From the NCBI RefSeq assembly GCF_008065115.1, contig NZ_CP042913.1, positions 3,033,827 to 3,097,826 on the forward strand: 64,000 nucleotides of DNA. The letters are read 5' to 3'. The position numbers were made by a program, and so were the translations under genes. Positions within the stretch are counted from its first letter, which is position 1. Each line of letters opens with the position of its first letter. This document shows, piece after piece, positions 1 to 64,000 of the stretch. The DNA comes from Bythopirellula goksoeyrii. Its GTDB lineage: Bacteria; Planctomycetota; Planctomycetia; Pirellulales; Lacipirellulaceae. The notes beneath the pieces are model-generated. The model saw only the letters and a program-made list of their open reading frames with translations. It was not told the DNA's origin and searched no databases.

Positions 1-401
1 GGTTGGCCCTTTCGCTCGGCAGTGAGATCGGCGAGTTTTAGTTTGGCTCGCTCGAGTCGCGATGGCTCAGGATCGGCAACGTTCATACTCGCTTCCGCTT
101 TGAGCAGGACTACCAGTGGCGTGGCATCGTCGGCAAAGGGGTTAGGCGCCAGCCGCCAGGTCGGACCCGCGATTGCTACAACCGTCAACAGCCAAGCAGC
201 CAACAATTGAGCTTTGGTTGCCCGCAAGTTGGCTTCCTTTCCTACTACGAGTGCAGAAAGTAGCTCTGGATCGATTTGTTGACGCCAACCTTGCAACGGA
301 TCGGTCTTTCGCTGCCAGAGCCACCACAGGCCGATTGCCAATAGCGCCAGCAGCAGCCAGGCGGGGCGGAGGAAATGGAAATTTGTGAGTAGCCCACTCA
401 T
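1..401 (-). CDS. BatB-like VWA membrane protein, partial
   Basis: Its 3' end lies beyond the left edge; 133 codons are visible. The product begins MSGLLTNFHFLRPAWLLLAL, the usual BatB start with a first membrane helix, followed by a second helix near residues 65-80. The VWA domain then begins with VVLLKAEASMNVADPEPSRL. The phrase PSRLERAK is typical of BatB, but the metal-binding DxSxS motif is replaced by KAEAS, so this copy probably cannot bind metal in the standard way. Its ATG overlaps the TGA of the upstream VWA gene by four bases (ATGA), so translation is probably coupled. By family knowledge it works with the MoxR ATPase and the second VWA protein at the inner membrane in envelope stress or complex assembly. 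Confidence 0.85.
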   Translation of the reverse strand, partial: MSGLLTNFHFLRPAWLLLALLAIGLWWLWQRKTDPLQGWRQQIDPELLSALVVGKEANLRATKAQLLAAWLLTVVAIAGPTWRLAPNPFADDATPLVVLLKAEASMNVADPEPSRLERAKLKLADLTAERKGQ

Positions 402-1435
402 GTGACCACCTCCAGTTTGCCCGAGAGTGGGTCAACACGAACGAGTTTGTTCTTAGCTATCGGTGCGGCTAGTTTCGCTCTGTTGATTAGTTGAAGTCCT
501 TTGGCTACGAGCGAGAACAGCAGTGCGGCAAGCAGGGGCCAATAGTAGAGATCCCGCCGCGGACGATGACTCACTTCGCTGATTTTCCGGGTTTCGATTT
601 TATCGAGTTCGTCGTAAATGTGGCTTAGTGCCTCACGGTCGGCTGCGAAGAAATACTTGCCACCGGCAGTGGTTGCAACATCGCGGAGAGTTTGTTCATC
701 GAGTTTCTCTTCGCCGACAGTTTGTGGATCACCGATCGCGACGGTGTGGATACGGATGTCGCGCTCCTTGGCCACCCTGGCGGCTTCCACAGGGGGCACT
801 TGGCTGGCCGTGTCATTCCCATCCGTGAGCGCGATGATCGTTTCGACTGGGGCGTCACTGTTCTCGAACAGATTGATTCCAAGCCCGATTGCATCTCCCA
901 GGGCAGTGCGAGGTCCCGCCATCCCAACCGAGGTTTCATCGAGCAAGCTCCTCACGAGTTTCAGATCCGTGGAAAAGGGCGCTTGCAGAAACGGCGCACT
1001 CCCGAATACGACCAACCCAACGCGATCCCCCTGGCGGTGGATCAAAAAGTCACCCACTACCTGTTTTACTGCCGTCAGGCGGTCGGTTTTCATTCCTTCC
1101 TTGTCGACGAAATCCTCGTGGTCCATCGACCCCGAGAGATCGACCAGCAGCAATAGATCGCGCGTCGGCACGGTCTTCTCGATCGGTGGCTCAAGCCATT
1201 GGGGCTTAGCCAGGGCGGTCACGATCAGCAACCAGACTAAGCCGGTTGCAATGAGTTTTCCCCATCTGCGAGTAATCTGTTCGACTCCGCCGCCACCAGA
1301 ACTTGCCGACTTGATGCGCTTCCCGAAGGGAACCCTGACCGCCAAGCTCGGGACCGGTGGTTGAGGTACCAATTTCACCAGAATCCAAGGCAACGGTACC
1401 AGCAAGAACATCCAGGGATGAGAAAGGATTAACAT
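398..1435 (-). CDS. BatA-like VWA domain membrane protein
   Basis: A 345-residue protein starting MLILSHPWMFLLVPLPW, with membrane helices near residues 8-20 and 60-75 and a third near the C-terminus (YYWPLLAALLFSLVAKGL). The VWA domain has an intact MIDAS: DLSGS at 99-103 and a later ALTDGND loop. I place the start at ATG 1435, one base after the TGA of the preceding gene, not at the longer upstream frame, which would overlap that gene. It belongs to the moxR-DUF58-DUF4381-VWA-VWA operon. In Bat systems such proteins are membrane-anchored partners of a MoxR AAA+ ATPase; the substrate is unknown. Confidence 0.9.
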   Translation of the reverse strand: MLILSHPWMFLLVPLPWILVKLVPQPPVPSLAVRVPFGKRIKSASSGGGGVEQITRRWGKLIATGLVWLLIVTALAKPQWLEPPIEKTVPTRDLLLLVDLSGSMDHEDFVDKEGMKTDRLTAVKQVVGDFLIHRQGDRVGLVVFGSAPFLQAPFSTDLKLVRSLLDETSVGMAGPRTALGDAIGLGINLFENSDAPVETIIALTDGNDTASQVPPVEAARVAKERDIRIHTVAIGDPQTVGEEKLDEQTLRDVATTAGGKYFFAADREALSHIYDELDKIETRKISEVSHRPRRDLYYWPLLAALLFSLVAKGLQLINRAKLAAPIAKNKLVRVDPLSGKLEVVT

Positions 1436-1436
1436 G

Positions 1437-1898
1437 TCAGCTAGAATTACTATCGCAAATTTGGTGGTGTTCAATCCAATGCGCAGTGTAGTCGCGAAGC
1501 ATCTCCTCCGATCCAGTCGGAGGCTGAGCGATATAGGGTCCAGAAACTAACAGACGACGGATATCGGAAGGGGTCTCTTCAGGAGATCTTTCGTAGAGCC
1601 AGTTTACCCAGTTGTCGCCCGTCATTGCTGCGATGGTATTTCTCGGTGTAAATGCCAGCGCACAACGCCTGAGGATTTCACAGATCGCGGCGACGTCTTC
1701 CGCGGATTCAAGATCACGTAGGGCTTCGCGGCGGTACGCATTGGCCTGCCAACGTTTCCATAGCGTGTAGCCAATGTAGCTTGCCAGCGCCAGTATCGCC
1801 ACGATCAGAACCCACCAGCCTAATGCCAGCGGCCAGGCAGCCACCTCGGGTGGCAACTCGATGTCGTGCAAGCGATCTAGGTTGGTGTCGTCGTCCAT
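1437..1898 (-). CDS. DUF4381 family membrane protein
   Basis: A 153-residue protein starting MDDDTNLDRLHDIELPPEVA, with one membrane helix (WPLALGWWVLIVAILALASY) and a cytosolic tail containing YRREALRDLE and GDNWVNWLYER. This layout and the phrase HDIELPPEV fit DUF4381, a regular member of MoxR/VWA operons. The ATG overlaps the TAA of the DUF58 gene by one base (TAATG), and the next gene starts just past its stop, so the order points to tight translational coupling. The reading frame continues upstream of this ATG, but that part lies inside the DUF58 gene. Its molecular role is not known; from context it is an accessory subunit of the VWA complex. Confidence 0.85.
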   Translation of the reverse strand: MDDDTNLDRLHDIELPPEVAAWPLALGWWVLIVAILALASYIGYTLWKRWQANAYRREALRDLESAEDVAAICEILRRCALAFTPRNTIAAMTGDNWVNWLYERSPEETPSDIRRLLVSGPYIAQPPTGSEEMLRDYTAHWIEHHQICDSNSS

Positions 1899-2818
1899 TA
1901 GTGCGTAGCAGAGTGTCGGCCGAACAGGTCGCGTAGTTGGTCTGCGATGGGAAAGGCGGTGGAGATGGGCATGATGGGAATTCGGAGACCCCGGAAAATA
2001 GTCATCCATCGGTCTAGAATTTCCGTGAACGAATGCTGGAAAGCTTCTTCAAAAAACGTTCCGAGCGGCAACTCAAACTGCTCCTTACCACTTGCCGCCA
2101 CCATCCCGGGTTGCGACTGGAGCGAGGCTCCCAGGGGATCGTAAACAGCGGCGATCAAGACATCGTTGTGAGCTTGCAGCAGCGTAGTGAGTCGCTGGGT
2201 TTCTTGGTCTGCTCCATTCAAGTCGCTGATCAACACCACCAAGTAGTCGTGCTTTGCAAATCGAAGGGCCGAATTGAGAGCGTCGTTGAGCGATGTATTT
2301 CCGGTCGGTGGTTCCTTGCTAGCGAGCAGTTGGTTTTGTCGTGCGATCTCATTCAGCAAGTGCAACACGCGTGTCTGACTCCGATGGGGACGCACTTCGA
2401 CCATCGCAGCATCGTTGAATACGATTCCGCCCACACGGTCTCCGGTACGCAATGTCCTCCAAGCAGCCAGTGCTGCGAGTTCCGCCGCCGCGACCGATTT
2501 CATGCACCGCCGACTCCCAAAGAACATCGTGCTACGCTGATCAACCAGCAGCAGAACAGGCCGTTCGCGTTCTTCGCTGTAGACGCGAACCTGTGTCTCG
2601 CGGAGTCGAGCGGTGGCTTTCCAATCGATCGAGCGGATGTCGTCGCCTTGTTGGTAGCGGCGCAATTCCTCGAAGGAGAGGCCGCGTCCGCGAAGACGCG
2701 AAGCGTGGCGCCCTGCGAGCAAGGATGTCACGGGCTGTCGGGGGAGAAACGAGTATCCGTGAGCTTTCGCTTTAAGGCGAACCATGTCTTCCAGCGTGAT
2801 CGTTGTCTGGCCAGCCAT
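1898..2818 (-). CDS. DUF58 domain protein (VWA-like)
   Basis: A 306-residue soluble protein. The DUF58 signature is clear: GRGLSFEELRRYQQGDDIRS followed by IDWKATARL near residues 45-75. The VWA-like core follows (RPVLLLVDQRSTMFFGS) with DQRST in place of a classical DxSxS motif. The start MAGQTTITLEDMVRLKAKAH at 2818 lies 10 bases after the moxR stop; a longer frame would overlap moxR. DUF58 proteins are almost always partners of MoxR ATPases, and the gene order here supports that. Biochemical function is not established. Confidence 0.9.
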   Translation of the reverse strand: MAGQTTITLEDMVRLKAKAHGYSFLPRQPVTSLLAGRHASRLRGRGLSFEELRRYQQGDDIRSIDWKATARLRETQVRVYSEERERPVLLLVDQRSTMFFGSRRCMKSVAAAELAALAAWRTLRTGDRVGGIVFNDAAMVEVRPHRSQTRVLHLLNEIARQNQLLASKEPPTGNTSLNDALNSALRFAKHDYLVVLISDLNGADQETQRLTTLLQAHNDVLIAAVYDPLGASLQSQPGMVAASGKEQFELPLGTFFEEAFQHSFTEILDRWMTIFRGLRIPIMPISTAFPIADQLRDLFGRHSATH

Positions 2819-2828
2819 CAGGTTTCGT

Positions 2829-3788
2829 TCACACGGGGACCACGGCTTCAAGGAGTTTTTCGACAACGTCGTTGCGCGTCTTGCCAATGGCTTCGGCTTC
2901 GTAGCTCAAATGGAGTCGATGCGCTAAACAGGCAGGAGCAACCGCTCGAATATTCTCAGGAGAGACAAAATCCTGGTCGTGCAACCAGGCGTGAGCACGG
3001 GCAGCGGCATCCAGGGCGATTGTACCCCGCGGACTGGCACCAAGGCGGATCCATTTTTCCAGGTCACCGCCGTAGCGCTGCGGTTCTCGACTGGCGATCA
3101 CTAGATCGACCATGTACTTCTCAGCAGCGTCGGCCACATGGATCGAGCCAACTTCCTTGCGCGCCGCAAAGATGAGGTCTTGCTCGATCTTCGGTGGGGG
3201 CTCGGCAGCGTTGCCCGTTTTCTCTGCACGCACGAGACGCATGATCGCCGCTTCGTCTGCAGCGGGAGGATAGGGGACGTTCACATAAAGTAGAAAGCGA
3301 TCCATCTGCGCTTCGGGCAGCGGGTAGGTCCCCTCTTGCTCGATCGGGTTCTGAGTTGCTAGCACCAGGAACAAGGCTGGCAGATTGTGAGTTTTTCCAG
3401 CCACGGTGACCTGGCGTTCCTCCATCGCCTCCAGAAGCGCCGCCTGTACCTTGGCAGGAGCACGGTTGATCTCATCAGCCAAGATCAGATTGCCGAAGAT
3501 GGGGCCCTGTTGGAATTCAAAGGTGCCATTTTGTTCGCGATAGATTTCCGAGCCGGTAACGTCGGATGGCAGCAAATCGGGTGTGAACTGCACCCGACTA
3601 AAATCACTATTCACCAGGTTGGATAGCGTCTTGATCGAACGCGTCTTGGCTACCCCGGGTAGGCCTTCCATGAGGACGTGGCCATTTGCGAGCAGTGCCA
3701 GGAGCATTCGTTCGACAACCGTCTCCTGACCAATGATCGCCTCGTTCATGGCAATTTGGATCTGATTGATTGCTTCGCGAGGAGTCAT
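2829..3788 (-). CDS. MoxR-family AAA+ ATPase
   Basis: A 319-residue protein with all AAA+ elements of the MoxR family: Walker A GLPGVAKT at residues 42-49, Walker B LILADEINRA at 101-110, sensor phrase LVLATQNPIEQEGTYPLPEA, and the arginine-containing EAQMDRFLLYV. By family knowledge it uses ATP to remodel or load cofactors into a partner complex, here most likely the VWA proteins encoded downstream. It is the first gene of the operon that runs to the left edge. A perfect 19-bp palindrome at 3830-3848, 42 bases upstream of the ATG, is a candidate operator. Confidence 0.95.
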   Translation of the reverse strand: MTPREAINQIQIAMNEAIIGQETVVERMLLALLANGHVLMEGLPGVAKTRSIKTLSNLVNSDFSRVQFTPDLLPSDVTGSEIYREQNGTFEFQQGPIFGNLILADEINRAPAKVQAALLEAMEERQVTVAGKTHNLPALFLVLATQNPIEQEGTYPLPEAQMDRFLLYVNVPYPPAADEAAIMRLVRAEKTGNAAEPPPKIEQDLIFAARKEVGSIHVADAAEKYMVDLVIASREPQRYGGDLEKWIRLGASPRGTIALDAAARAHAWLHDQDFVSPENIRAVAPACLAHRLHLSYEAEAIGKTRNDVVEKLLEAVVPV

Positions 3789-3829
3789 CTAAATACCACG
3801 GACTCTATGAAAAACTAAGAAACTAGCAG

Positions 3830-3848
3830 TCCGTGATAGTATCACGGA
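3830..3848. promoter_or_regulatory. 19-bp perfect palindrome upstream of moxR
   Basis: TCCGTGATA-G-TATCACGGA is a perfect palindrome with a one-base centre, 42 bases before the moxR start codon. Its position suits an operator for a dimeric regulator of the moxR operon. It has no T-run and is separate from the adjacent sulfatase terminator. Function is inferred. Confidence 0.5.
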
Positions 3849-3865
3849 TAGCAGAAATAAAAAAT

Positions 3866-3904
3866 GGGCCAGAACGATTGGGAAACCCCGTGCCGTTCTG
3901 GCCC
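3866..3904 (-). terminator. Rho-independent terminator of sulfatase gene
   Basis: An 11-bp stem, GGGCCAGAACG paired with CGTTCTGGCCC, with a 17-base loop. Read on the minus strand it is followed by a T-rich run (ATTTTTTATTT). It lies 28 bases downstream of the minus-strand sulfatase stop, as expected for an intrinsic terminator. Confidence 0.8.
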
Positions 3905-3931
3905 TGATTGAGTGGTAGAAACAATCGAGTC

Positions 3932-5476
3932 CTATTTGGTAGCTTCTGAGAGCTTCCTCATCACATCATCAAGGTTGAAACTCGAAGGCTCCTGGCGTGG
4001 TGGAAAATCTTGAAACGTTTTCAAGAAATTTCCTGTAAACTGCTGGGCAGGGACCAATAAGAACGCATGGTCCAGCAGCCAATCGTAATAAGTATTCGAA
4101 GTGATATTGGCCTGCTCATAAGGATCCGCCCTTAAGTCGAACATCAAGGGAAGTCTCAGCGGAGTAAAAGGCTCGGCCCAAACTTTCAGGGTGCCCGGTA
4201 CTCGTTGTTCCAGGAAAACGAGTTTCCAGTTCTCAAAGCGCAACCCGACAATCTGACCATCGTCATTGAAGTAGAAGAATTCCTTGCGTGGAGACTTCTC
4301 TTCTTTGCCAGTGAGATAAGGCAAAATATTGTAGCCATCCAGGTGGACTTTGAAGGATTTTCCAGCGGCCTGATAGCCCTGCTTGAGTTTCTCTTTGATG
4401 TCTGTATCTCCAACCGCCGCCAGAAACGTCGGCAACCAGTCGAGACCACTTACGATTTCATTGGAAACGCTTCCCGCCTTGATTTTTCCAGGCCAACGGA
4501 TCATTGCCGGTACGCGGAAAGCACCTTCCCAGTTGGAGTTTTTCTCATTACGGAAAGGACTCAATCCAGCATCTGGCCAACTATTCTTGTGGGGGCCATT
4601 GTCTGTCGTGTAGAGCACAATGGTATTGTCAGCGATGCCGAGTTCATCGAGCTTTTTAAGCAACTTGCCAACGTCACCATCGTGTTCGAGCATGCCGTCT
4701 GCATACTCGGTCCGGGCGGTCAGGCCAGGCTCGTCGCGTAGTGAGTCTCGCACATGCGTACGGAAGTGCATTCGAGTGGCATTCCACCAGCAGAAGAAAG
4801 GCTTGTCGGCCTTCACCTGACGCTCGATGAAGTCGACGGCTGCATCAGAAGTTTCGTCATCGACGGTCTCCATCCGCTTCTTAGTAAGCGGACCAGTATC
4901 TTCGATTTTACCGTCCGCCGTTGAATGGATGACGCCACGAGGGCCGAACTTCTTGCGAAATTCAGGGTCTTGTGGATAGTTGCGGTTCTCAGGTTCTTCT
5001 TCGGCATTGAGGTGATAGAGATTGCCAAAGAACTCATCGAATCCGTGATTGGAAGGCAAGAATTCATCCTTATCACCCAGGTGATTCTTACCAAACTGAC
5101 CAGTCGCATAGCCATGAGGCTTTAGCAATTCGGCGACTGTGGGATCTTCTTTCTGTAAGCCGAGGTCGGCTCCAGGTAACCCAACCTTGGAAAGACCTGT
5201 GCGGTAAGTGCACTGTCCTGTGAGAAATGTCGAGCGGCCTGCCGTGCAACTCTGCTCGGCATAGTAATCGGTGAAGATCATGCCGTCTCTGGCAATGCTA
5301 TCGATATTCGGTGTGCGATAGCCGACCAGTCCCATGGTGTAGGCAGAGACGTTCGTCTGCCCAATGTCGTCGCCAAAGATCACGAGGATGTTCGGCTTGC
5401 TGTCCTGCTGAGCATGAAGGTTGGCTGCCAGCAGCAGCAAGCTCAGCACAGTGAGAGAATTCAGTATTTTTCTCAT
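3932..5476 (-). CDS. secreted arylsulfatase (CxAxR type)
   Basis: A 514-residue type I sulfatase with signal peptide MRKILNSLTVLSLLLLAANL ending HAQ. The metal ligands DD are at 36-37 (VIFGDDIGQ), the formylglycine motif is C77-T-A-G-R81 (QSCTAGRSTFLTGQ), and GKNHLGD and TTDNGPHKN carry the usual Lys/His and Asp/Asn active-site residues. It needs conversion of Cys77 to formylglycine. The C-terminal part includes LPLMFDLRADPYEQANITSN, common in planctomycete sulfatases. It should hydrolyse sulfate esters in the periplasm or outside the cell; the substrate cannot be read from the sequence. A strong terminator follows, and it stands alone as a transcription unit. Confidence 0.93.
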   Translation of the reverse strand: MRKILNSLTVLSLLLLAANLHAQQDSKPNILVIFGDDIGQTNVSAYTMGLVGYRTPNIDSIARDGMIFTDYYAEQSCTAGRSTFLTGQCTYRTGLSKVGLPGADLGLQKEDPTVAELLKPHGYATGQFGKNHLGDKDEFLPSNHGFDEFFGNLYHLNAEEEPENRNYPQDPEFRKKFGPRGVIHSTADGKIEDTGPLTKKRMETVDDETSDAAVDFIERQVKADKPFFCWWNATRMHFRTHVRDSLRDEPGLTARTEYADGMLEHDGDVGKLLKKLDELGIADNTIVLYTTDNGPHKNSWPDAGLSPFRNEKNSNWEGAFRVPAMIRWPGKIKAGSVSNEIVSGLDWLPTFLAAVGDTDIKEKLKQGYQAAGKSFKVHLDGYNILPYLTGKEEKSPRKEFFYFNDDGQIVGLRFENWKLVFLEQRVPGTLKVWAEPFTPLRLPLMFDLRADPYEQANITSNTYYDWLLDHAFLLVPAQQFTGNFLKTFQDFPPRQEPSSFNLDDVMRKLSEATK

Positions 5477-5716
5477 GTCGATTCTCCGAAGTTAATGTAG
5501 AAAAGTCCCAAGAGACAAGAGAATGTTATCATTTTCTCCACGCAATGCAATTTATCCCAGGAGGAAAATCGGACTTTTTTAGCAACAGAAATCGATAGGC
5601 ACCTTAAAAGGATTTCTATCGACAAGAGCAATATGAAGATTGTGTTGCGAAACCTCGACAGCAGTAGAATCCGCTTCTTCGTCCGGTTTCATCGTTTGTA
5701 ATACCTTTTCATATCA

Positions 5717-6370
5717 TCACTTGTGAAGTGTTACGTTCATGGTCACTATGTCGTCTGTGAATTCTAAGGGAGCTCGATCAAAATAGTCGCGAGAAACCGG
5801 CGAGCCGAGATCGATACCGACATCGAACGTCTCACTGGCACTGAAAGCCGAGGGGACTGAACGCTTGGTTGTTATGTTGGCGACATTTTGTCCATCTACA
5901 TCCATGGCCACCGTGAGTGGTGCGCCTGGCTTCTCAAGTATTGTGTCGATGACGATAGTATGCTTCCCAGCTGCAAGGGGTATCTCGGATCGGACAATGT
6001 ACCGCTCGATGATGAACAGGATGTATTCGAAGACCAAGTAGCCATCGTCCAGATAGCAAGTCAGACTGCCAGCTGCGCCGCCGAGTGCGTACAGCACACC
6101 GTTGGCATGTTCGTCGACTTCCAACTCGATAGTGACATGATTGCTTTTCTTGCCCAGACTCGGTGCTGTGAACTCTGGCATGCGACAAGTCCCGCCGGCC
6201 AGCGATCGAAGGGACCCGCAGGGTTAATCTCCATTTCCGGGGTGTTGTGCCACTTCCCAAAAATCGCTGTAGCATAGTCGTTGTCTTTTAGGGTCTTTGA
6301 AACTGGTGCGGTGCTTAGAGGGATGATCCCCGTGTAGCCAGCCATGGTCGGGAACTTCCAGAATAGTCGT
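5717..6370 (-). pseudogene. arylsulfatase remnant, frameshifted and internally deleted
   Basis: Two frames carry pieces of one long AtsA-type sulfatase. The upstream piece (about 6345 down to 6180) has [30 protein letters not shown] and WPAG, the region just after the catalytic Cys. The downstream piece (6181-5717) has [38 protein letters not shown] and DVGIDLGSPVSRDYF, the C-terminal domain of the same family. Several hundred residues between them are missing and the frame changes at the junction near 6180. No formylglycine motif remains. It is a decayed gene. Confidence 0.8.
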
Positions 6371-6422
6371 GATACAGTTCATTGCGATAGATTGGCGGCC
6401 CTGATCATAACGGTTTACCTGA

Positions 6423-7493
6423 TTATTGAATCTTCGCAGGCAAAAATTCAAAGGGTTCGGTATCTTGAAAATCCTTTGTAACGTTAGCCGAGAAGATCGC
6501 CCCATCGCTGATGGTAAGCTTCTTCACCGGGGCTGATGCTTGGAAATCCAAATCTTCCACATCGATCCAGAAAATGCTCGGGCTAAGAGTGGATTCGAAG
6601 TAGTAGCGTTTGTTCTTGTGGTCAGAGACGCTTCGCCAGCGTGTTGAGGAAATGTTCGGCTGACCAGGAGTGGAAATTCCCAAGGGAACCGAAGCATTGC
6701 GAATCACACCAAAACAGCTTGCAATAGCGTCTTCGATCTTGGCGGTCTGGGGAACTGCATTGATATAGAACGAGGCGCGGACAAAGCGATCGGCCGCGCG
6801 GTTTGTGCCGGGCAGCATGGTCGTGCCACCGATCTCCTGCCAGTATTCGTTCAGCGCAAGCTGCTTGTCGTAGATCGGTGAATTGGTCATCACTTGATAC
6901 TCCTTACCGTGGTGGATTACCAATTTACCGCCGATATACTCGAATATTGCCGAATCTCCAGTGGGGTCGGAAATAGCAAGGTGTACGGTTCCCTCGTGTC
7001 CATCCGGCGACATGACCGGTACAACATAAAAAGGCTCCTTGCGTATGGCCTCCACCGCTTCCGCGACGGAGGCGAATTGATCAAGAACATACTGCGACCA
7101 AACGGAGATGCATAGCGGTGGTCTCGCCTCGTTTGTTGTGGGCTGGGGGTATTCGGACTCAGCGAGGTAGAGCAGACTCGCGACCAGCCCTTTTTCGTTC
7201 ATGCCGTCGGCTGTGGCGGCATCGAATGCAGTGGCAATGACGCTGCCATACTTTGAAGTCCAGGTGATCGACTTGGGTCCGCAGGCACCGTTGCGATTAA
7301 TGCCTCTAGGAAAAATCCATAAGTTGGTGCCGATATCCGAAGCCCAATCCATACTGCGTACTGTGATGATGGTATCTTCCGGGCCAAGATAGACAGCGCG
7401 GGTACAAGCTTTGGCTTGAGCAGAGAACAAGGCAAAGACCAAAGCGAGGCGAAAAGCGACGTGTGTCACTTGGCAGGGATCAAGTTCATTCAT
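6423..7493 (-). CDS. secreted choloylglycine hydrolase / penicillin acylase-like amidase
   Basis: A 356-residue Ntn-hydrolase of the linear-amide C-N hydrolase family. A signal peptide (VAFRLALVFALFSAQAKA) is followed directly by Cys30 in ACTRAVYLG, so signal cleavage would expose the nucleophilic N-terminal Cys. Further family marks are VRSMDWASDIGTNLW, GMNEKGLVASLLYL, a SDPTGDSAIFEYIGG segment and VMTNSPIYDKQL. It should cleave non-peptide amide bonds such as conjugated bile acid or N-acyl substrates outside the cytoplasm. I prefer ATG 7493 to an in-frame GTG at 7508; neither has a strong Shine-Dalgarno. It sits immediately upstream of the sulfatase relic, which suggests a former catabolic pair. 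Confidence 0.85.
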   Translation of the reverse strand: MNELDPCQVTHVAFRLALVFALFSAQAKACTRAVYLGPEDTIITVRSMDWASDIGTNLWIFPRGINRNGACGPKSITWTSKYGSVIATAFDAATADGMNEKGLVASLLYLAESEYPQPTTNEARPPLCISVWSQYVLDQFASVAEAVEAIRKEPFYVVPVMSPDGHEGTVHLAISDPTGDSAIFEYIGGKLVIHHGKEYQVMTNSPIYDKQLALNEYWQEIGGTTMLPGTNRAADRFVRASFYINAVPQTAKIEDAIASCFGVIRNASVPLGISTPGQPNISSTRWRSVSDHKNKRYYFESTLSPSIFWIDVEDLDFQASAPVKKLTISDGAIFSANVTKDFQDTEPFEFLPAKIQ

Positions 7494-7744
7494 ATGAATT
7501 ACAATCACTTGCAGATTCTAGGATGGGTAGGCTCACATCACGATTTTCATCACTACCGGTCGATTGTAGTGGTATTTCCCCCAAAGTGTAGTCGTCCAAT
7601 ATGAAATATTGGGGAACAAACTTACGAGTTTCAATAGAGTTGGGAATTCACAGCGCGGTTTTGACACGATATGCGCGAGAAAAGACAATCAATGCGCGGG
7701 CCAACATGCGACTATTTGTCGCAATCAGAAGGGGACTGAATTCC

Positions 7745-9217
7745 CTAGAATGCAAATTGAATTTGCGTGCGGAACAACCAGCCGATGTCGCCGGGTGACA
7801 TGTCCAAGGAGTCAGAATTGATGGGGGCACCGTTGATGTAGGTTGCGTCTGCCGTCAGCTTGGCATGTTGATCACGGATGTACCAGGCGAATCCTCCTGC
7901 GATTTCTTCGGAGCACTCATCTGCGACACCAAGCGTTCCCGAGTTGCCATCCACACGCGACCACCGCGTTAGAAGCTCAAGTCTTCCAGGAATGACAAAC
8001 TTCCCGAGTTGAAACCAAAATCCATGATCGAACAAGTTCGGAATTGCCGCACCTTCGATATCATTAATGTAGCGGAAGTAGTATTCGAAAGTTTGCGACC
8101 ACCCTCGCCACTTGCACGAGTGATTGACCGCATAGAGATTCACGGTGTATTGATCCACACTCAATGGCAGGATCGAGGCAAGCGTCTGCCCGGAATCGAC
8201 GACGCGAATACTATCGAACTCAGTCATGCCACTTCGGTTGATCGTCGAATCGGCCCAACCAGCCCCGATTCGGGTTGCCAGAGTGTCGTGCCATTCGAAA
8301 TCGGCCAACTCACTTGATCCCCAATCGCCAATAGGAAAAGCCATGAGACGGGCAGAGTAAGCAAAGTTATCATCGAGGTTGCCGCTACTGCCGGTTTCTG
8401 CACCACCGGTCACTAAACCGTTGAAGATGGCTGTCTCCCAATACCAAGGGATAATCAATCCATCAACCGTTCCATAAAGACCCCAGGCCAAACTACGGTT
8501 CGCGTCAAAATACATACTGGACATCGACCGATCGGTGAACTCGAATTGCTTTCCTGAAAGATAGCGTGCCAGAGAATACGGAATCTTGTACTTGCCAGTC
8601 TTGAAACCGAGAGTTCCGGGCTCGTACCCCAGCCGATGGTGACCAATGTCATAGGTCATGTAATAATCCAACAGTCTCAGATTATCACCGCTACTACTAC
8701 GCCCATCTAATTGAAAAAAGTATTGAAAGTCGGGAGTGAAGGCACTACCAGAGATTACGATTCGAGCTCGTTTCAATTGGAATTGGTTCTGGTCAGGGTT
8801 CGTACCCTGCGAGTTAAACTCCGTGTGCCGCAATTGGCCCCAGCCGTTGACTCTCCAGACGAACGGTATGTCGGAGGTGTCGATGTTAAGCTGTCGCGGA
8901 CAGGCAACAACAAAGCCATCATCATACCCAGACCTCACTTCGCTCGGCCAACCGATATCGTTCGGCGTTTCATACATTGCAGGATAGGAAGCTGGAGTGA
9001 CGACCGTCGACTCCTCTGCAGTCGATGGTCTAATATCAGAAGAGTCGAGCTGAGACGGCAAGAGTTCCGTTTCGTAAATCGTGTTTTCAACTGTCGGTGG
9101 GAGCGAGATAAACTCTTGTGCGCACGTTGTTCTGAGCCATCCACCAATCGCTATTATTCCAACCAGCATGGGTGCAAACCACAATCGCTGTCGTTGGTAG
9201 GCTAATGGTGAATTCAT
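7745..9217 (-). CDS. OprO/OprP-type outer-membrane porin
   Basis: A 490-residue protein with an N-terminal signal (WFAPMLVGIIAIGGWL), then a low-complexity linker and a beta-rich region starting FVWRVNGWGQLRHTEFN. LKRARIVISGSAFTPDFQYF and YEPGTLGFKTGKYKIPYSLA match the phosphate-selective porin O/P family. The chain ends in ...IQFAF, a terminal aromatic as expected for a beta-barrel inserted by BamA. Aspartate- and tyrosine-rich strands fit a general or anion-preferring channel. The substrate is not determined; neighbouring sulfatases would suit import of released ions or oligomers. Confidence 0.85.
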   Translation of the reverse strand: MNSPLAYQRQRLWFAPMLVGIIAIGGWLRTTCAQEFISLPPTVENTIYETELLPSQLDSSDIRPSTAEESTVVTPASYPAMYETPNDIGWPSEVRSGYDDGFVVACPRQLNIDTSDIPFVWRVNGWGQLRHTEFNSQGTNPDQNQFQLKRARIVISGSAFTPDFQYFFQLDGRSSSGDNLRLLDYYMTYDIGHHRLGYEPGTLGFKTGKYKIPYSLARYLSGKQFEFTDRSMSSMYFDANRSLAWGLYGTVDGLIIPWYWETAIFNGLVTGGAETGSSGNLDDNFAYSARLMAFPIGDWGSSELADFEWHDTLATRIGAGWADSTINRSGMTEFDSIRVVDSGQTLASILPLSVDQYTVNLYAVNHSCKWRGWSQTFEYYFRYINDIEGAAIPNLFDHGFWFQLGKFVIPGRLELLTRWSRVDGNSGTLGVADECSEEIAGGFAWYIRDQHAKLTADATYINGAPINSDSLDMSPGDIGWLFRTQIQFAF

Positions 9218-9339
9218 AATCCGCAGATCACTACAACGCGTAGATTGATTATCTTTACTTACGAGAAACTACCGCTCACTGCGCGCAGTCACACTTTGCT
9301 TGATCGGCATAATCCCTAGAGTTTCTGCAGTTTGACAAC

Positions 9340-9370
9340 TCGCAGTGCTAGCTTGAGAGTGCTAGCACGG
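9340..9370. repeat. repeat of GTGCTAGC in the porin upstream region
   Basis: The octamer GTGCTAGC occurs twice about 14 bases apart (CAGTGCTAGCTTGAGAGTGC then TAGCAC), each containing the palindrome GCTAGC. The pair lies about 130 bases upstream of the porin ATG and just beyond the end of the transporter gene. It may be a tandem regulator site; I see no other support. Confidence 0.35.
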
Positions 9371-9407
9371 GGGGAAGGGGGGATTTTGAAGGAGTAATTG
9401 CCTTGCT

Positions 9408-11603
9408 TCAGGGAAGCCAATGCAGCACATCGCGCACTACGCTCCAGCGAGGTGAGCGCTGCTTTGCTCCGTCTCCTTCGATCCAGAAGCTGCGCAGACT
9501 ATCAACAGCCCCGTCCAGCCTTTCAAATTCCAGCCAGCCGTCGAGAAAGCGAACCCATTGGACATCGTCTGGACGTACTGCCATGGCTACTGGCCTCCGT
9601 ACGATTGGCCGGGGAGTTACCACCGTATGCTCGGGGTACAAGACATTCCAAGTTGCACCTTCTTCGGCGGCCATAATAAGTCCATCGAGATTCTGTTGGT
9701 TCTGGTCAAAAAACGAACCAATCGAATCGATCACGACAATCTCAGCATCGGGTAGTTTACGCCGTGCTACTACGGCCATGTCCTTGTAGACGACCCCCAA
9801 GCGAAGTGTGGTAGGCATCTCAGAATTGTTCCAAGTATCGAACTCACCCCGTCGGTGGTCCGGTACGACTATCGCTATCGTGGCGGTTTGGTAGGGCTGA
9901 GTGAATCCCACGGTCTTCAAACGCTCTAGATTCACGATCAGACCACCCAACGCGATATCGATTTCGCCGGTTTCCAGTTGTTCGGAAACGGTATTATAGG
10001 AAAAGGGAACAAATTCCAACTTGACACCGAGACTTTCTGCCAAGCGGTGCATCAGCTCGACATCCAATCCAACTAAATGCTGCTGATTGTTGAAGAAAGA
10101 AAAAGGCAAGTGGTCAGGATGGTAACCAACTCGCAGCAAGTTTTCTGCCTTGACTCGCTCAAGGGTGGGTAACTGCGATGGTGGGCGAACGGTCACGTCG
10201 TCCCGCGATTGATATACCTGGACGTCAGCATAGGGGTCGGCGATCTCCATTGCGAGAAGGCGTTGATCGAGATCATATTCCGGAGTAGTTGTCGCCAGAT
10301 ACCATCGGCTGACTGCAAACGCGGTACAGGTACAAGCGAACAGAAGCAGAGTTGAAGCTGCAAGTGTCCACCAGTTGACGCGCAGTCTCTTTTGCAGGAT
10401 TTTCGTGACTAGTATCGTGACCACCATCAAATGGAGTACACCTACGACATCAGCAAGCCGAGTAGTGGCAAAACCTGGCAGGATAAACAAAGCCATGAGG
10501 TCTTGCGGCAAATGAAATTGGTCGAGTTGGTAAGGAATGGTGATGAGCGGGCTAGCAAAGCTCGAGAGGGTTCCCGTGGCAGCCATCCCAGCGGTTTGCG
10601 ATGGGCTTAAGCCGCGCCCCACGTACCAGGCTCCGAACGAGACGAAGATAAACGCAAACAACTTGCCGAGATGAGGAACTGAATAAGCCAAGGGCACCAA
10701 AACACCAGGCGTAGTTTCTCCGATGTCAGTCGTCGAGTCTTCATCCTTCTTGAGTAGTTGCTCACACTTTTCTGCTATCTGTGGCAACACCACAAACAGT
10801 TTTCCCGTGGCAATGACTGTGAGTAAGGGCTCCTGAGCGGCGTGGAATAAGTCACGGTACCGAATCTCTGTGAAGCTGCAAACAATAAGCGGGAGTACTC
10901 CAAACGCAGCGATCACACAAGCGATCGTGAACATGATCAAATAAGCTTGTAGGCGTGATAATTCCTCAATTCGTATCGTTCCCGCGGCGGCCGCAGAGAG
11001 AGCGAACAGGCCAAGCGGCGCAAGACGAATGAGAAATAAGTTGACTCGCCCAATCGCATCGGAACACACATCGAGGAAGTCGAGCAGTTGCTCCTTGCCG
11101 CGAACCAACATCAGCGAGCAGCCAAAGAAGAGGCAAAACACGACCACAGCGGGCACATACTCATCGGCCAGAGACCGAAATATATTCGTCGGAACAAACT
11201 GGGCCAAGGCATCCGAATCTCCGATTTCGTACCGGTTGAGACTGGGGCTATAGAAAGAAGCGCCTTTAATGGCAGGCAAGATGCATGAAACCAGCACAAT
11301 CAAGAGAACGCCGATGAGGCCCATCGCGAGCAACACCGTGAGTGCAGCCACTCCTAGCTTCTTGGCTCGATCGACATCTAGTCTCCCCATCTTGGCAATC
11401 AAAGAAAAAACCAAGTAGGGAAGCACTGTCATCTGCAATAATCCCACGTAGGCTTTACCGATGACGTCAAGCTTTTCGCAATACTCTCCAAAGAATACTC
11501 CACAAAGAATCCCCAATAGCAACCCTAGGGCGATCCAGAGTCCCATGTATCCTGAACGGGGAGTTCGTTCCTCTGTAGAGGTCTTTTGTGGAGGCGTGTT
11601 CAT
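9408..11603 (-). CDS. SLC1/DAACS transporter fused to solute-binding domain
   Basis: A 731-residue fusion. Residues about 15-430 are a multi-helix transporter of the dicarboxylate/amino acid:cation symporter family (GLWIALGLLLGILCGVFFGE, LLQMTVLPYLVFSLIAKMG, LFALSAAAAGTIRIEEL). The two re-entrant loop signatures are divergent: GTLSSFASPLITIP and LPGFATTRLADV replace the usual serine-rich and NMDGT motifs. From about residue 480 there is a type-3 periplasmic solute-binding domain (LLRVGYHPDHLPFSFFNNQQ, LDVELMHRLAESLGVKLEF, GEIDIALGGL). A symporter with its own tethered binding domain is unusual, because DAACS carriers normally work without one. The substrate is probably an amino acid or dicarboxylate. 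Single gene with no partner nearby. Confidence 0.88.
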   Translation of the reverse strand: MNTPPQKTSTEERTPRSGYMGLWIALGLLLGILCGVFFGEYCEKLDVIGKAYVGLLQMTVLPYLVFSLIAKMGRLDVDRAKKLGVAALTVLLAMGLIGVLLIVLVSCILPAIKGASFYSPSLNRYEIGDSDALAQFVPTNIFRSLADEYVPAVVVFCLFFGCSLMLVRGKEQLLDFLDVCSDAIGRVNLFLIRLAPLGLFALSAAAAGTIRIEELSRLQAYLIMFTIACVIAAFGVLPLIVCSFTEIRYRDLFHAAQEPLLTVIATGKLFVVLPQIAEKCEQLLKKDEDSTTDIGETTPGVLVPLAYSVPHLGKLFAFIFVSFGAWYVGRGLSPSQTAGMAATGTLSSFASPLITIPYQLDQFHLPQDLMALFILPGFATTRLADVVGVLHLMVVTILVTKILQKRLRVNWWTLAASTLLLFACTCTAFAVSRWYLATTTPEYDLDQRLLAMEIADPYADVQVYQSRDDVTVRPPSQLPTLERVKAENLLRVGYHPDHLPFSFFNNQQHLVGLDVELMHRLAESLGVKLEFVPFSYNTVSEQLETGEIDIALGGLIVNLERLKTVGFTQPYQTATIAIVVPDHRRGEFDTWNNSEMPTTLRLGVVYKDMAVVARRKLPDAEIVVIDSIGSFFDQNQQNLDGLIMAAEEGATWNVLYPEHTVVTPRPIVRRPVAMAVRPDDVQWVRFLDGWLEFERLDGAVDSLRSFWIEGDGAKQRSPRWSVVRDVLHWLP

Positions 11604-11755
11604 CTGCCGTCTGAACCTATTGAGATGTTATGAAAGTTGTCAGACATGGGGCGACGATTCATCCAGTTTCAATCAAAACAGAGTTCAAGAACAGATCAAG
11701 TCTGTAAATCACTTTACGGCAGAGGGACAGGAAACGCTCTCCCGACAAGTTGTTT

Positions 11756-11795
11756 TACAAAAAATCCCCTCCACGAGTTCACCGTGGAGGGGATA
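11756..11795 (-). terminator. Rho-independent terminator of RPG-repeat gene
   Basis: A 12-bp stem, ATCCCCTCCACG with CGTGGAGGGGAT and a 7-base loop, followed on the minus strand by TTTTTTG. It lies just after the stop of the minus-strand RPG-repeat gene. Confidence 0.85.
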
Positions 11796-11831
11796 GGTTG
11801 GTGGGTCAAAAGAACGATAGAGAGCCTAGTG

Positions 11832-13553
11832 CTACTTTGTCGCACCCTCCGGTTCTTCCAATCGCACCATGAGCCACTGCTGAGTTGATCCGTCGTCGAA
11901 ATGGATCAATGCAGGAGCAGTGTCTTGGGTGAGATTGCTGATGCCCGTTTCCATTAACGGACGGGTTTGATCGACGACAGTCCAGGCAGCCCGTTGGCTC
12001 TCCTTGTCGACCATCCCTTCTAGATTCTGAACAGTATCGGTGGAGGTATTCTGGAGAGTGCCAGAGATAATACCCTCTTTGCTCACGGCCAACTGCACGA
12101 ACATCGTAGGATCTTCGTCGACGTCCTCGCCGTCGTTTGTCAGCGCAAATACGCCCAACGGCATCCAGTCGTCTTCAGCAGGTTGGACATCCGGAATACT
12201 CGTGGCGATCTGTTCTGCCTGATAGGCATACTCGTCAGCAGAGCAGAGCGGTTCATTGTTATAGTAGACCGTATCGTCCTGATAATAGACATTGTCTCCG
12301 TAATTGTAGTACTGAGGTTGGCTCCAACCCCAAGGCAGCCAGCTACTCAGTGCCCCATAGGTGGCGACACCCCAGTAGTTAAACCCAGGCGCGTAGGCAT
12401 AGCGGCCTGGATATCTTCCCCACCATGCGTTGTTATACCACCCACCGTATCTACCACCCCAATTCCTGTTGAAGTTGGCATTGATATTGGTGTAGTGGTT
12501 GTTACGCCAGGAATTCCACTGGTTGTTGTTGGGCCTACGGTTTGGTCGATGGTTTTGAGACCACCCATCACCGGGACGTCCTGGTCTACCGGGTCTGTTG
12601 CCGTCACCTGGACGCCCAGGCCGATCTCCTTCTCCACCACCAGGACGGCCGGGACGATTTCCATCGCCACCCCCAGGTCTTCCAGGGCGATTACCTTCAC
12701 CACCGCCGGGACGACCGGGACGATCTCCGTCTCCGCCACCCGGGCGGCCGGGACGATCACCTTCACCACCGCCGGGACGGCCGGGGCGATTTCCATCTCC
12801 GCCCCCGGGTCGACCAGGCCGATCTCCTCCAGCCCCAGGCCTGCCAGGTCGAGTGCCCGGCCCGGCAGGAAGCGTTGTGGGACGATTATTGAAAAAGTCA
12901 TTCGCAGCACCACCGGAGGGTCTTCCCGAACCAGGTTGTCGTCCAGGTAGAGTCGAAGGTCTGCCACTTCCAGATGGCCTGCTTGCTAGGGAAGGTCTTC
13001 CCCCACCGCCACCGGGTAAATCTAGAAAATTGTTGAGGTCTCCTCTTGAAGGTCTTCCACCTGCACCGGGACGACCACTTGCCCCACCGGGCTGTGGGCG
13101 GTTTCCACCGAGATTGGGCCGTTGCCCTGGAGAACCGGAACCCGGTCGACTTCCAAGATTGGGCCGATTTCCAGGCGCAACTCCGCCGCCGGTATTGGGC
13201 CGATTTCCAGCACCACCACCTACGTTTGGCCGGTTTCCGCTAGGTCGACTAATATTCGGGCGATTTCCGGAAGGACCACCCACGTTCGGCCGATTCATCG
13301 ATGGCCTTGGAGCAGGGCGAGGAGAGGGACGACTCACACTCGGTGCACGATGCACTGCTCCACCACCACCACCACCACGACTCATGCCGCCCCCTCCACC
13401 ACGGGACATTCCACCACCACCGCCACCACGATGCATTCCGCCACCTCCACCGTGTCCTCCTCCGCCACGGCCACCACGGGCCACAACATCACCGGTGGAA
13501 TAGATCAAGAGCGTGAGCCCCACAGCCAACGTTAGTAGAATATTCTTATTCAT
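11832..13553 (-). CDS. secreted Gly/Arg/Pro-rich repeat protein
   Basis: A 573-residue protein with a signal peptide (MNKNILLTLAVGLTLLIYST). A Gly/His/Met/Arg-rich stretch (RGGRGGGGHGGGGGMHRGGG) is followed by long RPN and RPG repeats (units such as GNRPNxGG, then GDRPGRPGGG repeated near residues 230-330). An aromatic segment rich in Tyr/Trp/Asn comes next (WNSWRNNHYTNINANFNRNW). The final 150 residues are a folded-looking domain (DDWMPLGVFALTNDGEDVDE, TMFVQLAVSKEGIISGTLQN). Such proteins are common in planctomycetes and are likely surface or wall-like components. Function is unknown. The tandem GC-rich DNA repeats also give long open frames on the opposite strand; those are shadows. A GGTG Shine-Dalgarno precedes the ATG and a terminator follows. 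Confidence 0.85.
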   Translation of the reverse strand: MNKNILLTLAVGLTLLIYSTGDVVARGGRGGGGHGGGGGMHRGGGGGGMSRGGGGGMSRGGGGGGAVHRAPSVSRPSPRPAPRPSMNRPNVGGPSGNRPNISRPSGNRPNVGGGAGNRPNTGGGVAPGNRPNLGSRPGSGSPGQRPNLGGNRPQPGGASGRPGAGGRPSRGDLNNFLDLPGGGGGRPSLASRPSGSGRPSTLPGRQPGSGRPSGGAANDFFNNRPTTLPAGPGTRPGRPGAGGDRPGRPGGGDGNRPGRPGGGEGDRPGRPGGGDGDRPGRPGGGEGNRPGRPGGGDGNRPGRPGGGEGDRPGRPGDGNRPGRPGRPGDGWSQNHRPNRRPNNNQWNSWRNNHYTNINANFNRNWGGRYGGWYNNAWWGRYPGRYAYAPGFNYWGVATYGALSSWLPWGWSQPQYYNYGDNVYYQDDTVYYNNEPLCSADEYAYQAEQIATSIPDVQPAEDDWMPLGVFALTNDGEDVDEDPTMFVQLAVSKEGIISGTLQNTSTDTVQNLEGMVDKESQRAAWTVVDQTRPLMETGISNLTQDTAPALIHFDDGSTQQWLMVRLEEPEGATK

Positions 13554-13598
13554 CGAAACACCTTTTGAATTTAATCGGGATTGAAAAGCGCCGCGCTA

Positions 13599-14555
13599 TC
13601 ACTCAGCGGCCATTTCTTCTTCGAGATATTCACTTTCTTCGGTTTGATCGCGAACGATTAGCACTTCCTCAACATTCGGCAGCAGTTGCCCGCCCACCTG
13701 TCGGTTGACAGATTGCCAAGTGAAGGAGTTCTCGTCGACCGGAACGACAATGTTGACTGACGATGATTTCTCACCCGATGCAAGCGTTCCTTTGGAATGG
13801 ATCACCCACTGGTCGCCTTCGAGTTCCCAAGTCCCCTCCGCAAATCCTCCGTGCGAATCGAACACCCAGGAACGAATCTCCTTGGCGGCCGCATCCCAGC
13901 CGATGATCTGAAATCCAGATAAATCGATCTCATCCCTGACCACCACGGCAAAGCTCCGTGTGATGAAATTACAGTTCTTAGTCCATTGGCATTCGGTAAC
14001 AATCGTTGAATTATCGTCACCATCGACCCACGAACCAATCAGCCACTCCAACTTCTGCAGTTGTTCGTAGTTGGTAGGAGGGGGAGAGGGAACGTCGGAT
14101 TCCGATACCCTGTCGATCAGCCACTTACCGTCGCGTTTGACATGTACGGCAGAGTAGTTGGAAATGGCGGGTTCCTGGTCGGGGACAGTTACCGTGGCGA
14201 CTCCGTTCTCAATCGCCACGTTGGGAGAAACGAAATCTATCGAGTCGATTGATACTTCAATCTTGAGGTCGGGTGTCGCCGTAAAATCTTCTTCGAATAG
14301 AGCAGTGAGTTCTTCCTGGCCTACAACAGCTTCCCCCGTGGTGGGGTCCATATAGACCGCATCAGGGGACCACATCTCAGCGACGGCCTTTGCATCTCGT
14401 TTGTTGTAGGCTTCGACGTAGGCCTCGGCATTGGCTCGAATGGCCGCCTCATCAGGATTAGCTTGCTCAGCAGCCTCCTCCTGGCTCCAGCAAGTCCCAG
14501 AGGGGAAGATTCCCAGAAAAGCAATTAGCAGCAGTGAATCGAAAAAGCGTTTCAT
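13599..14555 (-). CDS. secreted SnoaL/SgcJ-like protein
   Basis: A 318-residue protein with a signal peptide ending TCWSQ. Residues about 35-160 are an NTF2-fold SnoaL/SgcJ-EcaC domain (AYVEAYNKRDAKAVAEMWSP, DAVYMDPTTGEAVVGQEELT). A second region (LEWLIGSWVDGDDNSTIVTE, FQIIGWDAAAKEIRSWVFDS) resembles domains found in secreted planctomycete proteins of unknown role. The strong GGAGG site before the ATG fixes the start. NTF2-fold domains bind small molecules or act as enzymes; no catalytic residue can be assigned. It follows the same direction as the RPG-repeat gene, 45 bases upstream of it, so the two may be cotranscribed. Confidence 0.8.
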   Translation of the reverse strand: MKRFFDSLLLIAFLGIFPSGTCWSQEEAAEQANPDEAAIRANAEAYVEAYNKRDAKAVAEMWSPDAVYMDPTTGEAVVGQEELTALFEEDFTATPDLKIEVSIDSIDFVSPNVAIENGVATVTVPDQEPAISNYSAVHVKRDGKWLIDRVSESDVPSPPPTNYEQLQKLEWLIGSWVDGDDNSTIVTECQWTKNCNFITRSFAVVVRDEIDLSGFQIIGWDAAAKEIRSWVFDSHGGFAEGTWELEGDQWVIHSKGTLASGEKSSSVNIVVPVDENSFTWQSVNRQVGGQLLPNVEEVLIVRDQTEESEYLEEEMAAE

Positions 14556-14636
14556 AGATTACCTCCGCGGTATGGAATGACTCATGACGAGCAATTGTGT
14601 CAAATGCTGATAGCCTTAGTCTAGCAAACCGTTTTC

Positions 14637-14900
14637 CTAAAATAAGTAGCCTAGCCAACTTTTCATCCGCAAGAGAACCATCATCGTAACACCGGCGACT
14701 TGAACCTGGTCGGTATAAACGGCCGCATACCCTTGAGAGCCAGCAGAGATTCGTAAGTCTTCACTATCATCGAGCTTAATGCGGGCCGGAAAACGAGTCC
14801 TTTCTTGCGGTCCCGGCGAAGTCGGCATGTTGCCCGAGGCGTCAAGTTGTCCAGCTCCAGTTACGTCGATTGTGGTGAGAACCCGCCCAGGAAACCGGCA
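14637..14900 (-). pseudogene. C-terminal fragment of HlyD-type fusion protein
   Basis: The minus-strand frame reads LDDSEDLRISAGSQGYAAVY, TDQVQVAGVTMMVLLRMKSW and LGYLF before a stop. This is the C-terminal end of a membrane-fusion (HlyD-like) protein that normally runs to several hundred residues. Nothing upstream in frame continues it: the sequence passes near 14890-14900 directly into the DUF4239 gene in another frame. It is therefore a 3' remnant left by a deletion. Confidence 0.65.
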
Positions 14901-15181
14901 CGCAGATAACAAGTTCCCAATGCGTTCGCTTCGTCGAGCACAACGTGGCGTCGCTCGTTGTGCCGGGTTGCCGCGAGCGAAAAGGAAAATGCCAGAAGTA
15001 ATCCTGCCAGACCGAACACGCTCCCTTTGACGGTAGAAATTGCACTACGAGAAAGCTCCGAATCAGAAGCAGAGCCCATCTGCGACCAGCGGAACCCCAA
15101 CTCGTTGGCCACGAACATCAACAGGAGTAGATTTGCGGTTAGAGGCCAAGTGGGAAAATCGGGTGGCAGATCCATGGACAT
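14861..15181 (-). pseudogene. 5' fragment of DUF4239/bestrophin-like gene
   Basis: About 95 codons resemble the N-terminus of DUF4239 (bestrophin-like) membrane proteins: LLLMFVANELGFRWSQMG, FGLAGLLLAFSFSLAATRHN, ERRHVVLDEANALGTCYLRA. The family normally continues for another 150 or so residues with further helices. Here the frame ends shortly after YLRAGFLGG, exactly where HlyD-like sequence begins in another frame. A deletion joined the two genes. The fragment might still be translated as a short membrane protein but is unlikely to work as the full family does. Confidence 0.7.
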
Positions 15182-15209
15182 TCTAGAGATGTCCTATGAG
15201 GTGAATCTG

Positions 15210-15488
15210 CTAGGATTCCAAAGTCTCTTCTTCGATTTCGTACTGAAATTGAAACTGACGAAATCGCAGGAAGCCCCAAACGCCGACGCCTATTCCTATT
15301 GCAATCAATGTCCAGCCTGCGATATGCAAGGGAAGCGTATCGGCCAACAATTTCAAGATGGTTCCCCCGGTGGCAATTAACATGAGAGAAGTTCGCAGAT
15401 AGGCCAGCATTGTCCGTTCATTAGCCATCTCAGTTCGCATGAGAGCCAACTGATCGCGGGCCGATTGCTCGCCATCATTCTTGAGCAT
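15210..15488 (-). CDS. DUF202 (YidH-like) small membrane protein
   Basis: A 92-residue protein. The DUF202 signature is present: LALMRTEMANERTMLAYLRT then SLMLIATGGTILKLLAD, with a second helix WTLIAIGIGVGVWGFLRF and an acidic end. DUF202 proteins are small inner-membrane proteins of unknown function. It lies 28 bases upstream of the truncated DUF4239 gene on the same strand, so the two formed an operon before the deletion. Confidence 0.85.
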   Translation of the reverse strand: MLKNDGEQSARDQLALMRTEMANERTMLAYLRTSLMLIATGGTILKLLADTLPLHIAGWTLIAIGIGVGVWGFLRFRQFQFQYEIEEETLES

Positions 15489-15756
15489 GCAAGCTTCCAG
15501 CTATTGTGAGGCATATTGCCGTGGATTCGATGGTCTTCTGAAAAAGCATGGCAATCATAGCCAGAAAAGTTTCGTCAGGAAGTAAAGTTTGCGAAATATC
15601 ATAGTAAGGATAGCACAATTGTTCAGCTCGATTCAGAATTACATCCGTGTACATCTGTGTCAATCCGTGGCTAGAAAAAAGCTTTTATGGGGCTCAAGTC
15701 CCTACCAGATTTGCTTCTTTCAATAATAATCGCCCTACTGTTGCTTCTTGATCAAT

Positions 15757-16164
15757 TCACAATGACTTACGTCGAAACCCAGTCGTGAGCCAGATCTCCC
15801 GATCGCCCATATCCTGCAGCATCGATAAGAGGTGTCCCTCCGAGTCATAGAGTTCCCAAATCGTGCAGTGGGAAGCTAACCGGTTGTGGTCGTCGAGTTC
15901 AATGCGAACTGCTATTCGCTGGCAACCTAGTTCGCGGACCTCTGCAATCCGACGATGCACATCGCTCGAGAGCACACGCCAGCGGCCAATTCTCACATTG
16001 ACAATATTCTCCGTCGCGTTCCGATAGATCTCTACAACCGGAACTCTGGGTATAGTCCTTTCTTCCCGCAGTCGGGAACTTTTATGGCGATCTTCCAATA
16101 CATTCAGTAATAGAGAATCGGTAGGCGATTTCAACTCAAGCAAATTTGGACAGGCAGAATACAT
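15757..16164 (-). CDS. hypothetical protein
   Basis: A 135-residue soluble protein that I do not recognise. It has a GGAGAG Shine-Dalgarno seven bases before the ATG, supporting the start. The C-terminal half looks like a compact beta-rich domain (RIGRWRVLSSDVHRRIAEVR, IAVRIELDDHNRLASHCTIW, ELYDSEGHLLSMLQDMG). No signal peptide or membrane segment. It lies between a sulfatase and the DUF202 cluster without tight linkage to either. Confidence 0.6.
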   Translation of the reverse strand: MYSACPNLLELKSPTDSLLLNVLEDRHKSSRLREERTIPRVPVVEIYRNATENIVNVRIGRWRVLSSDVHRRIAEVRELGCQRIAVRIELDDHNRLASHCTIWELYDSEGHLLSMLQDMGDREIWLTTGFRRKSL

Positions 16165-16242
16165 GGAAAGTCTCTCCAGGCGAGGCAGTGGATGGGAGAC
16201 GCTCTGTCTCCTGGAGTGTTAAGCGAGAAGAGAAGGGGAGTG

Positions 16243-17685
16243 TTACAGATCTTTTTGGCGCTGTTTTCCGCGGGAATTCGAGGCTTTCTTGATCGCCTTG
16301 TTCTCGGCGTCGGCGTCGAATTTTGGATTGAGTTCGGTTGGTACCGGCGCATTCACCTCGTGTTGCCAAGTCTTGAGGATATGAAGAAGCTCATCTCGCT
16401 TTTCGGGCATTTCTTTAGTCAGATTGTGACGCTCGCGTATATCCTGGCGGAGATTGAACAACGAAACATGGCCATCCTCGAAATACTCTTTCAGCTTGTA
16501 ATCGCCAATCCGCACAACACTTACCGGTCGCGATCGGAAGAGAGGGTCACGTTGCTCGTTGTATACTCCGTACGATTGCAGATACGCCGGGAAATGCCAG
16601 AAGAGGGGACGATCACCAAAGCTCTTTAGTTCACCCTTCAACAGGGGAATGAGGCTGCGTCCATCGAGCGGCTGGTGGGGCAAGCGTACTCCGGCAATTT
16701 CACAGATCGTCGGAAAGAGATCGACCCCAATGATTGGCTCGCTGGATTCGGTCCCTGGCTCGACAACTCCCGACCAGTTAACAAAAAAAGGTACTCGAAT
16801 ACCCCCTTCGAAGTATGTCCCCTTGTAGCCCCATAAGGGGTCCATGTCGGTAGCGGGGCCATAGCCCCCATTATCGGAGTAAAATAATATGACCGTGTTT
16901 TCACGAGCATTTATTTCATCCAGTACGGTCATTATCCGACCGACTCCGTCATCGACGGCTTGTATCATGGTCGCCATCTTTACGTTCTGGTGGAGCTTAC
17001 CCGGCTTCTTTGCTTGGTATTTCGGCAGCAGTTCTCGTTTAGGTTGTAGTGGAGTGTGGACGGCAAAATGAGAAAGATAAACACACCAGCGTTTGTCGCC
17101 ACTCTTTTTGATAAAGTCGACAGCTTGGTCTGTCAGCACATCCGCTAGATATTGGCCCTCGGGGCCATAGTGGGCATTAAATCCTGGCAACTTATCGTAT
17201 TCGACTGCCACATCGAAACCTTGGGTCGTGGGGTCTGTTCCCAAGTGCCACTTGCCAAACATTCCCGTTCGATACCCAGACTTTTGCAGAGCTTCAGCCC
17301 AGATCTCGATCTCCGGGTTCAACGTATCGGTACCCGGAACATGCTTCAATCGGCGATGCCTGGCTTTCCCGCGCGGCGCGGTACCGACATTGAAGAGTTG
17401 ATGCCGAGGCGTGTACTGCCCTGACAACAGACAAGCCCGCGCGGGCGCACAATTCGCCGCACAAGAGTAGGCGTCGCTAAAAATCATCCCCCCGCGCGCC
17501 AGCGCGTCGATATTGGGAGTCTCATAGAAGTCAGACCCCATGTAACTTGCATCTCTCCAACCGAAGTCATCCAGATAGATGAAGAGGATGTTTGGTTGAT
17601 CCTCTGCATAAGAGCAGGCAGTGAAGAGTGAGAGTGCTATGAAGCAACTGCCCAGAATTATCTGATATAATTTGCCGGTAAGCAT
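16243..17685 (-). CDS. secreted sulfatase (CxPxR type)
   Basis: A 480-residue type I sulfatase. I start at ATG 17685 (MLTGKLYQIILGSCFIALSL, a signal peptide); the open frame runs 90 codons further upstream through repeat-like DNA and is not credible there. Catalytic marks: metal ligands DD at 39-40 (IYLDDFGWRDASYMG), formylglycine motif C79-A-P-A-R83, GKWHLGTDP, and SDNGGYGPATDMDPLWGYKG. It should act on a sulfated carbohydrate outside the cytoplasm. The C-terminus is rich in Lys/Ala/Asn and may be flexible. The anaerobic or formylglycine-generating enzyme it needs is not in this window. Confidence 0.93.
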   Translation of the reverse strand: MLTGKLYQIILGSCFIALSLFTACSYAEDQPNILFIYLDDFGWRDASYMGSDFYETPNIDALARGGMIFSDAYSCAANCAPARACLLSGQYTPRHQLFNVGTAPRGKARHRRLKHVPGTDTLNPEIEIWAEALQKSGYRTGMFGKWHLGTDPTTQGFDVAVEYDKLPGFNAHYGPEGQYLADVLTDQAVDFIKKSGDKRWCVYLSHFAVHTPLQPKRELLPKYQAKKPGKLHQNVKMATMIQAVDDGVGRIMTVLDEINARENTVILFYSDNGGYGPATDMDPLWGYKGTYFEGGIRVPFFVNWSGVVEPGTESSEPIIGVDLFPTICEIAGVRLPHQPLDGRSLIPLLKGELKSFGDRPLFWHFPAYLQSYGVYNEQRDPLFRSRPVSVVRIGDYKLKEYFEDGHVSLFNLRQDIRERHNLTKEMPEKRDELLHILKTWQHEVNAPVPTELNPKFDADAENKAIKKASNSRGKQRQKDL

Positions 17686-18034
17686 TTTTGGGGAAGCGTG
17701 ATGGCAAAGTGAAGGTACATAAAAGGAGCACTGACAATATAAATGATTATGGTCGGCAGATGGAAAACATCCCGAACGGATTATAGCCATTAGCCCAGGA
17801 TAAGCCAAAGATGAACAACCCACCGTCATTCCCGTGCTGACGGGAACCCGGCCCCCAGCTCCCAGTCCCCAGCCCCCAGTCCCTTCTCTGACCGGTGCAC
17901 AGCGGCTGCCCTCACGAAAGTGGGAGCGGGAACCCAGCTCCACGATCGCCTTTCTCACTAATTGCAGAGGGCCACTCGAACACGTATCCTAGGTGTCCAT
18001 ACCTACCTATTCCTTGCTCGAATCAATCGCTGTT
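17686..18034. other. intergenic region with short GC-rich repeats
   Basis: No gene seen. Around 17830-17885 there are repeated units of the type CCCAGCTCCCAGT / CCCCAGCCCCCAGT, low-complexity sequence of the kind found between planctomycete genes. It separates a minus-strand sulfatase from the plus-strand accessory genes, so promoters for both directions should lie here, but none is clear. Confidence 0.5.
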
Positions 18035-18694
18035 ATGGATGACACCGCCATCACCAACTTCATCGACCGCTGGAAGCCCTCCGGCGGGGCCGAGCGGGCG
18101 AACAATCAGCTGTTACTCGCCGAACTGTGCGACGTACTCGAAGCCCCACATCCCGACCCCACGGTAGAGGTCGAATCCGACAATCGCTACGTCTTCGAAA
18201 AGAATGTCATCTTCGACAACGGCGACGGCACCACCAGCACCCGGCGCATCGATCTCTATCGCCGCGGATGTTTTGTCTGTGAAACCAAACAAGGCATCGA
18301 GAAGGTGAAAGACCTCGAACGCCTCGTGGCCCTCAACCACGAACAGACCGAGGAAGAAAAACGGGGCCTCATCCGGTGGTTAAGACCCGACTATCAAAAT
18401 CTAAAGGGGCAAAACCCCGACGGCAAAACCCAACAGGGCATGCTCACCGACACCAAAGAAGCCAAGCCCAAGGCCACCAAGAAAAAGGCCAAGATCACCA
18501 AACAACCCCGGCCCAAAACCCTCTCCGCACAAGCCGCCGCCGTCCAAGCCATCCTCGCCACCCCCGCCGACGAAACAGACCTCGCCAAACATTTCACCAG
18601 GGCCAACAAAGAACGGATTGCAGAACTTCTAGAAACGCTAGAAAGTCTAGTTAAGGCGCGCCTGGTAGATGGGCAGCGTTATGTGGGGGTGTAA
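18035..18694 (+). pseudogene. internally deleted type IIG restriction-methyltransferase
   Basis: A 219-residue open frame joining the two ends of a much larger family. The N-terminal 90 residues ([54 protein letters not shown]) match the start of roughly 1000-residue class I DNA methyltransferase/type IIG enzymes. From about residue 95 ([20 protein letters not shown] then RWLRPDYQ) the sequence matches their C-terminus and ends in a winged-helix-like segment ([20 protein letters not shown]). The methyltransferase core, including any NPPY motif, is absent. The join is in frame, so a short protein may still be made, but it cannot methylate DNA. The longer frame upstream of 18035 lacks a good start. 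Confidence 0.75.
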
Positions 18695-18724
18695 TGCAGT
18701 TTGTCACTCGCTAGGATTACCGCA

Positions 18725-19561
18725 ATGCCATACTCCGAGCCAGAAACCCTAGTTCAAGTTAAAAAGGCAATATTACCTGAGATACTTGACGCTACTTTAC
18801 TTATTGTTCGAGTTGAAGGTGAACAAGAACCAAAGTTCAAAGTTGATCGTTCAGGAGTTTTTTTTAGAATTGCTCGTGAATACTTCATTCTTACCGCTGC
18901 ACATAAAATCGATCAGCGAATCAAGACGAACACTCCGCTTTGCGTTGCTGTCGAAGGTGATCCGCACGTTGTTGAATTGATAGGTTCTGATTTTCATGGC
19001 ACAGAATCTCATGGCCGCGACATAGCAATCATCAGACTCACACAAGAGAAAGCGGAACAAATTTGTATCTCTAAGGTTCCGCTGACGTTGTCGAAAATTG
19101 ACAGATGCCCCAGGGAGTGCAACAATTTCTTCCTTACAGCAGGGTATCCTCAGGAGTGGTTCAGCCATGGAGATTATGGTTTTAACCTCGTCCCAGTGTC
19201 TTTTTTCGGAAGACCATTCGAAGGCGACCCATCGCCATTCGTAGGCCATGAATATAACTCTTCAATTCATGGTGCTTTTGAATTCGATGCCAATCCGATT
19301 CGTTCGAGTGATTCACTCACTGTATTCTTACCAGACTTCAATGGAATGAAAGGGATTAGTGGTTGTGGGATTTGGCGTATCTATCACAATCCAGCAGCTA
19401 CTGGCGAGTTTCCCAATAGTTACTCTCTCAGTGCTATTGAGCACCGGTATGACCGAAGCAATAAGTATGTACTAGGAACTTGGATTGAAATCGTTATGCA
19501 GAGGCTTCTAGGGGAATATCCCTCTCTTTCGTCTTCTTTCAAATTTCAGTATCCAACCTGA
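18725..19561 (+). CDS. trypsin-like serine protease domain protein
   Basis: A 278-residue cytosolic-looking protein, no signal peptide. The chymotrypsin-fold triad can be read: His in FILTAAHKID (about residue 60), Asp in HGRDIAIIRL (about 100), Ser in GMKGISGCGIW (about 210), where GxSGxG replaces GDSGG. Its base composition is lower in GC than the sulfatase region, which suggests transfer. Start chosen at ATG 18725, with AGGA eight bases upstream, over a TTG at 18701. Standalone trypsin-like proteins of this size occur in bacterial defence and stress loci; here it follows a dead restriction gene and precedes a TIR-like protein. A role in defence is inference. Confidence 0.7.
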   Translation: MPYSEPETLVQVKKAILPEILDATLLIVRVEGEQEPKFKVDRSGVFFRIAREYFILTAAHKIDQRIKTNTPLCVAVEGDPHVVELIGSDFHGTESHGRDIAIIRLTQEKAEQICISKVPLTLSKIDRCPRECNNFFLTAGYPQEWFSHGDYGFNLVPVSFFGRPFEGDPSPFVGHEYNSSIHGAFEFDANPIRSSDSLTVFLPDFNGMKGISGCGIWRIYHNPAATGEFPNSYSLSAIEHRYDRSNKYVLGTWIEIVMQRLLGEYPSLSSSFKFQYPT

Positions 19562-19681
19562 AGTGAGATTGACCTTGAACACAACTGCAAAGTTTATTGG
19601 ATCCAATTTCTACAAAGAAATTGTCTGGAATACTTTTGGCAGGTCAGAACGCATGATTGCATGTGCATAGGAATATCTTAA

Positions 19682-20623
19682 ATGAGCACTGATGTTTCGA
19701 TTTGCTTCTTCTGTGACAAACCTTGTGTTATGAGAGAGGGAGATAACGATTCTGCACTTGTAGAATGTCGCTCCTGTGGTCGCTACTCAATCACAAAAGA
19801 ACTGGAGTTTCATTTTGATGATCGAGCAGCCTACCTCACGCGGCAAAATCGAAGGAGACTCGGCGGGGTAGCACGGGAATACACGGATGCGAGACAGCCC
19901 TTGGTTTTTACTACCGATACTACTATGGATTTGCTACTCCAAGCTCCAATCGCATTTGACGTCCCTGCAAAAATTCGCAAGTTGATCCGAGACATCGCAA
20001 GAAGAAGTCTGTTTGCAGGCGATTATGTCGGATATCACCGGGATAAAGATTGGACTGTTGGTTATGCAGACAACAGAGAGGAGTTTATCTATCAAATCGA
20101 GTACGCGCAGGAACTCAAATGGATCGAGACGTCAGCTGTTTCATGCTACGAACCAAGCTCTGAGCAGAACGACATCACGATTGCTCTCACACCACTTGGA
20201 TGGGAAGAACTTGAGAAAAGCCATAGGGTAGACTCGAAGAGGGTATTTACCGCGATGTCTTTCGATAAATCACTCGATACGGTGTGGAAAGATGGAATCT
20301 ACCCAGCCATCGAATCATGCGGCTTTACTCCAATGCGAATAGATGAAGAGGAATTTACCGAGGGAATCGTTGATAAAATTATTGCGGAAATTAACGAGTC
20401 TCGCTTTGTAGTTGCTGATCTCACACTTCACCGCAACGGGGTTTACTTTGAAGCAGGCTACGCCAAAGGCTTGGGACTGCCGGTAATCTGGATCTGCAGA
20501 GAAGACGAATTAAAGAATTCTCATTTCGATGTGAAGCACTTTAACATCATAGTTTGGCAGGATGTTGATAATCTAAGGGAACGACTAAGCACCAGAATCC
20601 GAGCCGTGATCGGAAAGGCTTGA
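19682..20623 (+). CDS. zinc-ribbon plus nucleoside deoxyribosyltransferase/TIR-like protein
   Basis: A 313-residue protein. The N-terminus has a Cys cluster (CFFCDKPC ... ECRSCGRYS) that fits a zinc ribbon. A middle region of about 140 residues contains conserved-looking charged helices. From about residue 185 there is a Rossmann-like domain: KRVFTAMSFDKSLDTVWKDG, ESRFVVADLTLHRNGVYFEA, GYAKGLGLPVIWICRED. The GVYFEAGYA Glu sits where nucleoside 2-deoxyribosyltransferases carry their catalytic Glu. Relatives of this fold (NDT, TIR) cleave N-glycosidic bonds and serve as NAD-depleting effectors in some antiphage systems. Whether this one does is inference. AT-rich relative to its surroundings, like the protease gene 120 bases upstream. 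Confidence 0.75.
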   Translation: MSTDVSICFFCDKPCVMREGDNDSALVECRSCGRYSITKELEFHFDDRAAYLTRQNRRRLGGVAREYTDARQPLVFTTDTTMDLLLQAPIAFDVPAKIRKLIRDIARRSLFAGDYVGYHRDKDWTVGYADNREEFIYQIEYAQELKWIETSAVSCYEPSSEQNDITIALTPLGWEELEKSHRVDSKRVFTAMSFDKSLDTVWKDGIYPAIESCGFTPMRIDEEEFTEGIVDKIIAEINESRFVVADLTLHRNGVYFEAGYAKGLGLPVIWICREDELKNSHFDVKHFNIIVWQDVDNLRERLSTRIRAVIGKA

Positions 20624-20684
20624 GAAAATGTACGTTCCATGCTCTTAGGAAAGGATAGCATCGCCGGAATCTTTGAACGCATTT

Positions 20685-20785
20685 CACCCCTCCCCGGCCG
20701 CTACCGCGTCCGACCCTCCCAGGGGAGGGTGAGTTTGAAATACCCTCCCTTTGGGAGGGTCGGCCTCTCAGGGCCGGGGAGGGTA
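20685..20785. repeat. nested inverted repeat, MITE-like
   Basis: About 100 bp with nested arms: CTCCCCGGCCG and CCGACCCTCCC on the left pair with GGGAGGGTCGG and GGCCGGGGAG on the right. It encodes nothing and lies between two accessory genes. It is a foldback element of the short intergenic type; it could also act as a transcription barrier. Confidence 0.65.
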
Positions 20786-20887
20786 TTAGAATCGGCACTT
20801 AGATAGATGCGACGTGCTGGAACCTTTAGGACCGATAAAGTGAAGATTCATTTTCCGTCAACCAACGAAGACTAGACGTTAAACCAG

Positions 20888-21724
20888 ATGGCACAAAACA
20901 CGGCAATACAATGGTGTGATTCCACAGAGAATCCGACGATGGGATGTGCCGGCTGCGAATTGTGGTCGGGCGAACGACAAACTTGTTATGCAGGCGTCTT
21001 ACATCGTCGATTTGGGGGAGTCTCCTCTGGATACGCACCACAGTTTGAGCAGGTGACATTGTTTCCTGGGCGAATGCGGCGGGCTTCCAGGTGGTCGGAC
21101 TTGTCGGGACGGAAGCGAAAAGACAAGCCTTGGCTAGATGGAATGCCACGACTCATCTTTGTTTCAGATATGAGCGACGCTTTGTCTGAGTCAGTGGACT
21201 ATGATTTCTTGAAGGAAGAAGTGATCGAGAATGTCACAAGTGAGGACGGGCAGAGGCACTGTTGGTTGTGGCTAACGAAACGACCCCAGCGGATGGCAGC
21301 TTTGTCTCGTCGCCTGGAAATAGATTGGCCAACAAACCTTTGGGTGGCGACAAGTGTCACCACCCAAAAGTCGACATCTCGAATCAGGCATTTGCTCCAA
21401 GTAGGTAATAGTGAGACGATCCGATTCTTGTCTGTCGAACCTCAATGGGAGCCAATCAACATCGAAGCATGGCTACCGGAAATCGATTGGGTAATCCAAG
21501 GTGGTGAATCGGGGGCCGATGCACACCCATTTCACTTGGAATGGGCAGAGTCACTGATTGAGCAATGCAAGGAGGCAGCTGTGCCTTATTTCCTAAAACA
21601 GCTTGGTTCCAACGCCTGCTGGAAAGGAAAGCGAGCACGCCATGTGCATTCCCACGGCGGAAACTGGGATGAATGGCCCTCTGGTCTCAGAGTGCGCGAG
21701 TTTCCTCAATTAGTCGAAGTTTGA
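20888..21724 (+). CDS. DUF5131 / phage Gp37-Gp68 family protein
   Basis: A 278-residue protein. MAQNTAIQWCDSTENPTMGC followed by a Cys cluster (GCAGCELW ... TCYAG) is the start of the Gp37/Gp68 (DUF5131) family, which carries radical-SAM-like cysteines. Later conserved phrases are LIFVSDMSDALSESVDYDFL, WLWLTKRPQRMAAL, LWVATSVTTQ, IRFLSVEPQWEPI and DWVIQGGESGADAHPFHLEW. Family members occur in phages and mobile elements; a molecular function has not been demonstrated to my knowledge. The presence here supports a mobile or accessory origin for 18035-21724. Confidence 0.88.
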   Translation: MAQNTAIQWCDSTENPTMGCAGCELWSGERQTCYAGVLHRRFGGVSSGYAPQFEQVTLFPGRMRRASRWSDLSGRKRKDKPWLDGMPRLIFVSDMSDALSESVDYDFLKEEVIENVTSEDGQRHCWLWLTKRPQRMAALSRRLEIDWPTNLWVATSVTTQKSTSRIRHLLQVGNSETIRFLSVEPQWEPINIEAWLPEIDWVIQGGESGADAHPFHLEWAESLIEQCKEAAVPYFLKQLGSNACWKGKRARHVHSHGGNWDEWPSGLRVREFPQLVEV

Positions 21725-22769
21725 AGCGGACGAGCTAATAGTCAAAAACCTCCCTCTTAGTTCATGAATCTCCCCACCTATTCTATTCCCAACTCAGCGC
21801 ACTCCGCGTCTCCGCGGTAAACAATCTTCCCTCGCCATTTCTGACCAGGGCCTGACGACTATTCCGATTAATCACGTTTACTGCTGGCCAACCCTCGCTG
21901 TCTGGCTGTTTTCGATTGGCCCAAAAATCGTTGTGGAATTTCTCCCTGGCATTTGGATAATGGAGCATGCGGTAGGTCATAGATACGCACCAGCGCCCGC
22001 AAAGCATTACGGGAATGCTCGCGCTAGGCCTGCGCGCTCAGTGAGTTTGGCGGTTTCGACGAGCAAGTAGCGGCCAGTTTCGTGGGGTTCTGTTTACAAA
22101 ACCTCGCCGCTGCCGAGACAACGTGATTCGCGTAAGTCTTGATCGGCCAACGAGTTGCAGCCCAACGGACCGACACAACGAGAGGGGGTTTTGTTTTGTA
22201 GAAAAAGTTTTCGACAAAATGTGCAGCGACAAAACCCCTCCTGCGGTGCGCAGGATCGAAAAAGAATCATGAGCTTTCCACCCCCCGCGCTACCTATGTT
22301 CTGATCGTACCACTAACCACTAACCACTGACCCCCGTTCTTTGACAATCGAAATCGTTCCTACCTCGCACGGAGCAGTCGTGCGGCTAGAGATCCGTCGG
22401 TAGGTTCTGGGCTTTCCCGTGGTGGAAGAAAACGGAGATTCGGCGAGTTTTGTTTTCAAAACCAGGAGAAAAACTCTAAAAAACATCGAGAAAAATAGGG
22501 TGCGTGAGAATAGTTTTGTTTTGTTTCATTCAATCTTGAGAAAAAGGCCGGGGCAAAACTCCCGCCACGGTGCGCAAGTGCCAGCAACGACATGTGGCTT
22601 TGTGCAGCTTCCGGCCGGTCCTATGGAAAAGTAGGGTGGCCACCGCCCACCAGTTGCTTGCTTGAATCACTTTGTTTTGGTGGGCGGTGGCCACCCTACT
22701 GGACTATTTTGCGAGACCCGCATCCTGCGGAGAGCAATAGTTCTCCACTGTCCACTAACTACTAACCAC
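21725..22769. other. 1 kb non-coding region with foldback repeats
   Basis: No gene seen on either strand; short open frames here lack protein-like composition. It contains a fragment resembling the common CTCCGCGTCTCCGCGG-type planctomycete repeat near 21800, two diverged copies of a T/G-rich segment (about 22190-22255 and 22505-22575, both with TTTTGTTTTG and CGGTGCGCA), and a long perfect inverted repeat at 22631-22699. It looks like a sink for repeats or a decayed gene. Confidence 0.5.
22631..22699. repeat. 22-bp perfect inverted repeat
   Basis: The left arm starts GTAGGGTGGCCACCGCCCAC at 22631-22652 and its exact reverse complement is at 22678-22699, with a 25-base AT-rich spacer. The arm itself contains the palindrome GGTGGCCACC. 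Foldback element, possibly MITE-like; no coding content. Confidence 0.75.
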
Positions 22770-23261
22770 TCAAATCACCACCGGCTTGCCCAGCGCGCGT
22801 CGCAGCGGCACAAGCTGCCCCGCGTGCATCATGCTATGCGTGGCGATCAGCACGTAGACGTTTCCGACGGTAGGAAACATCGAGCGAAAATACTCAGGGC
22901 CTGGTTGTTCGAGATCCGCTTCAGTGAGTTTTTCCAACGCCGCTTTCGTCGCGGCGTGAACTTTGTCAAAGAGATCCAGGTATTCTTGCTTGCTGCAGAA
23001 GTGGGCCGGATCGTCATCGCCAACCGATTCTTTGCTATGCTTCTCAGCGAAGCCTGCGGGGAGTTCGACTCCCGAATCGGCACCAACTGCTTCGAGCAAA
23101 TGCTTTTCGGAGTTGATCAAATGCCCCAATTGCCAAGCGATATGGTTACAACCCTCTCCCGGTCGTTTCATGAGGTCAGCATCGCTCAAGTCTTCCAAAT
23201 ACTTGTTAAGTACCATGGAGCTAGTATCGAGCGTCGCGTTAAGGACATCTTTGGCATTCAT
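22770..23261 (-). CDS. DinB family protein
   Basis: A 163-residue four-helix-bundle protein of the DinB/YfiT family. It has HIAWQLGHLINSEKHLLEAV and a C-terminal YVLIATHSMMHAGQLVPLRR, whose His residues are at the expected metal-binding places (His about 45, 129, 133). The ATG at 23261 has GAGGAA eight bases upstream, whereas the longer frame upstream is not needed. DinB proteins are metal-dependent enzymes, often thiol transferases; the substrate here is unknown. Monocistronic, flanked by repeats. Confidence 0.85.
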   Translation of the reverse strand: MNAKDVLNATLDTSSMVLNKYLEDLSDADLMKRPGEGCNHIAWQLGHLINSEKHLLEAVGADSGVELPAGFAEKHSKESVGDDDPAHFCSKQEYLDLFDKVHAATKAALEKLTEADLEQPGPEYFRSMFPTVGNVYVLIATHSMMHAGQLVPLRRALGKPVVI

Positions 23262-23663
23262 GAGTGTATTCCTCAGGAGTAAAGGTGCTGAGTTGGAGTG
23301 AGAGTACGAAGTATATCCAATTTCAGACCCAGCCCGCAACCAAGCGAATGAGCAGCTTGCAGTGGAGCAAGAAAGACTGGAGGGCAGATCCTGTTAAGGA
23401 TTCATGAATTCCATAGCCACAAGAAACCCAGCGCGGCCGGTGGCCGCAACCGAATATCAATTAAACGCGGAGATCGCCGAGGCGCAAAGGAATTAAAGGA
23501 ATTCTCTGCATGTCTCCGCGACTCCGCGTCCTCTGCGTTTAGATAATTTTTGTAAGCTGCGAAAACTTGAATTGTTAGTAGTATGAAGATGCACAAGAAG
23601 GTTACACAATGTTTTCGAAATCCAATTTTCGTGAATTATCGTGTTTTTCGTGGCAATATTTCC
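23262..23663. other. intergenic region with an inverted repeat
   Basis: No gene seen. At about 23456-23545 there is an imperfect inverted repeat: AAACGCGGAGATCGCCGAGG on the left and CGCGACTCCGCGTCCTCTGC on the right, an intergenic family widespread in planctomycetes. It lies between the divergently unrelated DinB gene and the end of the ABC exporter operon. Confidence 0.5.
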
Positions 23664-24809
23664 CTACTGACGACGGAACAGCGCCTGGCGCAATTCTTCC
23701 TCGAAGGTGGCGCTGGTTTCCAGCACCGCACGGAAGTCGTCTTTGCCAAGCGCATAGAAGATCGTCGGTTCGCGGGCGACGATTGTGGCATTTCGGGGTT
23801 CGTCGGTAATGAGGGCAGCCTCGCCGAAGTATTGGCCCTGTTTCAGTTCGGCTACCTTCTGATCCTCGGTGCCATCGTTGACCAGCACATCGACACTCCC
23901 CGATCGGATAAGATAGAAGAGTTCGCCCGCGTCTCCCTGGCGGATCACCACATCGCCTGCGTTGGCTTCGTGGACCATCATTTGATCGGCAACCTCAGCC
24001 AATGTATTGGGGGTAAGATCAGCAAACAACGGGAATTCCTTGAGGAATTCACAGATGACCGAGGTTTCCTGCACCGCCACGTCGGACTTGATTCTGCCAT
24101 CGACCATGTTCACGATACGATCGGCAACGTCGAGAATGCGATTATCATGGGTCACCATGATGATCGTGCAGCCTTCGTCACGTGCCAATTCCTGGAAGAG
24201 AGTCACCACTTCGCGTCCCGATTTTTCGTCGAGGGCTGCGGTAGGTTCGTCAGCAAGAATGAGCTTCGGCTTATGGACCAGTCCACGGGCAATAGCGACA
24301 CGTTGCTTTTGTCCTCCGGAGAGGCTCTTGGGTTTGTAATGGATACGATGTCCCAAGCCGAGGCGAGTGAGCAGCGAACTGATTCGCCCTTCGGCGATCA
24401 TGGGATCGAGACCCACCAACTCGGCAGCCATATTGACGTTTTGGTAGGCAGTGAGTGATTCGAACAAGTTGTGCGCTTGGAAGATGAATCCCATTTCCTT
24501 ACGAATGCGCACGATGAGATCGCGGTCGGCGCCGCATAGTTCGTTCCCCAACACTCGCAGGCTTCCCTCCTGGACGGTGCGCAGAGTGCCAATGAGAGTG
24601 AGCAGCGTGGTCTTTCCCGAGCCAGAAGGGCCAGTCATGATCACGATCTCACCGCGGCGTACCTCAAGGTTGTTGTCATAGAGGGCTTGCTTTCGGAGAT
24701 CCCCTTCGCCAAAGAAATGATTGAGGCCTTGCACTTTCACCGTCTTCGGCATTTGAATGCCGCCGGTGAACGCGCCACTGGTTGCAGGAATGGTCGTTTG
24801 TGAATCCAT
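23664..24809 (-). CDS. DevA-type ABC ATPase with C-terminal cNMP-binding domain
   Basis: A 381-residue protein. Residues about 22-245 are a MacB/DevA-type ATPase: Walker A TGPSGSGKTTLL, Q-loop FIFQAHNLFE, signature LSGGQKQRVAIARGL, Walker B LILADEPTAALD, H-loop MVTHD. Residues about 255-370 are a Crp-like cyclic-nucleotide-binding domain (FADLTPNTLAEVADQMMVHE, GDAGELFYLIRSGSVDVLVN, GQYFGEAALITDEPRNATIV). The phosphate-binding cassette FGEAALITDEPRNAT is close to the canonical form, so ligand binding is plausible. It drives the DevC permeases and DevB protein encoded upstream in the operon. The fusion suggests export directly gated by a second messenger, which is inference. Confidence 0.9.
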   Translation of the reverse strand: MDSQTTIPATSGAFTGGIQMPKTVKVQGLNHFFGEGDLRKQALYDNNLEVRRGEIVIMTGPSGSGKTTLLTLIGTLRTVQEGSLRVLGNELCGADRDLIVRIRKEMGFIFQAHNLFESLTAYQNVNMAAELVGLDPMIAEGRISSLLTRLGLGHRIHYKPKSLSGGQKQRVAIARGLVHKPKLILADEPTAALDEKSGREVVTLFQELARDEGCTIIMVTHDNRILDVADRIVNMVDGRIKSDVAVQETSVICEFLKEFPLFADLTPNTLAEVADQMMVHEANAGDVVIRQGDAGELFYLIRSGSVDVLVNDGTEDQKVAELKQGQYFGEAALITDEPRNATIVAREPTIFYALGKDDFRAVLETSATFEEELRQALFRRQ

Positions 24810-24847
24810 ATTCGGAGGTCTGTCTGAAAGTTGTTAAGGTCTGATTA

Positions 24848-26041
24848 TTAAAACAAGCTCGCAGGATCGGCCGACAATAGTTTACGCACGGCCAAGAGTC
24901 CCGAGGCGACACACATGGCAACGGTGAGTAGAAACACCAGCATAATCGTGTTCCGTGACATTACCATTAAGAGTCCCGTCTGGTTTGAGAGCCAAGTATA
25001 CATGACAGTACTCACGGCACATCCTGGCACAAAACCTACGATGGCCAGCAAGACAGCCTCGGTAAGAATCAAGAGGATGAAATACCGTGCGGTGTATCCC
25101 ATAGCTTTCAGCGTGGCGAATTCAGCCATGTGATCTGCGATGTCTGAGTAAATGACCTGGTAACAGATGACCATTCCCACAATGAAACCAATGATCTTCC
25201 CCGCCATGAAAATAGTCCCAATCGGCGTACTCGTGTCCCAGAAATGGATTTCTGCCTCGCGGTATTCTTCACGAGTCAGCACTTGGACATCTTTATCAAT
25301 CGACCGCTCGATAAGGGATCGAACTTCATCGACATTGGCATCGGGCAAGACATCAACAATGCCAATGTCGATCACGCTCAGGGGATCACCGGAGCGGACT
25401 CGCTGGGGAAAGAATTCAGCAAAGTTCTCTGCGCTCATAACGAGATTGCCATCGTGGGCGAAATCGGTACCCAATTCGAAAGTTCCGACCAACGTAAGAT
25501 TTTTGCTGGCCAACTCCACTTGTTCTTGGGCTAACGCGTCGTCGTCATCATAGGGAAACGGGAACTTACTCCGCTTACTCTTTGCGTCGATGAGAGCTGT
25601 TCCCTGAGATCGCAAGCGAGTGAGTTGATGATTGATCGCTGCCGAATCAAACACGGGATCATCTAGGTAGAATCCAATTGACCGGAGTGGAAAGCCGCGA
25701 TTTCCCATGCCATTTTGCATTCGTCGAAGTACCGAGGTGGTGAGTTCGGTGTACACGGGATAGGCCCCTTCAACACCGGCACATGCGCGGGCTTGGTTCA
25801 GACGTGTGATAGGGAATCGTTTCTCAGAAGCAAGTGTAAATTTTGCTTTACTTATGAGGAAAATGTCGCCTTCCAGATCATCGATAAGTTTGACCTGACT
25901 GTCAAAGAGGGCATTTTGGAATCCTACTTGCGTAAACATTAACAGAACGGCAAATGCGATCCCGCAAATAGCGACCACCAATCGACGCCAATCATGCGTC
26001 AGATTTTTCCAAGCCAGTGGTGTTTTGCGACGTGGTTTCAT
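24848..26041 (-). CDS. DevC-like ABC permease 2
   Basis: A 397-residue FtsX/MacB-fold permease: MKPRRKTPLAWKNLTHDWRR, first helix VVAICGIAFAVLLMFTQVGF, a large periplasmic domain, and three C-terminal helices (IFMAGKIIGFIVGMVICYQV; FILLILTEAVLLAIVGFVPG; MLVFLLTVAMCVASGLLAVR). The phrase YSDIADHMAEFATLKAMGYT is diagnostic for DevC. ATG 26041 lies 17 bases after the other permease gene's stop; the longer frame overlaps that gene. It is the second permease of a heteromeric DevBCA-type exporter. Confidence 0.9.
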   Translation of the reverse strand: MKPRRKTPLAWKNLTHDWRRLVVAICGIAFAVLLMFTQVGFQNALFDSQVKLIDDLEGDIFLISKAKFTLASEKRFPITRLNQARACAGVEGAYPVYTELTTSVLRRMQNGMGNRGFPLRSIGFYLDDPVFDSAAINHQLTRLRSQGTALIDAKSKRSKFPFPYDDDDALAQEQVELASKNLTLVGTFELGTDFAHDGNLVMSAENFAEFFPQRVRSGDPLSVIDIGIVDVLPDANVDEVRSLIERSIDKDVQVLTREEYREAEIHFWDTSTPIGTIFMAGKIIGFIVGMVICYQVIYSDIADHMAEFATLKAMGYTARYFILLILTEAVLLAIVGFVPGCAVSTVMYTWLSNQTGLLMVMSRNTIMLVFLLTVAMCVASGLLAVRKLLSADPASLF

Positions 26042-26057
26042 TGGGAGTTGCTCAAAC

Positions 26058-27329
26058 CTAAAACAAATCAGCGGGATCCGCTTGATACAATTTCCGTAGG
26101 GCCGCCAATCCAGAGAGAACACACATGACGATTGCAAGCACCAATACCAATGCGGCAATTCCGGGGGTCATATTCATTGGCATCCCTGAGAGATGCTCGA
26201 CCAAGCGATAGAGTCCCCAGGAAATGATAAGCGATGGGATATAACCGACCACTGCCAACAAGACTGCCTGCATCAATACGACCTTGGTTAAATACTTCGC
26301 GCCGTATCCCATGGCCTTCAAGGTGGCATACTCGCCCATCATGTTGGCGATATCTGTAGAGAGGACCTGATAGACGATGGCCACTCCAACAAAGAGGGCA
26401 ACCCAAACTCCCAGTGTAAAGATCTGGCCCAGGGGGGTCTCATGGACCCAGCGGTGCTCTTCGCGGTCTAATGCTTGCTGGCGAGTCAGTATTTCCACAT
26501 TGGTATTCGACTGATTTACTGGGGCAAGTGAGAGACCAGATTGTTCATTGCTTGATGGAATCCCATAGATGTCTAGCAATTTCTGCCGGACACTCTCAGC
26601 TTCCTCTGGATCCTTCAGCTTGAGAAGCCCAAACGTTACATCATCAATAGTTTGCCAGGGACACGCTCTGATATAGCCTGCAGGATTTGTCAGGCAGGCA
26701 CCGTTAGAAGCCATGCCGGTGCCTAATTCGAACAGGCCAACAATGCGTACGCGTTGAGGCCCCAAGGTGGTTTCAGCGCCGATATCGGCCTCACTGAATT
26801 TTTCTTTGTTCGCAGGGCCATACTCTTTCTTTGATTTCACATCGACCAGCACAAATGTTGCGTCCGAAAGTTTTCGCGCCTCTTGATTGATGTCTTCACG
26901 ATTGAAAGCGGGATCTTGGGGGTCCGTACCCATGGTAATGATGGCACGCCAATCCCCTTCAGCTTCCAGCGCTGATTCAGGAGAGAGAGAGGAATCATCT
27001 GAAGGGCCTGGTTTAGCAGCGGCCGGCGCTTGCCATTCGCTCAGTCCCAGATAGAAAGGCTGGGCATGCTCAACCTCCGGTAAAGATGCTGCCTGAAAGA
27101 CCCTTGAACGCGGAAAAGATCGAGCTTCGGTGAGATGCAGATAGGCAGGGGACCGCAGCATCAGGTCGAACTCAAGGGCGTCGTAGATCTGCGTGGCGGT
27201 ATGAATAATACCGCCCAAGAAACCAAGTTGCATAAAGATCAGAATAACAGCAAAACTCACCCCAGCCACGCCAATCGTCGTGCGGACTTTATTGTGAACG
27301 AGATTCTTCCATGCGAGTGGGGTTTTCAT
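26058..27329 (-). CDS. DevC-like ABC permease 1
   Basis: A 423-residue FtsX-fold permease paralogous to the next gene. MKTPLAWKNLVHNKVRTTIG, first helix VAGVSFAVILIFMQLGFLGG, a long periplasmic domain with a Pro/Ser-rich loop (GPSDDSSLSPESALEAEGDW) and three terminal helices. STDIANMMGEYATLKAMGYG marks the DevC family. Both permeases end in ...SADPASLF / ...ADPADLF, showing a recent common origin. It forms the membrane channel with the cNMP-linked ATPase. Confidence 0.9.
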   Translation of the reverse strand: MKTPLAWKNLVHNKVRTTIGVAGVSFAVILIFMQLGFLGGIIHTATQIYDALEFDLMLRSPAYLHLTEARSFPRSRVFQAASLPEVEHAQPFYLGLSEWQAPAAAKPGPSDDSSLSPESALEAEGDWRAIITMGTDPQDPAFNREDINQEARKLSDATFVLVDVKSKKEYGPANKEKFSEADIGAETTLGPQRVRIVGLFELGTGMASNGACLTNPAGYIRACPWQTIDDVTFGLLKLKDPEEAESVRQKLLDIYGIPSSNEQSGLSLAPVNQSNTNVEILTRQQALDREEHRWVHETPLGQIFTLGVWVALFVGVAIVYQVLSTDIANMMGEYATLKAMGYGAKYLTKVVLMQAVLLAVVGYIPSLIISWGLYRLVEHLSGMPMNMTPGIAALVLVLAIVMCVLSGLAALRKLYQADPADLF

Positions 27330-27418
27330 GGATTCGCATTGCCGTCATGCCCAAGCCGAGACCGGGATTCTTCCCCAGAACGACTTATTCAAATAATAGG
27401 GGGTTACTTGTCTACTGC

Positions 27419-28747
27419 TCAGCTAGGATTTTCACTCACCTTAGAATCGTTCGATTCTTTAGCAGGTGTCTTGGAAGCATCTTCCTGCTTTTCGAACTCA
27501 ACGGTCACTTGAAGACCAACACGTTGTGATAATTCAGCAATTGCATCTGGATCCTCGATAGTTATCCGTACGTCGACGACACTTCGATCCGCCGGAGCAA
27601 GTGGGTTGCGACTTGCCAAACCTGGCGAGCCGATTACGCCGCCAATTCGCGAAATGTGACCCGAGATACCACCAGTGCGTTTTTTGGTGATAGGATCAAT
27701 CTTGTCAGCATATTTACCCGAAAATGAGGGACTACGTATTGTAGCTGGTTGGTCGATCTTGAGGTTCTTTACATCTGCTTCATAGACTTCTGCAATACAG
27801 ACCATTTCGGTGAGGTCTCCCAATTGCATAATCGGGGTTTGCGTAATGAACTCCCCTGGTTGCAGATAAGTCTTCAAGACTGTGAAGGGACCACGACCTT
27901 CCGGAGAGCCGGGAGTGTGGTCGGCTTCGGATTTGAGATCCAGCACATTCTTTAAAGACTCAAGCGACACATTTGGTGCGAGAACGACGGATCGCTTTAG
28001 AGATTCTTTGGCGACCTCAATTTCTTGGTCGATTGCTTGTTCTTCAAGGCGATGCTTGAGCTGCTCTAGGGACAAGTCGGCTGCCACAATATTTGCATGG
28101 GCGGCTGCGACCGATTTCTCGGCAGCTTCTTTTGAAGAGGCGTAGCCTTCTTTGGCGATTGTGTAGTCAGAAAGCGCCATGTCCATCTCATTGCGTTGCT
28201 TTCTGAGTTGATAGTCCGTCACTAACTCAGGATCGCTGAGGTGCAATGATTCCAGGCGAACAAGATTCTCATCTGCAAGCAGGCTGGCAGTCTCCATCGA
28301 CTGGATCTTGTCTTCTTGAAGTTCCAACTCTTTGAGCTTGGCTTGTGCCTGAGCCAGGGTAGCTTCCGCCTGAGCCTTTTGCGCTTTGGCCAACGCGAGT
28401 TGATGCAGGCGATTTTTCTCGGCAAGATCCTTCTTTTTAATGAGTGCATTGAGTTGTGCTTTGCCCAGGTGAAAGCTGCTAAGCAGCCCTAAAACTCCAT
28501 TGGCAGGTATACGTTGATTCACGGCAACATCCGGATCGATTTCCATGAGACGTTCGCCTGGGACCGCACTCACCGAGATGATGCCTGATGCAGGCTCTAT
28601 GCGGCCTAAAGCGTAGACCGCACGTGACTCGCCATCGGAGGATAAGGTCCGATCTGAATTGCTTTGGTAGCAGCCGGCGATCAATAGACAGACCGATACG
28701 GCTAGTAAGATTTTTCCAGGCAGGGTGCTACTGAGTTTAACGCGCAT
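27419..28747 (-). CDS. DevB/HlyD-type membrane fusion lipoprotein
   Basis: A 442-residue protein, first gene of the exporter operon. The start MRVKLSSTLPGKILLAVSVC leads to a lipobox (LLIAGC), so the mature protein is probably a lipoprotein. A long alpha-hairpin coiled coil (about residues 120-270, for example AKAQKAQAEATLAQAQAKLK) is followed by lipoyl and beta-barrel domains (PGEFITQTPIMQLGDLTEMV, CIAEVYEADVKNLKIDQPAT). By analogy with DevB of cyanobacteria it links the ABC permease to an outer-membrane duct and exports lipid or peptide. No TolC-like gene is nearby. The longer upstream frame is discarded because the signal sequence begins at 28747. Confidence 0.9.
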   Translation of the reverse strand: MRVKLSSTLPGKILLAVSVCLLIAGCYQSNSDRTLSSDGESRAVYALGRIEPASGIISVSAVPGERLMEIDPDVAVNQRIPANGVLGLLSSFHLGKAQLNALIKKKDLAEKNRLHQLALAKAQKAQAEATLAQAQAKLKELELQEDKIQSMETASLLADENLVRLESLHLSDPELVTDYQLRKQRNEMDMALSDYTIAKEGYASSKEAAEKSVAAAHANIVAADLSLEQLKHRLEEQAIDQEIEVAKESLKRSVVLAPNVSLESLKNVLDLKSEADHTPGSPEGRGPFTVLKTYLQPGEFITQTPIMQLGDLTEMVCIAEVYEADVKNLKIDQPATIRSPSFSGKYADKIDPITKKRTGGISGHISRIGGVIGSPGLASRNPLAPADRSVVDVRITIEDPDAIAELSQRVGLQVTVEFEKQEDASKTPAKESNDSKVSENPS

Positions 28748-29134
28748 GGAATTCCGGCAAGTTTGGGTGCCAAAGCTCAAATCAGTGTTCAGGGGTTCCT
28801 GAAACGTACTGCGCCAAGGCGAATTGTGGTGAGAAAATCGCTGCAATTATCCAGAATTGCCAGACAATCCTCGGGGAGTCAAGTAATTCTTGGGCTCTTC
28901 AAAAAAGCTTCCCTTATTCGCCCATTATAACTGCGATCTTCGGAAGAATCGCTATCGGACATAGATTCCTGCGCCTGAATCTTTGGAAGTATCGGAAATC
29001 CACATTCTTGGGAAATTCGAAGAATCTGACTTCGTTGTCAACTTCGTAAATATTATCTGGGGGGTATCGACAATTTCTGATAGAGTTACTGATCAACTTG
29101 GGATTCCGCTGCTTCTACTGAGGTTCAACATTCA
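28748..29134. other. divergent promoter region
   Basis: No gene seen. It separates the minus-strand exporter operon from the plus-strand small-protein cluster, so both promoters should be here. I see no clear hairpin or operator. Confidence 0.45.
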
Positions 29135-29431
29135 ATGCGTCGCATCATGCTCTTTTTCTCGGGCGCTGTCTTTGGTGGTGCTCTTATCTATTTCGCCATG
29201 AATTTCCACGTGATTCGATCCCGGGAGGGATTCGATCTGGTGCCGAAAGTGCATCCTCAACTGACCACCACGTATGCGGATATTCGCGAGTTTCAGGTGT
29301 CCGATTGGGCAAATAATGCTGAGATCGCCGCTGCACTTGTTCAGGCCAATCGGAAGGATTTGCTCGACAACGCCCTCAATGACACGCTCGATCAGGGAAT
29401 AGACCGTTTGTTGAACCGTGACTCTCGCTAA
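29135..29431 (+). CDS. small membrane-anchored hypothetical protein
   Basis: A 98-residue protein with an N-terminal helix (MRRIMLFFSGAVFGGALIYF) acting as anchor or uncleaved signal, then a soluble tail with KVHPQLTTTYADIREFQVSD and NRKDLLDNALNDTLDQGIDR. I recognise no domain. The clean ATG and amphipathic C-terminal helix make it a likely real gene. Followed by two more small secreted or membrane proteins in the same direction. Confidence 0.65.
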   Translation: MRRIMLFFSGAVFGGALIYFAMNFHVIRSREGFDLVPKVHPQLTTTYADIREFQVSDWANNAEIAAALVQANRKDLLDNALNDTLDQGIDRLLNRDSR

Positions 29432-29635
29432 GACATTCAGCTCTCCTTGCGTGACAAGTGAGAGGTCGAACATTAGCGCAAATCGTCATTTCCGCCTCTT
29501 ACATCAGTTATCCTACCATCCTCCTGACTGGATCATTGGGGAGAGATGTTGGAGTTTAGAAGCAACCTCATCGATAACACACTATGAGTGACCGCATTTA
29601 TCTGCTGCCAAGCAGTGGGCGGGTATATTGGCTCA

Positions 29636-29962
29636 ATGCAGGTTTGCGTGAAAGCGCTTGGGAAGGACTATGCCGTGGAACTCAATCGCAACCAGTATTT
29701 CTTTCTGGGGATTGTAGTTATTCTCTTGGGACTCCAATTCCGCATAGTTAGTTCGTATGTGTTGAACCAAGAAGCAACCCGGTTTCTGGCAGAACGAACC
29801 CAAAGCTCCAGTACTTCAACAACCATGGTCTCATTTACCGGAGATATGGGATCCCTTCCTAACAAGGTAATCAATCCGCCTGAGTGGCTTGGTTGGTGTC
29901 TGATCTCTGTTGGATCAGTCTTGATCTTACACAGCTTAGCGATGAAGAAACCAGGCGGATAA
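29636..29962 (+). CDS. small two-helix membrane protein
   Basis: About 108 residues from ATG 29636 (MQVCVKALGKDYAVELNRNQ). Two membrane helices: YFFLGIVVILLGLQFRIVSS and WLGWCLISVGSVLILHSLAM, joined by a Ser/Thr-rich loop. An upstream in-frame GTG at 29588 is possible but adds residues without protein-like features. No family recognised. Confidence 0.6.
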   Translation: MQVCVKALGKDYAVELNRNQYFFLGIVVILLGLQFRIVSSYVLNQEATRFLAERTQSSSTSTTMVSFTGDMGSLPNKVINPPEWLGWCLISVGSVLILHSLAMKKPGG

Positions 29963-30022
29963 TACTCGCATTCCCAATGAGATGACATTCAAGATCCTTC
30001 AATCCAAGTACTGAAGTAGAGT

Positions 30023-30487
30023 ATGTTGCACTCAATAATCTACTCGTTTCGGCTCTCAAGAGTGATTGCAGCTTCGCTGGGCTTGTCGCTTGTTGGACTG
30101 ACACTCTTTGCACAGGAAATTTCAAGTGGCGTCCCAAGTCCCTCAGCACAGATTTTGCCTAACAGATTGTCGAAAGGCGATACTGAGGAAATCAAGAAAC
30201 GCCGGATTCGTGAAGGTACTACTATTGTCGATCGAGCAGGATTCTTTCGACTCGATGGTGAAGGTGCCACGTTTGTGACCGATGATGAGCACGAGTTTGG
30301 TGCTCTTCCCAACCTTAATCTCGAACGGATCGTACGAACGTTGAAAGGATATGATGAAAGCAATAGTATCCGTTGGAGTGTGAACGGGGTCATCACGGAA
30401 TTCAATGGTAGAAACTATCTGCTCATCAATAGAGCAGTTTACAAATCGTCGGTGCCACCCCCAATTCCTGAGCAAGTGGTCAATTGA
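30023..30487 (+). CDS. secreted hypothetical protein
   Basis: A 154-residue protein with a signal peptide (VIAASLGLSLVGLTLFAQ). The mature part starts polar (KGDTEEIKKRRIREGTTIVD), then RAGFFRLDGEGATFVTDDEH and a terminal SVNGVITEFNGRNYLLINRA, which resembles OB-like secreted planctomycete proteins. It is the third small gene in a plus-strand row. Function unknown. Confidence 0.65.
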   Translation: MLHSIIYSFRLSRVIAASLGLSLVGLTLFAQEISSGVPSPSAQILPNRLSKGDTEEIKKRRIREGTTIVDRAGFFRLDGEGATFVTDDEHEFGALPNLNLERIVRTLKGYDESNSIRWSVNGVITEFNGRNYLLINRAVYKSSVPPPIPEQVVN

Positions 30488-30682
30488 CTATTCAATCTTT
30501 TATCTACAAATATAGTGGCATGGACCAACTCTGTGCCAATCAGTCCGTGTCCAACTGACTTGACACTTCTCGGTGGGAAGATATTATCGCTTCTAGAGTT
30601 TCAGTCATCGGGAGCCATCGTTTTCGATTGGTCGGATTGTGGATTCACCTCTCCTGCTTTTTTAGTGTCGGGTGCAACTAAT

Positions 30683-31027
30683 ATGAATCGAATCGAGATA
30701 AGCAAGTCATCGAATGTTAGTGTAGTGCGTTTTAAGGATCAGAAGATTATTGATCCGGAAACGATTCAAGAGTTGGGAGAAGAGCTGTTTTCTTTGGTAG
30801 ATGATGGACAGCACAACAAGCTAGTGCTTAACTTTTCCAATGTTGAATTTCTCTCCTCTGCAGCGCTTGGGAAATTGATCACGTTCGAGAAAAAAGCGAA
30901 GCGGACCGGGGCGGATCTTATACTCACAAACATTGCCCCAGAGATCTATCAGGTTTTCACGATTACTAATTTGGATAAGCTGTTCAAGATTAAAGATAAC
31001 GAAGCCGATGCGCTTGCCGTACTTTGA
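30683..31027 (+). CDS. STAS-domain anti-anti-sigma factor
   Basis: A 114-residue STAS protein like SpoIIAA/RsbV. VVRFKDQKIIDPETIQELGE begins the fold, and KLVLNFSNVEFLSSAALGKL contains the conserved Ser pair that a partner kinase would phosphorylate. Start MNRIEISKSSNVSVV at 30683; the open frame upstream is not protein-like. The next gene encodes a matching RsbW-type kinase, so the pair probably controls a sigma factor or a related output by partner switching. Confidence 0.9.
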   Translation: MNRIEISKSSNVSVVRFKDQKIIDPETIQELGEELFSLVDDGQHNKLVLNFSNVEFLSSAALGKLITFEKKAKRTGADLILTNIAPEIYQVFTITNLDKLFKIKDNEADALAVL

Positions 31028-31071
31028 GAGGGCTTCGCTGTTTGGAAAGCCTGCCAACTGAGCAAATCATC

Positions 31072-31488
31072 ATGACTTCTTCTCCCAAGAAACAATTCAA
31101 ACGAGTCTTGCCCAGTACCCTTACAGCTTATCATGACTTCGTCCAGGAAGTATTGAGTGTGCTTGAGGAGTTCGGTTGGAGTAAAGAAATCCTGTTCGGC
31201 GTCCACATGGCACTGGAAGAGTCGATCAGTAATGCCGTACGTCATGGCAATAAACATGATCCTGATAAGAGTGTGCACGTTGAAGGCGAACTTTCGGAGA
31301 ATCGGTTTTATGCCCGCATCTGTGACGAAGGGAGCGGCTATGATCCTACCGAGGTTCCCGACTGCTGTGATGTGGAAAACCTAGAGATTCCCGGAGGCCG
31401 TGGCTTGGCTCTAATTAAGGCCTACATGACCCGTGTGGAGCACTGTGAGAATGGCAAGTGCGTGGTCTTGGAAAAACTTCTGGACTAG
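31072..31488 (+). CDS. RsbW-like anti-sigma serine kinase
   Basis: A 138-residue GHKL ATPase/kinase. N box ALEESISNAVRHGNKHDP, G1 box ICDEGSGYDP and G2 box GGRGLALIKAYM are all present. It starts at ATG 31072, 44 bases after the STAS gene. By family knowledge it binds a sigma factor and phosphorylates the STAS partner; no sigma gene lies in this window. The tRNA-Asn gene follows 143 bases downstream. Confidence 0.9.
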   Translation: MTSSPKKQFKRVLPSTLTAYHDFVQEVLSVLEEFGWSKEILFGVHMALEESISNAVRHGNKHDPDKSVHVEGELSENRFYARICDEGSGYDPTEVPDCCDVENLEIPGGRGLALIKAYMTRVEHCENGKCVVLEKLLD

Positions 31489-31630
31489 TGCCATTGAAAG
31501 TGATTTCCCAGACGAGTCGGAGTGTCCTCGCCCTGGAACAGATATCTCGTTTTTCCCGGGCAGTAATCGGCTCTTGTTCCTCCTTCCTTCGTTAGATATC
31601 ATAGAAACTCGCCACGATTGAGGCGGACAT

Positions 31631-31703
31631 TCCCTGGTAGCTCAGTTGGTAGAGCAAGCGGCTGTTAACCGCTGGGTCGCAAGTTCGAGTCTTGCCCGGG
31701 GAG
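31631..31703 (+). tRNA. tRNA-Asn (anticodon GUU)
   Basis: A 73-nt cloverleaf. Acceptor TCCCTGG pairs with CCGGGGA (one T-G pair), anticodon arm AGCGG-CTGTTAA-CCGCT gives GTT, T arm GCAAG-TTCGAGT-CTTGC. CCA is not encoded. The 3' 42 bases double as attL of the integrative element. The T-stem differs from the element's other end by four bases that keep pairing, showing that the 3' half was swapped at integration. Confidence 0.95.
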
Positions 31704-31706
31704 CTT
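31662..31706 (+). repeat. attL (3' part of tRNA-Asn)
   Basis: Starts CTGTTAACCGCTGGGTCG in the anticodon loop and runs through the T arm and acceptor to GGGGAGCTT. It matches 47979-48023 at 41 of 45 positions. The four differences are two compensated T-stem pairs. Confidence 0.92.
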
Positions 31707-31820
31707 TTGTAAGTCTAAGCCGAACAACAAGTTATGTTACCTGACGGCGTTCGTCAGTGCGGCCTGAAAGTAGTGGTTTCTTAGGTAGACTACCTAAGAC
31801 CTAGCTTTGGAGGTTGCACA

Positions 31821-32999
31821 ATGGCTAACGCCGATTCTATTCGCGTGCCCGTCTACGGAAAGCACAAACCCACCGGACAAGCCCGAGTCCAGATCGACGG
31901 TCGGACTATCTATTTAGGCAAGCATGGCAGTGCTGCCAGCAAGGAAGCTTATCAGCGGATAACCGCAGAGTGGCTCCAAGCGGGGGGGAAGCTTGCCAGA
32001 CACCGGAATGAAGTCACCGTTGTCGAGATCATCGCTGCCTATATGCGGTTTGCGAGAACGTACTACCGCAAGAACCGTCAACCGACCAACGAAGTCTATT
32101 CGGTCAAGCGTGCTCTTGGTGTGGTCAAGGAATTATATGGCAGGGAACAGGCTAGTAAGTTTGGTCCTCTTGCCCTCAAGACGGTACGCCAAGCCATGAT
32201 CGAAAAAGATTGGTGCAGATCACAAGTCAACAAGCAAGTGGACAGGGTGAAGCGAGTGTTCAAGTGGGCAGTCAGTGAGGAAATGATTCCTGGCAGTGTA
32301 TTTGAGGCCTTACGCACCGTGACCGGATTACGCAAAGGCCGATCACAAGCAAAGGAAAGCTCACCAGTCAAGCCAGTTGCTAACGACGTGGTCGAAGCCA
32401 CTATTGAGAAGCTCCCCGAAATCGTGTCCGATATGGTCCAAGTGCAACGCCTTACTGGGGCAAGGCCCGGGGAAATCTGTGATATGCGGCCAGGGGACAT
32501 TAACCGGAAGCCCGACACCTGGGAGTACATTCCGCAGAGCCATAAGACAGAGCACCACGATCAGCCGAGAGTCATCTTCATTGGCCCCAAATGTCAGCAG
32601 ATACTCTTGAAATATCTGTTAAGACCAGCGGACTGCTATTGCTTCTCGCCCGCTGAGAGTGAAGCAAAGCGTAGAGCGGCACAGCACGAACAACGGCAAA
32701 CACCGCTGAGTTGCGGGAACAAACCGGGCAGCAATTGCAAGGTGAAACCACTTCGCACCTCAGGTGACAAGTACGACACCCGCAGCTATGGGCGGGCGAT
32801 TCGTAGAGCAGCTAAGGCTGCTGGCGTGCCTACTTGGTCCCCGCATCGACTCAGGCACAGTTTCGCTACTGAGGTCCGTAAGTCGCATGGTCTGGAAGCC
32901 GTGCAAGTTTGCTTGGGCCATTCCAAGGCCGATGTAACACAGGTTTATACGGCAAGAAACATGGCACTTGCTGCTGCTGTCGCGGCTGAGATTGGATAG
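31821..32999 (+). CDS. tyrosine recombinase (element integrase)
   Basis: A 392-residue phage-type integrase. The N-terminal arm-binding part (KPTGQARVQIDGRTIYLGKH) is followed by a SAM-like core-binding domain and the catalytic domain. Catalytic residues: Arg in LTGARPGEICDM (about 210), HxxR in SPHRLRHSFATEV (about 341-344), His in LGHSKADVTQ (about 366), Tyr in VYTARNMA (about 375). A Cys-rich insertion (DCYCFSPAESEAKRRAAQHE) lies between the motifs and is common in planctomycete integrases. It is oriented inward from attL and should catalyse integration at tRNA-Asn. Confidence 0.95.
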   Translation: MANADSIRVPVYGKHKPTGQARVQIDGRTIYLGKHGSAASKEAYQRITAEWLQAGGKLARHRNEVTVVEIIAAYMRFARTYYRKNRQPTNEVYSVKRALGVVKELYGREQASKFGPLALKTVRQAMIEKDWCRSQVNKQVDRVKRVFKWAVSEEMIPGSVFEALRTVTGLRKGRSQAKESSPVKPVANDVVEATIEKLPEIVSDMVQVQRLTGARPGEICDMRPGDINRKPDTWEYIPQSHKTEHHDQPRVIFIGPKCQQILLKYLLRPADCYCFSPAESEAKRRAAQHEQRQTPLSCGNKPGSNCKVKPLRTSGDKYDTRSYGRAIRRAAKAAGVPTWSPHRLRHSFATEVRKSHGLEAVQVCLGHSKADVTQVYTARNMALAAAVAAEIG

Positions 33000-33112
33000 A
33001 ATTTAGAACTGCCGAGTTGCGGACTAATTACCCGCACACGAACGACTGCATCGTGGCTGCAACCTTCACGGTGTCAGTCGGTCGGCTCGGTACCAAATCG
33101 AAAGGTTGCAAA

Positions 33113-33715
33113 ATGCACAATTCGACGAACACCAATCTGGCCATCAGCCAGCTCAAAAGCACTTCAGCAAGTGAACTCATTGCCCACTGCGACTTTCTGG
33201 AGCAAGGGATATTTGTTTGCCGGAACTGCAAGCATTGGATCCCCGGGCAACTTGAAGAGAGCTTGCTTGGCTGGTTGAAGACGCAAGGCATGACAAAGAC
33301 CGAGCTAGAAGCCAAGCTCCGGGAATTGAGTTCACTTTTGAAGTTGGCTGCAGAAGTTCATGAATGTGAATCGGCTGGCACCTTTGGGCGTTTGCGGTGG
33401 ACACCGTGGAATAAGCTTTTAACGGATCTGGCGGTCTCAAAGGCAGCCGCTGAGTTGCGGGCAAAACTCGCTTCTGAAGTTCTGGATATTGGCATCCCCG
33501 CAGGTGCCAGACCGATCATATGGTCGCGACCGATGAGCAAGAAGGATGCTGCGAAGTTGCTTGGCTGCCCGCATACTAAAAAAGCCGACTGGCTCAATAG
33601 TTGCATCAACTCGGGACTCTACCGAATCCGCTCTATCAATCGGCAGTCGATTCAATTTGATATGGAGACTGTCCCTGCTGAGCTAAGGGAAAAGTTTCAA
33701 CTCATGCCCAACTGA
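33113..33715 (+). CDS. hypothetical protein with putative HTH
   Basis: A 200-residue protein, start ATG 33113 preceded by GAAAGG. The N-terminal half has a CRNCKHWIPGQ Cys pair and a helical segment (GMTKTELEAKLRELSSLLKL); the C-terminal half has MSKKDAAKLLGCPHTKKADW and YRIRSINRQSIQFDM, which look like a winged-helix or excisionase DNA-binding motif. The frame upstream of this ATG starts with TTG and is less likely. Found directly after the integrase, so a regulatory or excision role is plausible. Confidence 0.6.
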   Translation: MHNSTNTNLAISQLKSTSASELIAHCDFLEQGIFVCRNCKHWIPGQLEESLLGWLKTQGMTKTELEAKLRELSSLLKLAAEVHECESAGTFGRLRWTPWNKLLTDLAVSKAAAELRAKLASEVLDIGIPAGARPIIWSRPMSKKDAAKLLGCPHTKKADWLNSCINSGLYRIRSINRQSIQFDMETVPAELREKFQLMPN

Positions 33716-33824
33716 CCCCCAACTGGCCCTATCTCGCCAGTAACTCGCACTAACTCGCCTTGCACCCCTTGGCGGTGGTTATGGTTGGTTCCGTTCTTTC
33801 ATTTTTTTGAGCGGAGACCAAAGC

Positions 33825-34115
33825 ATGAACATTCTTCAAGAAAAGCAGCTTACCTTGCCGCAGGCGGCCAAACAGCTGGGCGTGAATCCTTCCACTGTCT
33901 GGCGATGGACTCTTTCCGGAGTTCGTGGATGCAAGTTACAGACCATCTCGATTGGCGTGAAGAGATACACCTCCCAGGAGGCTATCGGGCGGTTCGTCGA
34001 ACGGACGACCGCAGCTGCACCTGGAGCGTCTTCCAATCTTCAGAGTCGCAGCCCTGCCAAGAGAGAACGTGACATTCAACGGGCGGTAAAAGATCTAGCC
34101 AAGATGGGTATTTAA
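33825..34115 (+). CDS. DUF1580-like helix-turn-helix regulator
   Basis: A 96-residue protein. LTLPQAAKQLGVNPSTVWRW followed by GCKLQTISIGVKRYTSQEAI is a MerR/excisionase-type DNA-binding domain of the DUF1580 kind, a family seen mainly in planctomycete mobile elements. GCGGAG precedes the ATG. The basic C-terminus (SPAKRERDIQRAVKDLA) may add DNA contacts. Likely an excisionase or transcription regulator of the element. Confidence 0.8.
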   Translation: MNILQEKQLTLPQAAKQLGVNPSTVWRWTLSGVRGCKLQTISIGVKRYTSQEAIGRFVERTTAAAPGASSNLQSRSPAKRERDIQRAVKDLAKMGI

Positions 34116-34126
34116 TTCCTCCAGCC

Positions 34127-34157
34127 CGTTGGGGCCACAAAAAAAGTGGCCCCAACG
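34127..34157. terminator. 12-bp perfect hairpin with A7 loop
   Basis: CGTTGGGGCCAC, seven A, then GTGGCCCCAACG. It lies between the DUF1580 and ParB-like genes. No T-run follows, so it may be an attenuator or protein-binding hairpin as much as a terminator. A related GGGGCC-centred hairpin lies near 34995-35022. Confidence 0.55.
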
Positions 34158-34195
34158 CTGAGACGCTGGGACCACTAAAAGAAAGACTCATTGAA

Positions 34196-34972
34196 ATGCA
34201 ATCTAGCACAAAATCTCAGGTGCAGGCAAACCCTCCGATCAAGATCAAAGCCACTGGCATCAAAGTTGAATTGATCCAGACTAGGGCTGAAATGTCAGAA
34301 GAGCACATTGCACATCTGACTGAACTGATCAAGCAGAAGAAAGATCTGCCACCAATCAGGATCTTTGCAGATGGCCAGGGTAGTGAATGGCTGACTGATG
34401 GCACCCACAGACTGGAAGCTGCACTGCGTGCAAAGGCTGCCATTCTGGTGCAGTATTTCCAGGGCAGCTATGAAGACGCGCTGGTGGATGCATGTGGGGC
34501 CAATCAAGAGCATGGACTGCGCAGGACCAATGCTGACAAGCGCTATGCAGTGGAACTGGCGCTGGAAGCATTTGGTGATCAGAGTGACCGAGCGCTGGCA
34601 GACATGTGTGGAGTCTGCAACGCTTTTGTTGGCAGTGTCAGATCTGATCGACTGTTAACCGTTAACAGTCAGATTCTGCCAGACTCTACAAAACAAGGGG
34701 AAACGAGAATTGGCAGGGATGGCAGAACATACAATGTGGCCAATCTGTCAAAGCCAGCTGCACCGATTGCCAGCACTGAAGATGGCGCCAAGCCAGCTGT
34801 CAAGCCTCGGTCAGCAAAGAAGAATGGATCACCAACCGTGAGCATCAAACAGCGCAAAGATCTGCAGCTGCATCTGGGAAAGCTGATCCGTGGATTCAGT
34901 GATGTGGGTCTGTTTGAAGCCAACAAAGCATGCTTTGATCAGCTGGCAGTGGCACTGAAAAAGCTGCAATAA
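34196..34972 (+). CDS. ParB-like protein
   Basis: A 258-residue protein. The ParB N-terminal (ParB/Srx) domain is visible in the first 100 residues: HIAHLTELIKQKKDLPPIRI, then SEWLTDGTHRLEAALRAKAA with the GTHRLEAA phrase. A middle region (SDRALADMCGVCNAFVGSVR) fits an HTH, followed by a GRDGRTYNVA linker and a Lys-rich C-terminus. It has no ParA partner in the element. Role may be plasmid-like maintenance or regulation. Unusually, its coding sequence contains a 19-bp palindrome (34651-34669) and a 20-mer that recur near the CRISPR array. Confidence 0.8.
   Translation: MQSSTKSQVQANPPIKIKATGIKVELIQTRAEMSEEHIAHLTELIKQKKDLPPIRIFADGQGSEWLTDGTHRLEAALRAKAAILVQYFQGSYEDALVDACGANQEHGLRRTNADKRYAVELALEAFGDQSDRALADMCGVCNAFVGSVRSDRLLTVNSQILPDSTKQGETRIGRDGRTYNVANLSKPAAPIASTEDGAKPAVKPRSAKKNGSPTVSIKQRKDLQLHLGKLIRGFSDVGLFEANKACFDQLAVALKKLQ
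34651..34669. promoter_or_regulatory. 19-bp palindrome inside parB-like gene
   Basis: ACTGTTA-ACCGT-TAACAGT, a perfect palindrome. Its core TGTTAACCGTTAACA recurs at 38183-38197. It is followed 8 bases later by GCCAGACTCTACAAAACAAG (34678-34697), which recurs inverted at 38063-38082. It may be a binding site for the ParB-like protein or the integrase: the first ten bases CTGTTAACCG also open the att core. Confidence 0.55.
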
Positions 34973-34994
34973 ACTTAACACACAAGGAGAAAAA

Positions 34995-35487
34995 CGCCCC
35001 AGCCGGAAAGCCCGACTGGGGCCATGTTCAGAAGCCAAGCTGCGCCACACTACTAGTTCAGCAAGGCAAGATCGAGTCGAACACTGCGATCAGGTGCTCT
35101 TCAATCTAGCACCAACATAGGCCTCTCAGCAATAGGCTAGTGCGTTCCGGGGATTCAGTCGTAGCCCGATTGTCTGCGGACAACAACGAACGACCTAAAG
35201 TCGTACAGCTGTCGAGCCATTGCGCAAGTAATGGTAATTCGTACGTGGTTGGGCCAAAAGCCCGTGATGCCACCAGCACGCCATCGGAGAAACCTCGTGG
35301 TAATCCTACCACCCGATGCAAAAGGTACCGGCAAAAGGTGAGGACCAGACCCGAATAGGGTAGTGGATAGTGTGCAGCCATAAATGCGGAGTGCCGGGGG
35401 GGGGTTCTATCCCGAGTGAAGTGTAAACCCTCCAAGGAGGGGCAAGGACATAACAGATCCAAGAGAAACTTGAGCAGGAGTTCAACC
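34995..35487. other. non-coding region with several hairpins (possible structured RNA)
   Basis: No gene seen in about 490 bp. It holds many short perfect stems: GCCCCAG/CTGGGGC near 34997-35022, TTGTC-TGCG-GACAA near 35170, CGAC-CTAAA-GTCG near 35190, GGGC-CAAAA-GCCC near 35253, GTGGTA-ATCC-TACCAC near 35297, CCCTCC-AA-GGAGGG near 35429. Such density is more than expected by chance and could be a structured RNA or a replication or packaging site. I recognise no known RNA family. Confidence 0.4.
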
Positions 35488-36036
35488 ATGAAAAAATACA
35501 AGTACAAGACCTACGAATCAGTGTGCACGGAATGTCGGACAATCACCAAGACATCGCAGGACGATTGGTTCCATGGGAAACTCAAGCCGCGCTGCTGCAA
35601 GTGTGGTGTCACATTGCAAAGCCGTGGCAAGGTGATCGGGAAGCCCAAGCACGTTAAGCGTCAAGGGACGAAAAAGAAGAAGCCCATGAAGGAAGCTTGC
35701 AAGGGACTGTTGGAAAAGTTCGACGATTACCAAGTGCACGCTCGACAACATGGTTTAATTCTGAGGTTGAAAGAAGTGCGTAGTCGTTGCAAGCACGTGT
35801 ACCACTTGATGGCCTATCGTGGTGAAGTCCAAGTTGCGAACTACTGGCCAAACACTGGCAACTTGTTCATCAATGAACAAAAAACGAAAGTGCAGTCTGC
35901 TGATGATGCGATGGCCATCATCGTTGACAAGTTTGGAAGACTGGAACATTGGAACACTGGAACACTGGATCCAGCGTTACCATTGAAGAGTGAACAGCAC
36001 GCACCACAGAGCACGCCAGACACTTGCACAGTTTGA
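35488..36036 (+). CDS. zinc-ribbon hypothetical protein
   Basis: A 182-residue protein starting MKKYKYKTYESVCTECRTIT with a second Cys group (PRCCKCGVTL), a CxxC...CxxC zinc ribbon in the first 45 residues. A Lys-rich linker (RQGTKKKKPMKEACKGLLEK) and a domain with YHLMAYRGEVQVANYWPNTG follow. The GGAG site before ATG 35488 supports the start. The 3' end includes DNA repeats (ACTGGAACATTGGAACACTG). Function unknown; zinc ribbons of this type occur in phage and element proteins that bind nucleic acid. Confidence 0.65.
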   Translation: MKKYKYKTYESVCTECRTITKTSQDDWFHGKLKPRCCKCGVTLQSRGKVIGKPKHVKRQGTKKKKPMKEACKGLLEKFDDYQVHARQHGLILRLKEVRSRCKHVYHLMAYRGEVQVANYWPNTGNLFINEQKTKVQSADDAMAIIVDKFGRLEHWNTGTLDPALPLKSEQHAPQSTPDTCTV

Positions 36037-36067
36037 GAACCGGGAAGAGACAGATCGAAGTGGTGCT

Positions 36068-36118
36068 CACGAAGAGTATCAAGTGGCATGATACCCTTCG
36101 TGTATTTCTGCGGAAATA
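36068..36118 (+). terminator. tandem hairpins, probable terminator
   Basis: A long stem CACGAAG-A-GTATCA with TGATAC-C-CTTCGTG (36068-36102) is followed at once by TATTTC-TGCG-GAAATA (36103-36118), whose C(UGCG)G loop is a UNCG-type tetraloop in RNA. They lie 32 bases after the zinc-ribbon gene stop and before the next gene. Confidence 0.6.
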
Positions 36119-36170
36119 GAGAGATTGCGTTTTTGTATTTGATAGCCTTCGTGAGAGAGGGACACCGATT

Positions 36171-36392
36171 ATGAGACTCCAAGCACCATCAGAGAGCACT
36201 GATGAAAAAGCCACCAGCAAACAGCAACTGCACCTGCCATTCCAGCTAGACAGGAAAGCAGAACAGCGTCGAAGAGTGAGCAAACTCATCGACAGTGTGC
36301 CACGAATCATGAAAGCCAGTGAGCTGGAACCACCAAGACCAAAGAAGAATTCAAGCTGCCAGAAGTGTGGCGACACAACACCCCTGTTTTGA
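36171..36392 (+). CDS. small hypothetical protein
   Basis: A 73-residue, very polar protein: basic middle (LDRKAEQRRRVSKLIDSVPR) and a C-terminal CQKCGD Cys pair. GAGGGA lies upstream of the ATG. I do not recognise it. It sits in a row of small plus-strand genes with good Shine-Dalgarno sites, as in phage-like modules. Confidence 0.5.
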   Translation: MRLQAPSESTDEKATSKQQLHLPFQLDRKAEQRRRVSKLIDSVPRIMKASELEPPRPKKNSSCQKCGDTTPLF

Positions 36393-36405
36393 AAAGGAGA
36401 GAACG

Positions 36406-36606
36406 ATGTCTGAACGAATCAAAGCCATGATGAACAAATCCATCCTGACATCCGAGGATGTTGCACACCTGTGCAAGCATGCAGGCCTAGGCGGGCCACT
36501 TCCCCTGCAGGATGCACCAGATGGCTGGAAAAAAGATACTATCCAACGCTGGGCAGAGAATACTGCCACGCGCAACCGAGTTGCCATTCCAATGAGTGAG
36601 TTTTAA
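36406..36606 (+). CDS. small hypothetical protein
   Basis: A 66-residue protein starting MSERIKAMMNKSILTSEDVA with an AAGGAGAG site before the ATG. Helical N-terminus, then DAPDGWKKDTIQRWAENTAT. No domain recognised. Two bases separate its stop from the next gene's ATG, so the two are probably cotranslated. Confidence 0.55.
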   Translation: MSERIKAMMNKSILTSEDVAHLCKHAGLGGPLPLQDAPDGWKKDTIQRWAENTATRNRVAIPMSEF

Positions 36607-36608
36607 CC

Positions 36609-37076
36609 ATGAAAATCAAATTCTCAGGAATCGTTGCCACCCAAAATCAAGTCCACCAAAGATCCCCTGGACTGTGGGTGATGTCTGATCTGGATGGCAT
36701 GAAGTTCACAGAGCACGTGGAGCTGAGGACGGATCATGATCTGCCGGAATCCAGAGTGATTGGCTACATGACCGACCATTGGCGGGAACGCTCTGTGATG
36801 ATGGCGGAGTTCATTGCATTTGGAGCGGATGTTCAGACCTGTGATTTAATCAGGCAGATCATGTCACGCAGACTGTGCGCCCTGTCAATCGGGTATTTCT
36901 GCTCAAAACGAAAGACCATCAAGCCCAATACGAAAGTCTGGATTGGTAATCGGGATTATTATTCTGGGGAATCGGGAATGGAGCTGCACCAAAAGAGTTT
37001 GATCCATGAAGTCAGCTTGACGAAAGATCCTGTTGATGCCAGATGCTGCATCGAACGCTTTCAAAAGATTGGTTGA
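36609..37076 (+). CDS. HK97-family prohead protease-like protein (S78)
   Basis: A 155-residue protein with the layout of phage prohead proteases: RTDHDLPESRVIGYMTDHW carries the catalytic His followed by the IG turn, RRLCALSIGYFC carries the Ser-Ile-Gly-[YF] motif, and IHEVSLTKDPVDARC is the final E-[VI]-S-L-x-x-x-P element. In phages this enzyme matures capsid and scaffold proteins. No capsid, portal or terminase gene is seen here, so the element may be a phage satellite that acts on a helper's capsid, or a relic. The assignment rests on motif order. Confidence 0.65.
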   Translation: MKIKFSGIVATQNQVHQRSPGLWVMSDLDGMKFTEHVELRTDHDLPESRVIGYMTDHWRERSVMMAEFIAFGADVQTCDLIRQIMSRRLCALSIGYFCSKRKTIKPNTKVWIGNRDYYSGESGMELHQKSLIHEVSLTKDPVDARCCIERFQKIG

Positions 37077-37188
37077 AAATGGAAGATGTTCACCAGCCAG
37101 CAGTTTGGTCCCCGAACCAACTTTTTTGTGAGATGAGATTTAATCCCTGGCAGATGAGCTGCCAACACACACTTTTGAACTGGAGTGA

Positions 37189-37797
37189 ATGAAGATGAGT
37201 GCACTAGCAAGCCTGAAGAGAACCCTGACCAAGAACAGGACCACTTCCCAGAAGAGCTACGGTGAGATTGTGGCAGCACTTGGTGAAGATAACAAAGTGG
37301 CAACAGAAGTTGTGCAGGCAGCTCTGCAGGCCTCTGGCTGCACAGCTGAGCAACTGGAAGCAGATGTCAAACTTTATCTGGAACGCAAAGAGAGAATTGC
37401 CACGCTGGTTGAATGTCGTAAGGCAAAAGCAGAGTGCAACGAATTGGAAGCTCAGATGAAAGCTCTGCAGCAGGAATCTGATGCAGTCAATCAGAAACTG
37501 AATGAGCGCCACAGTGATCTTCGCATCAAGCTCTCAGAATCCATCTATCGGATCCAACGCAAAGAATGGATTGAGCAAAAGTTGCAGGACACCGCACCAG
37601 ATTGGACAGCTGAAAGGCTGGCTGTGATCCAAGAGCAACGGATGATGTTGGGCAAACAACTCCAACAGATGGAATGCTACGGGGACACTTCGAACAATCA
37701 CGACGCCAGAGAAATCAAAGCTGAGCTAGCAAACCTGGATGCAGCAACAGAGAAGATCAGAGCATGTCAGTTGGAAGTGTGGCCAGTAGAAGACTGA
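37189..37797 (+). CDS. coiled-coil hypothetical protein
   Basis: A 202-residue, mostly helical protein. Heptad-like sequence runs through ECRKAKAECNELEAQMKALQ and RIQRKEWIEQKLQDTAPDW to the end. There is no membrane segment or known domain. Position directly after the protease-like gene matches that of scaffold proteins in phage capsid modules, but that is inference. ATG 37189 and ATG 37195 are both possible starts. Confidence 0.55.
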   Translation: MKMSALASLKRTLTKNRTTSQKSYGEIVAALGEDNKVATEVVQAALQASGCTAEQLEADVKLYLERKERIATLVECRKAKAECNELEAQMKALQQESDAVNQKLNERHSDLRIKLSESIYRIQRKEWIEQKLQDTAPDWTAERLAVIQEQRMMLGKQLQQMECYGDTSNNHDAREIKAELANLDAATEKIRACQLEVWPVED

Positions 37798-38089
37798 GAT
37801 AGCTCCCGGCATGGCCGCAGCTGGCCCTTCGACACAAGTCAGCTGCGGTTCGTGCCGACTGTATTGGGGTGATCACACCATGGTCAGGCTAGGGTGCCCC
37901 CCTAGTTAGGTTCTTGGAAAACCGGATACCGGGGGTCTGCGTAGCAGAGATCGGAAGACTTTTATTCACACACCATTTTTGGGGGTGGTAAGTAAGGCAC
38001 GGATCTGGTGCCAGCCAGCCAGCATCAGGTGCTTCTTTCCGCAGTCCATTTTCAGAAAAGTACTTGTTTTGTAGAGTCTGGCAAAACAG

Positions 38090-38110
38090 TGTTGGAATCC
38101 GTTTCCAACA
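38090..38110. repeat. palindrome 1 with TCCGT centre
   Basis: TGTTGGAA-TCCGT-TTCCAACA, eight-base arms. On the minus strand it is followed after seven bases by the 20-mer shared with the parB-like gene (38063-38082). Confidence 0.75.
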
Positions 38111-38146
38111 GCAGGGCCTGATCCTGCACCTGCTGATCTTCAATTG

Positions 38147-38167
38147 AACTGGCATCCGTTGCCAGTT
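38147..38167. repeat. palindrome 2 with TCCGT centre
   Basis: AACTGGCA-TCCGT-TGCCAGTT, eight-base arms of different sequence from palindrome 1 but with the same five-base centre. Confidence 0.75.
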
Positions 38168-38178
38168 GATCAGTGAAT

Positions 38179-38201
38179 CAGGTGTTAACCGTTAACACCT
38201 G
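38179..38201. repeat. palindrome 3 with ACCGT centre
   Basis: CAGGTGTTA-ACCGT-TAACACCTG, nine-base arms. It shares the 15-bp core TGTTAACCGTTAACA with the palindrome at 34651-34669. Confidence 0.75.
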
Positions 38202-38390
38202 CACATCTGATCAGCCGCTGGGAATCCCATTGCAGAGAGCACCAGAAGCAGCCAGAATACTGGTGTCAAAAGCAACGCCCCGCTGGGGCCAAGCAAAACA
38301 GTTTCTATGTCGAATCTAAACAGAAAAAAGAGTGCAGCCCTGCACGGGTGTTCGGTATCCGTATCCTGGGCCAACGAATGTTTACATTCC

Positions 38391-39032
38391 CCTTCAATTC
38401 GGGCCCGCTAGGCGGGCTGTTACGCCGTCGCAACACGATCAACGCCGCCGAGCCACAGGCCTTCAATTCGGGCCCGCTACGCGGGCTGTTACATCAGGAA
38501 TGGGGGATACCCTCTCATCTAGGGGACCTTCAATTCGGGCCCGCTACGCGGGCTTTTACATGCAAACAGTAGGTAACGCTGTCAGCAGTGTATACCTTCA
38601 ATTCGGGCCCGCTACGCGGGCTGTTACGGTATCGGAGATGATTCGGTCGATGCATTTGCCTGCCTTCAATTCGGGCCCGCTACGCGGGCTGTTACCATGC
38701 AGTCCGGTGATGCTATCCGTATCCTCATCCCTTCAATTCGGGCCCGCTACGCGGGCTGTTACGACGACACGAACTACGCGAGCCGAGACGACATCGTCCT
38801 TCAATTCGGGCCCGCTACGCGGGCTGTTACGTTGCCTTGGTATCTACCGTAGAGGCATCGTCATTCCTTCAATTCGGGCCCGCTACGCGGGCTGTTACCT
38901 GTGCCGGGCACCGTGCTCGGGATTGCAATAGGCCTTCAATTCGGGCCCGCTACGCGGGCTGTTACCAGGCGAATAAATAACCAGGATCACATTCATCAAC
39001 CTTCAATTCGGGCCCGCTACGCGGGCTGTTAC
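38391..39032 (-). CRISPR. CRISPR array, 10 repeats of 33 bp, 9 spacers
   Basis: Repeats start at 38391, 38460, 38527, 38595, 38663, 38730, 38798, 38866, 38933 and 39000. On the plus strand each begins CCTTCAATTCGGGCCCGC and ends TACGCGGGCTGTTAC. The hairpin GCCCGC-TAC-GCGGGC is the likely Cas6-type site. Spacers are 34-36 bp and all different. Repeat 1 has C-to-G in the hairpin loop and repeat 3 has G-to-T near the end. The minus strand is probably transcribed: read that way the repeat ends GAATTGAAGG, like the 5' handles of type I systems, and the degenerate repeat then lies at the distal end. Leader side is the right, next to csb1. Confidence 0.95.
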
Positions 39033-39298
39033 GGCCACCAACATAACTCGTTATCTAGCAAAGGGTAAAGTCGGGGAAATCGCGAACCTGGGTGTTTTCT
39101 GTCAAAGAGCGAAGCCTCCTTCAGCTATACCAAGACCGAACTAGAGTGTTAGCAACAGGTTAGCGAATTCGCGAACCTCCCTATTATTTCGTGGCCACTT
39201 GCTATTCGCGGCTAAAGTCGAACAATCAGGGCCTGAACCATATTGATCAATCCTTGGACTGCCACTTTTTCGGGTTGATACTCAAGCGGAGTAGCCAA
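39033..39298. promoter_or_regulatory. CRISPR leader and divergent cas promoter region
   Basis: A 266-bp region between the array and csb1. On the minus strand there is a TTGACA (39105-39100), about 68 bases upstream of the first transcribed repeat, a candidate -35 box; the -10 is not clear. CGCGAACCT occurs twice (39081-39089 and 39170-39178), a possible regulator or leader motif. The csb1 promoter should also lie here. Confidence 0.6.
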
Positions 39299-40381
39299 AT
39301 GAAGCTAAAAGATTTCAGCAAGGTTTTACAATCGTCGACAGTCCTGAGATCTCGCAATCGCCTCCAGCCTGCGGGTGGCAACGGCGACGTTGTTTACCCT
39401 CCTACTTATAGCGAAGGAAGCACGAGACATTTCAGAAGGATTGATGGAGAAAGTCGGACATGTGTTCTCTTGGACGCAGTCACTTCTCAAGCGAATCGAA
39501 TGGAACAGGCTCTTCGCGACTCCTCGATTACTACGCCGCATCTTTCCGTCAATGTCGGCAACTACCATCTGACCTCGTACGATGTTCCCCATCGAATATG
39601 TGATGCCATATTAAGGGGCTGTACTCTGGACGGTGTTCCTTATTTGAATTCTTCTGTAGGAAAAGCAATCCTGAATCACGATGTCAGGGAAATATTTGGT
39701 TATTCACCTTCATCCTTGCTTTTCGGTTTTTGGCACAGCAATCGTACCGGTGGAGTGGGAATCAAGGTTCCCCGATCAATTGCCTCTGAGATTGTTGCCG
39801 TGGATGTAGAGAATGCCCCCCACACTGCTAGTCGAATTGATCAATTACCTATCAGCAAAGCATCCAAAGTTGAAAGCATTAAGAAGCCCGATGTCGTTGC
39901 AAAAGAAGGATGGGATTGGCGACTCAACGCCAAAGGTAAAAAACCCTCTGAAGCCTTGTTGGGTAATATTCCTCCCAGCATCACCGATGACCGTGGCATC
40001 ACTATGGATTATGCCCTTCAGTGCGTGAGTATAAGCCTTTCTTCGCTGAGAAGTTTATCACTTGGAAACGATTCCGAAGTAGGGGTAAATTTTCTAGCAG
40101 CTTTGGGAGTCGCTGGGTTTGCAGAAGCATTTTCTAAAGGTTGTCGACTGAGGTCGCGGTGTGATTTACTACCGGAGAGTCAATATGTTTGGGAGGCTCT
40201 CTCAGGGCCAGAATCGGTTAGCCTTGGGGAAATCTCTTCGGAAGTCGCTTTGGGTCTGTTGGAGGAATCCATATCTGACGTGAAGAAAGCTGGACTGCCC
40301 TGGCATGAGACAACAATGCTCGAACCTAGCGACGATTTACTAAAGCTTGTAGAAGAAGGTGTTCAGTCAATCGGAGTGTGA
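39299..40381 (+). CDS. csb1: type I-G Cas7 (Csb1)
   Basis: A 360-residue RAMP-type backbone protein. The Csb1 signature CVLLDAVTSQANRMEQAL lies near residues 57-75, with HLTSYDVPHRICDAILRG and SSLLFGFWHSNRTGGVGIKV typical of the GSU0053 family. GGAG lies 8 bases before ATG 39299; the longer frame upstream belongs to the leader. Six or so copies would coat the crRNA in the effector complex. First gene of the cas operon; its TGA is one base before the likely TTG start of csb2, so the genes are coupled. Confidence 0.92.
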   Translation: MKLKDFSKVLQSSTVLRSRNRLQPAGGNGDVVYPPTYSEGSTRHFRRIDGESRTCVLLDAVTSQANRMEQALRDSSITTPHLSVNVGNYHLTSYDVPHRICDAILRGCTLDGVPYLNSSVGKAILNHDVREIFGYSPSSLLFGFWHSNRTGGVGIKVPRSIASEIVAVDVENAPHTASRIDQLPISKASKVESIKKPDVVAKEGWDWRLNAKGKKPSEALLGNIPPSITDDRGITMDYALQCVSISLSSLRSLSLGNDSEVGVNFLAALGVAGFAEAFSKGCRLRSRCDLLPESQYVWEALSGPESVSLGEISSEVALGLLEESISDVKKAGLPWHETTMLEPSDDLLKLVEEGVQSIGV

Positions 40382-40382
40382 G

Positions 40383-41669
40383 TTGCTGGGAATCACAGTC
40401 GAATATGTTGCAGGGGTCGCACACTTAGACCGCCAGGCTTACGATGAGCCAGGGCACGTAGAGTGGCCACCCCATCCAGACAGGTTATTTATGGCCTTGG
40501 TCGCTGCAATGTATCGCGGGGAGCCTCAGCCTGCTGAGCTGGAAGCACTAAGCTGGCTTGAAGGCCAACAGCCACCGGCAATTTCGGCCTCTCCCACTAA
40601 TGATCGAAGCACTTTAACTGCTTACTGGCCCACCAACGATAAGCTTTACGCAAATAGGAATAAAGAAAAGCTGCTTGCAGCAACTTGCCCAGATGATCCA
40701 TGCGTTACTTACTGGTGGGACGAAAAACCCAAAGAAGAGCTTCTTGAAGCTTTGCGAAATGTGACATCCCGAATGACTTACTTGGGACGTTCAGAATCGA
40801 TTGTAAATTGTTGGGTAGAGGAAGGAAAACGGACTGCAGCTTGGATTCCTGATGACCAGGGTGTACTCAAGATGCGGGTACCCTATCAAGGTCGACTTTC
40901 AGAATTGCAAGCTTTCTATGCTGCAGGCAACAGACCCCAACCAGCTGCATGGCACGGTTATCGAAATACACACTCACCTGAAACTATACAAGGCGAGTGG
41001 TCACAGCTGATCCCATTGGAGCTTGGAAAACCTGTAGATCTTCGACAAGTGTGTCCGCTTATTGAAGCAGTCCGAAAATGTTTTTTGGCAGCTTGTGAAG
41101 AGCCAATGCCTTCCTGGCTTAGTGGTCACACCAAAAATGGAGACAGACTTCAAGCAAGCCACGTGGGTCTAGTTCCACTGGCTGATGTAGGCAATCCGTA
41201 CTCAAGTGGAATTGTCTACGGTGTAGGGTTAATGATTCCCAAAAGTATTGATGCAGTGGCTGCCTCACTCGCATTGGCTCCATTTCTTGAGAAGACGTCT
41301 TGGATTGATGCCAAGACAAGTATCGGAAAAGTGGAGTCTCTGCGAAAGACAGTGTTTGCAGATACATGGTGCCGAGCATCTAAGACCTGGGGAACTGTCA
41401 CACCAATTCTTTTGCCTAGATGGCCAAAACAAGAAAGTGTGGATAGTCTTCTGCTCAAAGCAATCGAACAAGCAGAGCTGCCAGTCCCAGAATCAATCGA
41501 GATTCTGCAATCCTCTCCTCATCGAGGTGGTCTCGGAATGGAGTTGGTTTCTCCCCCAAATCGGTATCGGCTCCACGCAACTATTAAGTGGCAATCCTCC
41601 TTAGCTGGCCCCGTAGCAATTGGCTCCGGAAGATACAAAGGCCTTGGATTCTGCAAGGCAATATTGTGA
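40383..41669 (+). CDS. csb2: type I-G Cas5-Cas6 fusion (Csb2)
   Basis: About 428 residues. LGITVEYVAGVAHLDRQAYD, then HVEWPPHPDRLFMALVAAMY is the Csb2/GSU0054 start; the C-terminal half with HATIKWQSSLAGPVAIGSGR and YKGLGFCKAIL carries the glycine-rich loop of a Cas6-like RAMP domain. It is expected to cut the pre-crRNA at the repeat hairpin and hold the 5' handle. Start placed at TTG 40383, with GGAG six bases upstream, because family members begin with this beta-strand; a GTG at 40359 inside csb1 is the alternative. Its TGA overlaps the GTG of cas3. Confidence 0.9.
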   Translation: MLGITVEYVAGVAHLDRQAYDEPGHVEWPPHPDRLFMALVAAMYRGEPQPAELEALSWLEGQQPPAISASPTNDRSTLTAYWPTNDKLYANRNKEKLLAATCPDDPCVTYWWDEKPKEELLEALRNVTSRMTYLGRSESIVNCWVEEGKRTAAWIPDDQGVLKMRVPYQGRLSELQAFYAAGNRPQPAAWHGYRNTHSPETIQGEWSQLIPLELGKPVDLRQVCPLIEAVRKCFLAACEEPMPSWLSGHTKNGDRLQASHVGLVPLADVGNPYSSGIVYGVGLMIPKSIDAVAASLALAPFLEKTSWIDAKTSIGKVESLRKTVFADTWCRASKTWGTVTPILLPRWPKQESVDSLLLKAIEQAELPVPESIEILQSSPHRGGLGMELVSPPNRYRLHATIKWQSSLAGPVAIGSGRYKGLGFCKAIL

Positions 41670-44035
41670 ACTTCAATGATTGGTTTTCAGATGTTTGGGG
41701 TTACGAGCCTTTTCCGTGGCAGTCGAGGTTGTCCGAACTAGAAGAATGGCCTGCTGCAATCGCTGTTCCAACCGGCTGCGGGAAAACCGCAGTAATCGAT
41801 GTTTGGCTGTGGCGTTGGTTGGAAGGTAGGGCTAATCGACGGTGCTGGTACATAGTTGATCGTCGTGTGCTCGTTGACGCGGCCTTTGAACGGGCATCTC
41901 ATCTTATTAGAGAGTCAGGAGCAGATGTAGATGTTTTGAGACTTCGAGGGGGTGTCTTTGACGAACGTCCTCTACTTTCTCCGAGTCGACCAGCTGTCAT
42001 TTGCTCCACCGTTGACCAGTTTGGATCTCGACTTCTTTTTCGTGGGTATGGAGTTGGGCGTTCCGGTAGAGTTTTGGAAGCTGCACTTGCTGGCGTCGAT
42101 TCACTTGTGGTGATTGATGAGGCTCATCTTTCCGAACCATTGAATGAGACAATCACGTCAGCAGTATCACTTGGAGCAGATATTAGACTTTCGCCAATGA
42201 CAGCTACACCGAGATGTGCCGAAGGCGAAATACTTAACCTTAATGAGAGCGACTTAGGTCATCCAATTTTGGCGAGTCGGCTTCACGCACAGAAAATAGC
42301 CCATTTGGTAACAGGGAGCCTAGCACAGCACGCCGAGCAACTTCGCAAATCAGGGGCACAATCAATTGCCGTTTGGTGCAACACCGTAGACGAAGCAATC
42401 GAGAATGCAAAGAAACTACGTCAAATCGGAGAAACGGTACTCTTTACGGGTCGTCAACGGGAGTTTGATCGAATAGCGTTGCTTAAAGAATGGGGTCCAA
42501 TGTTGGAATCCAACTCATCGAGCGAGTCTCCCAAAGTTTTTGTTGTAACGACTCAGTCACTTGAAGTGGGTGTCGATTGGGATTTCGATGCCTTGGTAAC
42601 TGAATGTGCAAGCATCGATGCTCTTAAACAACGCTTTGGTCGACTCGACAGGATCGGTAAGCGAACCCAGACCGAGGGGAAAATTATCAAGCCCCCCAGC
42701 AAACCCAAAGTCTATGGTGATTCGGCTCTAGCTACTTGGAAATGGTTGACGGCCAATGCTGAGAAAAGCATGATAGACTTTGGCATCACTTCGCAAAGCA
42801 AGTGGGAAGTCCCACTAGAGTGCAGTCTGCCTCTAGTACCTCCGCCCCTATTACTCCCAGCTCATCTCAATGCGTGGGTTTTGACAAGCGAGACAATTGA
42901 TCTCGATGTTAGCCCGTGGTTACACGGCGAACAGGACGAACAAGATTGCCGCATCTGTTGGCGAAATGACTTTGAGGGAGACAATTCGGATTGGGTCGAG
43001 CGTATCAATGCAGTTCCACCAGCAATTTTGGAGACTGCAAACGTACCAATCTACAGTGTGCAAAGAGCCGTAAAGGAACCTCTGGTCATTTGGCGAGGAC
43101 GTGAGGATGTTGCGGTTAGAAATGCAGAAGACATCCAACCGGGTGATGTTGTTATTCTTCCTGCAGGCTCAGGATATTTTGAGTTAGCATGCATGATTTC
43201 GGAGGAGACTCCAGACATTTCGGAAATAGTGGAACCTGTTTTTCGCCTTACAAAAGAGAGACTGGAAAGAGAAGGACTAGAAAGTGGTGTCGACTTGGAA
43301 TCCGTGGCACTGCACGAGATACTCGAATTGCTTCCCGAAGCTGTGAAGGAACGCTTAGGAGACAGCGTTGAAGTACGTCCCTATCCTGATGGTCTTGTTC
43401 TGGCTGCCAAGCAGACTTCTCTTTCCGTACAAAGTGGAAAACCAGTTTCTCTTGAACAACATAGCAAAGAAGTAACGGAACTAGCACAATCTATCGCAAC
43501 TGATTTGGACTTACCCTCGAAAGAAGTTATTCGATTAGCTGCATGGTGGCACGACACTGGCAAAGCAGATCCTAGATTTCAAGCGTGGCTGCAAGGAGGC
43601 TTTGCAGTTCATAAAGAATTCCTAGCGAAGAGTGGTCAAACGTGGCTGCAAATGCTTGCTGCAAGACAGCAGGCCGCTTATCCTTCAGGACGTCGACATG
43701 AGTTCTTGTCAGCTAAGCTATTCTCCATAAGCAAAGACGCCTGTGAAGTGGAAGATATTGATTTGGCACTTCATCTCATCGAGTCGCACCACGGATGGGC
43801 AAGACCTACCTATCCATTACCTTCCGATGAGTGCTCCCCAAATGTGGAATTAACCTGGGATAGGGAACATCTTAGCGTTAGAGCAGATGAGCATGTAGCA
43901 GATGAGAATCGACTTTGGCGACTCATTGATCGTTACGGATATTGGGGACTTGCACTTTTAGCATCGGTCGTACAGTTTGCTGACAGAGAAACTAGCCGTA
44001 GGGAGAGTTATGGAACTACCCGGATTGAGAGCTGA
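41666..44035 (+). CDS. cas3: type I-G Cas3 helicase-nuclease, HD at C-terminus
   Basis: A 789-residue protein. SF2 helicase first: Walker A VPTGCGKTAVI (about residues 34-43), DEAH box VIDEAHLSEP (about 150), motif III SPMTATPR, and motif VI QRFGRLDRIGK. The HD nuclease domain is at the end: EQHSKEVTEL (about 596), AWWHDTGKADPRFQAWL (about 624-640) and LIESHHGWARP. This order, helicase then HD, is the type I-G arrangement and opposite to type I-E. It starts with GTG at 41666, overlapping the csb2 stop (GTGA). It should unwind and degrade DNA bound by the crRNA complex. All key residues appear intact. Confidence 0.93.
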   Translation: MNFNDWFSDVWGYEPFPWQSRLSELEEWPAAIAVPTGCGKTAVIDVWLWRWLEGRANRRCWYIVDRRVLVDAAFERASHLIRESGADVDVLRLRGGVFDERPLLSPSRPAVICSTVDQFGSRLLFRGYGVGRSGRVLEAALAGVDSLVVIDEAHLSEPLNETITSAVSLGADIRLSPMTATPRCAEGEILNLNESDLGHPILASRLHAQKIAHLVTGSLAQHAEQLRKSGAQSIAVWCNTVDEAIENAKKLRQIGETVLFTGRQREFDRIALLKEWGPMLESNSSSESPKVFVVTTQSLEVGVDWDFDALVTECASIDALKQRFGRLDRIGKRTQTEGKIIKPPSKPKVYGDSALATWKWLTANAEKSMIDFGITSQSKWEVPLECSLPLVPPPLLLPAHLNAWVLTSETIDLDVSPWLHGEQDEQDCRICWRNDFEGDNSDWVERINAVPPAILETANVPIYSVQRAVKEPLVIWRGREDVAVRNAEDIQPGDVVILPAGSGYFELACMISEETPDISEIVEPVFRLTKERLEREGLESGVDLESVALHEILELLPEAVKERLGDSVEVRPYPDGLVLAAKQTSLSVQSGKPVSLEQHSKEVTELAQSIATDLDLPSKEVIRLAAWWHDTGKADPRFQAWLQGGFAVHKEFLAKSGQTWLQMLAARQQAAYPSGRRHEFLSAKLFSISKDACEVEDIDLALHLIESHHGWARPTYPLPSDECSPNVELTWDREHLSVRADEHVADENRLWRLIDRYGYWGLALLASVVQFADRETSRRESYGTTRIES

Positions 44036-44801
44036 TAGCTTACTAGGATTTCTTGCAGCATTAGGAGCCTGCAGAACACTGGAGGTAGGTCTTGCATGGC
44101 GAAAGAGTGGACCCTTTTGGATAGCAGACATTGACACTGATGATCCCTTTGAAGTTGTAGTTTCTCAACTGCTACAAACATGCCAAACATTTCCAGCTCA
44201 GTTCAGCCAACTGGCTGAGACGGATCCGGCACTTAAATTTGAAGAGGGTGTAAACAAGTGGCGAGAATTCGCACTCCAGTATCCTGACTGGGCTTGTGCA
44301 ATTGGCTGTGAGGCTGGAGAAGATTTCCGAAGGTCTCCAATTTTGATGAGCAAAGGGGGTGGCCATCAGCATCCTCTAAAGATGGTGCAAGGACAATGTT
44401 CTAAGATTTCAAGAGAAGATATTGAGCTGGCGTTGCTTGGCCCGTGGAAGCGAATCCCCGATTGTGGGCTTAGATTGGATCCCCTCGAAAATCGACCACA
44501 TGCAGACAATTGGTCTGACCCCAGCATCAAGAATCAAGACTCTCAAATTGTCGCGTTGGGGCCGACACGGCTGGCATTCGAGTCATTCCCGCTAGTCCCT
44601 ACGCTGAATCGAAGCCTACACGCGATTTTTGATCGTACTGGTAAGATTGTGTCGTGGGCCCTCTGGGAGAACTATCTACTACCCAGAGCGATTACGGCTC
44701 GCTTGTTCACGAGTCCACCTGCGTATGTTTCTTCACGTCGACACATTTCCAAAGGTAACTGGTCTGTATCTCCAGCCAAAGCAGTAGGGAATAGTCGATG
44801 A
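44010..44801 (+). CDS. small Cas8-like / Cas3-extension family protein
   Basis: A 263-residue protein whose start MELPGLRADSLLGFLAALGA then CRTLE resembles the N-terminus of type I-G large-subunit or Cas3-extension proteins. ACAIGCEAGEDFRRSPILMS, ESFPLVPTLNRSLHAIF and SWALWENYLLPRAI match the general plan of that group. It is much shorter than Csx17 (usually above 600 residues). It overlaps cas3 by 26 bases and closes the cas operon. It is the only candidate for PAM recognition and complex completion in this locus. Exact family name is uncertain; the C-terminal 30 residues look polar and may be altered. Confidence 0.65.
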   Translation: MELPGLRADSLLGFLAALGACRTLEVGLAWRKSGPFWIADIDTDDPFEVVVSQLLQTCQTFPAQFSQLAETDPALKFEEGVNKWREFALQYPDWACAIGCEAGEDFRRSPILMSKGGGHQHPLKMVQGQCSKISREDIELALLGPWKRIPDCGLRLDPLENRPHADNWSDPSIKNQDSQIVALGPTRLAFESFPLVPTLNRSLHAIFDRTGKIVSWALWENYLLPRAITARLFTSPPAYVSSRRHISKGNWSVSPAKAVGNSR

Positions 44802-45123
44802 GATTTTCGAAGAAACCGTGCGGATTGTCGGAGGAGGGAGATGCAGAAATGAGTAAGGAAGTAAAAAAAGGAAGTAGCGGCGGTTGATAAAGCCGCTGTA
44901 CTTGGGTGCCTCAAAAGCAAACAGAGCACCATTCGGAGCGAGGAAGACGGGGCATCTCGGAAAGTGCCTCAGCCGATGAGGCTGACACAACGCAGCTTTG
45001 GCCTGGAACTTCATACAGCGTGGCATGCCTGCTGTCAATTGAAATGCTTCTAATTTTCCGTAACATTGATTCAGTGGTATCTATATCTTCTTTTTATGTT
45101 TGGCAACAAGGTAGGACATAAAA
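44802..45123. other. intergenic region after cas operon
   Basis: No gene seen in 320 bp. It has a hairpin AGCGGC ... GCCGCT at 44876-44897 without a T-run, possibly the end of the cas transcript. An open frame on the minus strand (44733-45038) lacks a start and is not protein-like enough to call. Confidence 0.5.
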
Positions 45124-45660
45124 ATGACTGACAATCACAGCATCACGGGAAACCCGCCTGATTCAGGGTCAACCGGTGGTTCAAGATCGATCAAGCTAGA
45201 ACACACCTCGAAAAAGAAACTGATTGAGCTTTGGTACATTGAGCCTTTGGAGAGGATGAATGGCCATGAGGCTTTTGTGTGTCTCAGTGTCTGCCTTTTC
45301 CTTTACGAAAAGTATTTGAGAATGACTTCCCAAATTGGGCAGGAGGAAAGTTTTTCAGAAGGGCACGAAGTCTTCAAATTAATCGGCAAGGATCTGGAGA
45401 TCCCTGCCGACGATGCTTACGAGTTCTGGACGTGCTGGCGAAATGGCCTTGCTCATCGCGGAATGCCAAATAAGAGTGAAAAGTACAAGTGGGGCCTGAC
45501 TGGTCAACAGCAGAAGCGTGTCGTGATTGGGGAGGGTCATTTCACGATCAATCCATGGTTCATCCGTGATATGATTCTCAACAAAGTGAAAAACAAGAAG
45601 CAGATTTGGGAAGATGAGCTTTCACCATTTATGAAAGTCTTCCACTTGGTAGAGCCCTAG
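45124..45660 (+). CDS. HEPN-motif hypothetical protein
   Basis: A 178-residue protein. FWTCWRNGLAHRGMPN contains RNxxxH (Rx4H with Asn after Arg), the catalytic signature of HEPN ribonucleases, at about residues 111-116 within a helical domain (FVCLSVCLFLYEKYLRM, HEVFKLIGKDLEIPADDAY). AGGA lies 7 bases before the ATG. HEPN proteins are often toxins or defence effectors, and the place right after the cas operon suits a cargo or CRISPR-linked toxin. No antitoxin (MNT) gene is adjacent. Function is inference from one motif. Confidence 0.6.
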   Translation: MTDNHSITGNPPDSGSTGGSRSIKLEHTSKKKLIELWYIEPLERMNGHEAFVCLSVCLFLYEKYLRMTSQIGQEESFSEGHEVFKLIGKDLEIPADDAYEFWTCWRNGLAHRGMPNKSEKYKWGLTGQQQKRVVIGEGHFTINPWFIRDMILNKVKNKKQIWEDELSPFMKVFHLVEP

Positions 45661-45794
45661 CAAGGAGTCGCTCGTAGAGCCTGACCCACCGCGAGTTAGA
45701 GGCATCAAGATCGTTTCAACAGCAACACGCAGTTAAGACTCACGTCCTCTGTCAGGCGTAGGAGGACCTCGACGTGAGACGCGTCCGGCGTGCT

Positions 45795-46254
45795 TTAGCC
45801 ACCACCTCGCCGCTTGGCAGCCGCTTGGTGGGCCTCCACAGTCTTCGCTTGCGATTCCTTCCATGGTTGCCGATAGATCGGCTCAATTTCGGCCCAGTTA
45901 TAGACACGTTAGAGTGCTTTACGAAAGAAGTTCCGCCCCGGCCAGATTGATGACCTAGGAATAAATCTGGCTGATACTACCTCGCGGCGGAGTGCCAAAT
46001 CTCGGAACTTAGTTGGGAATGCCCAACTAGCCGCGGTCGATAAAGCCTTCGAACTTAGCGGGAGGCAGTTATCGTCAGCGGTTGTGCGGACCGAAGCTAG
46101 AATTGGGTCTTCAAGAAACGAATTGGACACATCAAAGCCGATGCCTTCTAAAACGGCGACAACGCTCCTCGCAGATTCCAATCCCCAAGCTATAATTTGA
46201 CAGTCAAGTCGATCACGGAGGCCAATAGCTTCGAATAACTCAACGTCGTCTCCC
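45795..46254 (-). pseudogene. decayed gene fragment with in-frame stop
   Basis: One minus-strand frame reads VELFEAIGLRDRLDCQIIAW, ESARSVVAVLEGIGFDVSNS, then a TAA after NFFRKAL, and continues in the same frame RVYNWAEIEPIYRQPWKESQ before a final stop. There is no ATG at the beginning; an in-frame TAG lies just upstream. The protein-like composition on both sides of the TAA suggests a broken gene. I do not recognise the family. Confidence 0.35.
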
Positions 46255-46884
46255 TAGGTTGCTGCGAATTATTTCACCATCTTCGTCAACCATGTAATGT
46301 GCAATCCTTAAACTATATGTAAAGCCGCTGACTCCCTTACTGAACCACATTGAAACGCTTCTCTCATCTGAGAGCTTGAGATCACCATTAGGTGCACCAG
46401 CCTTTATCCATCTAATGATTTTCTTCTTTGAACTGACTGACTCGTAGTCTAATATTTTCTCCAGCAATTCATTCGAAACTTTTTTCTGTTCTTCGTCGTC
46501 GATTTCAAAGACAAATGAAAGATCGGCATATACTTCGAGAACCTTCTCTCCCGTTCTTGGGTTTTTTATTGAGTGGTCGCCTGATATCCGAGACTGAGCT
46601 CTCATGCCAGTCTTGGTGTGTTTGTAATCATGTGAAGAATCGTTATCGGCAACCTCCCAATCATCTGATCTAGATAACACCTCTTCTAGATCGAAAAATG
46701 GAATAATTCGATTGTCAACATATTCGCCGATTAGTGAATTATTTTTCACTTTCTTGGGTGCTTTCTCAACTACCAAATCAATAACTCGCTCAGCTTTTTC
46801 AGTTTTATCTTCTGCAGGCAGTTTACTGCAAATTAGCTGGAAATTCATAAGCACAACACAAGATGAAATGATGATGCTTCTCAT
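46240..46884 (-). CDS. secreted hypothetical protein
   Basis: A 214-residue protein starting at ATG 46884 (MRSIIISSCVVLMNFQLICS, signal peptide) with GAGAGG upstream. The mature part is highly charged (KTEKAERVIDLVVEKAPKKV) and has LEVYADLSFVFEIDDEEQKK and VSMWFSKGVSGFTYSLRIAH. AT-rich compared with the host genes, in keeping with the element. Family unknown. Confidence 0.6.
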   Translation of the reverse strand: MRSIIISSCVVLMNFQLICSKLPAEDKTEKAERVIDLVVEKAPKKVKNNSLIGEYVDNRIIPFFDLEEVLSRSDDWEVADNDSSHDYKHTKTGMRAQSRISGDHSIKNPRTGEKVLEVYADLSFVFEIDDEEQKKVSNELLEKILDYESVSSKKKIIRWIKAGAPNGDLKLSDERSVSMWFSKGVSGFTYSLRIAHYMVDEDGEIIRSNLGRRR

Positions 46885-47291
46885 TCTTGACCTCTCATTC
46901 AAAGCTAAAAAGCATAATCGCGAAGCGAGTAGCTACAGGATGTATCTTGATCAATACCATTAGTTAGGAGCAGTCTAGTCGAAGTAGAGTCAGCACTCAA
47001 TCCTTCCGCTTCAACGCAAGATGAGCTGCTAGAACTATGGTACATGGCATCACACATCTTGCGAACGCTTATATCTATCTCAGCAGACGAAGATGGAAAC
47101 GTAAACCGATTTCGATATTCGAAAGGATTATTTAATTGTTCCGGCAATGCAAATAGATATCTCCGCTGATAAGCTTTGCTTCGGGATCAGTTTTCCGGTT
47201 CCAATATATCCACAATGTATAGGGCATCGGCATAATCGTCTTTCCCAGTCTCCGGAGTTCGGTTGGGTATCACTGACAAATGGGCCAGCTA
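46885..47291. other. intergenic region, nothing recognised
   Basis: About 400 bp without a supported gene. Short frames on both strands start only at TTG and have skewed composition. Confidence 0.4.
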
Positions 47292-47492
47292 CTACATGTA
47301 CATCCAGGCAACCACATTGCCGATCAGCACCACTGCGATTCCAGCGAAGTAGGCCACAAAGGCGGCTGTCTCATATCAGTAGGGCAGGTCAAGCAATTGG
47401 CCACCTCGGAAACGGTTGGCCACGATGCCTGTAATCATCAGGGTCACGCCGACGATGAATGACCAGAGCAGCAGCGTGTTGTGTGGCGTCAT
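47292..47492 (-). pseudogene. two-helix micro-protein gene with in-frame TGA
   Basis: From ATG 47492 the minus strand encodes MTPHNTLLLWSFIVGVTLMI then TGIVANRFRGGQLLDLPY, a TGA at 47376-47378, and in the same frame YETAAFVAYFAGIAVVLIGN then VVAWMYM and TAG. Both halves are clean membrane helices, so an original protein of about 66 residues was probably interrupted by one base change. It could still give a 38-residue peptide. Readthrough cannot be excluded. Confidence 0.5.
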
Positions 47493-47567
47493 GGGCGGAG
47501 CGGGTGTGAGAACACCTATCAGGCGTCAGCATCGATTCTGGAGGCATCCTCGATGATCCATGTTGAT

Positions 47568-47777
47568 CTATGAGACGATTTCCGTCTGGCTGATGTAGTC
47601 AATGAATTCCTTACCAATGATGTAGTTGCGACTTCCGACTCTATGGACTTTCAACCCGTGGCGGCGTGCAGTTCTCAAAGCGGCGGCACCTAATCGCATA
47701 CGCTTCTTCACTTCCTCAAGTGTGTAGACGGCATCGGCGTGAATAACTCCCTCGAAGTATTGCGACTTGTCTGCCAT
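47568..47777 (-). CDS. AlpA/MerR-like HTH protein (putative excisionase)
   Basis: A 69-residue protein: VYTLEEVKKRMRLGAAALRT begins a winged HTH, followed by ARRHGLKVHRVGSRNYIIGK and EFIDYIS. This is the excisionase/AlpA layout with a wing and a DNA-contact helix. It sits 200 bases inside attR, pointing inward, opposite the integrase end. Likely controls excision or integrase expression. Confidence 0.8.
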   Translation of the reverse strand: MADKSQYFEGVIHADAVYTLEEVKKRMRLGAAALRTARRHGLKVHRVGSRNYIIGKEFIDYISQTEIVS

Positions 47778-47978
47778 TGAGCACCCTGAATCCGCGATCT
47801 AATCCGATAGGTAAACTACCTAAAAGCGAAGATGGCATACTTGAAACTACCACTATTCCCCGATAAACAATGCAATCAGATAATAGGCTTTGCAAGAGTC
47901 TCATCCAAGTATAGAATGATAGCAAACCACTATTATTTTAGGTGTTTTCGGCATTAGCCTATAGGTGTAAAAGCCCCA

Positions 47979-48023
47979 CTGTTAACCGCTGGGTCGTAGG
48001 TTCGAGTCCTACCCGGGGAGCTT
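47979..48023 (+). repeat. attR (3' part of tRNA-Asn)
   Basis: Begins CTGTTAACCGCTGGGTCG, then GTAGG-TTCGAGT-CCTAC T arm and CCGGGGAGCTT. No 5' half of a tRNA lies upstream, so this is not a tRNA gene. The T stem differs from attL at two base pairs, both compensated. Confidence 0.92.
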
Positions 48024-48058
48024 CTTTGGTTTCTACGAAACCGACCACCACACCAGTC

Positions 48059-48095
48059 AACGCCCGGCACCGAGAATTCGGCCGCCGGGCGTTTT
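48059..48095 (+). terminator. Rho-independent terminator after attR
   Basis: AACGCCCGGC pairs with GCCGGGCGTT, followed by TTGCTTTTC. It lies 36 bases after attR and was presumably the terminator of the original tRNA-Asn gene before the element separated them. Confidence 0.8.
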
Positions 48096-48358
48096 GCTTT
48101 TCGATCCTATGTTCGCAGAGTTTGCGAGGACTGGTCGCCCTGGCCGGGGATCTCTATTTCAAGGGAGAGATCCTGGGGCCGAACGGAACCTTCAAGGTTG
48201 CCATCGCATGTGCGAAATCTCCGGCCAAAAGTCTCGGAATCTCTGATTAACATTTCCCCAGAAGTTAACATGCTGGTTGCACATATTGACTCATTTGTCA
48301 GGTAGTGTCCGTCAAGATGCGCACATTTGTTTTTAGGGTTTAGCCCTGTCGGTAGGTC

Positions 48359-48392
48359 CGCCCCCAACTCCGTAGCTGCGTAGCAGCGGAGG
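48359..48392. repeat. 5' arm of the IS hairpin that hosts the intron
   Basis: CGCCCCCAACTC (48359-48370) is the exact complement of GAGTTGGGGGCG at 50392-50403, directly beyond the intron. Without the intron the two would form a 12-bp stem with a 22-base loop that holds CTCCG/CGGAG-type inner pairing. The GTAGG before and CCTAC after extend the symmetry. Confidence 0.75.
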
Positions 48393-50391
48393 GTGCGCTG
48401 GGCATGGTCGAGCGATTGAGGGTGGAAGTCCCCTGTGGATCCTAACGGAGGTAACCACGAGGTGAAAGCAACTGCACGAGACGGAGTTTGGACATTGGAC
48501 AATCGAAGTCTATCCCGCGAGGGCGTGTGGGGAGGAAGCCGTAGCCGAACTGCAGCACCGAACGTAAGTGAACCCTCAAACGGGCTTCTCGGACCTGGGT
48601 TAGCGTGCCTTCCAGCGCGACGCCCGATATCCGTTGGTGGCCGAGGAGTAGTGAGGGCGGAGGCGGCAGGACATTGTTCGATCTTACCCCAGGAGATCTC
48701 TGCGGGTCCGCCTATCGGTATTCCGGAAGAAGGCAACGACGACCGGTTGATGCCCGCAGAGAAGTCGGATCGCCCCATAGTAGTGCTGAAGCTGGGTAAT
48801 GCCGGTGGAGCGAAGGGGGCGACAAGTTGTTAAGTGCTGGAACATGCCAACTGGCTTTCGCGTTTGCCGACAGCCCGCATGGGGGCAAGGACGAGAGAAC
48901 CTCGGACGAATCCAAGGGAAAGTCGCACCTGCTGCTCAGAGCGAATACCAAGGAGGTAGATCATCCAGCCACCTGGGTAGCCGACGACACAAGTCGGTCA
49001 CTGGAACAAGTAGCCTCGGTGTCTAATTTGGCCCGGGCGTTGCTTAACGTCGCGCGCAATAAAGGTGCGGCAGGTGTGGACGGACGTGGTGTACGGGAAG
49101 TGGTTGAGGCTTCGCCCCAACTGCTTGCTCAGCTACGCCGTGAATTGCTTTCGGGTACCTACCTGCCTGGCGACATTCGCCGGGTCTGGATTCCCAAGTC
49201 CGGTGGCGGGCATCGGGGCCTAGGTATTCCGAATGTCGTGGACCGCTGGGTTCAGCAGGCCGTACTCCAAGTTTTGGAGCCGATCTTCGAGCCGACGTTT
49301 CACGACAGCAGTCACGGATTCCGTCCGAGGCGTGGTGCACAAACGGCCATTGCTGCGGCCAAGCAATATCTGGCAGAAGGATATGCCTGGACGGTCGATA
49401 TTGACCTTTCAAAGTTCTTCGATCGTGTTCACCACCAGCGGCTATTAAACCGCTTGGCGAACCACGTAAAGGATGGGCGTCTCCTAAAGCTAGTGCATGG
49501 CATGCTCAAGGCGAAGGTTGTGTTGCCCGATGGCACACGAACGGCCACGACCGAAGGCGCACCGCAAGGTGGTCCGCTTTCTCCGCTACTTTCCAATGTA
49601 GTTCTTGACGAACTCGATTGGGAACTGGCACGTCGTGGACTTCGGTTCGTGCGTTACGCCGACGACTTCAGCGTGTTCGTGAAAAGCGAACGTGCCGGTC
49701 GTCGGGTGATGGACTCCGTCAGTAAATTCATTGATAGACGCTTGCGTCTGCTGGTCAATGAAGACAAGAGTTCCGTCACGGGTCCGAATTATCTAACTTT
49801 CCTCGGCTTTCAACTCGGCAAGAATGCCGAGGGCCAAGTCATGGTGGCAATCTCTCGCCGAACTAAGGAGCGAATGGATGCCCGTATTCGTGAGCTAACG
49901 CCACGAGTCTGGGGTCAATCGCTGTCGACGTGCTTCGAGAGAACCGAACGCTACCTGCGAGGATGGATTGGATACTTTCGGTTGTGTACCGAAGATTCCC
50001 TGCGACCGCTCCACAAGTTCGACGCCCACATTCGGCGTCGTATTCGGGCGATTATCATTCGTCAGAAGAAGCGGGACCGGTATCTGTTCCGCCACCTGCA
50101 AACACGTGGCGTTTCTCGGAAGTCGGCGGCTAAGACCGCCTTCACTCGTGCTGGCGTTTGGAGACGCAGTGTCAGCTATGGCATCCATCAGGCGTATTCC
50201 AACGCCTGGTTCGCCGAACGATTGATGCCGCTCACCGACCGTTGGCATGCCTTGAACCCTTCCCGACAGGTCTTCATCAAACAGCAACGACTGTTTGAAA
50301 CCTAAGGCAGCAACTTGAAGAGCCGGATGCGTGACCCGCAAGTCCGGTTCTGTGAGAGGCTTGGGGGAGAGATCCCCCGGGCCTACTCGAC
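48393..50391 (+). mobile_element. group II intron
   Basis: About 2.0 kb. The 5' end GTGCGCTGGGCATGG matches the GUGCG group II consensus. Domain V is at 50320-50350: GAGCCGG ... CCGGTTC with the catalytic AGC. The 3' end is CCTACTCGAC at 50391. The encoded protein (48827-50305) has reverse transcriptase and maturase but no endonuclease domain, and the site is a hairpin, both features of the IIC group. Borders are supported by the perfect hairpin restored on removal. Confidence 0.85.
48827..50305 (+). CDS. ltrA: group II intron reverse transcriptase/maturase
   Basis: A 492-residue protein. RT blocks: GAAGVDGRGVREVVE, DIRRVWIPKSGGGHRGLGIP, DSSHGFRPRRGAQTAIA, WTVDIDLSKFFDRVHHQRLL, EGAPQGGPLSPLLSNVVLDE and the active site FVRYADDFSVFV, all intact. 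The X/maturase domain follows (RTERYLRGWIGYFRL, RIRAIIIRQKKRDRYLFRHL). It ends without an HNH endonuclease. The start is uncertain: TTG at 48827 is the first usable codon in frame. It should help the intron fold and reverse-transcribe into new sites. Confidence 0.92.
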   Translation: MLSAGTCQLAFAFADSPHGGKDERTSDESKGKSHLLLRANTKEVDHPATWVADDTSRSLEQVASVSNLARALLNVARNKGAAGVDGRGVREVVEASPQLLAQLRRELLSGTYLPGDIRRVWIPKSGGGHRGLGIPNVVDRWVQQAVLQVLEPIFEPTFHDSSHGFRPRRGAQTAIAAAKQYLAEGYAWTVDIDLSKFFDRVHHQRLLNRLANHVKDGRLLKLVHGMLKAKVVLPDGTRTATTEGAPQGGPLSPLLSNVVLDELDWELARRGLRFVRYADDFSVFVKSERAGRRVMDSVSKFIDRRLRLLVNEDKSSVTGPNYLTFLGFQLGKNAEGQVMVAISRRTKERMDARIRELTPRVWGQSLSTCFERTERYLRGWIGYFRLCTEDSLRPLHKFDAHIRRRIRAIIIRQKKRDRYLFRHLQTRGVSRKSAAKTAFTRAGVWRRSVSYGIHQAYSNAWFAERLMPLTDRWHALNPSRQVFIKQQRLFET

Positions 50392-50411
50392 GAGTTGGGG
50401 GCGTGCGCGGC

Positions 50412-51626
50412 CTACGAGGCCACTCCGCTGGTCTCCTTCGTTGTCTCTTGCAATCGCTCCATATCGAGGTACTTGCGGGTGCCCCATTTGGTACCAGCGA
50501 CGTGTCGCAGTCTTGCGGATACCAGCATCAATGCGCTGTTGCCGTCCGGGAAGGCACCCACGACGCGCGTCCGCCGGCGGACTTCGCGCATCAATCGCTC
50601 CAAAGCGTTGTTCGTGCGAATCCGCGTCCAATGCTCGCGAGGATAGGACATGTACCGCAACGTCTCGCCCACGCCCTCCTCGACCACCTTGGCTGCCTTG
50701 GTGAGCTTCATCGCTCGCAGCTTCTCCACAACGTCGCCCGCCTTCTTCTTGGCCGCCTCGCGGTCTTCCTGCGCGTGAATTGCCTTGAGCATCGCCATCA
50801 CCTCCTTCATTCGATGACGAGGAACTTCCGAGCCAACGTTGCGATACCAGTGGACCACACACCGTTGCCAGTCTGCCTCCGGATAAAACTCGCCCAAGGC
50901 TTCTACCAACCCTAAACACTTGTCGCTGGTCACCAGGCGAACTCCCTTCAGGCCACGCTCCTTGAGATGCCGGAGGAACTTCCGCCAACTCTCGGTATCT
51001 TCCTTCGTCCCTTCGCAAACACCCAGAACCTGCCGATAGCCGTCCTGGTCGACGCCCACGGCAACCAATACCGCCACGTTCTTCACCTCGCCGCCCCACG
51101 ACCGTTTCAGCCAAATACCATCCAGGGCCACGTAGGCAAAATCGCCCTCGATCGGCTGGTTTCGCCAGGCTTCGATCCGCTCGTAGAGCTGCTGATTCAG
51201 CTCGCTCACCGTGCTCGGAGAAACTCGTGTTCCCCACAACGCCTCGGTGATGTCCTCCACCCGGCGAACGCTCACCCCGGCGAGGTACATCTCCATTAGC
51301 GCCTCTTCGACCGACGACTCCCGTCGTCGGTACCGCTCAATAATCTGCGTCTCAAATGGCAAACTGCGGAGTCTAGGAACCTTGAGCGTCACTTGGCCTG
51401 CCTTTGTCTGCAGTCCGCGATCGTATGACCCGGCCCGCGTATCCACGCGGTCGGGGCTCCGCTCGTAACGCTTCGCTCCACAGAGTTGATCAGCTTCGGC
51501 CTCCAACAGTCCATTGAGCGTCTCCTCGACGCTCTTGCGAACCACCTCGTCGACGTGCCCTCGAATCTGAGCCTCGTCGATCTGAACCATGCTTCCGTTT
51601 TCAGTACTTCCTGTTAAACTCGCCAT
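50412..51626 (-). CDS. IS256-family transposase
   Basis: A 404-residue DDE transposase of the IS256 (mutator) group: RETRAGSYDRGL-like entry (RVDTRAGSYDRGLQTKAG), YLAGVSVRRVEDITEALWG, catalytic Asp in DFAYVALDGIWLKR, LVTSDKCLGLVEAL, and Glu region RTNNALERLMREVRRRTRVV. WQRCVVHWYRNV is a family hallmark. Starts at ATG 51626 (MASLTGSTENGSMVQIDEAQ). No frameshift is seen, so it may be active, though its left terminal segment is now split off by the intron. Confidence 0.93.
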   Translation of the reverse strand: MASLTGSTENGSMVQIDEAQIRGHVDEVVRKSVEETLNGLLEAEADQLCGAKRYERSPDRVDTRAGSYDRGLQTKAGQVTLKVPRLRSLPFETQIIERYRRRESSVEEALMEMYLAGVSVRRVEDITEALWGTRVSPSTVSELNQQLYERIEAWRNQPIEGDFAYVALDGIWLKRSWGGEVKNVAVLVAVGVDQDGYRQVLGVCEGTKEDTESWRKFLRHLKERGLKGVRLVTSDKCLGLVEALGEFYPEADWQRCVVHWYRNVGSEVPRHRMKEVMAMLKAIHAQEDREAAKKKAGDVVEKLRAMKLTKAAKVVEEGVGETLRYMSYPREHWTRIRTNNALERLMREVRRRTRVVGAFPDGNSALMLVSARLRHVAGTKWGTRKYLDMERLQETTKETSGVAS

Positions 51627-51800
51627 CGTGGCAGTCTCCTTCGCTTGGGGGAATGAATCGTAACAATCCAATTCCTACCAAGCAGGGGCTGCCCAAACAA
51701 TCTGCGCAATAATTAGGACGTTATCTAACTACTTAACACGAGTGAGATAGATTATTCTCTTACGAACAGTGTTGTTTACAGGGAGCTTGCATGCTCTTTG

Positions 51801-51833
51801 AACCCCGAGCAATAGTCTGTTTCTCGGGGTTTT
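51801..51833. terminator. hairpin terminator
   Basis: AACCCCGAG pairs with CTCGGGGTT, followed on the plus strand by TTCTG. It lies between the IS and glpF and may have terminated a gene that preceded the IS insertion. Confidence 0.65.
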
Positions 51834-51936
51834 CTGTCTGGCCTCGTGAATTCACGAATGCCGAGCTTTCTTCTAAAAGGCTGCTTCTCTGAAATCATCA
51901 TCAACTGGTATTGTCCTTAGGCTACCCGCAAATCGC

Positions 51937-52695
51937 TTAGCCGACTTGCGAGTAGATAGCGGCGGCCAAAATCGCACCTGAAAGTGGGCCTATGACAGGT
52001 ACCCAGGCATAATCCCAGTCGGAATCACGTTTTCCAGGTATCGGTAACAACGCGTGAACCAAGCGAGGTCCCAAGTCGCGTGCAGGATTGATTGCGTAGC
52101 CGGTCGTGCCTCCTAAGGATAAGCCAATCGAGAGCACAAGCAATCCAACTGGAAGTGCTCCGAGTGTGCCCAAGCCGATTTTAGCACTGGGCATCTCGAG
52201 ACCTGCGATCATGGGACCCTCTGCCAGTAGAGTTGGTTCGACCGTAAGGAGGACGGCCAGCACCAAGACCATGGTACCAACGGTTTCGCTTAGTAGATTA
52301 CTACTCGTTCGTCGGATTGCCGGGCCAGTTGAGAACGTGGCAAGTTTCGCGTTGGCATCATCGGTTGCGGCATAGTGATCCCTGTAGACAAGAAATACAA
52401 GAATTGCGCCTCCTATGGCTCCCACCATTTGAGCTGCAATGTAGCCCGCGACTTCCTCCCAAGCAAACTCACCTGCTGACGCCAGCCCTAAGGTAACGGC
52501 CGGGTTAAGATGGGCACCACTCATCGGGCCCACACACCAGACGCCAACAAACACGGCCATGCCCCACCCGAAGGTGATTACAATCCAACCGGCGCTGTGA
52601 CCCTTCGTCTCAGATAATTCAACGTTAGCAACAACTCCATTGCCCAGCAAAACCAGCAGGAATGTTCCCAGGAATTCACCTGCGTAAGCAATCAT
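51937..52695 (-). CDS. glpF: glycerol facilitator (aquaporin family)
   Basis: A 252-residue MIP channel with six helices and two half-helices. NPA boxes are SGAHLNPAVTLG (about 65-76) and GYAINPARDLGPR (about 200-212). The Asp after the second NPAR marks glycerol facilitators and not water channels. Start at ATG 52695 (MIAYAGEFLGTFLLVLLGNG); the longer frame adds a poor N-terminus. It sits 130 bases downstream of glpD on the same strand and supplies glycerol to GlpK. Confidence 0.93.
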   Translation of the reverse strand: MIAYAGEFLGTFLLVLLGNGVVANVELSETKGHSAGWIVITFGWGMAVFVGVWCVGPMSGAHLNPAVTLGLASAGEFAWEEVAGYIAAQMVGAIGGAILVFLVYRDHYAATDDANAKLATFSTGPAIRRTSSNLLSETVGTMVLVLAVLLTVEPTLLAEGPMIAGLEMPSAKIGLGTLGALPVGLLVLSIGLSLGGTTGYAINPARDLGPRLVHALLPIPGKRDSDWDYAWVPVIGPLSGAILAAAIYSQVG

Positions 52696-52827
52696 CTTCT
52701 TTTGCTCCAAGAAATGTATGATATTGAGAATAGTCACATTGTGTCACAAAGAAGAACCTTCATGACTCGATACAAACTTCAAAAGATTCCGTCCATGCAA
52801 CAACTTCAATTCGTCTGAGAACGCCAC

Positions 52828-54291
52828 TTATGAAGATGGAGTACTGGCGAAGCCAGAATCAGTCAGCGACTTGTAGTGCTCCAGTTCACGGGTTGTAATT
52901 TCTGAGCTCCAATCCAGGATTCTGCCCATCCACTTTGCCACGTTCTCTGCGATATCCATATGTTCGCAGTGATAGTAGCGCCAACTTGTACGTCGAATCA
53001 TCACATCCTCAAGATGGACTGCCCATTCCCGTTGACAATAGTGTTCAACGGCCTCTTGGCATACTTCGGGAGGCTCAATTCCGCTCACTTGAACGGAATC
53101 TCGTTGTTCTAATAGCGGCGTTGTTGCAGTACGGCATGGCTTCAAAGGAATATTGAGATAGTCGGCGATCTCATCTACGGTTTCCTCAGCCATTAGACGG
53201 TAGGTCGTAAGTTTGCCTCCAGTCACGTCCCACCAGCCAGGATGGCTCATCTTAATCTCATGGCGACGAGAAATGTCTGAGGGTTTGCCGTGTTTGTCCG
53301 CAACTAAGGGTCTCAAGCCGGCCCAAGTGGAAATCACGTCGTTCTCTGTTAAGGCTACGGCTGGAAACGCATCGTTCACTACGTCCAGCACGTACTTTTG
53401 ATCCTCGGGATCGCAGTGTGGGAAGTCAATCGGTTCGTCGTAGTCCGTATCAGTGGTCCCCAAGATTACCCGTTCGCCCCAGGGAATGGCGAATAGGATT
53501 CGAGAACCTTCTGCAAACACTACTGCATCCGGCACGGGGAGGCGTGATCGGTCGACGACTAGGTGAACTCCCTTGGTGAGCCGCAATGTAGTTTCAGAAT
53601 GAGGAAGATCATGTGACCAAGGTCCGGTCGCATTGATAACACACTTAGCACAGATTTCATAATGCTTGTGAGACGGCGTGTTTTGCAGGTCACACCGCCA
53701 GCGACCATTCTCCGGATGGGCGTCGACGAATCGCACATAGTTCGTGATGGAGGCTCCGTGATGACTTGCCGACCGGAGCGTGTCCAAGACCAAGCGTGCA
53801 TCATTCGTCAAGCCGTCGAAATAGCGCACGGCACCTGTCAACTTGGAAGTTTGTAGCCCAGGGAGCAGTTCTAGGATTCGTTTGCGTGTGAGGATACTAC
53901 TCTTCCCTAAGTTCCGCCCACCAGAAAGGAGATCGTAAATCTTCACTCCAATCCCAAGTTTCCATAGTGACCACGTCGATCGTTTATGCGTGGGAAAAAT
54001 AAAAGGCAAAGGATCAGCCAGATGAGGGGCGATCTGGTGGATAACCATCTTTTCGCGGCTCGCCTCACGGACTAAGCCAATTTTTCCTTGAGCCAGATAG
54101 CGAATCCCTCCATGCAGCAGTCGGCTTGATCGGCTGCTAGTGCCAGCGGCGAAATCCTGTTTGTCGATCAAGGCGGTCGTCAAACCTCGCATCGCGGCGT
54201 CTCGAGCGATGCCGGAGCCCACGATACCGCCTCCAATCACAAGAACATCGAATTTCCCCGGTACGCTAGGATCATGGGATGCTGTGGACAT
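52828..54291 (-). CDS. glpD: glycerol-3-phosphate dehydrogenase, FAD-dependent
   Basis: A 487-residue GlpD/GlpA-type flavoprotein. The Rossmann FAD site is DVLVIGGGIVGSGIARDAAM near residues 15-35; GTSSRSSRLLHGGIRYL and WAGLRPLVADKHGKPSDISR are family hallmarks, and the C-terminal DAO domain has CREWAVHLEDVMIRRTSWR-like sequence. GGGGAG lies six bases before ATG 54291. It oxidises glycerol-3-phosphate to dihydroxyacetone phosphate at the membrane. Divergent from the glpQ-like gene; the 160-bp gap holds two inverted repeats. Confidence 0.94.
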   Translation of the reverse strand: MSTASHDPSVPGKFDVLVIGGGIVGSGIARDAAMRGLTTALIDKQDFAAGTSSRSSRLLHGGIRYLAQGKIGLVREASREKMVIHQIAPHLADPLPFIFPTHKRSTWSLWKLGIGVKIYDLLSGGRNLGKSSILTRKRILELLPGLQTSKLTGAVRYFDGLTNDARLVLDTLRSASHHGASITNYVRFVDAHPENGRWRCDLQNTPSHKHYEICAKCVINATGPWSHDLPHSETTLRLTKGVHLVVDRSRLPVPDAVVFAEGSRILFAIPWGERVILGTTDTDYDEPIDFPHCDPEDQKYVLDVVNDAFPAVALTENDVISTWAGLRPLVADKHGKPSDISRRHEIKMSHPGWWDVTGGKLTTYRLMAEETVDEIADYLNIPLKPCRTATTPLLEQRDSVQVSGIEPPEVCQEAVEHYCQREWAVHLEDVMIRRTSWRYYHCEHMDIAENVAKWMGRILDWSSEITTRELEHYKSLTDSGFASTPSS

Positions 54292-54398
54292 GGGTATTCT
54301 CCCCGAAAACAGGCTCCTTGATTCCACAAAGTGCCTATAGCGTATCGAAGTTTGTTTAGCAGCACTAGCCAGTAGGAGGGAGTCGAGTCTAAATTGCC

Positions 54399-54439
54399 CC
54401 TAAGTAACGGTCTCCACTCTTAGGTTCAGTATCACTGAA
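54399..54439. promoter_or_regulatory. inverted repeats in the glpD/glpQ divergent region
   Basis: CCTAAG-N14-CTTAGG (54399-54424) is followed directly by TTCAGT-ATC-ACTGAA (54425-54439), 13 bases before the glpQ-like ATG. Their location between divergent glp genes suits an operator for a glycerol or glycerol-phosphate regulator. No regulator gene is in the cluster. Confidence 0.5.
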
Positions 54440-54452
54440 TGATGAGACAGCC

Positions 54453-55355
54453 ATGAATAAATCGATTTGGTTTCTTGTTCTAGTTGTCTGCCACACGATC
54501 GGCATCAATTCCCAGATTCATGCTCAATTGCTAGTCGCACATCGTGGTGCGTCGGCCGAAGCACCAGAGAATTCGCTCAGTTCTTTTCAATTGGCGTGGG
54601 AAGAAGACGCAGATGCGATTGAGGGAGATTTTTACCTCACCTCGGATGAGCAGATCGTATGCATTCACGATGAAACGACCAAGCGAGTCAGTGATGTCGA
54701 TATGAAAGTATCGAATTCAACTCTTGAACAGCTACAGAAGCTCGACGTTGGTAGTTGGAAGGACAGCCAGTACGCAAATGAGCGCATTCCTACGATTCAA
54801 GATGTCTTGGCTACTATTCCCTTTGGGAAATCCTTTTTTATTGAGATAAAATGCGGCCCGGAGATCCTTCCCATTCTAAAGCCAATTCTCCTTGACTCGG
54901 GGATCCCGCTTTCCCAACTAAAGATTATCTCCTTTGATGAGGATGTCGTAAAAGTAGCCAAACAGACTATGCCAGATATCGAAACCTTTTGGGTCGTCGG
55001 TTTCAAGAAAGACAAGCAACAAGGAAAATGGATGCCAACTATCGATGACGTCCTCAAAACTGCAGCAAGCATTAACGCTGACGGTCTGGACTTGAAGGCC
55101 GAGCTAGAAGTCATCAATTCCGATGTGGTGGCACGCTGTCGTGACGCGGGCCTTGGCCTTCATGCATGGACTGTCGATGACCCCAAGTTAGCTGAGCAGT
55201 TGATAGAATTTGGATTTGATTCAGTGACGACCAATCGTCCGGGATTCCTGCGACAAGCCTTAGTGGTCTCGAAAACCGAAGCTAAACAATCTCCGGTTGA
55301 GGTTCCGTCTGATGAGGAACGTTCTACGACGACACAGGCCATTGGTAAAGAATAG
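54453..55355 (+). CDS. secreted glycerophosphodiester phosphodiesterase
   Basis: A 300-residue GDPD with signal peptide (MNKSIWFLVLVVCHTIGINS ending HAQ). Catalytic motifs: LLVAHRGASAEAPENSLSSF (HRG with ENS), AIEGDFYLTSDEQIVCIHDE (E-x-D and H), and FIEIKCG. It should release glycerol-3-phosphate or glycerol from phosphodiesters in the periplasm, feeding GlpF/GlpK/GlpD. The tail after residue 280 is low in complexity. It precedes glpK with a 140-bp gap. Confidence 0.92.
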   Translation: MNKSIWFLVLVVCHTIGINSQIHAQLLVAHRGASAEAPENSLSSFQLAWEEDADAIEGDFYLTSDEQIVCIHDETTKRVSDVDMKVSNSTLEQLQKLDVGSWKDSQYANERIPTIQDVLATIPFGKSFFIEIKCGPEILPILKPILLDSGIPLSQLKIISFDEDVVKVAKQTMPDIETFWVVGFKKDKQQGKWMPTIDDVLKTAASINADGLDLKAELEVINSDVVARCRDAGLGLHAWTVDDPKLAEQLIEFGFDSVTTNRPGFLRQALVVSKTEAKQSPVEVPSDEERSTTTQAIGKE

Positions 55356-55495
55356 CTTATTAACCGTTAATCTCGCCAATGAATCGATTACTCTTGAATT
55401 GCTGCTTGCAATGATCAATTCAATGCAACAGAATTCATTTGTCTCTTCCTCAACTATCTCAATCCATTCGGCGCATTATTAAGGGAGTTATCTCG

Positions 55496-56998
55496 ATGGC
55501 TTTTCTGCTCGCATTAGATCAAGGTACGACCTCCTCGCGCGCAATCGTATTTACCGACTCAGGCGAGATCAAAGCCGTCGAGCAAAAGGAATTTAAGCAG
55601 TTCTATCCCAAGCCAGGTTGGGTGGAGCATGACCCCGAGGAGATTTGGATAACACAATTGGAAGTGGCGGCGAAAGTACTCAAGACTGCGGGGTTGAATC
55701 CCTCTGAAATAGCTGCTCTTGGAATTACAAATCAGCGCGAGACCACGGTCGTGTGGGATCGCGCGAGTGGCGAGCCGATTCATCCGGCCATTGTGTGGCA
55801 GGATCGGCGCACGGCAGATACTTGTCAAGAATTGCGTTTGGCGGGCCATCTGCCGACGGTTCGTGAGAAGACCGGCTTGCTGCTTGATCCCTATTTCAGT
55901 GGCACGAAGATCGCCTGGATCTTAGATCATGTCCCGCAGGCACGCACATTGGCGGAGGCTGGCAAACTCGCCTGTGGAACCATTGACACGTGGCTCGTTT
56001 CCAAGCTGACAGGTGGCCAACTTCATATAACGGATGTTTCGAATGCCTCGCGTACATTGCTGATGAATATCCACACGGGGGATTGGGACGAAGAACTCTT
56101 AGAATTGTTCCAAGTTCCGCGAAGTATCTTGCCTGAAATCCGGCCATCCAGCGAGGTATATGGTGAGGTGGACTCTTCACAACCGCTCGCAGGTATCAAG
56201 ATCGCAGGCATAGCGGGGGATCAGCAATCCGCCTTATTTGGCCAAACATGCTTTGAGAAAGGTGCAACGAAGAACACCTACGGCACAGGTTGCTTCATGC
56301 TGATGAATACCTCGACCGAAGCGGCCGTGTCGGAAAATAATCTCTTAACCACGGTTGCTTGGAAGATCGACGACAAGATCGAATATGCAATTGAGGGGAG
56401 TGTCTTTGTAGGAGGAGCTGTTGTGAGTTGGTTGCGCGATGGACTAGGGATTATTAAATCGGCTTCCGAGGTGGAATCCCTGGCCAACTCCGTGTCCGAT
56501 AGCGGAGGTGTGATCCTAGTACCCGCGTTCGCCGGCCTGGGGGCACCGCATTGGGATCCTTATGCCCGCGGAACGATTATCGGCATCACGGGTGGAACTA
56601 CTGCCGCGCATATTGCCCGAGCGGCTGTGGATTCGATCGTGTTTCAAGTGGCCGATCTATTGGATGCCATGCGAAGTGATACCGGAGTTAGTTTAAAAGA
56701 ACTACGCGTCGATGGTGGGGCGAGTGTGAACAATGCGCTGCTTCAGTTTCAAGCGGATATACTCCAGATTCCTGTAGTTCGCCCCACGGTTACCGAGACC
56801 ACTGCTCTTGGGGCCGCCTATCTGGCCGGCCTAGCAAGTGGTGTTTGGAACAGCCGGGATGATATTGCTCATCACTGGGAAGTCGATAGGCGGTTTGAGC
56901 CACAGATGGCTGCCTCGAAGGCAGCAGAACTACGATCCCGCTGGGGTAATGCTATTGAGCGAACTAAGAACTGGGTGAATGGCGAACCAACTGCCTGA
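55496..56998 (+). CDS. glpK: glycerol kinase
   Basis: A 500-residue FGGY kinase: [19 protein letters not shown] phosphate-1 loop, [68 protein letters not shown] and [20 protein letters not shown] are all GlpK hallmarks. Start ATG 55496; the open frame extends upstream without support. It phosphorylates glycerol to sn-glycerol-3-phosphate in the cytosol. Likely cotranscribed with the phosphodiesterase gene. Confidence 0.96.
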
Positions 56999-57005
56999 AA
57001 TGCAC

Positions 57006-60000
57006 TTACGCACGATGTGGCTCAAGGTGATCGTGGTAGGCGTGCTCATAGAGTCGCTCCTCGTGCAATTCCTCTTCTGCGTCAATTAGCCATTCGTAAG
57101 TGGTTTCTGAGGCGGGAACGGTGTATTCGACAATTGGGCTACTCGGTTGAGCGATGGGAGTCCGAACCACTTCCTCTTCAATCCGTTCGACAAACGGATA
57201 ATCGTAGAAGTCCACAGGTTCGGGCGCAACGACCTGCTGCACTTTCACGCGTCGGCGCTTACGCGACTTCTTAGGCTGTGGTGTTGGTTCTTCCATTTCC
57301 TCGGCGATTTCTTCTGCAAGCTCCTCGATTGGCAGATCTTCGATAATCTCGTGCGATATGCCCGTGCGACTCGGTAAGCGGCGGCAATCAACGTCGAGAT
57401 TTTTAAACATTTGCCACATGTGTTCGTGACATGTAAAGACCAGCAGTTGGTGTCCCCCTTCGGCGAAATCTTTCATAACTGCAGCGGCTCGCTGCGCACG
57501 AATAGCGTCGAAATTAACAAGCACGTCATCGAGAACCATCGGCAAGCGTACACCCCGTTTGGCAAATGTAGACACAACCGCCAAACGAATACTCAGGAAC
57601 AATTGCTCTCGGGTGCCGCGACTAAGTTTGTCGACAGTCAGCGACTCACCGGCTACGTTTTCCACTAGCAAAATGTCGTCGGCAATCGGTGTCCAGACAC
57701 GTCGGTACTCTCCACCAGTAAGCTGCGACATGTAGCGAGTTGCTTCGGAGAGGGTTTCCGGTTGGCGATTGGCTTCGTAGTGGTGGCGAACTCGTTCCAG
57801 CACCCGGCTGACCGTTGCATGTTCTCGCCAAGTTTGACGTGCGTCTTCGAGTTGCTTTTCGAGACAACTCAATTCGAGCTGTCTTTCAGCAAGCGATCTA
57901 TCTTCAACCAGCGCCCGCTGTTCCTGTCGCAAGGCACCTCGTTGGTCAATCAAATTCTTGAGCTCTGTTTGCGTCTCATCAAGCTTGTTGGAATACTGTT
58001 CCCAAAGGGTATCGAGCTGATCGATGCATTCGGTTGCAAGTAACTCTGCAAAGGTCTCCTCGGGAGCGTGGGTGCCAATAGCGGCAGCTATCTCGCGAGT
58101 GACTCGTTTTCGCTGGCTGCGGAGCTTTTGGGACTGTTCTTGCTCCTCGATAAGGCGACGATAGGCGGGTTCGTCTTCGCAATCGGCTGCCTGGAAAAGA
58201 GCCTCTCGGCGCCGGCGAATTCCAGCGATGGTCTGGCGATGTTCACCTTCCTCGGCCTTGAGTTCTTGAGCACGTTCATAGAGTTGCTCGCGGCGCTCAA
58301 TATCGGCAAGCTGTTTCTTGTGTTCGGCAATGAGAGTTTCCAATTGGTCGATGGTAGAAACTTCGCCTTCGTCGTCGGACTGCACACAGTCGACCTCTAT
58401 AGCAAGGTCGTGAATCCGACGTGTGATAGTGGCATGCTCTCGTTGGCGGGCAACAATCTCTTCCTGGCGAAGTTTGACTCGCTCATCCAGATCGCCGAGT
58501 GCAGAAAAACGCTCGGTGACCGCCACGAACCGCCGAGGATCAAGTTTCTCAGAGAATCCGAGTCCCACAAGCTTGGTTTGCCAGGTTGAGAGCGCTTTGT
58601 CATATTGAGCCTTGGCTTGGACGAGGCGAGCTTCTGCTGAGGAAACCTCGTGACCAGCCCGTTTTCGTTGGGCTTCCACCGGTAGCACGTTCTCAAGTTC
58701 TGCCAGATGCTTCTCGGCCGCTTGCAGTCGCAAGACTACCGAGCCATCGGTGATCGGCAATTCCGAGTCGAGCAACTTTTTGTCTCGCTCGGCTTCTTCC
58801 ACTTGGCGAGCCAACGATTCCATCTGTCGCTGGCACGCATCGAGTTTGTCGGCAGCGCTATCTTCGATGAAGTACTTCAAGACAAACATGAAAATCGTAG
58901 ACGCTAGCCCAGCTAATGCGATCAGGCTGCCATGGCTCCCCAAAGGATTGTTGGGAACCCACAGCCACAGGCCCACCAGCAACATCCCCAGCACTACCGC
59001 CGCCAGCGTCCAGCCGAACATCCACAAGGGCAAAACCTGGTCTTCCAAGAGCTCGTGACTCTGCTGCTCCAGATCCAGCTCATGGCTACGAGCCTGTTCG
59101 AGCCGTTGTTCGACTTGCATCCGACGCCGCAGACGAGCGACCAAGTCGCTTGCCTCTTCCAGATCCATCGGCAGGCCATGATGTTCGCCCGCAACGATTG
59201 CCGATTCGATGCGGGATTTGAGTGACCGCTCATTCTCGGTCAGAGTCGCGAGTTCCTTAGTTTCATGATCGATTTTCTTTTGAGCTGCCTGAACCTCGTC
59301 CAGCAGTGGGTGAAGACTCTCAAATTCTGTATTGGTGATCTCTTGGAGATGTCCCGCCCTGGTGATCCCCAGAGCCGTTGCCAGTCGTTCCTGTTCCGTG
59401 GTGAGTCGTTTCTGAAGCTCTTGAGACTCACCATTGAGATCCCCGATCTGGCGGTCAAGCGATATGAGCCAGTCTCGCTGTTCGGCGAGCGCTTCAATTC
59501 GACTGGCATGCTTTACCAGAAGCTCATTGATTCCCAGCCGTTCAGTCTCTTCCTTCAACTGGCGCCGCTGACCTTCGAGAATGTCAGCCTCTCGTTGGTG
59601 CTCCTCAATTTTTCCGTTAAGCGAGTCGAGTCGCGAAGCCGCATCCTCAGGAAGCTGAATCGCGCCGCTGAATTGATTGATTTGCGAAGTGAGTTTTGCA
59701 CGCCGCCGCCAATTCTCTTTCAGACCCACGGCAATTTCTACCGTGCGCGCTTGATGCTCTGCAGCGGTGACTTCAGTTTCCTGGTCGACAATTTCAGCGT
59801 CAAGTTCCTCGATCCGCACGGCAAGCTGCGACCAACGCCGGTTTTGCTGGGCAAGTTGGCTGATCTCACCACGAAGTACTTCGCGTTGAGTGAGTAGATC
59901 TGTGATGAGGGAATTCTGTTTCCCACTGGAAAGAAGGTTCTGACGAGTCTTGCGCAATCCTTGAATCACGTCGTAGAGACTTACCCGGTCAAGTCCCGAA

Positions 60001-60461
60001 GTGAGCCGATAGAGCCATTCCGCAGCCTGGGTATCTGTGAGTGAGCCAAGCCGTTGGATTTCGCCGAGTCCCAATGCGAAGATGTTTTCGTAGGTGACTT
60101 CGTCGATGCCCGCGAGTGCATCGCGCAACAGACGATCTCCCGTGGAGTGGCCTTCCTCGTCGATAATGGTCACAAGGCCCAGGTCATCAACGTCTCGGTC
60201 CGCATAACGAGCGACGGTCAGAGCCTGCTGGTTGTCGGAGAGTTGCAGAGTGCCGCCAGGTCGACCTCCGTTGACCGGCGGGAGGTAGCGACTCCGCCGA
60301 GTCGCGGAGACTCCATACAACACCGAGCGCAAAAACTGCATCAGCGTGGTCTTGCCGGCTTCGTTAGCACCGTAAAAGGCTGTCAAGCTTGGAGAGATCC
60401 CGCCAAGTTGGAGATCGTGCCACACGCCGAAACCATCGATGTGAACTTCCGTGATTCTCAT
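57006..60461 (-). CDS. YhaN/SbcC-like SMC-type ATPase
   Basis: A 1151-residue protein. N-terminal Walker A TAFYGANEAGKTTLMQFLRS (about residues 28-47) with the starting phrase MRITEVHIDGFGVWHDLQLG typical of YhaN. Long coiled coils flank a central double-helix membrane-like hairpin (LPLWMFGWTLAAVVLGMLLV, LIALAGLASTIFMFVLKYFI), which is found in this family. ABC signature TVDKLSRGTREQLFLSIRLA and Walker B RLPMVLDDVLVNFD lie near residue 950-1000. A Pro/Arg/Glu-rich tail follows, including a KKSRKRRRVKVQQ basic patch. It should pair with the SbcD-like nuclease encoded 57 bases upstream for DNA end or hairpin processing. Confidence 0.92.
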   Translation of the reverse strand: MRITEVHIDGFGVWHDLQLGGISPSLTAFYGANEAGKTTLMQFLRSVLYGVSATRRSRYLPPVNGGRPGGTLQLSDNQQALTVARYADRDVDDLGLVTIIDEEGHSTGDRLLRDALAGIDEVTYENIFALGLGEIQRLGSLTDTQAAEWLYRLTSGLDRVSLYDVIQGLRKTRQNLLSSGKQNSLITDLLTQREVLRGEISQLAQQNRRWSQLAVRIEELDAEIVDQETEVTAAEHQARTVEIAVGLKENWRRRAKLTSQINQFSGAIQLPEDAASRLDSLNGKIEEHQREADILEGQRRQLKEETERLGINELLVKHASRIEALAEQRDWLISLDRQIGDLNGESQELQKRLTTEQERLATALGITRAGHLQEITNTEFESLHPLLDEVQAAQKKIDHETKELATLTENERSLKSRIESAIVAGEHHGLPMDLEEASDLVARLRRRMQVEQRLEQARSHELDLEQQSHELLEDQVLPLWMFGWTLAAVVLGMLLVGLWLWVPNNPLGSHGSLIALAGLASTIFMFVLKYFIEDSAADKLDACQRQMESLARQVEEAERDKKLLDSELPITDGSVVLRLQAAEKHLAELENVLPVEAQRKRAGHEVSSAEARLVQAKAQYDKALSTWQTKLVGLGFSEKLDPRRFVAVTERFSALGDLDERVKLRQEEIVARQREHATITRRIHDLAIEVDCVQSDDEGEVSTIDQLETLIAEHKKQLADIERREQLYERAQELKAEEGEHRQTIAGIRRRREALFQAADCEDEPAYRRLIEEQEQSQKLRSQRKRVTREIAAAIGTHAPEETFAELLATECIDQLDTLWEQYSNKLDETQTELKNLIDQRGALRQEQRALVEDRSLAERQLELSCLEKQLEDARQTWREHATVSRVLERVRHHYEANRQPETLSEATRYMSQLTGGEYRRVWTPIADDILLVENVAGESLTVDKLSRGTREQLFLSIRLAVVSTFAKRGVRLPMVLDDVLVNFDAIRAQRAAAVMKDFAEGGHQLLVFTCHEHMWQMFKNLDVDCRRLPSRTGISHEIIEDLPIEELAEEIAEEMEEPTPQPKKSRKRRRVKVQQVVAPEPVDFYDYPFVERIEEEVVRTPIAQPSSPIVEYTVPASETTYEWLIDAEEELHEERLYEHAYHDHLEPHRA

Positions 60462-60518
60462 GTTACTTAGCTCAATTCTTTATGTGAGTTCGATTCCCTG
60501 CGACTCGCAGAGTCGCGG

Positions 60519-61754
60519 TTATGCGCCGATTAGTATCTCTTCGCCATCCATGAGATCGACGCCCAGCTTGGAGGCTGCCCAGAGTAGTTCAGCGCGATCT
60601 TCGGGTTCGACTTTGGCTATTTCGGCCAACGAGGCTTCGCGGTATTCCGCTGGGAGGAATTCATCCAGATCAAGTGATATGTCAGGATCCTCTTCCAGCT
60701 TGCGAAAATCTCGCAGCAAATCCCCCATAATCGTTTCTTCATCGACCCATTCCTGAGGTACGTCCAATGGGGCGTTACATTCGATGCCCACGGTCCAAAT
60801 TCCCGGCGAATGGGCAGCATAGCGGTTTCGCAGCACTTCGACCATTTTGTCGCTTATGCCGCCCGCATGAATGTGATTGACGACGCTGCCGCATCCAGTA
60901 ATCTGCCAAGTAATGAGCAATTCGCTGCCATGGTGCTTGGTTTTCAGCTTGCCAATTCGATCCTCAATTTGCGACATGAGAGCATCTTCGTCGGTACCGG
61001 CCGTAATATCCACGACTTCAGTAATCCAGCGGATCGCATCCGTGGCGACAAAATTCGTTTTTATATGTCCCGCGTCATCCACCAAGACGAGAGTGCAACC
61101 ATGCGGCCCCGGTTCACTGGGATCGCGGCCTTGGGGCGAACCGCAGTAATGAGCGATTCCGGGAGATTGATCCACCGTTTGCCGATGATGCTGGCCACCC
61201 AGGGCCATGTAGTCGACTCGGTCTCCCTCGGTTCCGGGGGAGGCAGCGGTCCCATGAGCGACCCCGACGGTAAATAGCCCTGTCGCATCGCAGAAGAACC
61301 CGCTGTCGTCGGGAGTGACCCCTTGGGTACGGCTAATGCCCTGGATTCGCGCCACTGGCTTACCATCTCGAAGTAGTTCGAAATCAGCCACGTGGCCAAC
61401 GGGGAAAATATGGACATTCTCGGGGAGCGTTGCAGAGGCTGGCCAGGTATCCCCGGCATCTACTTCTCCACAAGCCCAGTAGACGGGGATGTTATGATCT
61501 GCAAGACGCTGGAAATGATCTCGGAGGAAAACCACCGCCCGGGGACCGGCCAACTCGGGATCGAGCAAATCACCGGAAAGCAGCAGGGCATCGGCCCCTT
61601 CGGCGAGAACGGTCTCAAAAACCTGGCTGGCGGCCAAAAACGGGGCTTCGAGGAATAATTCTCGTTTGTCTGGCGGAACTTCTGCGACCCCTCCCAAGGG
61701 GCGTTCCAAGTGAAAATCACTGGCGTGAACGAAGCGTAGCGGGGGAAACGACAT
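60519..61754 (-). CDS. SbcD/YhaO-like DNA nuclease
   Basis: A 411-residue Mre11-type metallophosphoesterase: LRFVHASDFHLERPLGGVAE (D and H ligands at about 10-12), DALLLSGDLLDPELAG, PVYWACGEVDAGD where family members usually have GNHD, VGVAHGTAA and MALGGQHHRQTVDQ. The GNHD motif reads GEVD here, a notable change of a metal ligand, yet the other ligands remain. AAGGAGG precedes ATG 61754. Partner of the YhaN-like ATPase downstream. Confidence 0.88.
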   Translation of the reverse strand: MSFPPLRFVHASDFHLERPLGGVAEVPPDKRELFLEAPFLAASQVFETVLAEGADALLLSGDLLDPELAGPRAVVFLRDHFQRLADHNIPVYWACGEVDAGDTWPASATLPENVHIFPVGHVADFELLRDGKPVARIQGISRTQGVTPDDSGFFCDATGLFTVGVAHGTAASPGTEGDRVDYMALGGQHHRQTVDQSPGIAHYCGSPQGRDPSEPGPHGCTLVLVDDAGHIKTNFVATDAIRWITEVVDITAGTDEDALMSQIEDRIGKLKTKHHGSELLITWQITGCGSVVNHIHAGGISDKMVEVLRNRYAAHSPGIWTVGIECNAPLDVPQEWVDEETIMGDLLRDFRKLEEDPDISLDLDEFLPAEYREASLAEIAKVEPEDRAELLWAASKLGVDLMDGEEILIGA

Positions 61755-62080
61755 CGGAGCCTCCTTGCCGACCGACTTGCAGACAACGCCTACGGCAGGC
61801 TGTGTTGTCATGGATTTCATGGTTTCAGACGCCGAGTTTACTCCGAACCTCGTTTTTCTCCAACTTCAGCTTGGAAGAGGCCGAGGGAAGTGGAGAATTT
61901 CCACCTCATGGTGCGAACTTGACAAGACCTGCTGTCTTGAGTCAGAATCCGCGCCTACAATAATTGCTTGGCAGTAAACGTTTTAGGTCGAATTCTGCCC
62001 AGCAATTGGTATGTTGTCTGAGTACATCCTACGTTGGGTTGTAACTAGTTTGATACTTATTTCTAGAGATAGGTGAGCGG
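61755..62080. other. intergenic region, nothing recognised
   Basis: Holds the promoter of the nuclease operon on the minus strand and that of the Asp-rich gene on the plus strand; no clear repeat or hairpin. Confidence 0.4.
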
Positions 62081-62365
62081 ATGGAGTGCGGAGTGCTAGC
62101 TTTGCCCGAGCAGGCGGAGCCCATTTTCGAAGAATCATGGGAATTGGCAGGAAGGACGACGGATATCCTAGCAGAGATGGATGATCCTTTCGACGATTTC
62201 GACGACGACGATTTCGACGATGACTTTGATGACGACTTTGAAGAGGACTGGGAAGACGATCTGACCGAGGACAACGAGTTCCCAGATACTTTTGGTCAAG
62301 ATGATAGTGACGATGACGACGGCGATGCTCCGTTCAATGATGACCCCGATTTCGATGATGACTGA
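62081..62365 (+). CDS. acidic Asp-rich small protein
   Basis: A 94-residue protein, more than a third Asp/Glu, with runs of FDDD repeats (DDPFDDFDDDDFDDDFDDDF). It starts MECGVLALPEQAEPIFEESW; AGGTGAG is upstream. A second ATG at 62177 could give only the acidic half. Acidic small proteins of this type often precede genes for RNA or ribosomal processes in planctomycetes, but the role is unknown. It precedes ileS by 110 bases. Confidence 0.6.
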   Translation: MECGVLALPEQAEPIFEESWELAGRTTDILAEMDDPFDDFDDDDFDDDFDDDFEEDWEDDLTEDNEFPDTFGQDDSDDDDGDAPFNDDPDFDDD

Positions 62366-62387
62366 AACAAGTGAATGACCAATTCTC

Positions 62388-62427
62388 AATGACCAATGAC
62401 CAGCGTATTGATTGGTCATTGGTCATT
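62388..62427. terminator. 15-bp inverted repeat between Asp-rich gene and ileS
   Basis: AATGACCAATGACCA pairs with TGGTCATTGGTCATT, 10-base loop. Each arm has an internal repeat of ATGACCA. It lies 23 bases after the Asp-rich gene's stop and could end its transcript or be a small foldback element. Confidence 0.6.
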
Positions 62428-62478
62428 TGGTTCTTGCTGTGAATACATTTGCCTCTTGACGAACGACAATCGGGTTCC

Positions 62479-64000
62479 ATGTTTCCCACAATCGATAAGA
62501 ATGAAAGTTTTCCCGCTCGCGAGTTGGCTGTTGGAGAATTCTGGCGCGAGAACGACATCTACCACAAGTCGCTCGCTGCCCGCGAGGGTGCGCCACCATT
62601 TGTATTCTATGAAGGCCCGCCCACAGCCAACGGCATGCCGCACCCCGGGCATTGCTTGACTCGGGCCATCAAGGATCTGTTTCCCCGCTACAAGACGATG
62701 CGTGGCTATCGCTGCGACCGCAAGGCGGGTTGGGACACGCATGGCTTGCCGGTCGAAGTGGAAGTCTGCAAGGAGATGGGTATCCACTCCAAAGAAGAGA
62801 TCGAGGCCTTTGGCATCGAACCCTTTATCCAGAAATGTCAGCAAAGTGTCTGGCGCTACATGCAAGAGTGGCGTCGTCTGACCGAGCGGCTCGGCTTCTG
62901 GGTCGATCTTGATGAGGCGTATGTCACCTATCACCAGAGCTACGTCGAAAGCGTCTGGTGGAGCCTCAAGACGCTTTTTGATCGTGGACTACTTTATCGC
63001 GGGCACAAAATAGTCTGGTGGTGGGCACAGGGTGGCACGGCGCTCTCGGCGGGGGAAGTGGGACAGGGGTACCGGGAGGTGGCGGATCCGAGTGTTTATG
63101 TGAAGTTTCCGCTGTTGGATGATGACGGCAAAGAAACGGATACTTCGCTGTTGGTGTGGACCACCACCCCCTGGACGTTGCCAAGTAATCAATTTACAGC
63201 GGTGCATCCTGACATCGAATACACCGAAATAGAAGATCCTGATTCAGATGTCGAACGAAAACTAATAGTTGCTCTCGATTGTGTCGCTACAGTCATCGAC
63301 AAGTACAACTTAAAGCAGAAAAAATCGGGACCAGTTGAAAAAGGGCAGGGGCCCGTGTTTGTTGGCGACAATGTGTTCCCAGGAAAAGACCTGATTGGTC
63401 GAAGGTATAAGCCGCCATTTGATTGCTTTTATGAAAAGAAATGGGTTGGCGTAAAGACTTTACATGGAGATAGAGATCAAAGATTTGGCTATTACCAAGG
63501 TCGCTTGGTCCACCCGAATTTAAAGGGTGAGAACATCGAACACACTAGTTGGCGAGTAGTTGGGGCAGATTTTGTCACTACGGACAGTGGAACAGGCATC
63601 GTTCATCAAGCTCCAGCATTTGGTGAAGTAGATTATGATGTGCTTTTGAACGAGAGAGAGCGATTTCATCCAGGTAGTAGGCCACAACTCATAAACTGTG
63701 TCGGAGCCGATGGCAAGTTTTTGGAAGACGCGCCTGAGATCGTGCGAAATCGCTGGGTCAAAGATTGCGACAAGGACATCATCCGCTATCTCAAGACACG
63801 TGGTTTGCTCTTCCACCAAGAACAATATCTCCACGATTACCCCTTTTGTTGGCGGGCCGAGGAAGATCCGCTTATTCAGTATCCCCGTGAGAGTTGGTTC
63901 GTTCGTACGACCGAATACAAGGACCAGATGCTCGCCAATAATGCGAAGATCAATTGGCTCCCCGAACACATCAAAGAGGGTCGATTTGGGAAGTTTCTCG
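62479..64000 (+). CDS. ileS: isoleucyl-tRNA synthetase, partial
   Basis: 507 codons visible; the gene runs beyond the right edge. It starts [20 protein letters not shown]. Class I HIGH motif is HPGH in [40 protein letters not shown] follows and identifies IleRS. The CP1 editing domain includes [20 protein letters not shown] and [20 protein letters not shown]. About 63190-63700 is clearly richer in A and T than both sides, yet the frame is intact, suggesting recombination in the editing domain. The KMSKS motif lies outside the window. It charges tRNA-Ile. Confidence 0.95.

Follow-up and report, generated by a model that had tools for sequence, protein, structure and literature searches.

Palindromes in and near a ParB/StrR-like gene of Bythopirellula goksoeyrii as probable recognition sites of the encoded protein

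RESULTS

An integrated element with four odd-centred palindromes

We analysed a stretch of 64,000 nucleotides of the genome of Bythopirellula goksoeyrii (contig NZ_CP042913.1, positions 3,033,827 to 3,097,826), hereafter called the window, to which all coordinates refer. It carries a probable tRNA-Asn-integrated element of ~16.3 kb with imperfect end repeats (31681-48020). One border is formed by the 3′ end of tRNA-Asn (31681-31703, plus strand), and an imperfect copy of this end with 20 matches in 23 positions (47998-48020, plus strand) is the probable other border. The tRNA is followed by a tyrosine integrase gene (31821-32999), a gene for a DUF1580 excisionase-like HTH protein, a parB-like gene (34196-34972, plus strand), small unknown genes, a noncoding stretch with three palindromes, a CRISPR array of 10 repeats (38391-39033, plus strand), and type I-G cas genes (39191-44801), in which Csb1, Csb2, Cas3g, and the Cas3-extension were recognized by NCBIfam. 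Among the element proteins scanned, from which some small reading frames were left out, neither Cas1/Cas2 nor ParA was found. The probable att copies of the element lie away from the palindromes. A group II intron with a reverse transcriptase/maturase is located just past the probable right border (48511-50391).

A palindrome scan of the window confirmed the four odd-centred palindromes of an earlier note on this DNA where that note places them, three of them beside the type I-G array and the fourth inside the parB-like gene; none is assigned to a strand. The in-gene palindrome (34650-34670), the putative cognate site, reads GACTGTTAAC-C-GTTAACAGTC and has the form GACTG-N11-CAGTC. Cluster palindrome 1 (38090-38110; TGTTGGAA-TCCGT-TTCCAACA, also written TGTTGGAATC-C-GTTTCCAACA) forms 9 of 10 pairs and has an outer half-site, TGTTG, outside the main classes described below. 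Cluster palindrome 2 (38147-38167; AACTGGCA-TCCGT-TGCCAGTT, of the form AACTG-N11-CAGTT) is one base away from AACTGGCATCCGATGCCAGTT, the in-gene site of the relative L418. In cluster palindrome 3 (38179-38201; CAGGTGTTAAC-C-GTTAACACCTG) the inner half-site TTAAC (TTAACCGTTAA) is identical to that of the parB-like gene's own site, and the outer half-site AGGTG is of the GRDG class. Two of the three cluster palindromes contain a T.T opposition near the centre; otherwise all three are intact. The TCCGT centres noted earlier for palindromes 1 and 2 were found again, whereas the "loop ACCGT" ascribed to palindrome 3 and the in-gene palindrome understates them, because in both only one central base is left unpaired. 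Of 19 palindromes in the 64-kb window with arms of at least 8 nt (loops of 0-9 nt), 3 fall within the 112-bp cluster; the cluster palindromes are not due to chance.

The in-gene palindrome and cluster palindrome 1 share a neighbour, the 20-nt word TTGTTTTGTAGAGTCTGGCA, which occurs twice in the window as an exact copy (34677-34696, minus strand; 38064-38083, plus strand), 6 nt from the palindrome and with the same arrangement relative to it in both cases; no copies are expected in shuffled sequence. That the word is a widespread motif was rejected: its first 19 nt had no match in viral contigs and genome contigs, and, when up to one mismatch was tolerated, a 17-nt core occurred once each in 2 of the genomes of 96 other relatives. 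The 19-nt core of the in-gene site had no second copy at up to 3 mismatches in the 6.47-Mb host genome, in which a backwards control pattern gave 14 matches per strand.

Two further inverted repeats were observed in this part of the element. A perfect one, CGTTGGGGCCAC-AAAAAAA-GTGGCCCCAACG (34127-34157), lies just 5′ of the parB-like gene and is a candidate terminator or second operator. The other, the odd palindrome TCTTAGGTAG-A-CTACCTAAGA (31779-31799), lies between the tRNA gene and the integrase gene and is possibly an integrase operator or arm site.

The ParB/StrR-like protein

The parB-like gene encodes a protein of 258 amino acids that matched phrog_1033 (ParB-like, E 1.1e-12) and no Pfam family at E 0.01, the ParB N-terminal domain profile included. 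The top Foldseek matches of its AF2 model were Noc (7nfu, 8.1e-06), ParB (6sdk), and KorB (8qa9). C-terminal to the ParB-like domain the model places HTH helices at residues 112-126, 131-138, and 142-159, and this predicted order of a ParB-like N-terminal domain and a tri-helical HTH is the one by which StrR-like regulators are defined. The recognition-helix residues C141, N142, A143, and F144, at offsets -8 to -5 from the anchor R149, are encoded at 34616-34627 (plus strand). The centre of the in-gene palindrome lies 20 nt past the anchor codon, and the palindrome itself encodes residues 152-159, the end of the last predicted HTH helix, where model confidence drops (mean pLDDT of 62 for block 151-160 and below 50 for residues 157-167). 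It is followed by the codons of a GRDGRTY motif (34712-34732, plus strand), flanked in the model by strands 170-172 and 178-180.

A palindrome recurs at a fixed place in related genes

At the level of the order, 22 of 296 genomes, among them the host genome itself, held a relative of the parB-like gene; relatives were also present in 93 of 397 genomes of the class and, at a loose threshold, in 117 of 392 genomes of the phylum, as well as in 82 plasmid records and hundreds of viral contigs (best 80 of each search kept). A search with the parB-like protein against genome contigs gave 67 candidate stretches and no confirmed relative. From 436 profile matches, 291 distinct genes with the HTH anchor and enough flank were obtained, and 282 were left after removal of near-copies with >95% identity.

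Palindromes with differing arms at the same spot in the gene were already evident in many of the 30 loci inspected first. Among 127 distinct genes, 46 perfect odd palindromes were centred 0-30 nt past the last HTH residue, whereas the remaining 30-nt bins, out to 420 nt, contained 3 or fewer each. With a palindrome called at a score of at least 7 and a position 3-48 nt past the anchor, 169 of the 282 genes carried one after the HTH codons, compared to 61 of 1,971 control windows from the same genes; these gene sets share ancestry, and thresholds and motif patterns were set after sequences had been seen. The peptides encoded across the palindrome vary (STVDS, GEIPQ, SDSDS, and others), which indicates that it is the DNA and not the peptide that is kept. 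As the earlier note held, the palindromes look functional and their arms covary.

No palindrome above the threshold was present in 113 of the 282 genes; such a site was absent in 7 of 14 plasmid loci and in the cyanobacterial loci L157, L159, L162, and L453. ATCT-type palindromes follow the HTH in one Chloroflexota locus (L158) and in two other cyanobacterial loci (L160, L452). A viral subclass (L050, L052, L056, L059, L060, L065, L069) had no palindrome after the HTH and a similar even palindrome with arms GTGGAAAC or TTGGAAAC ~300 nt past the HTH anchor, perhaps the same principle in another layout. In one genome (G640 contig 1, 2.776-3.089 Mb) five parB-like genes (L166 to L170) lie ~65-83 kb apart, perhaps in tandem related prophages; the in-gene palindromes of L166, L169, and L170 are perfect and comprise three distinct sets of arms.

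The recognition helix predicts the inner half-site

Residues of the recognition helix, numbered from the last HTH arginine, were compared with bases numbered from the palindrome centre in the 129 odd-centred sites. Thr at residue -5 was accompanied by A at base -1 in 50/50 cases, and Phe by C in 44/47. At residue -7, Glu (20/21) and Asp (13/13; 33/34 together) went with C at base -5, Gln with A (12/12), and Asn with T (12/13). Lys at residue -6 was paired with G at -4 in 29/30 cases and Pro with A at -3 in 17/17; Asp at residue -8 was paired with G at -3 in 22/22. His at residue -7 (G 34, T 9, A 1, C 1) was less decisive, and Thr and Ser at residue -6 were mixed. All 9 genes with the helix DHKT had the inner half-site GGGAA. 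Coupling was strongest between residue -5 and base -1 (z 36.6), followed by residue -7 and base -5 (z 30.8) and residue -6 and base -4 (z 16.1). When the nearest helix was used to predict inner bases, and genes sharing more than 9 of 12 residues were excluded, a fraction of 0.71 was correct (0.69 and 0.65 with stricter exclusion), compared to a baseline of 0.35 and to 0.42 with non-core control residues. There is no overlap between the palindrome and the helix codons, which precede it.

In a tree built without the HTH, from the N-terminal domain alone, the base went against the rule in none of 8 tests. Counted as independent pairs on the tree, Asp/Glu with C held in 7/7 (p 0.016) and Lys/Arg with G in 6.3/7 (p ~0.03). 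The other single rules had 3-5 independent pairs on supported branches and mostly did not reach p 0.05; for Phe versus Thr/Leu/Met the base was unchanged in 2.3/4 pairs. In the window gene, N142 predicts T at -5, F144 predicts C at -1, and the GRDG motif predicts RACT, and all three are found in its site. As a separate observation, the gene of L041 contains two successive sites (685-790) with the inner half-sites TCAAC and TCGGA, of which only the first fits its helix SHQF, possibly a record of a past helix replacement.

The downstream motif is coupled to the outer half-site

The outer half-site varied with the motif encoded just past the site. KHG occurred with CACT in 52/56 genes, RNG with ATCT in 11/11, TGK with TACT in 6/6, and RDG-type motifs, the class of the window gene, with RACT (24) or AGGT (11) in 35/45; 51 of the 169 site-bearing genes fell outside the motif patterns and are unclassed in these counts. 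Mutual information between motif and outer half-site was 0.85, compared to at most 0.17 in 2,000 shuffles. As independent pairs, KHG/CACT agreed in 6.5/8 with none opposite (p ~0.016), RNG/ATCT in 5/5, and TGK/TACT in 4/4, and RDG/RACT was weak (2.4/4). As the motif adjoins the site in the DNA, joint transfer is a partial alternative explanation for this coupling. A ParB-like protein, named along with the integrase for binding assays in the earlier note, is the likely partner of the palindromes.

Sites outside the genes and the cluster beside the CRISPR array

In 273 loci (1.90 Mb), 108 sites of this type were located inside parB-like reading frames and 13 outside, and an off-register control with the right arm taken 17 nt off gave 3 sites. 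The phage-like locus L169 has five sites within ~440 bp, ~6 kb from its gene, two with the gene's own inner arms; the outer halves are CATACT in three and ATCT in two. In L029, identical in location to L177, three sites lie outside the parB-like gene, all with ACGTGG. A cluster in L431 lies inside parB-like reading frames, since this locus has a second parB-like gene. Outside the parB-like gene of L115 (10107-10124), the back-to-back palindromes ACGTGGGGAA-A and ACGTTCGGAA-A are unlike its site and are perhaps sites of another protein.

Compared with the rules read for the window protein, the cluster at 38090-38201 has C at -1 in 3/3 palindromes, T at -5 in 1/3, and a GRDG-class outer half in 2/3. 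These palindromes thus fit the window protein in part, and the cluster is best read as a group of further members of this class of sites, relaxed in part. Its minus strand has a gene-like reading with stops (GALCNGIPSG*SDVQVLTVNT...VLPDSTKQ). It is possible that the cluster arose by copying of the gene segment, given the shared 20-nt word, the same spacing, and this broken reading; protein similarity to the own gene beyond the word is not significant (13 amino acids, E 0.23), so that a copy stays a suggestion.

Comparison with StrR, ParB, and other known systems

StrR is described as a ParB-like domain with a tri-helical HTH, and its relatives are described as activators (PMC10886168); the StrR site has the consensus GTTCGActG(N)11CagTcGAAc (PMC8306873). 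The window protein shares with StrR the domain order and a GRDG motif after the HTH, and the ACTG-N11-CAGT spacing recurs in the in-gene site and in cluster palindrome 2. In contrast to the StrR site, the flanks of 34650-34670 lack GTTC/GAAC, so that the full 9-bp arms GTTCGACTG/CAGTCGAAC are not present, and the inner 11 bp are themselves palindromic. The window gene also differs in being part of a tRNA-integrated CRISPR island rather than a neighbour of antibiotic genes.

When seven actinobacterial loci were scanned with the published consensus, allowing up to 4 mismatches, a StrR-like box was found inside the reading frame itself, after the HTH and before GRDG, in four: L156, L448, and L450 with 2 mismatches each and L449 with 4; none was found in L161, L447, and L451. 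The box of L156, GTTCAACTG-N11-CAGTTGAAC, lies 21 nt past the HTH. There was one extra match with 4 mismatches elsewhere in L448, and an arm-reversed control had no match in any locus. The genes of L448 and L449 have other stretches of equal or higher symmetry, the box being singled out by the consensus alone. The inner pairs in Streptomyces are not fully palindromic (3/5 in L156), so an additional factor may underlie the complete inner symmetry seen elsewhere. Retzlaff and Distler reportedly placed a StrR site inside strR already in 1995.

For ParB and Noc, a four-residue specificity switch has been described (PMC7383237), and parS and NBS are 16 bp long. The family studied here resembles these systems in its ParB-type fold, in a recognition helix that would enter the major grooves of a palindrome, and in the few residues that set specificity; it differs in that its sites are ~21 bp, mostly odd-centred, very varied, and gene-embedded, and in that no ParA was seen. 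Canonical parS has another sequence than the window sites, which are 21-23 bp and odd-centred. Divergent ParB-like proteins frequent on plasmids and prophages also make up the orphan ParB-CTPase-fold proteins of a PNAS survey of 2025 (PMC12704722), in passages of which no cognate sites are described and in the main text of which no word starts with "palindrom" or "StrR". The open-access literature searched, a body without most subscription papers, offered no description of gene-embedded cognate sites in the ParB/StrR-like family or of residue-to-base rules readable from such sites. The kind of protein and the core site are already known.

DISCUSSION

Our results suggest that the ParB/StrR-like protein of the element very probably recognizes the palindromes as duplex DNA. 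As a homodimer, it would place one HTH on each half of the palindrome, the recognition helix would read the inner five base pairs, and the second element encoded just past the site, here GRDGRTY, would probably read the outer half-site (ACTG/AGGTG). Because two identical subunits would read both halves, the arms would change symmetrically and covary. In much of the family the coding sequence itself holds the presumed cognate site, in the short segment that separates the HTH codons from the downstream motif, so that gene and site would travel and change together. The in-gene site might serve autoregulation and/or ParB-like loading, and the cluster at 38090-38201 might provide further loading or regulatory sites by the CRISPR locus.

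The earlier note had read the changing arms with preserved pairing as selection on a folded form, with a conserved CCGT centre recognized as a loop, and had considered a regulatory RNA. The preserved pairing itself holds: only 59 of 1,871 pairs in the 169 palindromes are not Watson-Crick, and in 34 overlapping, non-independent pairs of close relatives with at least 70% upstream identity we counted 65 double changes that kept pairing, 13 single changes, and 10 at other positions. L019 (GTGGTAACCGTTACCAC) and L045 (GTGTCAACCGTTGACAC), for example, differ in the arms and are nearly identical in the flanks. Hairpins of the parB mRNA, a small RNA, or extruded, loop-recognized DNA cruciforms could produce such covariation. 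Selected RNA stems are, however, expected to tolerate G.U, and the 1,871 pairs include 5 of the G.U type against 12 of the A.C type, which is the mirror image of G.U on the other strand; the scoring weighted all mismatches equally and so did not disfavour G.U against A.C. Both the gene's own recognition helix and the downstream peptide motif predict the arms, as expected of a double-stranded site bound by a dimer, the centre changes with the helix (C at -1 with Phe, A with Thr) instead of being a conserved loop, and no Rfam family was matched at the palindromes at gathering score. The wobble counts and the helix coupling led us to reject an RNA or cruciform hairpin, and we regard selection on any folded form as highly improbable; covarying palindromes do not necessarily imply folded RNA or DNA. 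Slightly less credible still is a palindromic mobile repeat without a partner protein that was repeatedly inserted into the gene family, for which Rickettsia palindromic elements and REPs are models. Two sites in the gene of L041, a second site past the stop in L031, and the clusters outside genes would fit such a repeat, but not the fixed place after the HTH, the coupling to helix and motif, the preponderance of sites inside parB-like frames, or the single occurrence of the own site's core in the host genome.

Within the preferred reading of protein-bound duplex sites, it is conceivable, and to us a somewhat doubtful version, that they are parS-type loading sites of a partition-like clamp that would serve mainly element maintenance and not gene control. 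The fold matches to ParB, Noc, and KorB and the few sites outside the gene agree with this, and parS sites are palindromes often close to par genes; the lack of ParA among the element proteins scanned, the departure from the canonical 16-bp parS, and the description of StrR relatives as activators speak against it. With respect to the CRISPR-side cluster, we consider it unlikely that it is the dead remnant of a second parB-like copy that binds nothing. The exact 20-nt word at the same spacing and the interrupted minus-strand reading would be expected of such a remnant, and a plain pseudogene was dismissed because the protein similarity is not significant; moreover, the three palindromes are intact apart from the T.T in two of them, and L169 and L029 likewise have clusters outside their genes.

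Matched sets of DNA-binding proteins and sites usually come from experiment. Here, many relatives with a matching site in their own gene allow DNA-reading residues to be matched to bases, giving more than 100 matched pairs with simple, testable rules (Thr to A, Phe to C, Asp/Glu to C, Gln to A, Lys to G). We propose with considerable reserve, as a rather unlikely but far-reaching extension of the sequence comparisons, that in this family of phages, plasmids, and islands the regulator and its in-frame cognate site form a self-contained specificity cassette that diversifies and moves as a unit, that ~130 natural pairs expose its amino-acid-to-base code, and that the extra sites by the type I-G array may serve the ParB-like protein as loading points for controlling or insulating the CRISPR locus. 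The finding bears on why StrR-type boxes sit inside the genes of StrR-like proteins, on the role of the orphan ParB-like proteins of mobile elements, and on how DNA-binding specificity may evolve without loss of the target.
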